From assembly GCA_021234155.1 (NCBI GenBank), contig JAJEKV010000004.1, forward strand, positions 13,172,716 to 13,236,715: a stretch of 64,000 nt of DNA, given 5' to 3'. The stretch comes from Isoetes taiwanensis (lineage: Eukaryota; Streptophyta; Lycopodiopsida; Isoetales; Isoetaceae). The notes under the pieces were generated by a model. The model worked only from the letters and a program-made list of their open reading frames with translations. It searched no databases and was not told the DNA's origin. Position 1 is the stretch's first letter, and every line of letters begins with the position of its first letter. Both the position numbers and the translations under genes were made by a program. Positions 1-64,000 of this stretch are shown here, piece by piece.

Positions 1-590
1 TGCACCAAATTTATCCATTGCCAATAAGAATTTTCCTAGACTTTGATCTACTTTTTTGAGGAAGACAAAGGTATCATCTGCATATTGCATAATGGTAAAA
101 AAGCCATCCCCCCCTGGAAGTTCCAAACTATTTATTTCTCCATCAGTTTGCATTTGCATAATCTTTCTTGTAACCATCTCAGCAACAATTAAGAATAAAT
201 ATGGGGCTAAAGGACATCCTTGTCTTACTCCTCTTTGGCATCTGAATAACTTTGTAGGAGTACCATTTAATATAAAAGCTGAAGATGCATTGATATTAAA
301 GCTCCATACTTTTTGGTATACCTTATTGGAGAAACCCATATAAGACATTGCCTTTTCAAGGAATTGCCAGTTAATTGTGTCATATGCTCTCTTAAAATCC
401 AGTTTGAGAAGCATACATTTTTGTCCAGATCTTTTATTCCAGTGTAAACCTTCTGCTGCCCCAATATAGTTATCCAAAATATTTCTCTGTGGTAAGAATG
501 CTGATTGACAAGGATTTATAGTTGAGTGTAGGATCATCTTCAACCTATTTGCCAAGGCTTCAACGAGGGTTATATTCTTCAGGGATCTTA
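1..590 (-). pseudogene. LINE (non-LTR retrotransposon) reverse transcriptase fragment
   Basis: Reading the minus strand, one frame stays open from about 565 down to a stop at 11-13 and shows the reverse-transcriptase blocks of plant L1-type LINEs in order: 'LANRLKMIL', 'QSAFLPQRNILDN', 'LLKLDFKRAYDTINW', 'GVRQGCPLAPYLF' and the catalytic 'QYADDTFVFL'. This is the fingers-to-palm part of ORF2, which copies the element RNA at the target site. The fragment runs off the left edge of the window. Upstream of the 'LANRL' block (above about 570) the frame is degraded, and TAA at 11-13 interrupts the continuing homology. The catalytic aspartates (first D in 'KLDF', DD in 'YADD') are kept. I regard it as a truncated, inactive copy. 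Confidence 0.9.
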
Positions 591-1190
591 TCTAGCACTT
601 TATATTTGCAGGATTCATCATAATCTTCTACTCCAGTTTCTAGTATAATAATGTTAGACATAGAAGAAACTGTGATTGTTAGTTTTGGTTGCTACGGATG
701 ATGAAAGGCTTCACATCCAGCATTTTGGGTTTGAAACCAAGACAACCCACAGAGCGGGGAGCTATGGTTGAAAACCCCAGAATGCTGGGTAAGAAGCCTT
801 TGCCTCAATGTAAAAACCTCCTCTATTTTTAGCGTTAGATCAAGGAGCTATTAATGGCCTTGATCTACTATTGAGAGAATTGCAGCAAGAGAGAACAGTA
901 AAAAAGGAGACGGATCTAAATTGGAGGTAAAAGAAATGGAAGGGCGGGTAAAATCAAGCAAATATACTTTCACTAAGAGAATCTTGACCTTGCATCCGCA
1001 TTTAGTTGGTAGATAAGGTTGAAAACAAAGTAGGAGGTTTTTACTATGCATATAATAGAACCATTGACTTTAAGACATTAGATGAATTTATGAATATATA
1101 GAGATGCGTAATCTTCAATTCGACTCATCTATCTATCTATATACAAGAAATTTAACACGTCCTATGGTGCATGTTCCAACAGTGCAAGTT
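591..1190. other. Intergenic DNA, nothing recognised
   Basis: AT-rich sequence between the LINE fragment and the repeat tract. I see no domain, tRNA-like arm or convincing repeat here. The short open frames have no coding character. Confidence 0.5.
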
Positions 1191-1975
1191 CCAATTTTCG
1201 CATTCCTTTATATTCTTCAACATTCTATGTACTATATTTAGCATTCATGAAGATTCCCTTAGATTCTCATAGAATTTTCTATTTTGATTGAGATGCTTAC
1301 CCATGAGCATTTAGAACCTTTCAAAATAATCTATCTTGGATCTGTGCAACATTTCTAAAACACTTTCTATTTTTAGATTGAGGCGCTTACCCTGAGCATC
1401 TAGAACATTTTTTTTTTCAAGATTTATATTGTATACCTTTATGAAACATTTTAGAACATTCTATTGTGGCTCTTTGCAAAATCTTAAAAAAACTCTAAGA
1501 TTTCATCAAGATCCTTGTAGATTCCCTTAGATATTATGAAGATTCCCTTAGATTCAACTAGATTTTAAGAGATTCCTTTAGACTTATAAATATCTTCCTA
1601 GATTCTCTTATAGTTTATGAGATTTCCTTAGATTCCCTTTAATTCTCCTGGATTCCCTTACATTCAACAAATTTCTAGAACATTCTAGAACTTTCTGGAA
1701 TATTCTGAAACTTTCAAAACATTCTAGAACTTTCTGGAAGTATTTCCCTATTTCCTTACATCCCCGAAGATTCCCTTACATTCTAGAACTTATTAGAACA
1801 ATTTGGGACTTTCTGGAAGGATTCTCTTAGATTCCCCCTAGATTCTCTTATATTCCAAAATATTTTAAAATTCTAGAACTTTCTAGAACATTCTAGAAGA
1901 TTTTAGAACTTTCTAGAGCCTCCAGAACTTTCTAGAACTTTCTTGAACTATCTAGAATGTTATATTCTATTTTAT
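1190..1975. repeat. Degenerate 'GATTCCCTTAGATTC' / 'TTCTAGAACATTCTAGAA' repeat tract
   Basis: The tract consists of imperfect reiterations of two related short units: first GATTCCCTTAGATTC-like words, then, from about 1660 to 1960, TTCTAGAA, ACATTCTAGAAC and CTTTCTGGAA words. The second part is made of alternating TTC and GAA trinucleotides spaced by two bases, the pattern of a plant heat-shock element (nTTCnnGAAn). A related tract lies at 12,780-13,260. Nothing here is coding. Confidence 0.75.
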
Positions 1976-2030
1976 CTTAATTAGAACATTACCTTTAAGT
2001 ATTTTGAAGCATAAATTGTTCATAGAATTA

Positions 2031-2099
2031 ATGCCTGGTCTAGTGGTTAGAATGGGGGGTTGGGGGGTTAATGTCCAGGGTTCGAATCCCCCCAATAAC
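2031..2099 (+). repeat. tRNA-derived (SINE-like) sequence with A and B boxes
   Basis: A pol III A-box-like TGGTCTAGTGGTT (2036-2047) and a perfect B box GGTTCGAATCC (2079-2089) sit at tRNA-like spacing. The would-be acceptor strands do not pair, so this is not a working tRNA. It is better read as a tRNA-derived SINE head or a tRNA pseudogene. Confidence 0.55.
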
Positions 2100-2164
2100 A
2101 TAAAATATTTTAAAAGCCTTTCCTTAAGATTTGTTGAAAATACCAAGGCCCGAGCATGCAATGT

Positions 2165-2460
2165 GAGCCGTAGGATCTTGGACCAAGGATTATGATCAAT
2201 CTGGACCGTAGGATCATGTAGAATATATCTAAACTAACGTGAGCCGTAGGATCTCGGACCGACGGTCAGGATCAGATCAACCTGGACCGTAGGATCGCTT
2301 ACATATAATCGGTCACAAACTCCCAAGCCATCTGGGCCGTAGGATACGTCCCAAAGCCACGTGAGCTGTCGGATCTCGTATAATCGGTCACAAACTCCCA
2401 AGCCATCTGGGCCGTAGGATACGTCCCAAAGCCACGTGAGCTGTCGGATCTCGGATCAAC
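2165..2460. repeat. 'CCGTAGGATC' repeat cluster with a 75-bp tandem duplication
   Basis: The words GACCGTAGGATC and GTGAGCCGTAGGATC recur through the tract. Within it 2304-2378 is repeated exactly head to tail at 2379-2453 (75 bp). The unit length is divisible by three, which creates a spuriously repetitive minus-strand reading frame; I do not call that frame a gene. Confidence 0.85.
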
Positions 2461-2645
2461 GGCCGGATTCAGGAGGAGAAACATAAGAACATATATATGT
2501 TATGATAATAATAAAGGCGTTTTATGATAGTCTGTGCGCAATCTTGCGTGTTGAATTTTTTTAAATTATTTTTATCCCTTCGATTTATCTTTTTTTTTTT
2601 CTCTCTTTTGACCCCTCTCACGGCTCCTGGAATCGGACTCCTCTT

Positions 2646-3690
2646 TGCAGGCAGAGCTTGAGCTTGGAACACGAAGCAATAATCTACATTCTTGGTAAAT
2701 ACATAACTTGCTCCTGCATGTGCAAATTGCTGTAAGCATGTTTTCGACTTATCGTGATAAAAATTTCGGCTCTACAGGCCTTTTCTCGATTGTTGACTTA
2801 TCTATATTTCTTCCGCTTTTTACCATTTGTTTCTTAGCAACCAGATCGAACTGATCCTGGCTCAAGTACATTAGCTGCTTTTGTACTGTAAGTGGCACAG
2901 GGGCAATGGCATCCTCCTGGAGCATCGTTCTTCTTGCAGAGGTAAGTGTAAAGCAGTTTTTTGTTTTTTTGTTTCCATCTCACATATATAGGTTTTTTAG
3001 AACAAGGACAATGCCTTCAGCAAATCCGCAAACAAATTGGGCCATCGGGTTTTTTTCTTTGCAGAGGTAAGTATTTGTAAAGCAGTTCTTCTATGGAAGG
3101 GATTTTTCTGTTTCTTTGAACTATTGTAGACCATTGTAAGTTTTTTTATGGCAGGGGACACAGTCTTTGCAGGCAGAGCTTGAGCTTGGAACACGAAGCA
3201 ATAATCTACATTCTTGGTAAATACATAACTTGCTCCTGCATGTGCAAATTGCTGTAAGCATGTTTCTGACTTATCAGCAATAAAAATTTCGGCTCTACAT
3301 GCCTTTTCTCGATTGTTGACTTATCTATATTTCTTCCGCTTTTTACCATTTGTTTCTTAGCAACCAGATCGAACTGATCCTGGCTCAAGTATATTAGCTG
3401 CTTTTGTACTGTAAGTGGCACAGGGGCAATGGCATCCTCCTGGAGCATCGTTCTTCTTGCAGAGGTAAGTGTAAAGCGGTTTTTTGTTTTTTTGTTTCCA
3501 TCTCACATATATAGGTTTTTTAGAAGAAGGACAATGCCTTCAGCAAATCCGCAAACAAATTGGGCCATCGGGTTTTTTTCTTTGCAGAGGTAAGTATTTG
3601 TAAAGCAGTTCTTCTACGGAAGGGATTTTTCTGTTTCTTTGAACTATTGTAGACCATTGTAAGTTTTTTTATGGCAGGGGACACAGTCTT
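2646..3690. repeat. 522-bp near-identical tandem duplication
   Basis: Sequence 2646-3168 is repeated at 3168-3690 with an offset of 522-523 bases and only a few substitutions. Each copy contains two pyrimidine-rich 'TTGCAGAGGTAAGT' words (2928-2947 and 3048-3072; 3451-3470 and 3572-3595), which look like a 3' splice site followed almost directly by a 5' splice site. No protein homology is visible in either copy. Confidence 0.9.
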
Positions 3691-4194
3691 GGGCAAATCC
3701 TGCTATATGTTCGGATTTGGAGGGCATTCTTGGAGCCCGTTTCTTTCATTTTTCCTGAGCATATTCTTTCTTTAAACGTGGCTGAGCTAGAGAGACTTAG
3801 AGCTTAAGCAGAGACTTAGAGCTTAAGCTTAAGCCCGTCTTGAGATGCCCTGTAATTCGGCTTATCTCGAACATCACTTTATCTCTTCTTTCCTAGAATG
3901 GACAGTGGAGCTTCTGACTTCAAGAAGGTATTTTCAAGTCCTTGCCTTATTCGTTAATGTTTAACATGTGTCATTTTGCAATCTCTATTTATTTGCCTTT
4001 GGTGGATCCATATGAAAGGTCAGGATTAAGAAAATTTAGGAAAAATCTCAATAACTTGCATTGTAGGCAGTTAGATCACGATTTTTTCCTTGTAATCTCT
4101 TTTGAATGGGCGCACAAGAACAATAGCTGGAGAACAGCCGGACTGTATTCCAAAGCCGGTTTAGGGCATTGCTCGCACTAGCGCATCCAGGCTT

Positions 4195-4355
4195 CCTTTT
4201 GCATGCAACATCTTCCAGCTTATAGTTCCTTGCATGCAACAGAATGTATTAAGCAAGGCAGATGTACTTTGCATGCAACAGAATTATATTAAGCAAGGCA
4301 TCTTCCAGCTTATAAGGCAGATGTACTATAAGAATGTATTAAGCAAGGCAGTTCC
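4195..4355. repeat. Short scrambled repeats (AAGCAAGGCA, TTGCATGCAACA)
   Basis: The words TTGCATGCAAC, CATCTTCCAGCTTATA, GCAGATGTACT and TTAAGCAAGGCA each occur two to four times in about 150 bases, in shuffled order, immediately upstream of the PPR pseudogene. The pattern looks like local replication slippage. Confidence 0.7.
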
Positions 4356-4410
4356 CACAATGACATCTGTTTGGTAACGCCTAAAAAGAATATGCCCATA
4401 TTGCTTCACA

Positions 4411-6122
4411 CAAAGCATAGGTATAGTGCCTGACAAGGTTACTTTCATCAACATCCTTGATGCACGTGCAGATTCTACCCTCGCTGTAACTAAGATCATT
4501 CATGCATTTGCTGCATGTACTGGCTTTGATCTAGATGTTGTTGTAGGAACTGCTCTTATTAACATGTACAGCAGATATAGGAGTTTAGAAAGTATAAAGA
4601 CAACATTTGTTCTCTTATATCAAGGCGATATAGTACTCTGGACCGTAATGATTTCAGCATATGCTCATCATGGATTTTCCAAACAAGTGTTCCTCCTTTT
4701 CCAGCAAATGCAAGAGCAAGGAATTTTTCCAAATAAAATTACCTTTGTTAGCATTCTTGATGCCTGTCAGTACCCTTCAACTTTAATTGTTGGTATGCTC
4801 ATGCATGCATGGATTATAAATTTTGGATATGAAACAGCCCTTGTGGACATGTATGGAAGGATGCTCAAAGGGTCTTTGAGAAGATTAATCAGAAGGATGT
4901 AATACTATGGACAGCTTTGTTAACAGCATGTTCACAGCATGGCTGCATCAAGGAAGCTTTAAAACTTCTGCGGGATATGCATACGAATGAGATCATGCCA
5001 AACAGAATCACATTTGTTGCTATTCTTGATGCAGCATATTGTTTATTCTATTAATTGCTTTATATCTTCTGGAGTCGAACTCACCATAGTAAATGCAGCA
5101 TAAACTTTGATTGATTAATGGTGCTATTTTTCAAGGTTAAGAAGTTGTGCCAAAGTGCAGCTTTCATTTCGCCATCAATTTGTTTGACAATTGCTGCCTT
5201 GGATATAGACATATCTGCTATGGTCACTATCCTTTTTCTTACCAGTGGTATTGGTCTCTCCATTCGTTCTGTCAGGTAAAATGTGCGAGCATATAAGAGT
5301 AAAACATACTCCAATAGAGATAAATTAGAGTTCTTAAGCGCATTAACCTTATTAACTTCAAGCTCAAGATGACCAGCAGCTTGCCCATGTGCTTTTCCAG
5401 CTTTTTGCTATTGGATCAAAAAGCCTAGAAACAGAGTCTTAGCGCAAACACGTGTAGGCTATCATCTGCTGTCTCTCAAGAAGGTAAAATCCTGTCTCAT
5501 ATTAGACATCCTGCCCATGCATTCTTGCTAGATAACATTCTGGTGACTATTATTGTTGCTTGAGTCAGATGTTGATGATGGAAATTCCCTTATTAATATG
5601 TATATAAAGTGCGCCAGCTTGCATAATGCACGCAGGATGTTCGATAAGATGCGAGAACGAGATCTGATATCATGGAATACTATTCTTGCTGCGTATGTGC
5701 AACACGGACATGGCCAAGTTGCCCTCAACCTTTTTAAGCAAATGCAACGAGAAGGACAGAGTGCAGACAAGATCACATTGATCAGTCTTCTAGCAGGTAC
5801 ATTGTTGGGTCAATGGTTGAAGGATGTCAGTATTTTATGTCCATAAGAATTGAATATGGTACCTCATCAACAGTGGAGCATTTTGGATGCTTGATTAATC
5901 TCCTTTGTCGAGCCATTGCTGAATGTTGCAGAGGACTTGATGAACCAAATGCCTTTTCTGCCAGATATTGTTTTATGGTTGACACTGCTTGATGCATGCA
6001 AACGTCTTCACAACATTGATATAGGAAGACGTGTGGCTCAATTTCTTGTTAAATTGGATCCTTTTGAATGTAACGGCAAAAAGAGTCGCATCTTGTTAAA
6101 TAATTTTCTTTGGAACTCATAA
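4411..6122 (+). pseudogene. PLS-type pentatricopeptide repeat (PPR) protein, broken
   Basis: Plant PPR proteins bind organellar RNA. Three blocks of PPR motifs run on the plus strand. Block one (4411-4880) has 'VTFINILDA', 'VGTALINMYSRY', 'DIVLWTVMISAYAHHG' and 'ITFVSILDAC'. At about 4865-4890 the frame shifts and continues as 'KDVILWTALLTACSQHG' to 5030. Some 500 bases without PPR homology follow. Block two (5553-5790) has 'LINMYIKCASLHNARRMFDK' and 'RDLISWNTILAAYVQHG'. After further frameshifts, block three (5916-6122) carries an E-motif-like end with 'PDIVLWLTLLDACK'. No single frame spans the locus and no start fits. An intron in the middle gap cannot explain the frameshift at 4880. The motif wording resembles fern PPR families. 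Confidence 0.85.
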
Positions 6123-7540
6123 GAGTAAAGATATTGGTGAAGAAGACAATAAATATTCTAATACAATGGCATTTCTTTATACTTTGCTTTTTATGTTCTA
6201 TATTTTGGAAAGACAAGAACTCAGAGGTGCAAACAGACTATTCTTTCCTCTCCCTCCCTCCGTCCTCTTGGTAGATACAAATGCAACAATCCAACTCCAA
6301 CATCCTAGAGGCTTGCATACACTCTATAACAATTATAGATAAAATCATGCCATCCATTTTTAGTGATCTTGGACAAAAGGGACATGCAACATTTACTTCC
6401 AACACTTTCCTTCATGGTACTTTTAACTATTGGTGTTTGTGGAAGAGGAGGATCCAAATTAAATAGCCAACAACAACTTTGTGAGGCAAGATTTCATCGT
6501 TTTGTCAAAAGTTCTATCTCTAGAAATGTCTAAGAGTAATAGGCCACCCCTTGCATCTCTTAGTGCCGATTCAGTTTCAGCTTAATATAAATCATAATTG
6601 CGTCAATGCCAATCCATGCGACCATAGGTAAAGTTCCAATTAAAGCTTGGCACTTTCCAATGCATATTTTGCAATACGTATTTCCCATTGCTTGGTCTGC
6701 ATGCACACTTTCCCATTGCTTGGTCTGCAGGTACATTTTCAAAAGAAATATCTATAGCTTATACTCCAATTTGTTTCTCTATTTCGATTATTGGATGTCT
6801 TTATTTATTGCACTCTATATTTGTGAGGTAGATTGTCTTCTGGAACGTGCCGTATTGTTCCTTTACGACTAAAAATAACATACTGCATGTTCATGGAGCG
6901 TGGCATGCACAACAAGAATGTAATGCTCATTCTTATGAGTCATAATGTCTTTCACAGTGGAGTTTTTTCACACCGTTTTAAATATGGTGTAACTCTGAAG
7001 TTACACCATATGAACTCAAAGGGTTGCACCATAGGGTTCACACCATAGGCAGATACAAACTCATACGTACACTCTCACATTGTATGCTTGGTTAACAATT
7101 CCTTCGATCAGATGCTATAATATTATAATAGGTCATGAAAAGATGCACTCTATCTTGTGCTTCTAAAAATAGTACGAACTTAAAAATTAATCTTCATTTC
7201 CAACAAGGCTCACACTTTTCCCACTTTTTTTTGGGAGTGCCGTAAATATTTGAGGCCTTGACATGTTAAAACCACATCTTGAGATGTTAGAACCACATCA
7301 CAAAAAAATACACGATGTTTTTGTGGACTTATCGGTCCTTTTCTGTGATTTAAGGTACGATTATTGGCTCACTTGCCTATAGCCAAGAATTTTGACATGA
7401 TAGTAGTTTAAACAATGCAATGCAACATATTTGCCATGTCATATGCCACCAACATAGATAACACATGCACAAATTTTCTCATGATTCCATCACTAACATT
7501 CACTTATTCAACACAAATCCACCATATGTATTAGTTTGTT
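6123..7540. other. Non-coding DNA, probably the body of a Helitron
   Basis: No domain is visible. A small direct duplication of TTCCCATTGCTTGGTCTGCA occurs at about 6684-6730. The Helitron terminus at 7561-7588 closes an element whose body must lie here, but I could not place its 5' TC end. Confidence 0.4.
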
Positions 7541-7560
7541 AAACTCATGCCTAACGAAAA

Positions 7561-7588
7561 GCCCAGCAACGCTGGGCACTTTTTCTAG
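7561..7588 (+). mobile_element. Helitron 3' terminus (hairpin + CTAG)
   Basis: GCCCAGC-AAC-GCTGGGC (7561-7577) is a perfect 7-bp GC-rich hairpin followed by the spacer ACTTTTT and CTAG (7585-7588), then T. This is the hallmark of a Helitron 3' end (hairpin 6-12 nt before CTRR, insertion in front of T). The body extends to the left. A second end with a closely related hairpin is on the minus strand at 54,160-54,188. No Rep/helicase coding sequence is visible, so this is a non-autonomous copy. Confidence 0.7.
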
Positions 7589-8018
7589 TTGTATATATAT
7601 ATTGATAATAAAAGGATGAAACTACTAATTACGTCGCATGAAGAAAAGTACATACTTGCAAGTTCAATATCACGAAACTTGAGGTTGCAAACGACTTGAG
7701 CAAGTTGTTTCTCTATATAAGTCCACACAAAAAGCAAATAAAACCAAAGTGTAATAAGGGGTACCCAATAGTGCAGCATTAGCCAAGAAAATGTCAAAAA
7801 TAAAATAATTTTGTCATTTAAATTGCATGGTTCAGAAAATGTTGGTTGAGATAGTATGCATACTTTGTAAAAAAAATCGGATATGTATTTCCCATAAAAT
7901 CTTCCTACGATATTGGCCTCTCTTAAAATAGAAAGAATCATTTAAAGCTCGAATTGTGGATCCAGGTATAATGGTTAAGTTTAAATCCATTTTTTCATCC
8001 ACTTCATCAAATGGTTTA

Positions 8019-8210
8019 GATTGATCAATAATTATGGGTTCAACTATTAGAGGACTTGATCCATTTTTTTGTGATCTACAATTGAACCATGGTCCACTAT
8101 TGGTGACCCTCTCAGATTGATCAATAATTATGGGTTCAACTATTAGAGGACTTGATCCATTTTTTTGTGATCTACAATTGAACCATGGTCCACTATTGGT
8201 GACCCCCTCT
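8019..8210. repeat. 96-bp tandem duplication
   Basis: The unit beginning AGATTGATCAATAATTATGG at about 8019 is repeated head to tail from about 8115 with an offset of 96 bases and almost no differences. It is non-coding. Confidence 0.9.
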
Positions 8211-10440
8211 ACGATGTTGTATGATATATTTAGAGTAATTTCTACACTGAAAAAATCCCAATTGCCAACTATTTAGTTTCTACATTGTGCAAGTGATAAA
8301 ATATAGATATTTGATGCAATAGATGTATTTTATGAGCATATAGAGATGGAAACTTAGCCCAAACTTAAAGTTGTGTACGACTCTAGATCTAGATGCATCA
8401 GTACTAGGTGAAAATAGCTACATCATACAAATACTGGGGTTTTAGATTCAGTGGGATATGAAGCAAAGGACTATTAGTACTATTTGTGACGCGTGCGTGC
8501 AGAAAAGCAGATGTTTGGAAGTCCAATCTCAAGGAAATAGTGGCTTCTCCTTGGGATAATTAATGTTGTCTTTGTGTACAACTCATTTTGATGACACGCC
8601 TTCTTATTTGCCTGTTGTGTTAACAAGCTACCTACTAGTAGACTTACATCATGGGAGAAGGAAAAGATTAAAAAAAAGGCCAAATGGAGACGAGCATCAA
8701 GCCAAATATAGCATGGGCTTTGTGTCTTATAGCCATGGTGCATCCAAAAATGTAAAAGAGTTTAAGTTGTCTCACATTTAATCATTAACCATAGATTGTG
8801 AGATCTTGGGTGAATATACTGTAGACATGAAAAAAATGGGAAGGAATGATAAAAAGGCAACAAAATTGAAGAGAAGCGATAAATTCAAAGTCAACAAATG
8901 AAATTTAGATGGATACAAAGTGTACTTGAAATGCACACAATGCCAAGGAGCATGGAAGTGCTAAAGTGGGGTCCCCAAAGAAAAAAAACAAGGAAATGTA
9001 GCTAGTACTTTGATGAATGTGATTCATCAAATCCAATATTGGAGTAAATTCATGATTGAAGCACATCATTCAACATGTACCCAAGGGCACTCCACTGGAA
9101 TTCACTTCTAAAAAAGGATAGAACCAATAAGGCACTTGAGGAGGAGGAGGAAGGCTCCATTATTGCACATTAGTCTTCTTTAAATTTTGTCTAGGCACAA
9201 AGGAGGCAAGGTTAATGATGGGGCAGGAAGTGGAAGATCCAAAGCTAAAGGAATAAGAACAGAAATAAAAAGAATAGAAAGGGAAGTAGAGGAAGCAAGT
9301 GCAATATATAGTGCCAAGAACATTAATGGCCAAGATGCTAGCTCGTACTACAAGAATAAACTAATGATCGATTGTAACTATGCTTTCGGTGAGCATTTAT
9401 GACATTCGACGAAAATATATCTTCCATTCATATGCGCACGCACGCACAGACACACACACAAGTTCACAACATGGGATCTGGATGTTGCACTACAAGCGAA
9501 ATAGTCATAAAAAATGATTTTCAATCATCCTTCTTAAGAATAGGATAAAAGACATGGTGGGAGATTTTGTTTTGTGAACTTTATAGTAGAAAGTAAACAA
9601 ATGTCAAAGTATGTCTTTGAATTCAAGAGATAACGATCATGGAGTAATTACTCTTTCCATATCATGCCTTTTGTGCACTTCGCTTATCCTCTTAATGGAG
9701 CAATTTTAGTAGTTTTTGGAACTAGATTGTCTGGCATAATTGGCATCTCAACAATTTGTCAATGCCAGTTTGTACCTAAAAAAGGCAAGTTGTCTCTTCA
9801 TGCAAAGCAATACTATCAAATCATGACCATGTGGCATCATGCTTCTATACATCGTCATAATGAGCTTGCTACATCCTTAACTACATAGGGAGATAACCAC
9901 ATTCCTAACATAATTGGAAAACTATAAAGCAATCAGACCAATTACTTCATATTACATGCACATATGGCAACACGTGATACACTGCCTGCAATGGATATGT
10001 TGTATTACACGCATAACATACATTAGTTATTACGAGTTTGTTATGCCATTAGTTATTACGAGTTGGTCTTGTATTACCATTAGTTATTGCAAGTTGGTAT
10101 TTATTGAAAGTGCACATTGGTAGTTCTTGACAAAGCTAGGGAAAGGGGTGTAATAATATTGGAACTATAGTTAATAGTGAAACCATACGGTAGTGAATCA
10201 AAATTAATATCTCAATCTAAACTAGGGTGGGATTGCCCGCTCTCGCGGATGTACCATACCTTGTGGTACTCCGTTTCCTCGTTGTCCCATTCCCCCCTCC
10301 CAATGTAATGCAAGTGTCGCTTGTCCAACGCTGGGAGCTAGAATTAGCGGGCAAATTCTTGCCATAATCCCCTTGAATGAAATGAATTAGATTATACAGC
10401 AGCTCGAGCAATTCGATCAGACGTAGAGCAGTCCGATCAA
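8211..10440. other. Intergenic DNA, nothing recognised
   Basis: AT-rich sequence. A short CA/CG dinucleotide tract lies at 9427-9460. The 71-codon plus frame around 9187-9402 is purine-rich and lysine/glutamate-heavy, with no family resemblance. TTAGTTATTACGAGTT words recur near 10,020-10,090. I find no genes. Confidence 0.45.
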
Positions 10441-10453
10441 GAAACCATCTCTT

Positions 10454-11410
10454 TTGTTTTCGCTCCACATGAGAGCAATGGTGTCGACTAGGGCCCGACC
10501 AAAGATCGATGCCGCAGCTCCAAGTAGTGACAGACCAACAGCAATGGCAAGCAAACGGGTTTGTGTGCCCAAAGCCAAGAAGAAGGGGCCAGTAGCAAGC
10601 GGATCTGCACCTGCAATGCCAAGGAAACCAACAAAGCAAGGGCAATGGATGGAGGAGGAGATGTCGGACGCACTTGATGAGGTTAGTGAAAATAATTTCA
10701 ATTAGAGAGGCATCCAGACGGTCTGGCATACCAAAATCATCCATCAAGGATTGGCTGTATGGCCGAATTTCAAAGAAGAATACTAGGCACCCCCAGATCC
10801 TGACACTAGCCCAAGAAATGGAATTGGTTGATTGGGCAATAGGCAGGGCAAGGCAGAGCAGCGGATGGGACTGACGCGCTTTTCAAGCAAAGATATCCTG
10901 AGATTCCTCTCAAGAGTGCCGAAACATTAGACGTGTCACGTGCCCGGGCAATGAATCATGCCAACTTGGATAGCTTCTACACAGAGCTGAAAGAGGTGTA
11001 TGATGAGTATAATCCCCCAACAAGAATTTGGAATGCAATCAAGATAGGGATCCAAGCTGAGAAAGTGAAGGGGCTGAGGATAATTGCGAGGAAAGGGGAG
11101 AATAAGGTTAGTGAGCTAGTGATGAATACAAGGGAATGGGTAACTATTCTATTGTGTGTCAATGCAAAAGGTTCAAGATGCCTAATCTGTATATTTTCGG
11201 GGGTACAAAAGGATGAGGCAAGACAATATAGCAAGGTGTGAAGAGAGAGCAATTCAAAAAGTGTAGCAATCAGCTTGGATGACCATTGAATTGTTTAAGT
11301 CATGGCTGTCTAAAGTCCCTGGAGGGGTCTCACCTGATCGACCTCATCTCATAGTGCTGGATGGTCATGGCAGCCATGTGGAACTGGATGTCATCCTTGC
11401 TGCCAAAGAT
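10454..11410 (+). pseudogene. pogo/Tigger-like (Tc1/mariner superfamily) DDE transposase, broken
   Basis: The order of motifs is that of a CENP-B/pogo-type transposase. A basic leader and 'QWMEEEMSDALDEV' are followed by a psq-type helix-turn-helix 'SIREASRRSGIPKSSIKDWL' (about 10,700-10,760). Next come 'RYPEIPLKSAETLDVSRARA' (about 10,890-10,950) and the start of the DDE_1 catalytic domain with 'PDRPHLIVLDGHGSHVEL' (about 11,334-11,390). The enzyme would cut and paste the element. At least two frameshifts (near 10,690 and 11,240) and a stop near 10,872 break it. The first catalytic aspartate region, normally IWN-DE-TG, reads IWNAIKIGI, so the first D appears lost. The sequence ends where a LINE poly(T) starts at 11,411, and the third catalytic residue is not found beyond it. 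Terminal inverted repeats were not identified. Confidence 0.85.
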
Positions 11411-12485
11411 TTTTTTTTTTTGGTTGTAGAAACGGCAGAAGTATTATATTACATGCAATACATGATAATACAAAAGAACAGAGTAAAGCTCTGTTATAGA
11501 GGCCATGATATCAAAAATGGCCAATCACTCCAGAGGAGGAAGTTTAGCAAAAACAAACACTGTTTAAAGTTTAAAAACCAGCACAGGACATTAAGCTAAA
11601 AGCCAATCATGAGAATAAAAAGTTCATTTGAAAGCATCTGTATCCTCAGTCTTCCCTTACTCCATCCAGAGTAATTATTGCAAAAGCATGGTCTGTATGC
11701 TTGAAGAGCAGGTCATCTAACTCAATTGCTCCATATGGTGTCGCATCCAGGATATAAAGGATCCACGATTCGCGCGCTCCCTCGACTATGCCAAGTTTTT
11801 CTTCAAAAAATGGCTTCAGTTCTTGTTTAAACTGCCAGATATCAGCATCCTGCAGAACCCTCTTAAGTGTCCGGATCATTATTGTCTCTGTTTCGACCCA
11901 GAGAAGAGCTTCCAGGACCTCCTGATGAGACATCGGCATTGTGCCTTCCAGGACCTCTCTGGCATGCCCTCCTTCATGGTGCTTCCTGACCAGATAATCT
12001 GTTTCCATCATCAGACAAATTGTTAAAATAGGAAGTAAAATATGAATAGAACCCCTGAAAGGAGCCCAATGTGTCCCAGCTTTTGTCATAATTGAAGCCT
12101 CTACAAAGTCTGTGAGCCATGGCAGCATCTGCAAGCTCCAATTGAAGTGTTGTTTTGAGGTAATTCAAATCTGGGTTGGAGTGATTGATAGCCACATTAT
12201 TCCTATGTTTCCAAATCACCCAAAGACAAAGAGACCTGACTGTATCCAGGAAAGGGAAACTGTTTGCAATGAAGACAAAAAGGTCAGACTCATGAGTTGG
12301 AGTGACACCTATATGGGGACTAATCCAATTCCAGAAAGGTGTTAGCCAAGGACATATGAAGATGTGACTTGATGATTCAGTCTGACCACAACCTAAAGGG
12401 CACCTATCCAAGATCTGATCATTATATCTATGATTCCAACGAGACGGTAGAAGAATAGTATACAGATCTCCCAATGGGAAGCTTT
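11411..12485 (-). mobile_element. 5'-truncated LINE 3' end inserted in the transposase
   Basis: The T-run at 11,410-11,421 is the poly(A) tail of a minus-strand LINE. Upstream on that strand (12,474 down to about 11,980) is the C-terminal zinc-binding (zf-RVT) region of ORF2 with 'CPLGCGQTESSSHIFICPW' and 'LWVIWKHRNNVAI'. A second minus frame down to 11,646 ('WQFKQELKPFFEEKLGI') also looks coding, which implies a frameshift near 12,000. About 225 bases of 3' UTR follow. The element begins near 12,485 with no RT, as expected from abortive target-primed reverse transcription. A clean target-site duplication was not found. Confidence 0.8.
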
Positions 12486-12700
12486 AGATGTTCTTTAATA
12501 TTGTTAATGGCCAAAAAAGCCATGGTACCAAATTACCAAAAAACTTACTTGTGTAGTTACATATTGTAGTGCAATAACATCTTCCATTCATAGTGCCTCA
12601 GGGGCAATTACATTGCTGATTTCCGAAAAATGCCTTTCACAAAATGACCCGTACAACAAAAAAACACTCTTAGAAAAAGGGAGGTAGACATAAAGTTAGT
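12486..12700. other. Short unassigned spacer
   Basis: The transposase does not visibly resume after the LINE. No other feature is seen. Confidence 0.4.
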
Positions 12701-12740
12701 TACTACAAGAAATTTATCGCGGCGGCCAAGGCCGCCGCGA
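12701..12740 (+). mobile_element. CACTA (En/Spm-like) terminus with perfect palindrome
   Basis: TACTACAAGAAA (12,701-12,712) differs by one base from the classic plant CACTA terminus CACTACAAGAAA. It is followed by a perfect 11-bp-arm palindrome, TCGCGGCGGCC-AA-GGCCGCCGCGA (12,717-12,740), of the kind found as subterminal motifs in plant CACTA elements. The partner end is not visible in this window, so it is an orphan or deleted terminus. Confidence 0.55.
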
Positions 12741-12779
12741 ACATTTCTCTCTATCAATTTTCATGTATTAGGGAAATGA

Positions 12780-13260
12780 CTTCTCTCTACTGGCTGCCCT
12801 ACATTCTATGAAGATTCTCTTAGGTTCCATAGGGATTCTTCATGGTTCTCGTATGATTCCTCTAGGTTCTGGAAGATTCTCTTATGATTTTGTTAGGTTA
12901 CCGAAGATTCTATAAAGATTACCCCAAATTCTCTTAAGATTCTGATGCATTTTCTGATATTCTATGAAACTTCCCCTAGATTCTCTAATATGCCATCAAG
13001 ATCCTCCTAGATGCTCTAACTTTCCTCTAGATTTTCTTAAATACCATGAAGATTCCCCAATACTATATAAAAGTTCCCCTAGATTCTCAAAGATTCTATG
13101 AAGCTTCTCTAAGATTCTGTAAGATTCTATAAGAATTCTTTTAGATTCTCCTAAGATTTGTCTAGATTCCTAAAGATTCTCTCAAGATTCTTTTAGATTC
13201 CCTCAGATTCTAAGAATATTTCACATAGGTTCTCTAAGATTCCATGAAGATTCTCCATTT
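12780..13260. repeat. Second degenerate 'AGATTCTC(T)TAAGATTC' tract
   Basis: Imperfect reiterations of words such as TCTATGAAGATTCTCTTAGG and CCCTAGATTCTC fill the tract. It resembles the 1190-1650 tract in wording but lacks the dense TTCTAGAA section. It is non-coding. Confidence 0.7.
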
Positions 13261-13590
13261 CGATTACATTGGATATGATGGCATTGAAACAATGGCAAAT
13301 TACCAGTTGTTGGAAAGTTCTCGACGAGAGGAATCTAATGGCATGGGGCCTCCTTGATCTGACTCAACCATTATGGGATATAGTTGTTTAAAGCAAAGCC
13401 ATAAAAGAGGAGATTTCTAGAATGCTACAGTGCCAACTCGCCCTTCCCGCATTAATCATAGTGCCACTTCTTGGCACCTTCCTTAACCTACTCAAAAAGT
13501 TCGCACACATCTCAAGGTTTTTGAATAGAATGTTGGATAACAAAATGTTGACGTGTCAATTTTTAGAAAGAAGTCATTAATACTAAATAT

Positions 13591-13717
13591 GCCTTAGGAC
13601 ATGTGTCAAAAAAAAGCCTTAAAAGTGTTAAAAACGTCATCTAAACTATATTATCCAAAAGAAATAAATAAGCCTTTGGACACGTGTCAAAACATGGCTT
13701 TAAAAGTGTTACAAACG
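13591..13717. repeat. 81-bp-spaced direct repeat with ACACGTGT
   Basis: GCCTTAGGACATGTGTCAAA (13,591) recurs as GCCTTTGGACACGTGTCAAA (13,672), each followed by a similar CTTTAAAAGTGTTA-AAACG segment. It supplies the first codons of the reading frame that continues into the RMD5-like sequence, so those residues are not part of the family. Confidence 0.7.
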
Positions 13718-13740
13718 GATAAGGCTACGTGTCCACAAAA

Positions 13741-14443
13741 CAAACAGGTATCCTTTGAGCATATAAGAGCTAAAAACCTTGAACCTGCATTAGCTTGGGC
13801 ACAGTCACACCAGGAGGAGTTAAATGAGAAGGGCTCGTCACTTGAGTTCAAGCTGCATCAGCTGCAATTTATTCACTTGTTACTAAGTAGTGGTCGGTCC
13901 GCAGCATTAACATATGCTAGAAGTTGTTTCCAACAGTTTGCATCTAAGCACATGGGAGACATAAAAAGGCTGATGGGTTCTTTAATCTGGGCCGAAAAAC
14001 TTTCTTCTTCACCTTATGGGGACCTGCCTTCTTCCTCTCATTGGGAGGATGTCGCACTTGAGTTTACAAGGGAATGTTGCAGTCTGTTGGGTCAGGCCTA
14101 TGAAAGTCCTTTGCAAGTGACCATCTCAGCAGGCTGTCAGGCATTGCCAACATTGGTCAAGCTTGTGACTGTGATGGCAAACAAGAAAAATGAATGGCAA
14201 TCAATGAAGCAGCTACCTGTTGAGATAGAGCTTGATAAAGAGTTTCAGTTCCATTCAATCTTTGCATGCCCTGTATCAAGGGATCAAAGCACAGCTGAGA
14301 ATCCACCCATGCTTTTGCCTTGTGGTCACGTGCTTTGCAAGCAGTCTATTCATAAGCTTGCCAAGCAAAGCAACCGACCTTTCAAGTGCCCTTATTGCCC
14401 ATTGGAGGCCACATCTGCACAGTGTAAACAGATATTTTTCTAA
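13741..14443 (+). pseudogene. RMD5/GID2-like RING E3 subunit, C-terminal portion only
   Basis: RMD5 homologues (RMND5 in animals) are catalytic RING subunits of the GID/CTLH ubiquitin ligase. The open frame starts at ATG 13,601, but family similarity begins only near 13,745 with 'NLEPALAWAQSHQEEL' (CTLH), followed by a CRA-like helical region. It ends with the degenerate RING: 'FACPVSRDQSTAENPPMLLP', 'CGHVLCKQSIHKLAK' and 'FKCPYCP', closing at 'QCKQIFF' and stop 14,443, the normal family terminus. The N-terminal LisH part (roughly the first 150 or more residues) is absent upstream. An AG at about 13,746 could be a 3' splice site, so a last exon of a gene with a distant first part is possible. 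A truncated gene copy seems more likely. The frame shows no internal damage, which suggests a young copy or selection. Confidence 0.75.
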
Positions 14444-17400
14444 CCTTGTTTTTTCTGCATTGTTTATGTTTTATCATGAAAGGAGAAGGAAAAAGCAAGG
14501 TTAATTATGCTCATTTGTTCAATGTGTTTGCATTGCATGGTTAGACACTATTAGGAAGTTATTTGGTCGATGTAAAAATTGATCTCAGGAATTCCAACTC
14601 AATTCAGAGCCAGACAGGAACGTTGTTGATTAATGAATAGGCTTCGTATCTATGCCCTCTTTATCAATTATGAGGAAGAACTTGATATGGTAATGGAGCA
14701 TCCCTTGATTTTAGACATGTAGCCATTTTCATAAAGTTGATATGAAGTTGCATTTGATACATCACAAGTTGTTGCTGACGTGTATTGGGGCCCGTGGCTT
14801 GTCAGTCATGCTGGTCAGTTCAAGTTGTACTAAAGGAACAGGAACAGTTAGAGCAGTTAAACTAGAGGAACTGCATTATAAAAGGGTATATTTATAGGAA
14901 CGTCCATTTGGCCAAGCAGCACCAACAAACAAGCAAGCAGCTCAAAGCTCAAGGTTAACATGGCTTTCAAACTTCACTCGATTCCCCTCAGCCACCGTAA
15001 TAGCGCAGTAGACCATGTCATGGTCATCTTTTGCATGCTGGATCTGATCAGAGATCTCGGGTGTGACCACAACATTGAGGTTAGAGGCAGCCACTGTGGA
15101 AATTTCCTGCCAATTAACAAGGCAGTTCTTCAATGTAAAGGAGCCAAGCTCCTCTGTCTGTTGAGAGGTGGTAGAAGAACGACGCTCTCTCTTCTTTGGA
15201 GGAGATGGTGTGGTGGGAAGCTTACGGTAGGCGCTTCCTGAGATGCCTATTCCACGCCTTCATTGCCCTTCCATCTAGCTGCAGACCGAGGGGGACGTGA
15301 ATTAGATGAATTAGATGAACTAGATTCTACATACAGCCAAAGAGCTTGGAATAAAAAACCTTACCCTTGAGCTCGGAGTTGAACTTATGCAAGTAGGCAA
15401 ACGAAATGTTGCAGGCTGGCACGAACTTCAGACTTCACAGAAGATACTATTTGAAGCAAAAATCTTCCCCTTTTTTAGCTCAAAATGGCATGATGGTGCC
15501 TCTACTCAATTGTGCGAGGCACTTGAATCCATGATCCTCCCAAATTTTGTGGAGAAGTGTTTTTGGAGGTAGATCGATCGTCTTAGAGGAGAGAGTTTTT
15601 TTTGCAAAAGCGGGCAAACGGGCTAGATATGATAGCGAATGATGGTCTTTGTACCAGCGTTCAGGGACCGTTGGGCCATGATGGCAATTTCGGGCTCCGC
15701 GAATGCAATATTTGCGTGAGGCCGTCGGCCAAGCTGGCACCACGATCCTAGACCATAGGGGGACGTGAGGCGGAACCTTGTGTGCAGAACTAGGGTTTCG
15801 CCTGTGGCGAGCCGAGGTCTGTCGGCTAGCGAGGTTTGGATCATGATTACATGAAACCTGGCGACTCTAGTTATTGAGAGCGGGGTTTTGGGGGCTCGAA
15901 AGTAGGCTCTAGACATGGCGTAATGGGCCACATGTGTGGCGATGGAGGCGCTTACACCCCATGAATTTGGAGCCACATAACTCATTAACCCTAGATTTTT
16001 TACTGCAATTTTTGGCAGCTGTATGGCATATCTAATTAGGCATCCATTGGTATCTTGGTGGAACAAATTAGACCAATTTTTGACCATTTAACATGTTCAC
16101 GCCTCTTGAGTGCGTGAAACATGGCAGCCCCACCCTATCGGATGCAGCGGGTAAGCAATCTTAACCACCCAATCTTGATCCCAATTAAGCATTTGGTGTT
16201 CTGTTTTGAATAGTCTCTTTTCTATCTATTGGTAGACATATTTCCAAGAGAGATTTCAGGGGCAGTAGATCCGGAGATTGCCCTTATACAAAAGAGAGTA
16301 TGCCAAGGCGTGCAAGGGTAGCAAAAAACACCCTCATATGCAATTTTTGAAAGGCAATTTTGAGCCCGCCCGTACAAAATTTACCCCAAGTAACGGCAAA
16401 AAACCCCCTAGCTCCTAGCATACCTGTGGAAATGGGTAAAAAGGAACCTCCTCCAAGTCACCTAGGTATATTGTATAACACCGAAAGTGAACCTCCTTTG
16501 TAGGAGGGTGAAACTCCCTTGTAATAGGTAATTTTTTTTTCTATAACATATAGGAATATTTTAAATCAAAAGCTTTTTAGCCATACGATTAAAGTAACAA
16601 AAATATTTTATGTTCAACCTTTTCTTTGCCATGATCTTTAAATGGTTCATAGACCTTTCAGTCTCCATGGACGATAATTGCAACTTCCATTACGCCTATT
16701 TCTTTCGAATACAGTGCATAATGGTGGATGAAGGGGATAACTAGCAGGATGAGTCAAGCGAATAATGGGTGAGCATGTTACCAGTTCTTATTAGCTTTCT
16801 ACTTTGACTCGTCAAGGATGGGATTTGTACATCAACTAGCAACGTAATGGACACACAAAGTAAAAACATACCATAGTTTAGGTATTATCATGGTATTTTT
16901 GCCCATATTTTTCAAGAAACATTCAATATGTATGCATTTTTATATGGCAGAATACGCAAAGCAACACCGACTCCATGGACCGCTTATGCATTGTCCACGT
17001 TTTTTTTCGCAGCTTCTTGGCGCTCTTGTCTTTGCTACACAGACCTGAACTTTTGCGATCGCTCTCTTTTTTTTTTTCAGTCTATCCATGACAGGAAGCA
17101 GCTTTCAATATACCTTGTTGATTATTTTTCATGTATTTTACCTAACATCTTATTGTTTTCATGTTTGTAGGAAGGCAACCTGAAACTTGGTCCTGCCCTG
17201 ACAACTTCTTAGAAAGAATCTTTTATGACTTTGTATTTTTAAGTCGACATACAAAAATGCCTCCATTAGGTTCAATTGTGCTTTCCATAACTTCTCAAAG
17301 ATCCACTTTATGTTATTTGATATGTCGAGAACTAGGCCAATGGTCCCAGCCATTCTTTTCTCATCTAAGCCTGATTCCAATCCACCAGTTGACTCAACCC

Positions 17401-20400
17401 ACATTCTAGATTGAATACCTGCACATTGAGAGATGTAGTGAAATCATGTGGTCCATCCATATCCTCCTTATCAACTTAAATATCCCTTCTTTGTCCTACC
17501 TTTTGGCAGTATTCTTGAGCTTTTGCAATATCGTCTAAGTGTTCCAACTTATCAATTGCATCCTTATGTATATGAAGAGATGGGCTCTAACCATTGATCC
17601 CTATGGCCATTGCTCAAATTCTGGTGGTTGTTCCATTACATGATACGTACCAATAGATACACTACAAACTGTACCTGCGCTATGGCCACCATAATGACCA
17701 ACAACTATGACATCGGAGGCATCTTTTTCAGCATTAGCATGTGTCATCGAAGAGGAAGCTTGACCCCACATTGCTACCTTCATGCTAACTAATTGAGAAG
17801 CCATCTACAACTACAATAGATATGCTCTTGTTCTGATCTGAGGTCTTGTAGGTTGTGTATGCGTCTCAGAGGCATGTTAGGTCTTGGCGATTGTTATAAA
17901 GGGACGACACCTTGATTTTGAAAAAGAAAGCGAAGGAGTAAGCTCATTATGCAAATGTCACGAAGACGACGTGTAGTTCATAGACAGTTGAGGACGGGTA
18001 GCTAGAAAACATCTAAGCTAATAGGATTTAAAGCTGAAGAAACTAGGACTAATGCATCTAAGCAAAAGCGTTATCTTACTTTGAATAAGTTCTAAACAGA
18101 ATACCTTAGAGGAAGACTGACTCTCATTGATGGCTAATGTTTAGGGTTAAAAGAACCATTCTTTATACTAAAATCAATGCTTAAGCATCTCCATGCAATC
18201 AATTAACAAAATATTTGGCTACTTAAGCTAGGCGAAAATAACAAGAGCACACACGCAAATATGTTGCAATACTAACATAAAGCATACAAAGAGGGAAAAT
18301 GAATGGGTGTTGGCTTTGTGGCTCACATTGTCATTAGCAGTGTATAAGTGAGCCAATGTTAACGCATACATGTACTTTTCCATGAGTGCACACACACTGT
18401 TTGAGGGTGGCGCATGCAGTATCTTAGCATACTACTTGTGTAATAAAGATGGGTACGTCTAATTTTCTGGCTGAAGTTTTTTTCTTGAGGTATTTTTTAC
18501 ATAGCATACTCTCGGAGTATTTTATATACCGTACTTTGAGCCTATCGATGTAACTCGTACATTACTTGAATTTTCACCAAGAACACTTGTTCCTACTGAT
18601 AAGCTTGTTCCTATTTTAAAACATGATTATACCTGTCTTTTTCAGTCGAATCTTGATTAATGTGCAATTCGACGAAAATAGTGGCTTATAGCAGATGCAC
18701 ATGCTTCTTTTTTACAGTTTTAAGTAGTACCAAATAAGATTAAACTGGCTATGATAGCAATAAGTGAGCTCAATGTTTTTTACAGCCTGGCTGTAATAAT
18801 CAAGAAAAGAAGAGGTGGACTACCTTACCCCTCTAATATCATCGTTATATGCAAATCTGACATGTTGTGTCTTTATACATGCCATCTACAACTCATGAAC
18901 AGATATCCAGGCCATGATCAACAATCTAGATTTGTCACGATAAACATGCTGCCAACTCATAATCACCAGGCCGTGATTACCAAACTTATAAGCCAAGTTG
19001 GGGCAATTGAGCTCATCAGTCGACAAGCTTTCAATTTCTCCATGTGGTAAGATCTATTGAAATCTAGCATTCTACCAGTTTACCAAGATAGATCGTACAT
19101 CGAGGTTTGATAACCAAGCTAATAATCAAGGACAAGGATTAGAAGAATAAACCTATTTGCGAGGCTTTTACAACTAGTAAATAGGCGAACAAAATAAGCA
19201 AGGATATGTGAGCCCCTTTAATCGACAGCCCTTCTAAATGTACCACATGGCAAAACGATAATCTGGCAATCTGATTATCAAGCCAACGAGACAAAATTTT
19301 GGTAAATTTTTTCATGTATTATTCTATAACTGTATTATTCAATAACGACTATGCAAGTTTCCAACTAGAAACTTGAAATATCCGAGTATGTATGGGAACA
19401 TTAGGAGGCTTTCTGGTAGGCTTTAAAAGTGTCCCTCTTATAAAACCTTAGGCATTTGCAGTAATGTCCAGCATTCAGTCACATCCAGGCCTGCTATATT
19501 GAGTTGATTCGCCTAACCAGCCGTTTCACGTGTTGCTGGACACAACCCCAGTGGGTTTGTTAAGATCTTTTCTCCAAGACATCATGGATGCATGCACTCA
19601 ATAATGTTCTCAAACACGACACTTAGATTAAAAAGTATCACAAGGTATCATTGTACAGTCTCTCAGTATACCTATTACTGCTAAGGTTTTTCCCCCGAAT
19701 ACCCTCTAAGGGCAAGGGTCTTTTAATCCTAACATTAATACGTTTTGTTGTATGTTGGAATTCCACGGGCCAATTAGTTTTCGTGAACGATAAAAATCAA
19801 TTCAATATCAATTCAATTCTAATGAAGACATGAATCATTTCAAAAAAAAACTATATTGTGGAAAATAGGATTCTTTTTTTAAGACTTTATCATTCTTAGA
19901 GAAGTCCACTATTTCTTGAGGGAGCAAAAATTCCTACAACTCCCAAAATTAATGGACTGTGGAGGGACATTTTAATTTAGGGCAAATTGTAAAAAGAAAA
20001 AACTTGTATAAATTATTAAAAAAGAAAAAGAGGGGGTTAGTTCAGAAATCTACCACTCCTGAAGAAATAGGCAGGTACAGAAAAAATGTGCTGCAGCGGC
20101 AGAGGCTTGAATTGAAAGGCATAGCCTAAGCCTACAAAAACAGCTCCAACCAACCTCCCAAAAAAACCATGCTACTGCTCATTTCCTTTCTAATTTAGAA
20201 TCGAATAGCCTGATTCCGGCATATTTTGGAGAATTACAGTCTAACTTTCGGTTGGGGCATCACATCCGCACGAGGGATACCTCAAATCCGCCATAGCCAT
20301 TCAGAAACATGGCCTGGATAAATAGCCCCCTTCGAATAAGGCTGCTAGCCAGGTAGAAGCTTGAAATTCAATTGCTGATACGCATGGATCCGTTTAGATC

Positions 20401-20700
20401 GCTGCAGAATTAGACCTTTTGCATTCAATCCAAATCAGGGTCGAATTCGGAGGCCTGCTCCGGCGAGGTACACGCCTCGAACAAATTAAGAACGGCCCTG
20501 CCTGCCGCTGCAGCACAGCACCCACTCTTCTGCCAAACAGAAAAAAAAAAGCCCAAATCCGGCGGCGCATAAAAAAGGAAAGCAAAAAGCGAAAAGCTTT
20601 TCTTCTGCCATAGCCACGAGCTTGAATGAAATCTTTCTGTTTCCTTCCCCTTTCATACGTTTTAACGGATTTGGGCCACGACCCACCCAACTGGCTTTGT
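14444..20700. other. Long intergenic stretch without recognised genes
   Basis: A TATAAAAGGG word lies at 14,877-14,886. A minus-strand frame ending at 14,942 ('NCLVNWQEISTVAASNLNVV' within it) is coding-like but matches no family I know, and its upstream extension is interrupted by a stop near 15,240. A 154-codon minus frame (15,623-16,087) in a locally GC-richer patch also lacks a recognisable domain. Another minus frame (17,159-17,404) is similar. The rest is AT-rich with no repeats of note. Confidence 0.4.
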
Positions 20701-20722
20701 TGGGCCGTTTTGATTTTGATTC

Positions 20723-20729
20723 TATAAAA
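20723..20729 (+). promoter_or_regulatory. Candidate TATA box of the carboxypeptidase gene
   Basis: TATAAAA lies about 355 bases before the ATG of the serine carboxypeptidase gene. If used, the 5' leader would be about 330 nt, long but possible. No other support is available. Confidence 0.3.
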
Positions 20730-21084
20730 TATGGCAAAAGGTAGTACAGGCACCAGATTTGTTTTGGAATAAATCCGAATTGATTGGAAATGGGCACCCA
20801 TTTCTGATCGTGTCAGGCCATCGAAGCCTGTGCTTCTTCGCATTTCTGATTCTGCTTCCTTTTCGATCTGCAAATTGGCGAGGGATTGATTAGCTGCGCT
20901 GCGTGTTGTCTTGCAGATAAATGGCCGCCGCTGTTGCACCGTTTCTGCCTTGCCAAATCCTGCTGGAAATTGCGCTGCGTCTTCAATCCAACACCAAAAT
21001 GCAAAAACCCTTCGTGGGTGATGGAAAAATCTGACAAAATCTGCTAAGCTTGCTCGGAAAACCCGATTAGATCGAACGGGGATA

Positions 21085-23767
<2,683 letters not shown>

Positions 23768-24335
23768 TCTTAGCAGCTCAGAATTTGGATTGCAGACCGC
23801 CGGATTTGATGCTTGAAGAAGCACCTCTGTAAACCCAAGAATTACAGCTTCAAAATTGAGCTTTTTTCTCTGGATTGATCTAAAAGGCTCCTTGCCTGCA
23901 ACAACAAGTTTTTTTTTTCAATCGAGGAGAAAAAGTCTGCACCAAAATATTGTATATTTAATTTGAGCATGATTACGTATCTGATTATGTGCATCTTGTT
24001 TCTGGTTGTTGAGTATGATTATGTCTTAATGGTGCATCTTAGTGAATCTTGAACTAAACGAAAGGATTTATGTCTTAATGGTGGATCTTGAACTAAACTA
24101 AAGGATCTTTTAATCTCAACATGTCAACCTAAATGCAACATCTTAATGGTGCATCTTAGTGAATCTTGAACTAACAAAAGGATCTATTCATTTTCAACTT
24201 GTCAACCCACCCAAGTGATCAACTTATCTTAAAACTGTTACATGGATTTGGATGGGATTCTAAGTCCTAGAATATGTCAAAAAATGTTCCATACCTTGAT
24301 TGCTTGAATTAAAAATCATGCCAAAATTATGCATG
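23768..24335. other. 3' flank of the carboxypeptidase gene
   Basis: It holds the probable 3' UTR (AT-rich, with ATATTGTATATTTAATTT near 23,948). It also holds a short direct repeat of 'GGTGCATCTTAGTGAATCTTG' wording at about 24,030 and 24,150. The target-site duplication of the Mutator-like element ends this stretch. Confidence 0.5.
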
Positions 24336-24344
24336 CTTACTTTG

Positions 24345-24410
24345 GGGTGAAAATATCCTTACCCTGGTTTTGGTGATTCCATCGCGGTGAATACTCTCCC
24401 GCGGAATCAC
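24345..24410 (+). repeat. Left terminal inverted repeat of the Mutator-like element
   Basis: This 66-bp repeat pairs with 26,305-26,370 with only a few mismatches. It includes the internal words CCTGGTTTTGG, GATTCCATCGCGGTGAA and CTCTCCCGCGGAATCAC. Confidence 0.9.
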
Positions 24411-25482
24411 AGACCGTCCAGGAACGGGATCCGTTCCGGAGGCCCCGTTATTCGTACCTGACAGCGTCAGGTGTACCTTCAGATGAATCCCAGCCATCCG
24501 TCTGTAGGGTCCATCCTGGCCGTCTGTTTTATACCTTCCGGCGGAATCACATTTGGAAGATACCGCCGGACGGAATCACCGCCCTTTTATTCCACGGGAT
24601 GGAATCACCATTTCAGGTAAAAATTTAAATTTTCTACGTCCTGTTTTTGAGAGCTTTTTTAGCTAGTGCAGGCTATGGCGGCTTGCTCCGGCGATGGCGA
24701 TGGCGATTGAACAGGCTGCGGACGGTTTTTGTGGTCTTAAAGATCGATTGCAGCTTGCTTGGTTTAGTGAGATCCGGCAAAAAATGGGGTTTTGCGTGTA
24801 GTAGGGTTGGGCGGCTGGGAGACAACACCCCTTTGTCCCCCAAATGGACAGAATGAAGGCGGTAAGCTAATCGAGTGGGGGAATCAGATCTGCAGCCGGG
24901 GATAAGAGGACGTGCGTCGAGGGGTCCTAGAAAGCGTTTTGCTCCATTGATCTGCATTTTAGGACTGATTCCATTGCTCTAGGTGCGTTTTTATTTCCTG
25001 TGATCTGCTTGATTGGTTTGTCAAGTTCTTGCTCATTTTCTCTGATGGCTTGTTTCTTTGCTCATTGCCTGGTATGCTGCAGATAGTGTTGATCAAATTT
25101 TTTCTGATTGTCATGATTGTCGTGCTTCAGTTCCTTATCAAGGTTGCTTGCCCCTCCTTTCTTCCGTGTCGCATCTTGCTTCCCTTTGATTGATTGGGGT
25201 TTCTTTTGTCCATCATGCCTTAGATCGTTTTTGCCAGCCATTCCCATCCCTGGCTCCATCGGATTGATCGGGGTTCACTGGCCTTTGTTGGTTCTCCATC
25301 GGCGTTTTTCTGCTTCTCTGTTTCTGTCCAAATAACCGCTTCTTCTCTGCCTCTTCGATTTGACCATCACCCATGCACCGTGGTATGGTCTTTGAATTGT
25401 TTTTTACCATGATCCAAATCTTCAGACGATTTTTGAGTTCTGATGGACTGCTTTGAGATTAGTCCGTTATTCTTCAAAGTTC

Positions 25483-25590
25483 AAGGGCCTCCCCTTGCCT
25501 CCTGGATCATTGGGTTGGCCTTATTTTGGCGAGACATTTCAGCTTTATTCTCAGAATCCTAATGTCTTCTTCCAAGCCAAACAGAAGAGG
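25483..25590 (+). pseudogene. CYP707A-like cytochrome P450 first-exon fragment
   Basis: The frame reads 'GLPLPPGSLGWPYFGETFQL' then 'YSQNPNVFFQAKQKR'. This is the proline-rich hinge and first conserved block of CYP707A-type P450s (abscisic acid 8'-hydroxylases in angiosperms). After AAGAG, GTTCGT looks like a 5' splice site, so the capture probably kept an exon-intron boundary. The preceding membrane anchor is not clear and no later P450 exon (I helix, EXXR, haem-binding Cys) follows, so no enzyme can be made. It lies inside the Mutator-like element and is most simply a captured gene fragment. Assignment to CYP707A rather than a close P450 relative is from motif memory. Confidence 0.75.
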
Positions 25591-25624
25591 TTCGTGTTGT
25601 TCTCCCCTGCTTTATATCTTGCCA

Positions 25625-25797
25625 GGGCATTGCTGATATTGGCAAAGGGTTCAAATCCCCATCCATAAAAATTCTGGGCATTGTTCTTGCTTTAAAATAC
25701 CCTGTTCCTTATTTTTTGTTCTTGCTTTAAAGTGGCCATGGCATTGCCGATATTGGCAAGGGGTTCAAATCCCCATCCATAAAAATTCTGGGCAGTG
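25625..25797. repeat. ~115-bp-spaced direct repeat with B-box-like motif
   Basis: GATATTGGCAA-GGGTTCAAATCCCC-ATCCATAAAAATTCTGGGCA wording occurs at 25,633-25,680 and again at 25,749-25,793. TTGTTCTTGCTTTAAA is also doubled between them. GGTTCAAATCC matches a pol III B box, but no A box is evident. A copy lies in unit B near 32,150-32,310. Confidence 0.65.
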
Positions 25798-26304
25798 CAT
25801 AGAATAACAATGGACGGGCACACAAAAAATGGAGTAGCACAGTTTTATATTTTCTTCCAATTCAATCCACCATGCTTGCTTTTGAAAGCAAGCAAAAATG
25901 TAAGTTATACCTTAAGAATCTGCCGCTCATCTGCAGAAATTGAAAATGGCAAACATTGGGCTTCTCCGGTGATTCCTTCAGGAATAATGCGGTGATTCCA
26001 CGGGAGAGAATATTTATACGGTGATTCCACGGAAGAGAATATTTACGTGGTGATTCCACGGGGGAGAATATTATCGTACGCGGTGATTCCACGGGGGAGA
26101 ATATTACCGTATGCGGTGATTCCACCCCGCGGGGATCAATTCCATGTGATTCATTGCGTAGAATAAAAGGTTGGTGATTCCATCCCGCGGTATTTCAGAG
26201 ACGTGATTCAGCCGGAAGGTATAAAATGGAGCCCTGTCAAACGGATAGCAGGCGGTACCGGATAGCGGGGGCAAGAGGGTACGGATAACGGGGCATGAGG
26301 GTTA

Positions 26305-26370
26305 GTGATTCCGCGGGAGAGTTTCACCGCGATGGAATCAACCAAAACCAGGGTAAAGATATTTTCACCC
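26305..26370 (-). repeat. Right terminal inverted repeat of the Mutator-like element
   Basis: Reverse complement of the left repeat at 24,345-24,410. An identical copy is carried into the tandem duplication at 32,827-32,892. Confidence 0.9.
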
Positions 26371-26904
26371 CTTACTTTGTGTGCAGATATTTGCTTGTCT
26401 TTTTGGGTTGCCCCTAAGGGGGCAAACCCTCATTCATGTGGCTTTGTTGCATATTCTAGGTATCTGCCAGTATATGCTCGAAATATGCCAATAATCGCTC
26501 GAAACCCATTATAGGTTGTAAACTATCGGTTGCCCTTGTTGCTGGGTAGCCACTCTAGAAACCGGCTAATCGATGCTCCTTGCTCGAGCGAAATTGCGAT
26601 GTGCAGAAGATACGTTGGATTAAGGAACGTGGTTGAAGAACTTGTGTCCATTTGCCAACGGAAGACAACTTGAGTGGCCTAAACCTGCTGTTGTAGTTGT
26701 CTGTCTCTGCCTGCAGAAGAGAATGTGGAAGCCTTGAAATTGGAATGGCTGGTGATGCTTGGCAGGATGAAGATTTTCCCCTGAAGGGTGTCTTGACTCG
26801 AAGCAAGTTCAGATTTTCAGATATATCATCAAATTTTCCAAGGTCTAGCTTCTCATCCTGACAAGCTGTATAAGCTCAAGGTAATTAGCATTGCTTTATG
26901 AACA
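26371..26904. other. Non-coding DNA between Mutator-like element and PPR pseudogene
   Basis: I see no domain. The same sequence is repeated at 32,893-33,426. Confidence 0.5.
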
Positions 26905-27415
26905 TGGGGACTACATGTTCTCTGTATAGACAAATGCTTGTGAAAGGTGTAGAGCTAGACAAGGTTGCCGGCATTGCTATCCTAAAGCATGCACCAATTC
27001 AACAAACATTTTTATAAGGTATGTTGATCCATGCCCTCATTATAAGTAAAGGTTATTAATGTGATCTTGTTGTTGGCAATGCCGCGATTGATACGTATGG
27101 CAAGTGTGGATATGTTAATGATGCCCATAGGATCCTTTATAAAATGCCTCAACGGGATGTCATATCTTGGAATTCTATGATAGGACCTTATGCGCTTCAC
27201 GGTCTACCAATTTGGACATCTAGGAAAGCTGGATGAAGTAGAGGACTGTATAATAGCTATACCCCTCCAAGCCAATGCAATGACAGGGAGCTTGTAGGGT
27301 CCATGGTGATGAAGAACGAGGTCGGTGTGCTGCACAACGTGCCTTTGGATTGGATCAAAAGACTAGTGGAGCATATGTGATATTGGCAAACATCTTTGTG
27401 GAGTCTGCCAGGTAA
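26905..27415 (+). pseudogene. PPR protein 3' part with E motif, broken (copy A)
   Basis: Plus-strand PPR wording: 'LYRQMLVKGVELDKVAGIAI', 'LVVGNAAIDTYGKCGYVNDA', 'MPQRDVISWNSMIGPYALHG', then the E-motif segments 'LGKLDEVEDCI', 'LQANAMTGSL' and 'SGAYVILANIFVESAR'. In-frame stops (near 27,015 and 27,058) and frameshifts after 27,200 prevent translation. A one-base loss near 26,986 and a one-base gain near 27,006 shift the frame across 'ILSACTN' relative to copy B. Full proteins of this class would carry many more upstream repeats, so only the last repeats remain. Confidence 0.8.
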
Positions 27416-27860
27416 GCCAAACAGGAGTGCAAAATTGTATGAAGGAAGATTTACTAGCCTGGAAAAACTCATAAACTTATTGATAGTCTACAATAAGAGT
27501 TGATTTAAAATTCTGGTTTTGATCTTGAGGAAGTGAAGTGAACCTGTTCTAGGTATAGTAAGGGATTCTACTCATTTGTCCCAGAATACAGTTGTGCTAT
27601 CATCAGCTGCTTATAAGAATTTTCTTCAAATTGGCAAATGTCATGTAGGTATCATGTTTATATTTGTTCTTTTGACTTAGGATATGATAGTTCTAGACTA
27701 TGGCTTACCACATGGAACAGAATGGCCAAGTCTTGCATGTGGAGAAGAGGGCTACCACAAGGGTAAAAAAGCCAGAGTGATGAGGTATCGTGATAAATGA
27801 AGAACTAGACTCTTTTTAAAGAAAATTCATAATGAAGTAAGGAATGCAGAACACAGGTCA
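27416..27860. other. Non-coding DNA downstream of the PPR pseudogene
   Basis: Nothing recognised. A 'GKPNRSAKLYEGRF'-like frame just after 27,415 may be decayed PPR tail. Confidence 0.4.
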
Positions 27861-28126
27861 AAAGTAAAGGTATTTAATATAATTTGATTCTGTTGATGAT
27901 CATCTCGATGTCGCAGATTATGTTGATTGTGATGAGGCCATTAAACGCCTCAAGCTGGCACAAGGAGTATGATTATATACCGTGTATAGGTGGTTTTGCT
28001 TAGTGGACTATTTCGTCCTCTTGGAGTCCCATGTCACAGGTCCCTTGTATGTATCTTGATTTTCCTTGATAATAGATTGTCGTCCTTCAAAAAAAAAAAA
28101 AAAAAAAAAAAAAGTAAAGGTATTTA
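27861..28126 (+). mobile_element. Short poly(A) retroposon with 16-bp target-site duplication (copy A)
   Basis: AAAGTAAAGGTATTTA occurs at 27,861-27,876 and 28,111-28,126. Between them is a 234-bp body ending in an uninterrupted run of 25 A (28,089-28,113, overlapping the duplication). This is the signature of target-primed reverse transcription by a LINE machinery. The body holds a short open stretch 'DYVDCDEAIKRLKLAQGV' before a stop, so it may be the 5'-truncated 3' end of a LINE or of a cellular mRNA. The source is not recognised. Confidence 0.85.
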
Positions 28127-29795
28127 TCTGAAAATTGTTATAACAACTTGATAACAACCAATTCTTTAAGCTTCAAGTGCAAAGTAATCCGATCATATAT
28201 GCATTGTGCCATTTGATAGGGCCGGTTTGTCAAACAATCACTATGTTTTTAAGAAAAACCTTGAAGAAAAGTGGTACTTCTAGTTTTGCAGTTAGAAGTG
28301 GTGCAATTGTACACTAGAATTGTCCACACTTTATGGATGTACTCTATAATCTAGTGAGAAATTCAGGGCTCGTCTTCTTTGGCTTTAATTTCTTAGTGGA
28401 GATGGTTCTCGGTGCTAATGTGTATGGAAGAAAACATCCATATATCTCAAATAAATGATATATATTTGTACATGTAGCTCTATAGACCCTTTGTATATTA
28501 AGTATGTGCATTTCTCAACTAGTGTGTTGGTGTTACAGTTTTACCCAAGTGGTCTTTTCATGATCAACGAGCAATGCAACGACCATCACACTAGTGCCAA
28601 AGGAATTTGACTTGATGGATCTGACTGAAGTATCCAAACTATGTCCAGACTGTATCTTAGGTTCTGAATCTAAGCATTACTTCAAGTATTATGCAGTGAA
28701 ATATTAAGCAACAAATTTGCACAGAAGTCTATGTACATTACATCAACGGACTATTTCTTGAGAGAAAACCCGATGGTCATGAACAAGATCAATAGGGAAA
28801 ACTTATAACATGCTAGAATTGTAAAACTACGAGGTTGAGGATAGACACGTGTAGTAAGCTTTTTGGTACTTGTTCTGCTAAGCGATTTATGTGGCCGTGA
28901 TTGAATATGATTTATGTGGCCATGATTGAATATATGAATATAGTGAATTGGGGCCAACTTTGAAGAAACCACTCGTTGTTAGCATTGGCATAGTGGTTAG
29001 ACCATTTGTTTGGCTCTCGTCGCCCAAGCAAAAACTCACTGGCCACTACTAATTTAATTATTAGCATATTCGGTATATAATTGGGTTAGCACAACTCTCA
29101 CCTTAACGCCCCGGTTCTCGGATTTACACGGTCAGATTTAATCTGGACCGTTGGCTTCACAGCTGTTACCAGCTAATAACGAGTCCGTGTCTCAAAATTT
29201 AGGCAGATTTCCTGTAACACCCTTGGATAATCGATTCAAAATGGCATAACACCCTAGGGCTTTCTTTTCGCTCTGTTCCGGCAAAGCTCCAGAGAAGGTC
29301 GATGGCTCTGTAAGGCATAAACCCAAAAAAAGAGAGGAAAGGTAGAAAAAGCTCCTTGCAGGGGAAGATACGTTACAGGGAAACCCTTTCCTGGTGAAGC
29401 TGCTTTAACAAAGCTCCACCATAGCTCGCAATATTGCAAGCTCTGAAGCAGTTCTGGAGCTTTATAGCTCGAAATCTCTGGAGCGAAAACCTGTGAATCT
29501 CTGAACCTCTGCAGAAGCTCTATGAATCGGAATAGCCCGGAATCTCTGGATCTCTGCAGAAAAACCTTGTGGCAGATTCATGCATCACTTTTTTGAGAGT
29601 CATACTCACCGGAATGGGGCCTGCCGAAACATATTGCATATTGCCGGAATGACGGATCTGAAGAAAAAAAAACATAAGAGAAATGGATTTGCATTACCAG
29701 ATTAACATCTAGAATGAAAGAGGAATTAGAACAGGGCAGAGGTGAGCTTTGCCAGAACAGGGCAGTGAAAACCCTCGAACCAGGGCGTTAAGGGC
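28127..29795. other. Non-coding part of the duplicated unit
   Basis: No genes seen. GGCATAGTGGTTAGACC near 28,988 resembles a pol III A box but has no B box. At 29,440-29,570 the words 'CTCTGGA', 'ATCTCTG' and 'CTCTGCAGAA' recur as a low-complexity patch. Repeated at 34,643-36,313. Confidence 0.45.
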
Positions 29796-29941
29796 GATAA
29801 CGCCCTGGCCCTCGGGCGTTTACCTCAAAAAAATTTTCGGGCCATGGCCAAAATGGCTCGGATGTGCTGCGCACACCCTCGCCATTTTGGCCATGGCCCT
29901 CAAATTTTTTTTCGGTAACGCCCTCTGGCCAGGGCGTTATC
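29796..29941. repeat. Long palindrome, ~62-bp arms, 23-nt loop (copy A)
   Basis: Arm 29,796-29,857 (GATAACGCCCTGGCC ... GGCCATGGCCAAAATGGC) pairs with 29,881-29,941 (GCCATTTTGGCCATGGCC ... GGCCAGGGCGTTATC) with a few mismatches and bulges. The loop is 29,858-29,880. Such a foldback could be a small MITE or a hairpin RNA source. No target duplication was identified. Overlapping short open frames are by-products. Confidence 0.9.
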
Positions 29942-30508
29942 TACACCATATATGGTGTCTGCATAAAATTTAAAAGGAAAAAAAGAAAAGGTGTTGTGCA
30001 CAACGAGTTGCCATCCAGTGCCTCAAGAGTGTGTTTGCATATTTTCTGTTTTGTAGCTTCGTATTGGATCTTCTTTGTTTAATACAACTACAATATATTA
30101 GCATTTAAGATTTCTAGCCAGGATAGCACAATATGAAGCATGCCTTATTTTGCCAAAGGTTGATAGAATTGCATCTGTCATCAACATAGAAGCTTTGACA
30201 AGGTTTATGCATCTGGTTGTGTCCTTCGCTCTGAGCCCACTGTAAGAAAAGGACTACGGTGGAGTGCGAAATTCTTCCCTAAGATTTCAATTATCAATCG
30301 TTATCGCTCTTTATTCTCATGTTGCTTATGGATTGAGGAAGGTTTCTTAGAATCTTCCTGATCAAAGGTCCTCATTTTGCATTTATTAAAAATGTATACC
30401 TACATCAATGGTGCAAAATAACCTTCACCACCTTAATATACAACCCGAAATTTTACACGAGGTCTTTCTATTATTGAAGCCTCGTCTAAAATTCTAGAAA
30501 ATGATTGG

Positions 30509-30716
30509 CTCTAATGTGATTGGCAGTTGGTTAAAGTTATGCACTTGGTCGGGGGTTCTAAGAGTACCTGTTGTGGCCCGATGTAAAAACCCGGGGTAGA
30601 TATGGGAGAACATGTGCTTACTATGAACGAAGCGTGTAAATTTTTCTTTATATGACTATAGTCACATTATCGAAGAAGATGACTCTAATGTGATTGGCAG
30701 TTGGTTAAAGTTAAAT
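30509..30716. repeat. SINE-like segment between 34-bp direct repeats (copy A)
   Basis: CTCTAATGTGATTGGCAGTT plus AGTTGGTTAAAGTTA wording at 30,509-30,541 recurs at 30,683-30,715. Between them, CGGGGGTTCTAAGAGTACC-TGTTGTGGCCCGATGTAAAA resembles the B-box and 3' region of plant tRNA-derived SINEs. Copy B has the same layout at 37,027-37,231 with small indels. Confidence 0.45.
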
Positions 30717-30840
30717 TAGTTAGAATAGTTAAGGTTAACTACTATGAGTTGGCACACCCAATCTTGGTTTAGTCAGAGGCAAAGTTGAGCTGCATCAGGT
30801 GCTTCGGAATCATTTGTTGGCTAGTGGCATTGGTTGGCAG

Positions 30841-31028
30841 TTCCTTCTTTCAGTCTTGTTTGATGTCTAATGATTTATCACTACTTAGAAAGTAGAGTCC
30901 TTGCCAGTGGGGTTAGTTATTGGGTTTATTTGTGTTCCTTCTTTCAGTCTTGTTTGATGTCTAATGATTTATCACTACTTAGAAAGTAGAGTCCTTGCCA
31001 GTGGGGGTTAGTTATTGGTTTGTTTGTG
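30841..31028. repeat. 94-bp tandem duplication (copy A)
   Basis: TTCCTTCTTTCAGTCTTG at 30,841 recurs at 30,935, and the rest of the unit is near identical. Also present in copy B from 37,356. Confidence 0.85.
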
Positions 31029-31060
31029 TTGCCCATGTTTCCTGGATGGGCGCTTGCTAG

Positions 31061-31193
31061 TGTTATGCACTAACCCCATAGTGTGCTAACCAACCCACCA
31101 AATGGTGGATCTTTAATGGAAATCGTTATCAAATGGGCCCCAGCCCCAACCTTTCCACAACTTTATCCCATCCTAAGGGGTTAGTGCGTAACA
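31061..31193. repeat. 133-bp LTR-like repeat with inverted ends (unit A end)
   Basis: It begins TGTTATGCACTAACCCC and ends GGGGTTAGTGCGTAACA, near-perfect 17-bp inverted ends starting TG and ending CA. ATTAATATCAG follows, which loosely resembles a tRNA-Met primer-binding site. It may be the LTR of a very small (TRIM-like) retroelement. Related copies lie at 37,576-37,708 and 37,819-37,968. Confidence 0.5.
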
Positions 31194-31997
31194 ATTAATA
31201 TCAGCTCCGGCAATGGCGATGGCGATTGAACAGGCTGCGGAGGGTTTTTGTGGTCTTAAAGATCGATTGCAGCTTGCTTGGTTTAGTGAGATCCGGCAAA
31301 AAATGGGGTTTTGCGTGTAGTAGGGTTGGGCGGCTGGGAGACAACACCCCTTTGTCCCCCAAATGGACAGAATGAAGGCGGTAAGCTAATCGAGTGGGGG
31401 AATCAGATCTGCAGCCGGGGATAAGAGGACGTGCGTCGAGGGGTCCTAGAAAGCGTTTTGCTCCATTGATCTGCATTTTAGGACTGATTCCATTGCTCTA
31501 GGTGCGTTTTTATTTCCTGTGATCTGCTTGATTGGTTTGTCAAGTTCTTGCTCATTTTCTCTGATGGCTTGTTTCTTTGCTCATTGCCTGGTATGCTGCA
31601 GATAGTGTTGATCAAATTTTTTCTGATTGTCATGATTGTCGTGCTTCAGTTCCTTATCAAGGTTGCTTGCCCCTCCTTTCTTCCGTGTCGCATCTTGCTT
31701 CCCTTTGATTGATTGGGGTTTCTTTTGTCCATCATGCCTTAGATCGTTTTGACCATTCCCATCCCTGGCTCCATCGGATTGATCGGGGTTCACTGGCCTT
31801 TGTTGGTTCTCCATCGGCGTTTTTCTGCTTCTCTGTTTCTGTCCAAATAACCGCTTCTTCTCTGCCTCTTCGATTTGACCATCACCCATGCACCGTGGTA
31901 TGGTCTTTGAATTGTTTTTTACCATGATCCAAATCTTCAGACGATTTTTGAGTTCTGATGGACTGCTTTGAGATTAGTCCGTTATTCTTCAAAGTTC

Positions 31998-32104
31998 AAG
32001 GGCCTCCCCTTGCCTCCTGGATCATTGGGTTGGCCTTATTTTGGCGAGACATTTCAGCTTTATTCTCAGAATCCTAATGTCTTCTTCCAAGCCAAGCGAA
32101 GAGG
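31998..32104 (+). pseudogene. CYP707A-like P450 exon fragment (copy B)
   Basis: Same captured exon as at 25,483-25,590, but GCCAAACAGAAG has become GCCAAGCGAAG. That is one base shorter, so the last residues before the former splice site are out of frame. The fragment cannot encode a P450. Confidence 0.75.
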
Positions 32105-32826
32105 TTAGGTGTTGTTCTCCCCGCTTTATATCTTGCCGGGGCATTCTTTGATATTGGCAAAGGGTTCAAATCCCCATCCATAAAAATTCTGGGCATTGTT
32201 CTTGCTTTAAAATACCCTGTTCCTTATTTTTTGTTCTTGCTTTAAAGTGGCCATGGCATTGCCGATATTGGCAAGGGGTTCAAATCCCCATCCATAAAAA
32301 TTCTGGGCAGTGCATAGAATAACAATGGACGGGCACACAAAAAATGGAGTAGCACAGTTTTATATTTTCTTCCAATTCAATCCACCATGCTTGCTTTTGA
32401 AAGCAAGCAAAAATGTAAGTTATACCTTAAGAATCTGCCGCTCATCTGCAGAAATTGAAAATGGCAAACATTGGGCTTCTCCAGGTGATTCCTTCCCGAG
32501 GAATAGTACGCGGTGATTCCACGGGAGAGAATATTTATACGGTGATTCCACGGAAGAGAATATTTACGTGGTGATTCCACGGGGGAGAATATTATCGTAC
32601 GCGGTGATTCCACGGGGGAGAATATTACCGTATGCGGTGATTCCACCCCGCAGGATCAATTCCATGTGATTCCGCCGCATAGAATAAAAGGTTGGTGATT
32701 CCATCCCGCGGTATTTCGCAGACGTGATTCCGCCGGAAGGTATAAAATGGAGCCTGTCAGGTACGGATAACGGGGCAGGTACGGATAACGGGGCAAGAGG
32801 GTACGGATAACGGGGCATGAGGGTTA

Positions 32827-32892
32827 GTGATTCCGCGGGAGAGTTTCACCGCGATGGAATCAACCAAAACCAGGGTAAAGATATTTTCACCC
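32827..32892 (-). repeat. Right TIR of the duplicated Mutator-like element
   Basis: Identical to 26,305-26,370 and followed by the same CTTACTTTG (32,893-32,901). Unit B lacks a left TIR, so this half-element cannot be mobilised alone. Confidence 0.9.
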
Positions 32893-33426
32893 CTTACTTT
32901 GTGTGCAGATATTTGCTTGTCTTTTTGGGTTGCCCCTAAGGGGGCAAACCCTCATTCATGTGGCTTTGTTGCATATTCTAGGTATCTGCCAGTATATGCT
33001 CGAAATATGCCAATAATCGCTCGAAACCCATTATAGGTTGTAAACTATCGGTTGCCCTTGTTGCTGGGTAGCCACTCTAGAAACCGGCTAATCGATGCTC
33101 CTTGCTCGAGCGAAATTGCGATGTGCAGAAGATACGTTGGATTAAGGAACGTGGTTGAAGAACTTGTGTCCATTTGCCAACGGAAGACAACTTGAGTGGC
33201 CTAAACCTGCTGTTGTAGTTGTCTGTCTCTGCCTGCAGAAGAGAATGTGGAAGCCTTGAAATTGGAATGGCTGGTGATGCTTGGCAGGATGAAGATTTTC
33301 CCCTGAAGGGTGTCTTGACTCGAAGCAAGTTCAGATTTTCAGATATATCATCAAATTTTCCAAGGTCTAGCTTCTCATCCTGACAAGCTGTATAAGCTCA
33401 AGGTAATTAGCATTGCTTTATGAACA

Positions 33427-33937
33427 TGGGGACTACATGTTCTCTGTATAGACAAATGCTTGTGAAAGGTGTAGAGCTAGACAAGGTTGCCGGCATTGCT
33501 ATCCTAAGCGCATGCACCAATTCAACAGCATTTTTATAAGGTATGTTGATCCATGCCCTCATTATAAGTAAAGGTTATTAATGTGATCTTGTTGTTGGCA
33601 ATGCCGCGATTGATACGTATGGCAAGTGTGGATATGTTAATGATGCCCATAGGATCCTTTATAAAATGCCTCAACGGGATGTCATATCTTGGAATTCTAT
33701 GATAGGACCTTATGCGCTTCACGGTCTACCAATTTGGACATCTAGGAAAGCTGGATGAAGTAGAGGACTGTATAATAGCTATACCCCTCCAAGCCAATGC
33801 AATGACAGGGAGCTTGTAGGGTCCATGGTGATGAAGAACGAGGTCGGTGTGCTGCACAACGTGCCTTTGGATTGGATCAAAAGACTAGTGGAGCATATGT
33901 GATATTGGCAAACATCTTTGTGGAGTCTGCCAGGTAA
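33427..33937 (+). pseudogene. PPR protein 3' part with E motif, broken (copy B)
   Basis: Duplicate of 26,905-27,415. Here the codons around 33,508 still read 'GIAILSACTNSTAFL', the standard PPR wording, so copy B keeps the ancestral frame at a point where copy A is shifted. The in-frame stops and later frameshifts are shared, so decay predates the duplication. Confidence 0.8.
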
Positions 33938-34382
33938 GCCAAACAGGAGTGCAAAATTGTATGAAGGAAGATTTACTAGCCTGGAAAAACTCATAAACTT
34001 ATTGATAGTCTACAATAAGAGTTGATTTAAAATTCTGGTTTTGATCTTGAGGAAGTGAAGTGAACCTGTTCTAGGTATAGTAAGGGATTCTACTCATTTG
34101 TCCCAGAATACAGTTGTGCTATCATCAGCTGCTTATAAGAATTTTCTTCAAATTGGCAAATGTCATGTAGGTATCATGTTTATATTTGTTCTTTTGACTT
34201 AGGATATGATAGTTCTAGACTATGGCTTACCACATGGAACAGAATGGCCAAGTCTTGCATGTGGAGAAGAGGGCTACCACAAGGGTAAAAAAGCCAGAGT
34301 GATGAGGTATCGTGATAAATGAAGAACTAGACTCTTTTTAAAGAAAATTCATAATGAAGTAAGGAATGCAGAACACAGGTCA

Positions 34383-34642
34383 AAAGTAAAGGTATTTAAT
34401 ATAATTTGATTCTGTTGATGATCATCTCGATGTCGCAGATTATGTTGATTGTGATGAGGCCATTAAACGCCTCAAGCTGGCACAAGGAGTATGATTATAT
34501 ACTGTGTATAGGTGGTTTTGCTTAGTGGACTATTTCGTCCTCTTGGAGTCCCATGTCACAGGTCCCTTGTATGTATCTTGATTTTCCTTGATAATAGATT
34601 GTCGTCCTTCAAAAAAAAAAAAAAAAAAAGTAAAGGTATTTA
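34383..34642 (+). mobile_element. Short poly(A) retroposon (copy B)
   Basis: Duplicate of 27,861-28,126, with the same 16-bp target duplication at 34,383-34,398 and 34,627-34,642. The A run is 19 long instead of 25, and one C/T difference lies just upstream (34,502). Confidence 0.85.
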
Positions 34643-36313
34643 TCTGAAAATTGTTATAACAACTTGATAACAACCAATTCTTTAAGCTTCAAGTGCAAAG
34701 TAATCCGATCATATATGCATTGTGCCATTTGATAGGGCCGGTTTGTCAAACAATCACTATGTTTTTAAGAAAAACCTTGAAGAAAAGTGGTACTTCTAGT
34801 TTTGCAGTTAGAAGTGGTGCAATTGTACACTAGAATTGTCCACACTTTATGGATGTACTCTATAATCTAGTGAGAAATTCAGGGCTCGTCTTCTTTGGCT
34901 TTAATTTCTTAGTGGAGATGGTTCTCGGTGCTAATGTGTATGGAAGAAAACATCCATATATCTCAAATAAATGATATATATTTGTACATGTAGCTCTATA
35001 GACCCTTTGTATATTAAGTATGTGCATTTCTCAACTAGTGTGTTGGTGTTACAGTTTTACCCAAGTGGTCTTTTCATGATCAACGAGCAATGCAACGACC
35101 ATCACACTAGTGCCAAAGGAATTTGACTTGATGGATCATTGACTGAAGTATCCAAACTATGTCCAGACTGTATCTTAGGTTCTGAATCTAAGCATTACTT
35201 CAAGTATTATGCAGTGAAATATTAAGCAACAAATTTGCACAGAAGTCTATGTACATTACATCAACGGACTATTTCTTGAGAGAAAACCCGATGGTCATGA
35301 ACAAGATCAATAGGGAAAACTTATAACATGCTAGAATTGTAAAACTACGAGGTTGAGGATAGACACGTGTAGTAAGCTTTTTGGTACTTGTTCTGCTAAG
35401 CGATTTATGTGGCCGTGATTGAATATGATTTATGTGGCCATGATTGAATATATGAATATAGTGAATTGGGGCCAACTTTGAAGAAACCACTCGTTGTTAG
35501 CATTGGCATAGTGGTTAGACCATTTGTTTGGCTCTCGTCGCCCAAGCAAAAACTCACTGGCCACTACTAATTTAATTATTAGCATATTCGGTATATAATT
35601 GGGTTAGCACAACTCTCACCTTAACGCCCCGGTTCTCGGATTTACACGGTCAGATTTAATCTGGACCGTTGGCTTCACAGCTGTTACCAGCTAATAACGA
35701 GTCCGTGTCTCAAAATTTAGGCAGATTTCCTGTAACACCCTTGGATAATCGATTCAAAATGGCATAACACCCTAGGGCTTTCTTTTCGCTCTGTTCCGGC
35801 AAAGCTCCAGAGAAGGTCGATGGCTCTGTAAGGCATAAACCCAAAAAAAGAGAGGAAAGGTAGAAAAAGCTCCTTGCAGGGGAAGATACGTTACAGGGAA
35901 ACCCTTTCCTGGTGAAGCTGCTTTAACAAAGCTCCACCATAGCTCGCAATATTGCAAGCTCTGAAGCAGTTCTGGAGCTTTATAGCTCGAAATCTCTGGA
36001 GCGAAAACCTGTGAATCTCTGAACCTCTGCAGAAGCTCTATGAATCGGAATAGCCCGGAATCTCTGGATCTCTGCAGAAAAACCTTGTGGCAGATTCATG
36101 CATCACTTTTTTGAGAGTCATACTCACCGGAATGGGGCCTGCCGAAACATATTGCATATTGCCGGAATGACGGATCTGAAGAAAAAAAAACATAAGAGAA
36201 ATGGATTTGCATTACCAGATTAACATCTAGAATGAAAGAGGAATTAGAACAGGGCAGAGGTGAGCTTTGCCAGAACAGGGCAGTGAAAACCCTCGAACCA
36301 GGGCGTTAAGGGC

Positions 36314-36459
36314 GATAACGCCCTGGCCCTCGGGCGTTTACCTCAAAAAAATTTTCGGGCCATGGCCAAAATGGCTCGGATGTGCTGCGCACACCCTCGC
36401 CATTTTGGCCATGGCCCTCAAATTTTTTTTCGGTAACGCCCTCTGGCCAGGGCGTTATC
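36314..36459. repeat. Long palindrome (copy B)
   Basis: Identical in layout to 29,796-29,941, offset by 6,518 bases. Confidence 0.9.
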
Positions 36460-37575
36460 TACACCATATATGGTGTCTGCATAAAATTTAAAAGGAAAAA
36501 AAGAAAAGGTGTTGTGCACAACGAGTTGCCATCCAGTGCCTCAAGAGTGTGTTTGCATATTTTCTGTTTTGTAGCTTCGTATTGGATCTTCTTTGTTTAA
36601 TACAACTACAATATATTAGCATTTAAGATTTCTAGCCAGGATAGCACAATATGAAGCATGCCTTATTTTGCCAAAGGTTGATAGAATTGCATCTGTCATC
36701 AACATAGAAGCTTTGACAAGGTTTATGCATCTGGTTGTGTCCTTCGCTCTGAGCCCACTGTAAGAAAAGGACTACGGTGGAGTGCGAAATTCTTCCCTAA
36801 GATTTCAATTATCAATCGTTATCGCTCTTTATTCTCATGTTGCTTATGGATTGAGGAAGGTTTCTTAGAATCTTCCTGATCAAAGGTCCTCATTTTGCAT
36901 TTATTAAAAATGTATACCTACATCAATGGTGCAAAATAACCTTCACCACCTTAATATACAACCCGAAATTTTACACGAGGTCTTTCTATTATTGAAGCCT
37001 CGTCTAAAATTCTAGAAAATGATTGGCTCTAATGTGATTGGCAGTTGGTTAAAGTTATGCACTTGGTGGGGTTCTAAAGAGTACTGTTGTGGCCCGATGT
37101 AAAAACCGGGGTAGATATGGGAGAACATGTGCTTACTATGAACGAAGCGTGTAAATTTTTCTTTATATGACTATAGTCACATTATCGAAGAAGATGACTC
37201 TAATGTGATTGGCAGTTGGTTAAAGTTAAATTAGTTAGAATAGTTAAGGTTAACTACTATGAGTTGGCACACCCAATCTTGGTTTAGTCAGAGGCAAGCT
37301 GAGCCTGCATCAGGTGCTTCGGAATCATTTGTTGGCTAGTGGCATTGGTTGGCAGTTCCTTCTTTCAGTCTTGTTTGATGTCTAATGATTTATCACTACT
37401 TAGAAAGTAGAGTCCTTGCCAGTGGGGTTAGTTATTGGGTTTATTTGTGTTCCTTCTTTCAGTCTTGTTTGATGTCTAATGATTTATCACTACTTAGAAA
37501 GTAGAGTCCTTGCCAGTGGGGGTTAGTTATTGGTTTGTTTGTGTTGCCCATGTTTCCTGGATGGGCGCTTGCTAG

Positions 37576-38200
37576 TGTTATGCACTAACCCCATAGTGTG
37601 CTAACCAACCCACCAAATGGTGGATCTTTAATGGAAATCGTTATCAAATGGGCCCCAGCCCCAACCTTTCCACAACTTTATCCCATCCTAAGGGGTTAGT
37701 GCGTAACAATTAATATCAGATCCAAGGTTCAATTCCTCGAGATGCTTGCCCTGTAACAATTGATACCAGAGCCAATGTAAGCATCTCGAGGAATTGAACC
37801 TTGGCTCTGGTATGAATTATTACGCACTAACACCATAGTGCTAACCAATACACCAAAAGGGAGGATCCTCCGTGAAAATCGTTATCCAATGGGCCCCAAC
37901 CCCATACCCCATACCATTTACTCTATACCCCACAAACCATATTGATTGGGTGCTAGTGCGTAACATTTGGTATAACCAATGCTCAATTCCTCGTGGTAGT
38001 ATTGGTGGATTTTATATGAGGGCAAGCATCCCGAGGAAGGGGAGGATTGATATGGTCTATGGGGTCAATACACTAAAAGGGCGAATCCTTCATGAAAAGA
38101 GTTATCCAATGGGCCCCAACCTTTCCAAGGCTTTACACCCCATACCCGACAGGCTATATCAACTAGGCAATCTCCAGTGGGCTTTCACATGTTCTACCTA
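37576..38200. repeat. Cluster of short LTR/MITE-like repeats with inverted flanks
   Basis: Three related units share 'ATCGTTATC-AATGGGCCCCA-CCCCA' wording: 37,576-37,708, 37,819-37,968 and a partial one at about 38,065-38,165. The first two have TGTTA/ATTACGCACTAAC starts and GTTAGTGCGTAACA-type ends. Between them is a perfect 24-bp inverted repeat: AAGGTTCAATTCCTCGAGAT (from 37,724) and its complement at 37,780-37,803. Hence unit two is flanked by extended inverted sequence on both sides. Either a TRIM with rearranged internal DNA or a foldback DNA element fits. Confidence 0.5.
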
Positions 38201-38324
38201 GTTTACTTGGACTTCAGCTGCCTAAGATAGTTGCATGTTGGTTTATCCATTGGTGGCTTGTCCTTCCCAATCTTGTAAGCCAAAGTTGGCAATATCTCAT
38301 CTACTAATCTTCCCTTACCATTTC

Positions 38325-40072
38325 TGCGGTGTTCCCCTAAAATATATGGTATATAAATACATATATTTCTAGGCCATGTTACCATACAAGCCTATCTTAG
38401 TAGCTTTGTATACCGTAGAGTGTGGATAAGGGAGCATGCCTAAGGTATTTACATAGCTTAGCAACCTTAGGAATGGGACCATTTCCACATGACACCCGCC
38501 ACACGAACGCACCCAATTGGAGTCACGTGGCATAGCATGGTAACCCTAACCTATAAATGGCCAAACCCTAACCCTAGGTTTTCTGGCTCCAACAGTCTTG
38601 GAACCTTGTTCGCGCGTGAAACTCTGTTTCGAGAACCATCTGTTGTGGCATAGCATAGCACAACAGCCCTCAGAGTGTGCGCACATTGGAAGGAGTGCGA
38701 GCTACTTCGAACCCTTTGAAGGCCATGGAGACGCCGGAAGCAGGAGGGGATTCCTCAGGAGCAGGTATCTGGAGGTAGTCCTTTGTAGATCATCTGGAAG
38801 TTAGAATTCCAGATGAGTCAACATTTCATATCTCTGGTAGAGCCATTCTAGAACCCTCAATCTTGATCTTAAACCCTAATCAATGAATCCTACTGTAAGA
38901 GCAGGTATCTGGAGGTAGTCCTTTGTAGATCATCTGGAAGTTAGAATTCCAGATGAGTCAACATTTCGTATCTCTGGTAGAGCCATTCTAGAACCCTCAA
39001 TCTTGATCTTAAACCCTAATCAATGAATCCTACTGTAAGTTAGATGCATATGATTAGGATTAGATGTTATTCTCATTTGTTATCATGTTATATGGATATA
39101 TGATGATAGTTGATCATGTTTGCTCCTCTTGTATTGGGAAGGGGGGTAGAGACATAGTATCCATTATTTAGATGATGCTCCTAGCTTAGACCCCTTAGTT
39201 CCTATTAAATGTGGCCTGTGCATAAGAGCCCACCTAGGGGCTATGGAGTGACTAGGCACCACATAACGAGGTTAGTGGTAAAGTGGAGGGAGGTCCCTAC
39301 TGAGCGCGGCTACTGGGGACCCATAGCGAGCTAGGCCTATAATCGGTCATTTCATGTGGGCTGGGTATGGGTCCGACACTTCTTGGGTCAATGGTGTTGC
39401 CCTGACTCTCAAGAGTTGCAGGTGTCGGCCTGGCTCTTGTTTTGATAAGTTCAGTCGGGTACGGACGTGTGTCATCACGATTCTTGAGCCGTCCATGGAA
39501 CCACTATTCCCCATGAAGGGGAGATGCAACCCTTCCTACCTCATCGGACAGGGGAGATGCAATCCAGAGTAGTCCCAATGTGTGATACCATGAGGCTATA
39601 CCTCTGGCAGGTTATACTCATGCCAGAGCCCGATTTCGACCATCTGCAAAGTATGTACAGGAGAGGCGGATGGAGTGGTCAACCCTATCTATTGTCTATA
39701 GCCAGCCCCGCCATTGTTATATCTTGGTCTGCTCTATCTTGAGGCCCAACCGCCAGTCTGCTTCCCTTACGCGTCTGAGCCTGGGCAGAAGCTCATATAT
39801 TTTACTATATGATGTTATCTTGATGTATCTATGGATGGATGGATGTGCTACACTGGTAGTTGTTTATGTTATATTATTGCCGGTGCTAACATTGTAGTGT
39901 GCTTCCGTTGTTATAGGAGCCCATAGAAAGATGGGCGCGAAAGACACCTTCGTGTTTCCCTATCCACATCCTGGCCATCCCAGGAACAGGGCAGATGGAA
40001 GGCCCGTGCAACAGATGATGCTGGATGGGGGATTTCTTGTATACGGCAGGGCATCGTATACTTTCAGGAAGC
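38325..40072 (+). repeat. 5' LTR of the chromovirus
   Basis: Begins TGCGGTGTTCCCCTAAAATA, aligned with TGTGACGTTCCCCTAAAATA of the 3' LTR, and ends near a CATCGTATACTTTC word shared with it. It is about 1.75 kb, some 140 bp longer than the 3' LTR because of an internal tandem duplication. CCTATAAATGG (about 38,550) is a candidate TATA box for element transcription. Confidence 0.85.
38761..39040. repeat. 140-bp tandem duplication inside the 5' LTR
   Basis: GCAGGTATCTGGAGGTAGTC at 38,761 recurs at 38,901, and the full 140-bp unit is repeated with about one difference. The 3' LTR has a single copy, so the duplication arose after integration and is much younger than the LTR divergence. Confidence 0.9.
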
Positions 40073-40144
40073 GGAGGGGTGGGGGACACCTCTGAAACCA
40101 ATGCAAGACCCCCCTACCCAAAGTGGCTCAAGCCCCCTAAGGTA

Positions 40145-40545
40145 ATGAAGAGGCAGAGGAAAAGACCTTCAAGCTCAAGAAGGACCGGGAGTTCGGGAGA
40201 AAGAAAGGGGGGGAAGCCCCAGAATCAGCCCAAACCTCCTCCTCCAAGACTGGTAAAGTCAAAGAGGGTCCACAATGGATCCAATTCGAGGCACTGAGTC
40301 TTCCGAGAGATCTGGCATTTTCAGCAATGCACCAATCTTCTGATCCGGAAGGCACTATTCGAACGGTTGCTCTGGGAGATTATGCCGGATTTTAGGAGGG
40401 ACTATCGAGTGACACCCCTAACGGTCCGATCCCTGCAGGAGGCAGCAGAGGCAGAGCTAGTCCAGCTCTTTGAAGAGGGCGATCCATGCCAAAGGGTCAC
40501 GTGGACCTAAATCTAGCAAATAGGATTAGGAAAGATAAAATCTAA
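40145..40545 (+). pseudogene. Histone H3-like protein encoded inside the retroelement, broken
   Basis: Histone H3 packs DNA in nucleosomes. From ATG 40,145 a lysine/arginine/proline-rich tail of about 50 residues ('MKRQRKRPSSSRRTGSSGER' at its start) leads into the fold. 'FREIWHFQQCTNLLIRK' matches H3 'LREIRRYQKSTELLIRK' (alpha-N). 'ALFERLLWEIMPDFRRD' matches 'LPFQRLVREIAQDFKTD' (alpha-1). 'VRSLQEAAEAELVQLFEE' matches 'VMALQEACEAYLVGLFED' (alpha-2). After a short deletion the next frame gives 'DLNLANRIRKDKI' and a stop, matching 'DIQLARRIRGERA' (alpha-3). One TGA (40,295-40,297) and the deletion/frameshift near 40,480 inactivate it. Loop 1 has canonical-H3 length, unlike CENH3, but the tail is not canonical H3. 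No poly(A) or target duplication flanks it. It lies between the LTR and gag, in element orientation. Confidence 0.8.
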
Positions 40546-40769
40546 AGTCCTTTGGTGTGAAATTTTGACTATAAATATATTGTAGCTTTTCAATTAATGT
40601 ACTTGGTTAGAAAAAATTGTTCAAAAAGGTCAAATCTAGGTCGAAATCCATTTTCTAGTCAGATCGCACCAAACGCATTTCCAAGAGTCTCAAAAAGGCC
40701 TTTTGCGCAGTGTGAATGGATTTACCCATAAAATTGATTAGAATGAACATTTTTCTAGGAAATAAAGTG

Positions 40770-41909
40770 ATAAATAGACTGATGGACCGTTCTTGGCGCT
40801 CACGTTCCGCCTGCGGCTAGGGCGGCAACAGGGGAAGGAGGCCGCCCTCCTATCCCCTCTTTCCGGTACTGCTGCAGACCTTCTTGCAAACCAGATAAGA
40901 TGATCCGGTGCTAGTGGGGTTTGCCGATGTGCCAGAAGATTTTTTTCTTCAAAGAAATTGCTGATTTGATTCTGGAGCTGCTTCAAGGCGGTCTTGTGGA
41001 TTTGGCCTGGTAAGCCACTAACGTGGTATTCTGCTCTCAATCTTTTTAAGAATGATGATTTGTTAAGCAAATCACACCGAAAGGGCGCAGAGTCTATAAG
41101 GTGGAGCAGAATTGAAGCCGAATTTATAAAGAGAGCAGTTTTGGGTCTGTTTGGCAATCTTTTTAGTTGGAACTTCTATCCATTTGGTTTTTTCCCCTCG
41201 TCTTGCTCTTTCTTGCTAGCGGAAAGATCTAGGGATGTTTTCTTGAAAGGAGCAGAGTAAATTCTTGATCTTAAATTTCTGAGTTTTAAAACGGGATGTT
41301 AGATTATTTGAGATCGCCGAGCTAGGGATTTGAATGTGTCGGGGAAGACGCTTCCATATCAAGACCCGAGATATCATGAGCCAGAATTAGGGAGAGTTCT
41401 GGTGGCTGGGCTGTGTGTCTAGCCTATACAGGTTGGCTGACTGGAGCATCCCGACAATGCAGCATCTTACTTTAATCTTTCATTTGGTTGTAAAGCTGTC
41501 GAATTTGTTCATAGATTGAAGCATATTTGCTTCTCTGAGCAGTGCGGGAGATTGTTCAGGTTACTCCACATCTCTTTTCTCTTCATTTCTATTTCTGCAA
41601 GAGGTTTTTTGGAGCATTCAGGATTGTCTGCAGTTTATGGAAAATGGGAATTTGAATCCTGTAGTATTCTATTTAACTGAGAAGATGTTGATACTGTAGT
41701 ATTAGTTAGATAGAAGAAGAAGTTGAGAGAGACTCATGAGTACTATAACTGCAGATATAACTCAGATCCATGTGGGATCCTATACGCTTAAATTATATCT
41801 GATCCATGAGGGATCTTTGTATTGTAATTCTTCCAATCTGATCAATACAAAAAGTTCTTACCTTCAAAAAAAAAAATAATAATAATAATAAATAAATAAA
41901 TAGACTGAT
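40770..41909 (+). mobile_element. Poly(A) retroposon with 14-bp target-site duplication
   Basis: ATAAATAGACTGAT occurs at 40,770-40,783 and 41,896-41,909. The roughly 1.1-kb body (40,784-41,895) ends in an A run followed by AAT repeats. Target duplication plus a 3' A-rich tail shows LINE-mediated retroposition into the chromovirus. The body carries no protein I recognise; a minus-strand frame (40,738-41,157) extends across the duplication and is probably chance. It could be a processed copy of an mRNA 3' region or a LINE/SINE of unknown family. Confidence 0.8.
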
Positions 41910-42354
41910 TTTGACAAATGGATCAACTTAGCAACTTACATTAGTCAAATCGATTCCTTTTGACCAAAATAAGCCATTTTCTGGTCAAACCTTGCCAAAC
42001 GCTTTTCCGAGAGTCTCGAAAAGGCCATTAGCATGATGTGACCGGATTTGCACCATCTGACCCAAATTTGTCGCAAAAATCGCCCAACAAATCATTCTAT
42101 GTGTTTCTTGTATTCTTTTAGCTAGACTAGCAGATTAGCATCTCAAATCAGCCAGATTGAAATTCTTTAGCTCCTAGAACATAGATTTTGCCGAACAGGT
42201 AGTTCCGGCATGGAAACTTAGGCAACCCTAGTCTATATAAGGGGACCCCATTTGATTGTTTTTTCTTCACCAAGTTTGCTTCCACCTTGTATAGGCAATT
42301 TTTCAAATTATTTTTCAATATTTACAAACCATTTTCTGGCCCAGTCTCTGCCCA

Positions 42355-43730
42355 ATGGCCCCTACCAACTTCATCGAATGGCATCATAACTACATCAGCA
42401 AGATGCCGGTCGCCAGGTCTTTGATCATCTCTTCGACCTTCACGCAACATTGACGAGGATGCCCTACTACACCGACATCATATGCCAGTATCATCAGCAG
42501 GTCTTACTATGGGAAGTTAGCCTCCCACCATGGGGAGGAAAATAGGTTTTCTTGGACGCGCTCACTCAGGGGTTGGGCCAGACATCCGAAATCAAGAAGC
42601 AGATCTGGGATAGGACAACAAATATGCCAGATTACATGAACTGCAATGTTCATAGGCACTGTTACATCTCGTCTCAAGCGGCTCTCGCCATATTCATACA
42701 CTTCAAAGCAATCAACAAGGTGGGAGACCCTTCCATACAACCATTGGATCTAGCACCCTTGAACACGAGGGTGAATCAGTGCTACATCCAAGAACTCGAT
42801 GCCAACAAATACGTCTACCATGGTACGTCATCGGGCACATCTCAGCTTGAAGGAGATTATGAAGAAGTGGAAGAGCAAGATGAGGAAGAGTAGAGCAGGA
42901 TAGCAGATAGGATGAGAAGGCAGCTGGAGAGGCAAGATGAGGATCTAAGAAGGGCCACAGATCCACCAATAGGCATTACTGTCTTATCCCCTCGTTTATG
43001 ATATCCTCCAACTAGAATACTGCTTGGAGGAAGGATTGAGAATCGACGAGCTCTTAGAGTTGATTGTAGAAGGGCAGCAGAGAGATCTCATCGACTACTC
43101 GTACCAGGAGATTCCATGAGAGGCAGCAAATCGATACTCCTATGCTGCGGAGACAATGTCGATGTAGCAGTGTATGAGTACATAAAGCAGGTCTGTCAGC
43201 AACACCAACCAATCATCTAAGAAGAAGAATTACATGCAATCCGGAGCACCCTATACAAGCCAGACAGAGGCCCAAGCACAAGTCGCCCCATCCGATCAAG
43301 TAATGTAAGGGAGAGGTCCCATGTCAACTTGGAAGAGTACAGCCACCATGTTGAGGGATCACGACGACCTCTTAGCTGTGGACATCTATGGCAATGCGAC
43401 ATGGAAGAAAGGTACAGGAGCAGGCAAAGCCAAGATGGGGCATAAAAGGGAAAGATCCTCCAATACTACCTCCGAGTTTTATGCCAAGGTCAGATGATAG
43501 TATTCCATAGGGATTTCAGCCCAAGAGAAGAGGAAGCGGCTTCACTCCTAATGGTGCTCATAGGTTTCGGCCAACACGCTAAGATGGGAGAAAATACTGA
43601 TCATATTATCCTCTTTAAAAGATTAGTAGCACTCTACTACTTGGATTTCGCACGAGGGCATCTGCGAGACACACCACTAACAGTAGTGGCAGCCATGGCA
43701 TGCCAACTTCTAGCCCCCCAGATGGCATGA
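42355..43730 (+). pseudogene. 5' gag/leader region of the chromovirus, degraded
   Basis: ATG 42,355 ('MAPTNFIEWHHNYISK') lies about 100 nt after a TATATAAGGGG word and is the plausible gag start. It stops after about 32 codons. Further open pieces at 42,552-42,893 (ending in an acidic 'EEVEEQDEEE') and 43,494-43,730 lie in different frames. No standard gag fold is recognisable in these pieces, so assignment rests on position. Confidence 0.5.
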
Positions 43731-44533
43731 GCGCTGGAGGGAGGATCTTCATGCAACATTGGCAAGGGTCTTCGGCTTAAGGATATTAAGAACTTCTCCA
43801 AGTCAAAGAAGAGTTCTGGGGATTAAACTTCTCTTAAAAATGTGTTAATTAAATGTCTACATCATATGTACTACTATTATCATAATATTTCAAGTTCTAT
43901 AATTATATATTCATGTTATAATTAGAATATTTCATTGTAACCTTGAAAATTGAGTTTCAACTTGATTTCTTTTATGGGTAAGATGAATGAATATAGATAT
44001 GTCATAACAACATATAACTTTGAGTAACAAATATGTGTGACTAATCCTTGCAGCCAGAAACATCGGCTCCGGCTCACAAGGTCAGGGCCAACAACATAAC
44101 TGGCAACCTAGGAACCTCTTTGGTCGGGAACATGAGGAGGAAGACAACATGTCAGTGGATATCATTAACATAAGGTTGGTAGAAATGTGTAATCAGATGG
44201 AGCAGTAGCTAGTACAATGGGCCATGCCGCTCATGTGAGAGTGTGGGCCTATGCCACCATCACCTCCCCAAGAACCAGAACAAGCAGATCAGTCAGAAGA
44301 AGAGGTTCAAGTGGCAGATAAGAACAGAAAAAGGAAAAGAAGAAGAAGTCCAAGTACCTCCAGCTCCAGCCCAGCTGACAGTATGGACAGTGGATCATAC
44401 AGTAGCTCAAAAACTTAGTCAGATAGCTTATATGGTAGGAACAGGAACCGTAAGCCAAAAGATTTCCAGAAGAAAATTGACAGTGCTATGAGCAATGTTT
44501 AGAAAACCTGGAAGCTAGGTCAATTTTTTTGGA

Positions 44534-44941
44534 AAAGACCAATTAGATATAGAAGCGGAAGTGTGGTTAGATGAGATGGAGGAGTTTGAAAACTCTTATG
44601 GCATGAAGGATAAGGATATCGACAAAGGTTATGCCAAATCTAATAAGTTGAAAAGGAACAATTGCAGGTTCAAGACTTTCAGTAAAGCCTTCTGCAAACA
44701 CTATATCCCAAGGTCTCACACAAGCAGGCAAATCTAGCAATTCTATAGACTAGGCCAAGGGAACTTGTCAGTGGCTAAGTATACAGAAGAATTCATGAGA
44801 CTGAGATTAAATGTACCAAGGATAATGGAAAGACAAGCGGTGGATGTATACATCGAAAGATTGAACATCAATATCAAAACACTTATTCGAGTTATCAACC
44901 CCAGGACAATAGAGGAGATAGAAGACAACGCGTTGAGCTAG
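44534..44941 (+). pseudogene. gag core domain (Retrotrans_gag) of the chromovirus
   Basis: 'WLDEMEEFENSYGMKD' opens the segment, followed by 'FCKHYIPRSHTSRQI', 'QFYRLGQGNLSVAKYTEEF' and 'MRLRLNVPRIMERQAVDVYI', the conserved capsid signature of plant Ty3/gypsy elements. A TAG replaces a probable CAG between 'RQI' and 'QFYRL', and TAG at 44,939 ends the frame early. Gag would form the virus-like particle that packages element RNA. Confidence 0.85.
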
Positions 44942-45057
44942 AAGAAGCACCCCCAACCCCAGAACAAAAGAAATCCTTCTACAAATGAAAGGCAACAGTG
45001 TCTTATCCCCCTAAGCAGACGTCGACCAGAACAACAGGGTAGCAGTCACAGGGTAAG

Positions 45058-45530
45058 ATGGATAAGAAGGGCTCATACAGGGATCAACAAGCACCAGGGG
45101 GCCCAGCAAGGAAATTAGTAAAGTACTTCCTGGACATCATCCCAAAGGAAAAGAGGAAAGAGCGCATTAAGAAGAAGTTATGCTTCAGATATTTCCAGCT
45201 GAGACACCGTATACACGATTGCCCATTTGTTATGCAAGCAGCCTTGGCAGAACTTATAGATTGGGAGTCGCTGACAGAACTGGATGACGATGACAACCAG
45301 CATGAGGCACATGACTACATTGAGGGTGAGTGTAGGATATGTGCAGCAATTGAGTTAAGTAATGTCAAAGGTCAGTCCAAAGTTATCTCAACAATGGGCA
45401 CCATAGATAATAAGCCCTATATAGTCCTCATAGCTACAAGTAGCTCCCACAACTTTGCTTCGCCCAGGTTAGCAGCATTCTTGAAATCCAAGTCTCTCAA
45501 ATCGAAGCCAAGGTCAGTTAGTATGGCAAG
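45058..45530 (+). pseudogene. Zinc knuckle and aspartic protease of the chromovirus, inactive
   Basis: A damaged CCHC knuckle reads 'CFRYFQLRHRIHDC', with the second Cys replaced. The retropepsin follows with 'GTIDNKPYIVLIATSSSHNF' where active family members read I-D-T-G-S-S-H-N-F. The catalytic aspartate and following glycine are both changed, so the protease is dead. The flap-side 'FLKSKSLKSKP' then runs into the deletion junction at about 45,530. Confidence 0.85.
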
Positions 45531-45539
45531 TGGGGTATT

Positions 45540-46070
45540 ACGGGAAGTTTGTGAAGGACTTTGCCAAGTGGATAGCTCCCTTCTTAGATCTCATCAACAT
45601 CATAAAGTTAAAGATTGGGTGGATCATTGGGTCTAGAACATTCAGACCTCTTTTGACAAGCTCAAGAAAGCCTTGACAATGGTCCCAATGCTGACATTGC
45701 TAGATCCAGATAAAGATAAGCTTGTGGCAACTGATGCAAGTAAGATAGCCACAGGGGGAATACTTATGCAGGAGGGCAGAGTTGTAGCATACGACTCTAC
45801 AAAGATGAATGACACAGAGCAACGCTACCCAACTCATGATCAAGAGCTTTTAGCCGTCATCAGGGCCCTATGTATTTGGATGCACTATTTGCTGGGAAGA
45901 AAATTTCAGTTAGATACTGGTCACTAGAGCCTCCAGTACATCTTCACGCAACTACTTCTCAATTTAACACAAAGATGTTGGATGGAGTTCCTGGAAGAAT
46001 ATGATTTTCAGATATCATACAAGCCAAGGAAGTAAATGTGGTTGCAGACGCACTATCTCGTTGGCCTTTG
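45540..46070 (+). pseudogene. RT connection and RNase H domain; RT core deleted
   Basis: Immediately after the protease comes 'GYYGKFVKDFAKWIAPFLDL', the block that normally follows the RT thumb. The YxDD palm and fingers of reverse transcriptase are absent, implying a deletion of several hundred bases at about 45,530. RNase H follows: 'KLVATDASKIATGGILMQ', 'YPTHDQELLAVIRAL' and the tail 'VADALSRW'. A TAG at 45,925-45,927 and a frameshift near 46,030 interrupt it. Confidence 0.85.
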
Positions 46071-47286
46071 GCGACTAGAGTGCATTGCAATGCCATCTTG
46101 ACCCTCTGCAGCGAGTTCGGCAAGAAGATTGAGGATGCTATCCCCTATCATGAAGAATTTCGAGAAACATGGGCTAGTCTTTGCAAGGAAGCAAGGACAG
46201 AGAAGGAAAGGGAGGCCTACAAGAAATTTAACAAGGCAACCTTTTATACTATAAGGATAAGCTTTGTGTCCCACAAATATCAGGAGTAAGGAAGTTGATC
46301 CTCCACGACACTCACAATAGCCCTATAGCCGGCCACATAGGATTTATGAAAACATACGTCAAGATAAGAAGTAGCTATTTCTGGTCTGGCATGAAGAAGG
46401 ACATTGCCAAATATATCCAGAGTGTCAGTTATGCCAGCAAATGAAGGCAGAGCAACTTTGAATTCCAGGGGCTCTTGAACCATTGGCGGTGCCAAATGCC
46501 AAGTGGAAGATGGTGAATATGGACTTCATCACGGGTCTTCTTTGAACATCTAGGGACCATGATGCTTTGATGGTAGTGGTCGACAAGTTGTCTAAAATGG
46601 CACATTTTTTGCCATGCAAGGCCACAGTCACAACCCTAGACATATGCTTGCTTTTTGCCAAGGAAATCTTAAGCTGCATGGGATGCCTAGAGGGATCATA
46701 GTTGCATTTTGGAGAGACTTCTTCAATACCATTGGGCAAAGCTTTGTATAAGTACAACATATCATCCCCAAACTGATGGTAAGATAGAGAGGACGAACAT
46801 GATTTTGGAAGATATATTGAGGCATTATGTCTTGAACAAGCAATCAAAGTAGGACTATATCTACATGGTTGAATTTGCATATTATAACACCAAGCAAGAA
46901 TCATCTCAGATGTTCCCCTTTATGATGAATTATGGCTATCAATGCCTTCTTCCTGTGTCAAAGATAGAAGTGTCTTAATAGTTGTTGGCAGATATGCAAC
47001 AATTAGTGGAAGAGGTCCGAGGATATTTCCTCGCAGCAAGAGCCGTCAAAAAAGATTGGCAGAGAAGCATATAATAGTAACAGAGTTCAAGGTGAGTGAT
47101 AGGTGTGGCTTAGGATAAAGGTAAAGCAAGCAAAGCTCCGCATCGGCAACTGCAAGAAACTTACTCCAAGGTAGGCGGGGCCTTTTAAGATTGTGGAGCG
47201 AGTAGGTACCCAAGCCTATAAGCTTGACTTACCTGCCTATCTAAAGGTGCATAAGGTCTTCCACGTGAGCCTACTCAAGGGGCATA
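46070..47286 (+). pseudogene. Integrase of the chromovirus, degraded
   Basis: The N-terminal zinc finger is visible as 'ILHDTHNSPIAGHIGF' and 'SYFWSGMKKDIAKYI' with a C-x2-C pair. The catalytic core start follows ('MDFITGL', first D present; 'LMVVVDKLSKMAHFLPC'). The C-terminal GPF/Y block reads '[20 protein letters not shown]' and '[11 protein letters not shown]'. Several stops and frameshifts lie between. The frame is cut at 47,286 by the solo LTR, and the chromodomain resumes at 48,938. Confidence 0.85.
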
Positions 47287-48932
47287 TGTGACGCTCCCTG
47301 CTAAATATATGGCGCCCGGCCGTACACTCCACAGGAAATCCCCCATCCGGTCCTTCGACCGCACGGGCCCTCCGTCTATCCCGCACTCTGGGGTGACCCT
47401 AGTGCGGGAAGGGGACACGAAGGTGTCTTGCGCGCCCTTCCCCTATGGGCTCCTATCACAGCGGAAGCATAAACAACGTCAGAACGAGCACTACAACACA
47501 TCATGCTACCTCGAAGTGTAGCCCATCCACATATCTATAACCACAGAGAAGATAATCATATGCCATAAAACATGAGAGCTCCTACCCATGGCTCCGACTC
47601 ATAAGGAAGATGACTGACTGGCTAGGCCTCAAGATAGAGCAGACCGAGTCATAACAATGGCGGGGCTGGCTATAGACAATGGCTAGGGTTGATCACTCCA
47701 TCCGCCCCTCCTGTGCATACTTTGCAGAATGAGCTAGATCGGGCTCTGGCATGACTCTAGCCTTCCAGATACGCAATCCCATGGCATCACCCATCAGGAC
47801 TACTCCAGGTTGCATCTCCTCGGTCCGTCGAGGCAGGAAGGATTGAATCTCCCCTTCCCGTGGTCTAGAGGTTCCACGGGCGGCTAGAGAATCGTGGCGA
47901 CACACGACTCGTACCCGACTTAACCCCCCAAAACAGGAGCCAAGCCAACACTTGCAACTCCTGAGAGGCAGGGCGACACCATTGCCCCAGGAGGTGTCGG
48001 ACCCATGCCCGGCCCACACAAAGTGACTGGCCATAAGCCTAGCCTGCTATGGGATCCCCAGTAGCCACGCTCAGCAGGGATCCCCCATCCATATTGCCTC
48101 TAGCCCCGTTGTGTAGCGCTGAGTCACATCATAGCCCCAATAGCCCGGTGGTCTCTTATGCACAGGCCGCATATAATAGGAACTAAGGGATCTAACTAGG
48201 AGCATACTACGTATTGGCTACTAGGTCTCTACCCCCCTTCCCAATCCAAGAGGAGCAAACATGATCAACCAACATCACATAACATCATATCATGATAATC
48301 ATAATAAGAACATCTTAACCTAATCATACATATCTAACTTACAGTTAGGGTTCCTTGATTAGGGTTCAAGATGTTGAATAAGGGTTCTAGGATGGCTCTA
48401 CTCTAGATACGAAGTACTAACCCATCTGGAGTGCTAACTTCCAGATGATCTACCAAGAGCACTACTCTACATACCTGCTCCAGAAGCACTCCCTCCCAAG
48501 CCTGGCGTCTCCATGGTCTTCGAATTGGTCGAAGCTGCACTTGCTCCAAGATCGAATTCACACTCCGGAGGCTGCTGCACTAGCCTATGCCACAACAAAC
48601 GGTGCTCGAAATGGAGTTTCGAGTGCGTAGATGAGTCTCAGGGTGCTAGGGTCAGGAAAAGAGGTCTAGGGTTAGGGTTTGGGCTAATATAAATTAGGGT
48701 CCACATGGGATGCCACGTGGCACCAATGGGGTGGGGCCGTGTGGTGGTTGCCCAATAGGATAAGGCCATGTGGAAATGGGCCTTATCCTAAGGTTATCTA
48801 AGTTAAGCATTTAAAATTAGATGTGCACCCATTGCCACTTCCTAAGGTATACAAGGCTACAAGGGTAGACTTGTATAGTGACGGGTCCAGGAATATACGT
48901 ATTTATGGCGTATATTCCCCTGGAACGTCACA
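47287..48932 (-). mobile_element. Solo LTR of a related element, opposite orientation
   Basis: This 1,646-bp segment begins TGTGACGCTCCC and ends GGAACGTCACA, with TG/CA ends and inverted TGTGACG/CGTCACA termini. It is flanked by the perfect 5-bp duplication GCATA (47,282-47,286 and 48,933-48,937). Read on the minus strand it aligns over most of its length with the host element's LTRs, but it is clearly diverged from them. No internal region remains, so it is the product of LTR-LTR recombination. It shows what intact LTR ends of the family look like. Confidence 0.95.
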
Positions 48933-48937
48933 GCATA

Positions 48938-49222
48938 CCCCAAACTCAAAGGAGCTTTTGGAGACTCCAACCTGAACAAATTGAAATAGTTCCCAAATTG
49001 ATTCTTGACAAAGTGTTCAAGAAAACAAGAGGTCTCAATTCCTTCAATATTTGATCAAGTGGAAGCACTTGCCATGGAACACACGACGTGGGTATTGAAA
49101 CATGATTTAGAGAAGCAATACCCGCAATTTATGGAACAGCTCGACGACCAAGTCATCTCCGAATTGGTCGACGCCAATCTGCCAGCTGCTCTTAGCGTAG
49201 CTTGTTTGTGCCTTAGTGTTTA
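48938..49222 (+). pseudogene. Integrase C-terminal chromodomain of the chromovirus
   Basis: Directly after the solo LTR the integrase tail continues: 'PKLILDKVFKK' and 'FLQYLIKWKHLPW', then after a one-base frameshift 'EHTTWVLKHDLEKQYPQFME'. This is the chromo-fold pattern (YLIKWK-HLP-W-E-TW) at the position typical of chromoviruses, where it directs integration to marked chromatin by binding histone H3 tails. One aromatic cage position is read as Y/W here, but the frameshift makes cage completeness uncertain. Confidence 0.75.
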
Positions 49223-49256
49223 GGCTAGTTGAGATGCATACATGGAAGTCTTGGAG

Positions 49257-49740
49257 CGTGGACGATGATGAGATCCCCCTTAAGTGTTCTCTATGACAGT
49301 ATGCACCAAAAGTGTGCATGATCGAGAGGGTCATGTAAGAGGAGTGCATGATCATGGGCGATGATGGGATCATCTGGGATGTTCCCTATCTTAAACCTTC
49401 AGGACCACGATGCACTGCGAGTGTGCATGACCGGAGGGATCATGTACGAGTAGTCAGGGGATCGTGGGTGATGGCGGGATCATCGTAGGATGTTCTCTAT
49501 GCCATGATGCACAACATGTGCACATGACCGTAAGGGGGTCATGATGAGGTAAGCGTGATCATGCGCGATAATGGATTATCGTCGAGGATATTCCCTAGCT
49601 TAAACCCTCAGGGGCATGGTGCATTGCAGGTGTACACGATCAAGGGGATCCTGTACAAGGTAGCACCTGATCATGGGCGATGATAGGATCATCTTACACA
49701 GTCCTTAAGCTCAAATCCTTTAGGCCATGATCGAGTGCAA
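49257..49740. repeat. Degenerate ~100-bp tandem repeats before the 3' LTR
   Basis: About four and a half units of roughly 95-115 bp each start GGGCGATGATGGGATCATC or a variant, followed by 'GTTCCCTA', 'TTAAACC-TCAGG' and 'GTGTGCATGACC' words. Units begin near 49,257, 49,358, 49,468, 49,565 and 49,677. Non-coding repeats near the polypurine tract are known from some plant gypsy elements; the function is unknown. Confidence 0.75.
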
Positions 49741-50138
49741 AGTATTAGAGGTAACCTTGAGCTAGTAATTCGGTTCAAGGAGGTAATTAGAGGGGTGGTC
49801 CTATAAAACTACAACTTATCAACTAAACTAACGTAATGTGCTACTTGTGCAAGCTAATGAAGGAGGAGCATGGAGGAGGGAGCATGTTACGAGAAGATAG
49901 GATTCACAGATTTTAGAATTGATTATGAACTCCTAAACACGTTGTGATAACATTATGTGCTAACTTTTATAATAATAGCTAAGGCTATATAATTTTGTAT
50001 AGGTATATAAATGTAGCCTTACAGTTAATCTTATAAGTGATCTTTCAATAAAGTCAATTGCCATATTCTTGTTGTGTGACCTTGCAAGGTTGATGCAGGT
50101 TCGTCATCTTACCGTAATGCTGAGGACAACGTTATGCT

Positions 50139-50150
50139 AAGGGGGGAGAA
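50139..50150 (+). other. Polypurine tract of the chromovirus
   Basis: AAGGGGGGAGAA lies directly against the TGTGACG start of the 3' LTR, where plus-strand DNA synthesis is primed in LTR retroelements. Confidence 0.85.
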
Positions 50151-51754
50151 TGTGACGTTCCCCTAAAATATACGATATAAATACGTATATTTCTAGGCCA
50201 CATCACCATATAAGCCTACCTTAGTAGCCTTGCATACCGTAGAGTGTGGATAAGGGAGCATGGCTAAGTTATTTACATAACTTAGCCAACCTTAGGGATG
50301 GAACCATTTCTACATGGCCCCATCCTATTGGGCACTAGCCATATAGATGCACCCAATTGGAGCCACGTGGCATGACATGGCAACCCTAACCTATAAATGG
50401 CCAAATCCTAACCCTAGGCCATTTTTCTGGCTCCAACAATCTTGGAACCTTATTCGCGCTCGAAACTCCGTTTTGAGAACCGTCTGCTGTGGCATAGCAT
50501 AGCACAACAACCCCTAGAGCATGCGCACATTGGAAGGAGTGGGAGATACTTCGAACCCCTTGAAGTCCATGGAGACATCGGGAGCAAGACGAAGTTCCTC
50601 AGAAGCAGGTATCTGGAGTAGAGCCCTTTGTAGATCATCTGGAAGTTAGAATTCCAGATGAGTTAGCATTTTGTACCTTTAGTACAGCCATTCTAGAATG
50701 ATTAGTCTTGATCTCGAACCCTAATCAATGAACCCTAACTGTAAGTTAGATGCATGTGATTAGGATTAGATGTTATTCTCATTTGTCATCATGTTATATG
50801 GATATATGATGATGGTTGATCATGTTTGCTCCTCTTATATTGGGAAGGGGGGTAGAGACCTAGTAGACATTATTTAAAAGATGCTCCTAGTTTAGACCCC
50901 TTAATTCCTATTAAATGTGGCCTATGCATAAGAGCCCGTCTGGCTACGGGGGCTATGGAGTGACTAGGCACCATATAACGGGGCTAGTGGCAAAGTGGAG
51001 GGAGGTCCCTGCTGAGCACGGCTACTGGGGACCTATAGCGAGCTAGGCCTATAGTCGGTCACTTCTTGTGGGCCGGGTATGGTTTCGACACTTCCTAGGT
51101 CAATGGTATCGCCCTGACTCTCAAGAGTTGCAGGTGTTGGCCTTGCTCTTGTTTTGGGGAGTTCAGTCGGGTACAGACGTGTGTCGTCATGATCCTCTAG
51201 CCGCCCATAAAGCCACTATTGTATAGGAAGGGGACATGCAACCTTTCCTACCTCATTCGACCGGGGAGATGCAAGCTGGATTAGCCCCAATGGGTGATAC
51301 CATGAGGCTACGTCTCTGGCAGAATATAGTCACGCCAGAGTCTGATTTAGCCCATCTGCAAAGTATGCACAAAAGGGGCGGATGGAGTGGTCAACCCTAG
51401 TATTGTCATAGCCAGCCCTGCTATTGTTATATCTCAGTCCGCTTTATCTTGATGCCCAGCTGTCAGTTTACTACCCTTACGAGTCTGAGCCTGGGTAGGA
51501 GCTCATATGTTTTTTGGTATGATGTTATCTGAATGGATGTGCTACCCCTCGTGGTAGTTGTTTATGTTATATTATTGCCAGTGCTGACATTGTAGCGTAC
51601 TTTTGCCCATAGGGATACGGGCACAAAAGACACCTCCGGGTTTGCCTACCTGGCTCCTGGTCATTCCAAGAATGGGGTGGCCCATATAGCAGATGATGCT
51701 GGATGGGGGATTTCCCGTAAAGTATACGACGGGGCATCGTATACTTTCGGGAGC
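50151..51754 (+). repeat. 3' LTR of the chromovirus
   Basis: Aligned with the 5' LTR from TGTGACGTTCCCC to the CATCGTATACTTTCGGGAGC end. Its last six bases differ from the solo LTR's end (GTCACA), so the terminus is degraded or imprecise. It carries an AAGTATACGA...TCGTATACTT inverted repeat at about 51,720-51,747. Confidence 0.85.
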
Positions 51755-53546
51755 TACTTGTGAGATCATAATATTACATTTTGACGTAAGACATCGGCTA
51801 GCCACAACAGAAGAAAGGGATAATGGCAAGGTCAATTGGGTGAAGTGCATTTTTCCAAAGCATTGTATGAGGCTTGACATGATTCACTTTCTTCTACCGA
51901 ACAAAGTGCTGATCTTCAAGTTTCTCCATCTATCATGCCACTATTTGTTTGGACTCTTCATTGGTTTATTCCAGTGATTCTCCTTTCCTTAAAGGTGAGT
52001 TAGTGCAATGTAGACTCTGCGAACTCTGTTCCACCTTCACCCTATGGCACAAACTTTTACTATGGCTAACTATTGGTGGATTAACCAAGCAGATGCTCCT
52101 CTGGTATCCTCACTTCATCCCTTGATACAACAACATTAGAGACTAGCAGACATTCTTCCAAATCTTTGCATAATAAAGCTAGAGAAGTTGTAGAGTGTGC
52201 CTAGTTTTTCAAAGGTCTTCAGTGTATAGATTGATGGAGTATATGTGAGCATGTTTTAGTTACCCTTTATATTTTGAATTTAGGGCATATTGGGCATCGT
52301 ATAATTTTGGTCCCTCCCCCCTTTTTTTTTTTTTTGGGGTATGGTTCAATGCATGGTGTGGCAACAGAGCTTATTTCTCTTGTTGGGTTTGTACATAACT
52401 TTGAATCAGACCTTAAAGGCAATTTCGACAGCCCAAGAAAGCTCCTTATCTTGTGTTTTGATTTCGCTAAGACCAATTCATAGTGGTCGGAATTGCTTAG
52501 ACGATTTTGGTGGCTGGATTTTCTTTTTTTTCTTGTTGGTTTTGGGGTTTGGGAAGACTATAGCTACAAAAGGGTTGCTTTGCTAGATTTTGTGCCCCCC
52601 CCCCCCTTTTTTATGGTTACCTTGCTTGGAGTTTTCATGAGGAGAACTGCCAGAGTAAAGAGGCCAGAGACAGAGAATCTAGTGGCAAAGCTAAATGGAG
52701 GAGAAGGGTGCAATCATGGCAAAAAGAAGGGAAGAGAGAAACGGAAAGTATTTCAACTAGGTGAGGGCAATTTTTTGATGTTAACCTTACATTAAGTTCG
52801 AGCGGGCAAGATATTGATCTTGCATTCCATGATAACTTGTGATTTTCTCGAGGAGGATAAGTGCTTGGCATATTATATTAGCTTAGAGCTTGGAGCTGAG
52901 TGAGATAGACCAAATGCCACCTCTATCATTAAAATGTTGAAGCAATTCCTTAGATAGGAAACATCAAAGCTCATTGGTTATATGAATTATATGTAGTGCT
53001 GAAGGATTCTAAGTTACAATATTTATAATAGGCTATCGCATGAAGGATGTAGCTCTTGTATATTATGTATGATGCTCAAAAAATAAAAAAGAATGTGATA
53101 TTTAGAAACCTCATCATGAGAGCGGTGCATTTTATGGATTACCAATTGTTCAAGAAACTAAACCCTGGCCTTGTCTATGTTGTGACAAGATGATGACATG
53201 ACATTTTAGCTTCTCTACCTCATAGATGGTTCCAAATAACTCTGCTTGCATTAGAAGAAAAAGAGAAACCATGCAGCATGGAGATTGACATGTAGTCTAT
53301 ATATTGCGTCTGTTGTTGATGTGACCACTGCAATATATGGTTCAAAAGAGAGGGTGAAGCCAGCTGAAAGGGTTGACAAGCTTCAAAGAAGATATTGGAA
53401 TAGTCAACATATGAAAGGTGAGATGGAGGTCTCTTTTGGAATATGGGAATCTAGTGGTTATATTAAGGCCATCAAAGAATGCCCATACAGGGGAAGGAAT
53501 TGCACAAGAAGTAGACAATGGATAAAGTGAGGCTCATGCTCTTCTT
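51755..53546. other. Unassigned DNA right of the chromovirus
   Basis: No domain recognised. Homopolymer tracts occur at 52,313-52,335 (C then T) and 52,597-52,611 (C then T). Short frames at 52,493-52,795 and 53,285-53,530 show no family resemblance. Confidence 0.4.
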
Positions 53547-53690
53547 ATGTTGAGTGGAATGGCGTTGTCATCCACATGCACTAGGTTGAAATCTACTAAG
53601 GTTTGCTATTTGGGTCCTATGTTGAGTGGAATGGCATTGTCATCCACATGCACTAGGTTGAAATCTACTAAGGTTTGTTATTTGGATCCT
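53547..53690. repeat. 72-bp tandem duplication
   Basis: ATGTTGAGTGGAATGGC at 53,547 recurs at 53,619, and the whole 72-bp unit is repeated with three or so substitutions. 72 is divisible by three, which produces a repeated open frame of no evident meaning. Confidence 0.9.
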
Positions 53691-53792
53691 CTAGAGGTTC
53701 CCAAAAGTCCCTTTAGGTCACTAAACTATGGAGGAGTTAGACACAATCAATGCAATGCAATTATGTGTCCATAGCTTAACATATATGAGAGA

Positions 53793-54005
<213 letters not shown>

Positions 54006-54159
54006 TATAACTAATAAAAAACTAAGAAAAATAACTAAGATAACTAAGTTGAGAAAAATGAGCTATATCACCTCTCTCAAGTTCATCTTGATTGGGTTTA
54101 GAATCAAATAATATGGAAAATGATGGTCATGTCACTACTTCTTTGAATATTGATGACTA

Positions 54160-54188
54160 CTAGTAATGGGTGCCCAGCATTGTCGGGC
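54160..54188 (-). mobile_element. Helitron 3' terminus on the minus strand
   Basis: On the minus strand GCCCGACAATGCTGGGC (54,188-54,172) forms an imperfect hairpin, followed by ACCCATTA and CTAG (54,163-54,160), then T. The hairpin and first spacer bases closely match the perfect version at 7561-7588, so both ends belong to one family. The body extends to the right. Confidence 0.6.
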
Positions 54189-57100
54189 ATAAATGCGGTT
54201 TCACTGTAGGAATTGAACTTAGTTTCTTGCATTTGTAGATGATGTTGCCTTTCGTTGCATTTGGATAGTAGTTATTGCCTCTTTTAGGTTCCCATGTGTT
54301 CCTATGACACTCACTTTGAGATGTATAAATATTGGGGTTTTATTTTTTTTTCTTTTTTTCTTTTTTTTTTTTTTTTTTTGGGGGTCTCATCATTTAAGAT
54401 ATGCATTGAGTAGCTTAAGCAATTTACGACTTGTTTGGCATGTAAACTAGTTGTTATGTAGGTTATTAAGTTGCACTAAACCTAATTGCAACTTGTTTGG
54501 CATACGAAAGCAAAATCGTCTTCAATTTCAAATACAATATTTATTTGCCTATTTCCTATTGTTGAGTTTGTTAAGTCTACATTACAAAAAGTGGAGACTA
54601 TTACTAAAGAGGTTCAGCTAGGTACATTTATGATAACTTTTACGAGTGATGTGGCATGATCTTTTTTTATGTTGGCATAAATGGCAAGTATATATAGCTA
54701 TTTAAGTTATATCAATGTTTTGTGGTTTAGGATATAACATGGGTTGTATGTAATTTGCCTAGCAATTGCATTGCCGGTCAAAGTCATTACTTGACATTTA
54801 TTTTGGTCTAGGAAACAATTCAAGGGTATGTATACCCTATAATCTATGATTTTCCACCTAAAATGTTTCAAAGATAAACAACAGACAGTGGCCCAAGTGA
54901 GGAATTCCGAACTCGAAAATGTTATTCTATGTTCCTGCATTTTAACAAAGCAAGCCCTTGCATAACAAGAAAATAAGCCAAGGGTATGGATATTCTATGA
55001 TCTATAATTTTTCACCTAAACATTTTCAAGACAAACAGTAAGCGGTCCAACGTGAGGAGTTTTCTTTTTGCAGCCCCCTTTGATTTTTTCAGACTTAGGT
55101 GTCAACCATGGCTATAACTACTTCCATTTAGATAGAGGCACCAACAGTTATGTTATGTCTGCACCAATAGTAATGCTATGCTTGCAGAGATTGATTTAAG
55201 AATGGCTACAAACAACTTGGTAATCTTGCACACACCAGAAAGATAATTAGTTGGCATCACCAACGATGGTCTTCTAAACATGGGTGGCTAGCATCCTGGT
55301 CTTCTAAAAAATGCAAACATTTTGTTGCCATCACAACGGTGGTCTTTTAAAAATGGATAGCCCGCATCATGGTCCTGTAAAATGCAAACCTTATAGCAAA
55401 TCCTAGTGCCACAAAGTGAATATACAAAGGTACATGGTTACACATCATCATATGCATCACTACAACATTTCTCTGTATTGTTTGTACAACAGTATAGATT
55501 TTCAAAATAGATATGTAGAACCCATTGTTACAACTGCTTTCCTTCTCAAAATGTCATGTACCTAATGTTGGATATAGAAGAATGAAGAATAATTAGGGCA
55601 TTGGATGTTAGCCATAAACAATCATTATAAGGCTAGATCATGACATCTACAAAATTCCATGCTCTAATTATTGCACTAATATTATTATATTGCAGGTTAT
55701 GAAGGTGCATTATAAAGAAGAAACCTGAAAAGATTTCAGTTGTTGTAGCTGTCACTCAAGATATGGAAATCCTCAATGGACATAGTTGCACGCAATACAT
55801 AATCAGCTAGCAAAACCTTCTTCCATATCACGTGTACGGCAACAAAAACAACACAACATTAGAAATAATCATTTGCATTAGAACGGTAATTACATTGCCA
55901 CCATCATAGTTTATATGAAGAGAGGAAATACTGCTAGTAAGACAGGAATGAACAATTGAGGGCAAAAATGCAGGACAATTATGACACTCTTGTAAACATG
56001 CATGTTCAAAAATAATATAACTTGCTAAAAGACTAACATTCTTATCCATGGCACTGGTGAATGATAATGAAACAGCATGCTCCCAGCTGGCAGTGTCTCC
56101 CATAAATATAATCATTTCAAGTGGTATTGAGAAGAGGCAATGCTGCACGACAAGGAAGAGTTAAGCTGTGTGAGAATAAATATGGCATCCAAGAGATACA
56201 TTGCGGGAATATACCAATGAACTTTAAAGCTAGATAGATTTTAGATAGACAAAGTGGTTGTGGTCCTAGCAGAACTGGAGAGTTAATACAACGCTCTAAA
56301 TTTCCTTTTCTCAACAATGGTGCAGGAGGAGGGCAAATTAGTTATATACCATGGGCACATTAAAGATAAACACTCCATGTATATTCATTCTAGAAAGAAA
56401 GACAAAAGTTTTCTGCCCCAATACCAGCATAATTCTTCTAATATGGCGAAAATATTTTATTGTAATGAGACAGAGGCATGAGGGCATAATGTACCTTGCA
56501 GTTTACAATGAAAGAAGTGACTCGGAGCTTTGACCATGCTCTGCTTATAGATTGAGCACTGTATAAATCACAGAATTTAGAGTTGCTTGTGGACATTGGA
56601 CTAAAGAAATAGCATTGCTTATTGCATATGGTTGATCATCCATCATGCATCCAAACGAAACACTTTTTAGAGATCAACACACCTTAAATTACTGAGCTAT
56701 AATTTAGTTATTTCAAAAATAGATCAATCCATCTTTTTCAAAATTCCATCGGAGATTCTCGTGCAAGACGAGCATGCATGCATTGCATGCATTTTTGAGC
56801 CACTCATTCAATTGGAAGACCTTCCAGAGTTCTTCATCAGCTTCTCATCGGCGCTTTCTCGTCTCTCAGCAGTGTCCCTTGTTTCCCTCCCTCCCTCCTT
56901 AATTTGCTATTTATATATTGTTGTTTATTAAATATTGTTGCATGGCACGCGTGATCAGCCCCTCGTGTTTTTGAGGTTTTGTGGCATGGCTCGGCTGAAC
57001 AGCCCCTCTCTTTTTCGATGTGTTTTTTTTGTTGGTGATGAGCAGGTGCAGGGGTGATGCGTGACTTTAGTATTCTCTATGGAGCATGGATTTTTTTTTG

Positions 57101-57950
57101 GGAACGTTTAGTAGCCTTGGGTTGTCCAAACCCCTTGCCGAGAGTTTATTGCTAGGGTTTTTCCTCGAAAACTCGAAAGGGCGAGGTTTTTTAATCCTGG
57201 CGATAAGCTCTTGGCAGGTACACTAGCCCACATCTATAATAAACACTTTTATTTTTGGGGTCCAGGTGTTATAACTGGATATTTCCTATGTTTTTTTATT
57301 ATTTTGGGTGGCTTGCGATGTGCAGCTACCCACTCTTTACCATTATAGACACACTGCTGAGATGAATGAAAAGCCTATCTATTCTTGTCTCTTAGCAGTG
57401 TCCATTTTTTTGTTCTTTGATCTAATGCAAAGGAGGGACTTCTTCTTGCATGGGTTGACGTTAAAATATATTTCCTTCCTTCCTTCCTTCCTTCCTTCCT
57501 TCCTTCCTTCCTTCCTTCCTTTTTTGTATCTCTTCTATCTTAGCCTTTTGTCTCGCATGAGACAATCCTTCGACCTTCGACCTGGATCTAAATGAAAGTT
57601 CTCTGGTTTCGGGATGTTGTTGTTTCATGCGAATACCACATCATGAGAATATAGTCTATTGAAACAAATAAGCATCATACTCCTATATGAACATTATCGG
57701 ACCTTTGCTTCAGCAGCCCAAGATTGTTATATTATCTAGAAGGTTCCTTTCTAGTTACAAAGTTTGGATATAGTGCATATACACATAGGTTGGGTTTCTA
57801 TCCATCTCGCGATGAAGCTATGAGATATATCAACTCTTTTAATCAACTCTTTTAATTTGGGATTTTCCGGTTTGGATAAAAAAAAATTGGAATTTTTTAT
57901 AAGTTGATTTCCTAAGGTTTTTTGGGGTTCTAGCCGCCGGAAAACTTTCC
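54189..57950. other. Unassigned AT-rich DNA, partly a Helitron body
   Basis: A pyrimidine tract lies at 54,343-54,380. Direct repeats of 'AGGGTATGTATACCCTATAATCTATGATTTTCCACCTAAA'-like wording occur at about 54,824 and 54,980, and of 'CATCACAACGGTGGTCTTTTAAAAATGG'-like wording at about 55,256 and 55,330. GCATGCATGCATTGCATGCAT lies at 56,772-56,791. No coding domain is seen. Confidence 0.4.
57472..57521. repeat. (TTCC)n microsatellite
   Basis: About twelve TTCC units in an uninterrupted run. Confidence 0.95.
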
Positions 57951-58042
57951 GAGCTTCCAAAAATCAATGAAAAGAATTTGACATTTTGGTGGCGTCGAAA
58001 TTAAGTGGTTTGCTTTCAAATTCTTTAGTCTTCCAAAGTGGC

Positions 58043-58322
58043 ATGTGCATGTCGGCTGAGGCAATCCAGCGTGCATTTCCGTTGAAGATAGGTACGAGTC
58101 ATAGCTTGCAATTCGAGATTTTCTTTCTTCAGGGCTTTCTAAACCCTAACGGCTCTACTTCCCTGGCATTCTTCAATTTTTTGCATTGGAAAGGGGGTTG
58201 TATTGTTTGCTTATGATCGCTTGCATTGGTGCAGGAATTAGGTCCAACGAGTTTATAATGCACGAGCATGGAATCAGAACTGCAGAGGAGGAATTACAGA
58301 GGCAGTATCTTCAATTGTGGAG
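58043..58322 (+). CDS. Possible first two exons of an unidentified spliced gene
   Basis: A frame from ATG 58,043 (or in-frame ATG 58,049) reads 'MSAEAIQRAFPLKI' to G at 58,091, followed by GTACGAG. After GTGCAG, exon 58,235-58,322 continues in phase with 'GIRSNEFIMHEHGIRTAEEE' and 'LQRQYLQLWR', ending AG|GTATTG. Both splice sites are good and the joined frame is open. The composition suggests a helical, possibly coiled-coil protein. I do not recognise the family. Candidate later exons are described at 62,440-63,480. Without transcripts this remains a hypothesis. Confidence 0.35.
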
Positions 58323-61300
58323 GTATTGATGATTGCATACATTTTCATCCACTTTTTTGCGTCTTTGAGTTTGCTACATCTTTATGAGTATGGTGTCAAT
58401 AAGAATATATTTTCTATCTATTGGGATGCTATGGCATTTCTTCTACTTGCTTCAGCTGCTTACTTCATTGGAAGGTTGGTTCCTAGATAGATGAGATCAA
58501 CTTTGATGTCCATAATTGCTCCTTTTAAGATTTTTGATAGAGAAAAGCACTCCGAAAATAATAATTAAAATCATCACAGATGTGTTTTTCTCTCTCAAGC
58601 ATGTTTATATGTTGTCATACACCAGGGCTATATTAAATCAAACCTGTTGATCTCCTAAAGATGGTTTACATACGTCCACTACAAACTCCATCATCTTTAA
58701 ATCCACTGTAAGAGGAAGATCTACATGAAGATGTAGTATTTGTATGCTAAATTTCCAACCTTTGGTCATGCCAAATAATGTAGGTGTCACTAGATCAAAC
58801 TTTGTTTATTTGATTATCAAATAATTATCCATGTTGGCTCAAGATTATCTGGCAGGAGGCAATTAGTCCACTAGAAATGTGGTAGAATCGGTAGCCTTTG
58901 CAGGTGAGCCTTTGCAATTCTTGCCCTTGATATACTGCTTGGAACATTTTGGCAAGTTCTATGCTATGGCCATGTAGAAATTGTAAGTGCAATATCCCTA
59001 ACCCTTTTCCTGATTTATGATTTTGCAGTTTATTCTACATGTTATTGTCTAGAAATATTAGGAAAAATGGTGTGGAAAAGTGCAATTCTCTATGACATTA
59101 TGGTTTGTAGAGGAAAATTTGATCATTTATAGGTCCTGATCAAGAGGCACACTGTTTCTATGATCATGATGCAAGGATCCATCCAATTGTCAAATCCATT
59201 CACATTCACATGGCTTATTTCATGGTGCAATGTGTACCCTGTAGCAAATAAGTCTCACAGGGCATTTTCCATTCAGCTTTTCCACTACATGGTCCATTTA
59301 CGCTACTCCACAGCAGAAATGCACCATGTTAATTCGGACTGATTATATGTGAAAGCTCAATCATACCTCTATTTTCAATAGCCGCTATTCTGGTATGCTC
59401 AATCCTATTGTTTTGTTTTCAATAGCCATTTCTTATCAGGTTCTATAGGCAGCTAAAGCAAGATATTATTGGATTTATTAGCAGTTGCTCAAATATAGCT
59501 ACGTAAAGGAAGCAAGATCAGTCATAGAGCCGTATCTATTATGAGCATCTTTATTGGTAATAGGGCAGAGCTTCATATATGTGCACATCTACAAATGCAC
59601 TACACCATCAGACTTTCCAGATTTTTTATTCCCTACCAAATGTAGTTTGTGCATGAACTCTCATTTTTTCATTCTCCCATTTACCTTTTGGATGATGCAT
59701 GGTTTAAGTGGAAGGAACACTGGTGGATCAAAAACACGAAGTATTAAACTCAGAGGTTGGTGCTTAGGTACGAGATGCATCATCAATATCAGCATTCTTA
59801 AACATGCCATTACAGGAGGTATCGAGTGGTTCCAACTTTGCTTGCTTGCGTTGTGAAGATTATATTAAATGTTCAATTGGACATCCTAAGAGTCCACATT
59901 CCATATGATAGAAGTTTTGATCTATGGGAACACTGCTTGCATTTCAGATCCATGTATATTGCATTTCAATATGCTTCCAAGCTCATTCCTTATCATTGCC
60001 TGTCTTAATGTCTTAAATGGTGTCTATCTCTATAAATTAGTTTCTGTCGAACAGGGATGGTTGAAGCTGGCACTCAAATTTACCATTATAAAATGGTCTC
60101 CTAGAATACCGTGCTTGCTGCCTTGCCTTGGCACATTACGGGTACAAGAGGCACTCTCTTTCTATGCAAAATGCGGTTGTGCAGAGCCTTACACAGTCTG
60201 CTAGATAAATCCTTTCTCAGCTCTCTTATTATTATTAGATTCATTGAGATTACTAAATCTATATAGTGGAGTAGTTTGTGTTGTAGCGATCGGGATGATT
60301 TGAAGGATGTGTAAACCCTAGGTTCAGACAGATTTATTTAATGTTTCATGCTGCAAATACATTTACAGAAGAAGCCATATGTTCCCATTTTAGGTAAGAG
60401 GTGGTTCAGCGAAATTGATTATTTGCAACTCTTTCGTGTTAATATGTCTGGTGAAGTTCTTGCTCCTGATATGCTGCTTGTAACATTTTGGGAAGTTCTA
60501 TGCTATGGCCATGCAGAAATTGTAAGTGCAATATCCCTAGCCCTTTTCCTGATTTATGATTTTCAGTTTATTCTACATGTTATGTCTAGAAATATTAGAA
60601 AAGTGTAAGTGTGGTGCGTGAGTTCTTGCAGATGGCAGAGCATGCATGCCAGGGTAGCCCTTAAGCCCAAATTTTTATAGGTGTAATTTAGAATGTGAGG
60701 CGAATCTTAGCTTTTTTCGATTAGTTATGTTGGCGATTTTGTTTTGGGCTTCAATTTGAGTTGTAGCAACCTTGGCGAATCTTTCATCCATCAAGCGATG
60801 GAATATATACTTTTTTCTCAAGTAAAATTTGGGTCTACAATATATATTTGTTATGTCCATACACAGTTGTAAGCGTAATGCCCACATAATGAATATACAT
60901 GTTACCAGACATTGGCATATGATTGTAAATCTCAATAGCTCCACACTAAGGGCTAAACAACAAGAAGTACACAAACTTAGCCGAGGCATGATTGCATATT
61001 ATGGTGGGCAAGCACAAACCGATTTGATTTCAGTCGTCTTTTTAAGATTGGATAAACAACATACCAAAAGCAAAAATACTCCAGTATTGCATACCTGGAT
61101 GTTGGAACCGGATCATGAAATCCATATAACATGCATGGTTTTTTCCCTTTCCTTTTTTTTTTCTTGGAGGTAAATGGCAATTCTAAAAAACTCACCAAGA
61201 ATAGAATTCGTATTAATTTTACATGATTTTAGGAGGTTAAGGGGCGATTTTGGAATAACTACCAAGAATAAAATTCACATGGGGGCGAATCCAAGAATCC

Positions 61301-62440
61301 ATCATTTAATGATGTAGGCTAACTTATGAGTGGAGGGAGAAAATTTCGTAGACAAGGTGGCGATATTTTATTGGCACCACTTCTAATTGATCCTACTCAA
61401 CAATAGTGAAAAAAAATGCAAATGTCCAAAAAAATAGCCTTTTGGCGATATTTCGAGCTTAAGGGCTACCCTGATGCATGCATGTTAGCTGGATTATGAC
61501 GGTGGACCTAAAGGCAATAGGATTTTTTGGACAACAAAACCCCACAGCATGGACATTCTATGCCTGTCTATACCTAAAAGAAACATGGTACAGACTGTAC
61601 GCTTCTTCGTCATACATTTTCAATTTATATCTTCTTCGAATCTTTGGAAGACATTCCTGTATCAGGGTTAAACATCGTGATATTTAGGCAGTAGGTGACC
61701 ATGGTAGGTTAGTTCGAGATTGGCCAAAAATTTCATTCATATAATTTCGGTTCCCTCTCCATGCATTATATTTTTTGGAGCAGGTAATCAATTAGGTCAC
61801 ATTTGGAGAAGATGCACTCCAGACTGTTCAAGATCCTGCTCACAAAGTGGCATCAAGAACACTGCTTTCTTTGGTCTGTTTCTTTTCCCTAGAGTACCCT
61901 TTTTTCTTTTTCTCATTTTGGGTGATCTATATGCATGAAACCAATATATTGCAGAGGTTTTTTGCTCTCCTACTCTAGAATCAGACTTAGTGTTTTTGGT
62001 AAAAGGGTTCTATGCTTTATGACATATTAGATATTTTTCTACAATTTGATGTTTATGTCTATGTTCAGATGAAGGTGGAAAATATGCTGAACCAAAAGCC
62101 CAATTTCTTTATAGAAAGTGGGGTACAGTTTGCTAACTGAGATCATTATGTACCAAACAGTTTTAATGGAGTCTTCATCTAAGACAAGGCTATATTTCAG
62201 GATCTTTCTATACATCAGAACTTCATTTGCATTTTCATTATAAAGGCTCTTCCTACACACTAAGGGTTGAGGTTCTTCTGCCAGCACAACATTTAAGGAT
62301 TTAGAGTATAAGTAATAACCTTAATGTGAGGCAACTATTGAATATATTAGCCTCTAAATCTATCAGATGCTCACAGATTATTTAATCAGACGTTACCTTA
62401 ATGATTAACGAGATGTTATATTCTTTATCTACTACAATAG
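58323..62440. other. Possible long introns / non-coding DNA
   Basis: No domain seen. Contains the dispersed duplicate pair 58,913-59,085 / 60,455-60,605. If the gene starting at 58,043 is real, this would be mostly intronic. Confidence 0.35.
58913..60605. repeat. Dispersed direct repeat pair 1.5 kb apart
   Basis: The segment 58,913-59,085 (CTTGATATACTGCTTGGAAC, CTATGCTATGGCCATG, CTTTTCCTGATTTATGATTT, TTTATTCTACATGTTAT) recurs with modest divergence at 60,455-60,605. Both copies are in the same orientation. The duplication is too diverged to be recent. Confidence 0.8.
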
Positions 62441-63480
62441 ATGCTAGGCAGTTTCTTGGTAATTTATGGAAGATGCTGCAGGAAATGGAAGCTGCACGCC
62501 AAGAAGCCAAGCAAGCAGAATTGACAACTTATCCAGCATAGCAGTTTTACAGGTCCAATTCGTTCTTAATCCACACGTTTTTTGCATTGTTCTATTGAAG
62601 TTTGATGTTGAACGATGCAAATCACCAAGTGCAAAATTGGCTCATAGCAGTTCTACAGGTCTAATGCGTTCTTAATCCATGCGCGACTAAAGCAACACTA
62701 AGGAGGTGAAATCGACATCTTCAGTTTTGGACTGTATAGGAACTTGCAGGTCATTCAATCAATGCATTATGATTGAGGTTGTACGGAAAAAATAAGAGTT
62801 TTTCATTTTAATTGCTTGCGACGCCCAGTTTAAACTATCCTTAGCCCCAATTTTCCTTTTGCAAGGTCAAACAAACGACGATGTTTTTAAACAGCAAAAT
62901 ATTGGAACATTGCGTACACAAAAATTGTTCATCTTCTCAACCTTTTTTTTGTTACCTTTCAGTATACATCAGTTCCTCCTGAAGCAAGCTAAGGTTTTAC
63001 ACTTCACAATTTTGGCATGTTCTCTTCAATTTTCTCACGTTTGGATTGATTCTTGCAGTAGCAAATGGCTGCATTATTAGACCAGCCAAACAGTAGGTAA
63101 CTGACAAGTATCACTTTTGTTAGTATAGATATTGTTCAAGAACATGATGCTTGAACCATGTATTCAAAATGACACTGAGCTACATGTTTTTAATCCTTGA
63201 TTTATGGCTGTAGTTGTACGACGCTCCCTATAATTTTGATATGTGTTAGACGAAAGGTTTAGGAATATTTCTGCTTGCAGGAGCATAACTCTTTTGTTGT
63301 TCTGGCATCTGGATGTCAACAGAAGTAAGTAGGTCACATATTGATATGATGGATGAAAAATGCATTGGAGCTGCAAATGCTTTGGAGCTGGAAGTTGTTA
63401 GAGAACTGATGCAATTGAAGCTTTTAGTTCATCAGGGATCGAAGATGGATGATAGACAAGTAGAAAATGGTAATTTCTAG
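62440..63480 (+). other. Candidate downstream exons, unidentified
   Basis: Three coding-like islands occur. (1) About 62,443-62,540: 'KMLQEMEAARQEAKQAELTT', ending TAG, coiled-coil-like; an alternative frame is also open. (2) 63,064-63,097: 'QMAALLDQPNS' between GCAGTAG and AG|GTAACT. (3) 63,313-63,480: 'MMDEKCIGAANALELEVVRE' then 'LMQLKLLVHQGSKMDDRQVE', ending before G|GTAATTT. They may belong to the gene starting at 58,043, but phases could not be joined convincingly. A direct repeat (62,539-62,574 and 62,645-62,682) lies between them. Confidence 0.25.
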
Positions 63481-64000
63481 ACATTGAAGCTATGTGTCAT
63501 GTTTGCAATATGCTATTGCACATAACAGATCACAAATCTCGATATTTAAGGATGTAAAGTTAGCCTGGTTCCTTTACTAGGTTGCCAAGAGATTATAAAG
63601 TAAATGTTATATTTAACAATCAAACTTTCGCAAACCATGTGAATACATGCACTATTGATGATTTGTTATAGTTACTAGCATACAGAAGAGGATTTTGGTT
63701 TTGATGCTTTTCAAATGTTTGCATAAATTTCTTTTTCTTCTTGGTGTTACCATTGTGGGCTCATTTGCTCCAAGATGTTCCATTAGGTCGACGCATCTTA
63801 TTTTTGAATGCTACATGCAATTTCAAAGGTAACACTTCCAAATTTGATTTGTTTAAAAATGTATGCTTAATTAGACTATACCTTTTGTATTAATGACTTT
63901 CATGGTCCCTTGATGTTGCAATTTACTTTTGACAAATGCTAAAGGTGTTTAACAAGCAAAGACTAATGAGCTTAATGCCTCTATTTGTCTCTTGACAATC
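63481..64000. other. AT-rich right edge, nothing recognised
   Basis: No feature supported. It may be intron of the unidentified locus. Confidence 0.3.

What the first reader, a model, noticed from the sequence alone, without database searches (positions are those of the whole stretch)
40145..40545. A Ty3/gypsy chromovirus that carries a histone H3-like gene
Between the 5' LTR and gag, in element orientation, lies a frame with a basic 50-residue tail and all four H3 helices in order ('NLLIRK', 'FERLLWEI', 'LQEAAEAELVQLFEE', 'DLNLANRIRKDKI'). The tail is not canonical H3, and loop 1 lacks the extra residues typical of CENH3, so it looks like its own variant and not a fresh copy of a host H3 mRNA. 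No poly(A) tail or target duplication flanks it. If it is a standard part of the family, the element encodes a nucleosome component, which I have not seen described for LTR retrotransposons.
Basis: partly seen in the sequence, partly recalled or inferred. Interest (0 to 1): 0.92.

Follow-up and report, generated by a model that had tools for sequence, protein, structure and literature searches.

The report
Retrotransposon family encoding histone H3 variant
A very abundant plant-type jumping gene appears to carry, as a regular and well-preserved part of itself, its own version of histone H3, the protein that packages DNA; the copy in this window is a broken old relic.

Summary
The H3 likeness is real: 40298-40510 matches H3 (PDB E~1e-12, Pfam Histone 1.1e-9). 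The window copy is a relic (stop in frame, broken C-terminus; tail start, PBS and RT not found). It is not a one-off: every scored place in the unnamed 1.66-Gb genome matched (40, 150). Order in well-kept copies: LTR, primer site, H3-like ORF1 (MARTKCTARK..., charged tail, H3 fold), unknown ORF2, gag, PR, RT, RNH, INT, chromodomain, LTR. Of 150 ORF2 hits, 34 have a listed H3 fold upstream on the same strand (29, chance 0.05; 5). 41 of 150 H3 hits lie in frames of 350+ residues. Fold dN/dS is 0.08-0.09, like ORF2, gag and PR; wrong frames give 1.25-2.7. The fold is ~64% identical to canonical H3, without CENH3's longer loop 1. So a chromodomain retrotransposon encodes its own H3 variant under purifying selection. 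The literature searched held no such report. Function (nucleosome variant or H3 mimic) is inferred; other species could not be tested.

The parts
38331..40073 (+). 5' LTR of the window element (contains a 140-bp internal tandem duplication 38759-39038); its 3' tip, the primer site and the leader of relatives were not found
   Evidence: self-BLAST, 82-84% to 50157-51752; duplication; relatives read CGTCACA-A-TGGTATCAGAG, absent here
40046..40297 (+). remnant of the long charged tail of the H3-like ORF1, ending in a TGA stop (40295-40297); about 80 bp lacking near 40205 compared with relatives
   Evidence: tblastn with L028 tail, 40046-40159, 47%, E 1.8e-5; split matches in relatives; translation
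40298..40510 (+). H3-like histone fold, open stretch (alphaN to alpha2)
   Evidence: PDB H3 E~1e-12; PF00125 1.1e-9; 52% to canonical H3
40486..40545 (+). remains of the C-terminal helix (MPK..DLNLANRIRKDKI) in another frame
   Evidence: sequence; indels against relatives
40784..41895 (.). about 1.1-kb insertion ending in an A-rich run, flanked by ATAAATAGACTGAT on both sides; probably not part of the element
   Evidence: read from sequence; not followed up
42355..43772 (+). ORF2, degenerate; unknown protein, listed open frames of 500-581 aa at many other places
   Evidence: tblastn with L042/L048 pieces, 42414-43772; start read; frames; no Pfam match above cut-off and no PDB match for the pieces searched
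44525..44977 (+). gag remnant
   Evidence: tblastn with L042 gag, 69%, E 7e-71; family gag = PF03732/PF19259 in L042 and L048
45019..45543 (+). zinc-knuckle and protease region remnant
   Evidence: tblastn 61%
45511..45924 (+). RNase H region remnant; the RT query gave no match in the window
   Evidence: tblastn 45511-45861, 59%; 45637-45924 PF17919 2.2e-26
46283..47053 (+). integrase remnant
   Evidence: tblastn 45%, E 1.3e-60
47287..48933 (-). solo LTR of a sister subfamily inserted in reverse orientation, flanked by TATGC on both sides
   Evidence: up to 94% to LTRs of H3-bearing copies; termini and duplication
48952..49190 (+). chromodomain remnant
   Evidence: tblastn with L048 chromodomain, E 1e-18; PF00385 in L042 and L048
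50157..51752 (+). 3' LTR
   Evidence: self-BLAST

Best explanation
A Ty3/gypsy chromovirus family in this plant-type genome carries as its first gene, just after the 5' LTR and primer site, a histone H3 variant: an H3-like N-terminus (MARTKCTARK), a long Q/E/K-rich insertion, and a complete H3 fold. SHOWN: the gene recurs at the same place in many copies and is under purifying selection as strong as that on the element's own proteins; the window holds one decayed copy. INFERRED: the protein pairs with host H4 and enters nucleosomes (or pre-nucleosomal H3-H4 complexes). Because its first ten residues copy the K4/K9 region of H3, while the rest of the tail and H3 position 56 differ, I think it alters the chromatin of the element or its target sites, easing silencing and/or offering nucleosomes on which the integrase can act. 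Confidence that it is a selected element gene is about 0.95; that it acts as a nucleosomal H3 variant about 0.45. The score below is for the whole statement with 'acts on chromatin as an H3' read broadly.
For: Homology: profile of 10 copies against PDB histone H3, E~1e-35 over the whole fold; PF00125 6.4e-26 for one copy. Family feature: fold in 30 of 30 loci, which were found by the H3 query; of them tail 26, LTR-end or leader upstream 23, ORF2 or its 5' flank downstream 20. In 10 copies with 10-kb flanks: LTR upstream 8, ORF2 downstream 8, gag 6, PR 5, INT plus chromodomain plus 3' LTR 2 (L028, L022). Independent direction: of 150 ORF2 hits, 34 have a listed H3 fold upstream on the same strand, mostly 1.5-1.8 kb away; chance 0.05 for the first 29. 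One ORF2 hit chosen before the H3 list was known has the H3 end open. Primer site TGGTATCAGAG in 7 of 7 upstream stretches scanned. Selection: fold dN/dS 0.077 (18 copies), 0.089 (30), 0.090 (8); ORF2 0.10-0.11, PR 0.096, gag 0.055; wrong frames 1.25-2.7. Internal branches 181 syn/49 nonsyn, terminal 216/193. H3-type N-terminus at the expected place in 14 of 30 loci. Frames of 350+ aa for 41 of 150 hits, one of them with a stop inside the match. In copy L026 the H3 residues R63, R69, R72, R83, C110, H113, K115, R116 and D123 are kept (their roles recalled).
Against: No expression, protein or ChIP data. AF2 gave low confidence for the isolated fold (pLDDT 54). None of the 30 loci read has one open frame from MARTK to the end; longer frames are known only from the lengths and from 235 open residues of L051. 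16 of 30 loci lack a recognisable MARTK start. The 12 of 30 loci dropped from the 18-copy dN/dS have stops or gaps in the fold. Pairwise ratios are not independent, and the 30 loci are the nearest relatives of the window copy, not a random sample. Conservation shows use, not which use. 116 of 150 ORF2 hits have no listed H3 partner; only 150 of about 9,000 candidates are listed, so this cannot be read either way. A distant relative with ORF2 and gag (L032:5646-9707) has a charged ORF1 without a detectable H3 fold. Seed-plant chromodomains lack most of the H3K9me cage and their partner is unknown (PMC6317226, passages), which weakens a chromodomain-reads-H3 step.
Confidence: 0.7

Rival explanations
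1. H3 mimic or decoy: the protein stays off DNA and uses its MARTKxTARK tip and H3 fold to occupy histone chaperones, H3K9 or H3K4 methyltransferases or readers, blunting silencing of the element.
For: The first ten residues copy H3 (Q5 to C) while the stretch after them does not look like an H3 tail; the long acidic and Q-rich insert is unlike a normal tail.
Against: The whole fold, including residues that contact DNA and the H3-H3 interface (roles recalled), is conserved under dN/dS about 0.08; a pure tail decoy would not need it.
Confidence: 0.25
2. Packaging role: the basic histone fold and charged tail coat element RNA or cDNA in the particle or pre-integration complex, as an accessory to Gag.
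For: The gene lies upstream of gag in the same sense and under similar constraint.
Against: The H3-specific N-terminus and H3-H3/H4 interface residues would not be needed for nucleic-acid coating (inference).
Confidence: 0.15
3. Passenger: a host H3 gene caught once and carried along neutrally, or a host retrocopy inserted in one element.
For: Plant LTR retrotransposons are known to catch host genes (PMC7264820, passages); the window copy is broken.
Against: Same place in many diverged copies, dN/dS about 0.08 with median dS about 0.8, long open frames, only about 64% identity to canonical H3.
Confidence: 0.03
4. Captured CENH3 used to aim the element at centromeres.
For: The alphaN motif HFQ..TNLLI is shared with Arabidopsis CENH3; the clade joins CENH3 at 62% support.
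Against: Identity is higher to H3 (56/88) than to CENH3 (43/88 and 49/88); loop 1 has the H3 length. References typed from recall; long branches.
Confidence: 0.1

Closest known systems
Ty3/gypsy chromoviruses of plants (Tekay/Del, Reina, CRM, Galadriel; PMC6317226, passages only)
   Same: gag, PR, RT, RNH, INT order, chromodomain, tRNA-Met-type primer site, long LTRs
   Different: two extra genes before gag: H3-like ORF1 and ORF2. Clade within chromoviruses not tested
Orchid Ty3/gypsy elements with an extra 2-ODD/AlkB m6A demethylase ORF (PMC9289625; passages and section 12 read)
   Same: an extra ORF with a host-like regulatory domain fixed in a gypsy family
   Different: different domain and lineage. 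Section 12 reports 15 non-canonical domains from 121 angiosperm genomes; its text names no histone among those it describes (supplementary chart not seen)
Canonical histone H3 and CENH3
   Same: H3 fold aligned without gaps to H3, MARTKxTARK N-terminus
   Different: ~64% identity, insert of ~250 residues between N-terminus and fold, H3 K56 replaced (Q or M in copies looked at), carried by a mobile element
Virus-encoded histones (Marseilleviridae, bracovirus H4; recalled, not looked up)
   Same: histone gene carried by a genetic parasite
   Different: DNA viruses, not a retrotransposon; other histones or fusions

Membership tests
Ty3/gypsy chromovirus | gag-PR-RT-RNH-INT order with LTRs | tested here: met
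   Pfam domains in L042 and L048; whole order in L022's copy; L028's copy lacks RNH and part of INT, the window copy RT
Ty3/gypsy chromovirus | chromodomain at the integrase C-terminus | tested here: met
   PF00385 1.8e-10 and 2.6e-11
Ty3/gypsy chromovirus | tRNA-Met-type primer site after the 5' LTR | tested here: met
   TGGTATCAGAG in 7 of 7 upstream stretches scanned; tRNA assignment recalled; not found in the window copy
Ty3/gypsy chromovirus | placement in a named clade by RT/INT tree | not tested
   no plant reference set at hand
Histone H3 family | H3-type histone fold by profile | tested here: met
   PF00125 6.4e-26; PDB H3 1e-35
Histone H3 family | H3 N-terminus with K4 and K9 | tested here: met
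   MARTK..ARK-type start in 14 of 30 loci, 3 of the 14 with a changed A7 or R8 and 1 with T3 changed; the following tail is not H3-like
Histone H3 family | confident predicted histone-fold structure | tested here: inconclusive
   AF2 pLDDT 54, four helices in order
Histone H3 family | incorporation into nucleosomes with H4 | not testable with these tools
   needs biochemistry
CENH3 | longer loop 1 | tested here: not met
   same length as H3, shorter than At and Os CENH3 (references recalled)
CENH3 | centromere localisation | not testable with these tools
   needs ChIP or imaging
One-off host retrocopy | single copy, near identity to a host H3 | tested here: not met
   40 and 150 scored places matched; host H3s are 96-98% to canonical H3 while this fold is ~64%

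The most novel reading that the evidence does not exclude
A chromodomain retrotransposon makes its own nucleosomes: its H3 variant is laid down on element or target chromatin, keeps that chromatin from being fully silenced, and is recognised by the element's own integrase. In this genome such mobile H3 genes (about 9,000 first-look candidates, 150 scored) would far outnumber the 15 canonical H3 genes seen. A second multicopy H3 family, closer to canonical H3, with frames up to 567 aa (135 of 150 hits; not shown to be mobile), would mean H3 was taken into mobile elements more than once or is still diversifying there.
Probability: 0.3. Interest if true: 0.97.

Novelty: new variant of a known kind. 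Interest (0 to 1): 0.9.

Why it matters
Retrotransposons are usually seen as objects that chromatin acts upon. Here an element family appears to bring a core-histone gene of its own and to have kept it by selection while the copies diverged to a median dS of about 0.8. That would make directly testable whether a genetic parasite can edit the nucleosome itself to escape silencing or choose its landing sites, and it gives a natural set of H3 sequences evolved outside host control. It also bears on genome annotation: many H3-like frames in such a genome may be mistaken for host histone genes.

Tried and rejected
One-off retrocopy: rejected by copy number, position and selection. Chance similarity: rejected. 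CENH3 capture: not favoured. ORF2 identity: no Pfam match above cut-off and no PDB match for the pieces searched, and a useless model. Fold search was not run because the models were poor. Protein database search with the H3-like peptide found nothing (5 candidates, none significant), so that collection seems to hold few plant proteins; other species could not be tested. Literature: listings (20 of 60 shown); passages; one section; six searches timed out. Clade assignment, host CENH3 and the context of the second H3 family were left open; the distant-ORF2 search meant to test the latter did not complete. Own error found on re-check: the gag, RT, RNH and chromodomain queries, and the ORF2a query, had been translated one frame off; one search repeated them in the right frame. 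Places and counts held (gag in 6 of 10, ORF2a in 17 of 30, union 20 of 30), with stronger scores for gag and chromodomain; the RT query still has no match in the window. In one search the gag reference begins off-frame, so frame 2 is its coding frame.

Full report
WHAT IS IN THE WINDOW. A degenerate LTR retrotransposon lies on the + strand, 38331-51752, with LTRs 82-84% identical. The copy is dead. A stop separates tail and fold, the last helix is in another frame, about 80 bp are lacking near 40205 compared with relatives, and the LTR tip, primer site and MARTK start of relatives were not found. Gag, protease, RNase H, integrase and chromodomain remnants are recognisable; the RT query found nothing. 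A solo LTR of a sister subfamily is inserted in reverse at 47287-48933.

A REPEAT FAMILY. A DNA search of the window's own genome (1.66 Gb, unnamed) gave 548 first-look candidates; 40 were scored and gave 44 matches. A protein search with the fold gave 9,032 first-look candidates; the 150 scored matched at 88% identity or more. First-look numbers are not verified copies. Of 30 loci read, all have the fold (they were found by it), 26 the tail, 23 the LTR end or leader upstream, 20 ORF2 or its 5' flank downstream (ORF2 part repeated). In ten copies with 10-kb flanks on each side, an LTR lies upstream in 8 (in L020 about 5 kb away), ORF2 downstream in 8, gag in 6, protease in 5, integrase with chromodomain and a 3' LTR in 2 (L028, which lacks RNase H and part of INT, and L022, which has the whole series). 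L030 and L024 had no upstream LTR; L020 and L030 no ORF2. The primer site TGGTATCAGAG follows the LTR in 7 of 7 upstream stretches scanned (L035, the eighth with an LTR, and L043 and L049, without one, were not scanned).

THE REVERSE TEST. Searching by ORF2 alone gave 8,412 first-look candidates and 150 scored hits, many with listed frames of 500-581 residues, some of these with stops inside the match. 29 of these 150 have one of the 150 listed H3 hits 1-8 kb upstream on the same strand, 25 of them at 1.3-1.8 kb, against 0.05 expected, and none of the listed hits within 12 kb lies in a wrong order or strand. A second H3 list adds five, so 34 of 150. The remaining 116 cannot be judged because only 150 H3 hits are listed per search. 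One place chosen from the ORF2 list before the H3 list was known has 235 uninterrupted residues ending in the H3 fold; it is also one of the 29.

THE PROTEIN. ORF1 starts MARTKCTARK or nearly so in 14 of 30 loci, goes on with a charged, glutamine- and glutamate-rich stretch, and ends in a full H3 fold. None of the 30 loci has the whole in one open frame, but 41 of 150 hits elsewhere lie in listed frames of 350 residues or more, one of them with a stop inside the match. A profile of ten copies matches PDB H3 at E about 1e-35. In copy L026 the H3 residues R63, R69, R72, R83, C110, H113, K115, R116 and D123 are kept while K56 is Q, M in L051; the roles of these residues are recalled knowledge. 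The isolated fold was predicted with low confidence.

SELECTION. In 18 of 30 copies with a covered, stop-free fold, median dN is 0.064 and dS 0.79, ratio 0.083. The summed ratio is 0.077 for these 18, 0.089 for all 30 loci and 0.090 for the eight copies used for the other genes, for which ORF2 gives 0.10-0.11 (6 to 8 copies), protease 0.096 (4) and gag 0.055 in its own frame (5). Wrong frames give 1.25 to 2.7. On internal branches 181 synonymous and 49 nonsynonymous changes were counted, on terminal ones 216 and 193: selection while the lineages were active, decay afterwards. The 30 loci are the nearest relatives of the window copy, not a random sample, and the pairs are not independent.

WHAT IT PROBABLY DOES. 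Shown: a recurrent, selected gene of the element. Inferred: an H3 that can pair with H4 and act on chromatin. I favour a nucleosomal variant that changes the chromatin of the element or its targets, with a decoy for silencing enzymes as the main rival and packaging as a lesser one. Against a simple reading by the element's own chromodomain: seed-plant chromodomains lack most of the residues that bind methylated H3K9 (PMC6317226, passages); I did not test which type this one is. Nothing here measures expression or binding.

WHAT IS KNOWN. Additional ORFs in plant gypsy elements are a known kind; the nearest precedent is the orchid element with an m6A demethylase ORF (PMC9289625, passages and section 12). 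Its section 12 reports 15 non-canonical domains from 121 angiosperm genomes and names no histone among the domains it describes; its supplement was not seen. The review PMC7264820 has no occurrence of 'histone' in its main text; PMC6317226 has one, about chromodomains. Searches (20 of 60 papers listed) listed no paper whose title or shown abstract start reports a histone in a retrotransposon; most subscription papers and all bioRxiv preprints are missing from that library. So: a new variant of a known kind, and an unusual one.

OPEN. No other species could be tested. ORF2 without H3 (L032:5646-9707) suggests the H3 domain was gained, or lost, within a wider group with ORF2. A canonical H3 query found 15 host genes and 135 further hits at 71-86%, some in frames up to 567 residues: a possible second multicopy H3 family that I could not look into.

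Noticed in passing
own genome, places listed: A second multicopy H3-like family, 71-86% to canonical H3 mostly over residues ~25-135, often in frames of 420-500 residues; its context is unknown.
   Followed up: no
L032:5646-9707: A distant chromovirus relative with a charged ORF1, ORF2 (30-37% identical) and gag (65%), but no detectable H3 fold.
   Followed up: partly
window 40784-41895: About 1.1-kb insertion with an A-rich end and 14-bp flanking duplication (ATAAATAGACTGAT), between the H3 remnant and ORF2.
   Followed up: no
window 47287-48933: Reverse solo LTR of a sister subfamily with TATGC target duplication inside the window element.
   Followed up: yes
window 24685-37723: Tandem duplication of about 6.5 kb, 99% identical.
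   Followed up: no
L040:7119-9993: A further LTR followed by another H3 tail, next to the first element: LTR and H3 gene adjoin again.
   Followed up: partly
L026 and L051, fold: H3 position K56 is Q in one copy and M in another; K56 is a well-known acetylation site (recalled).
   Followed up: no
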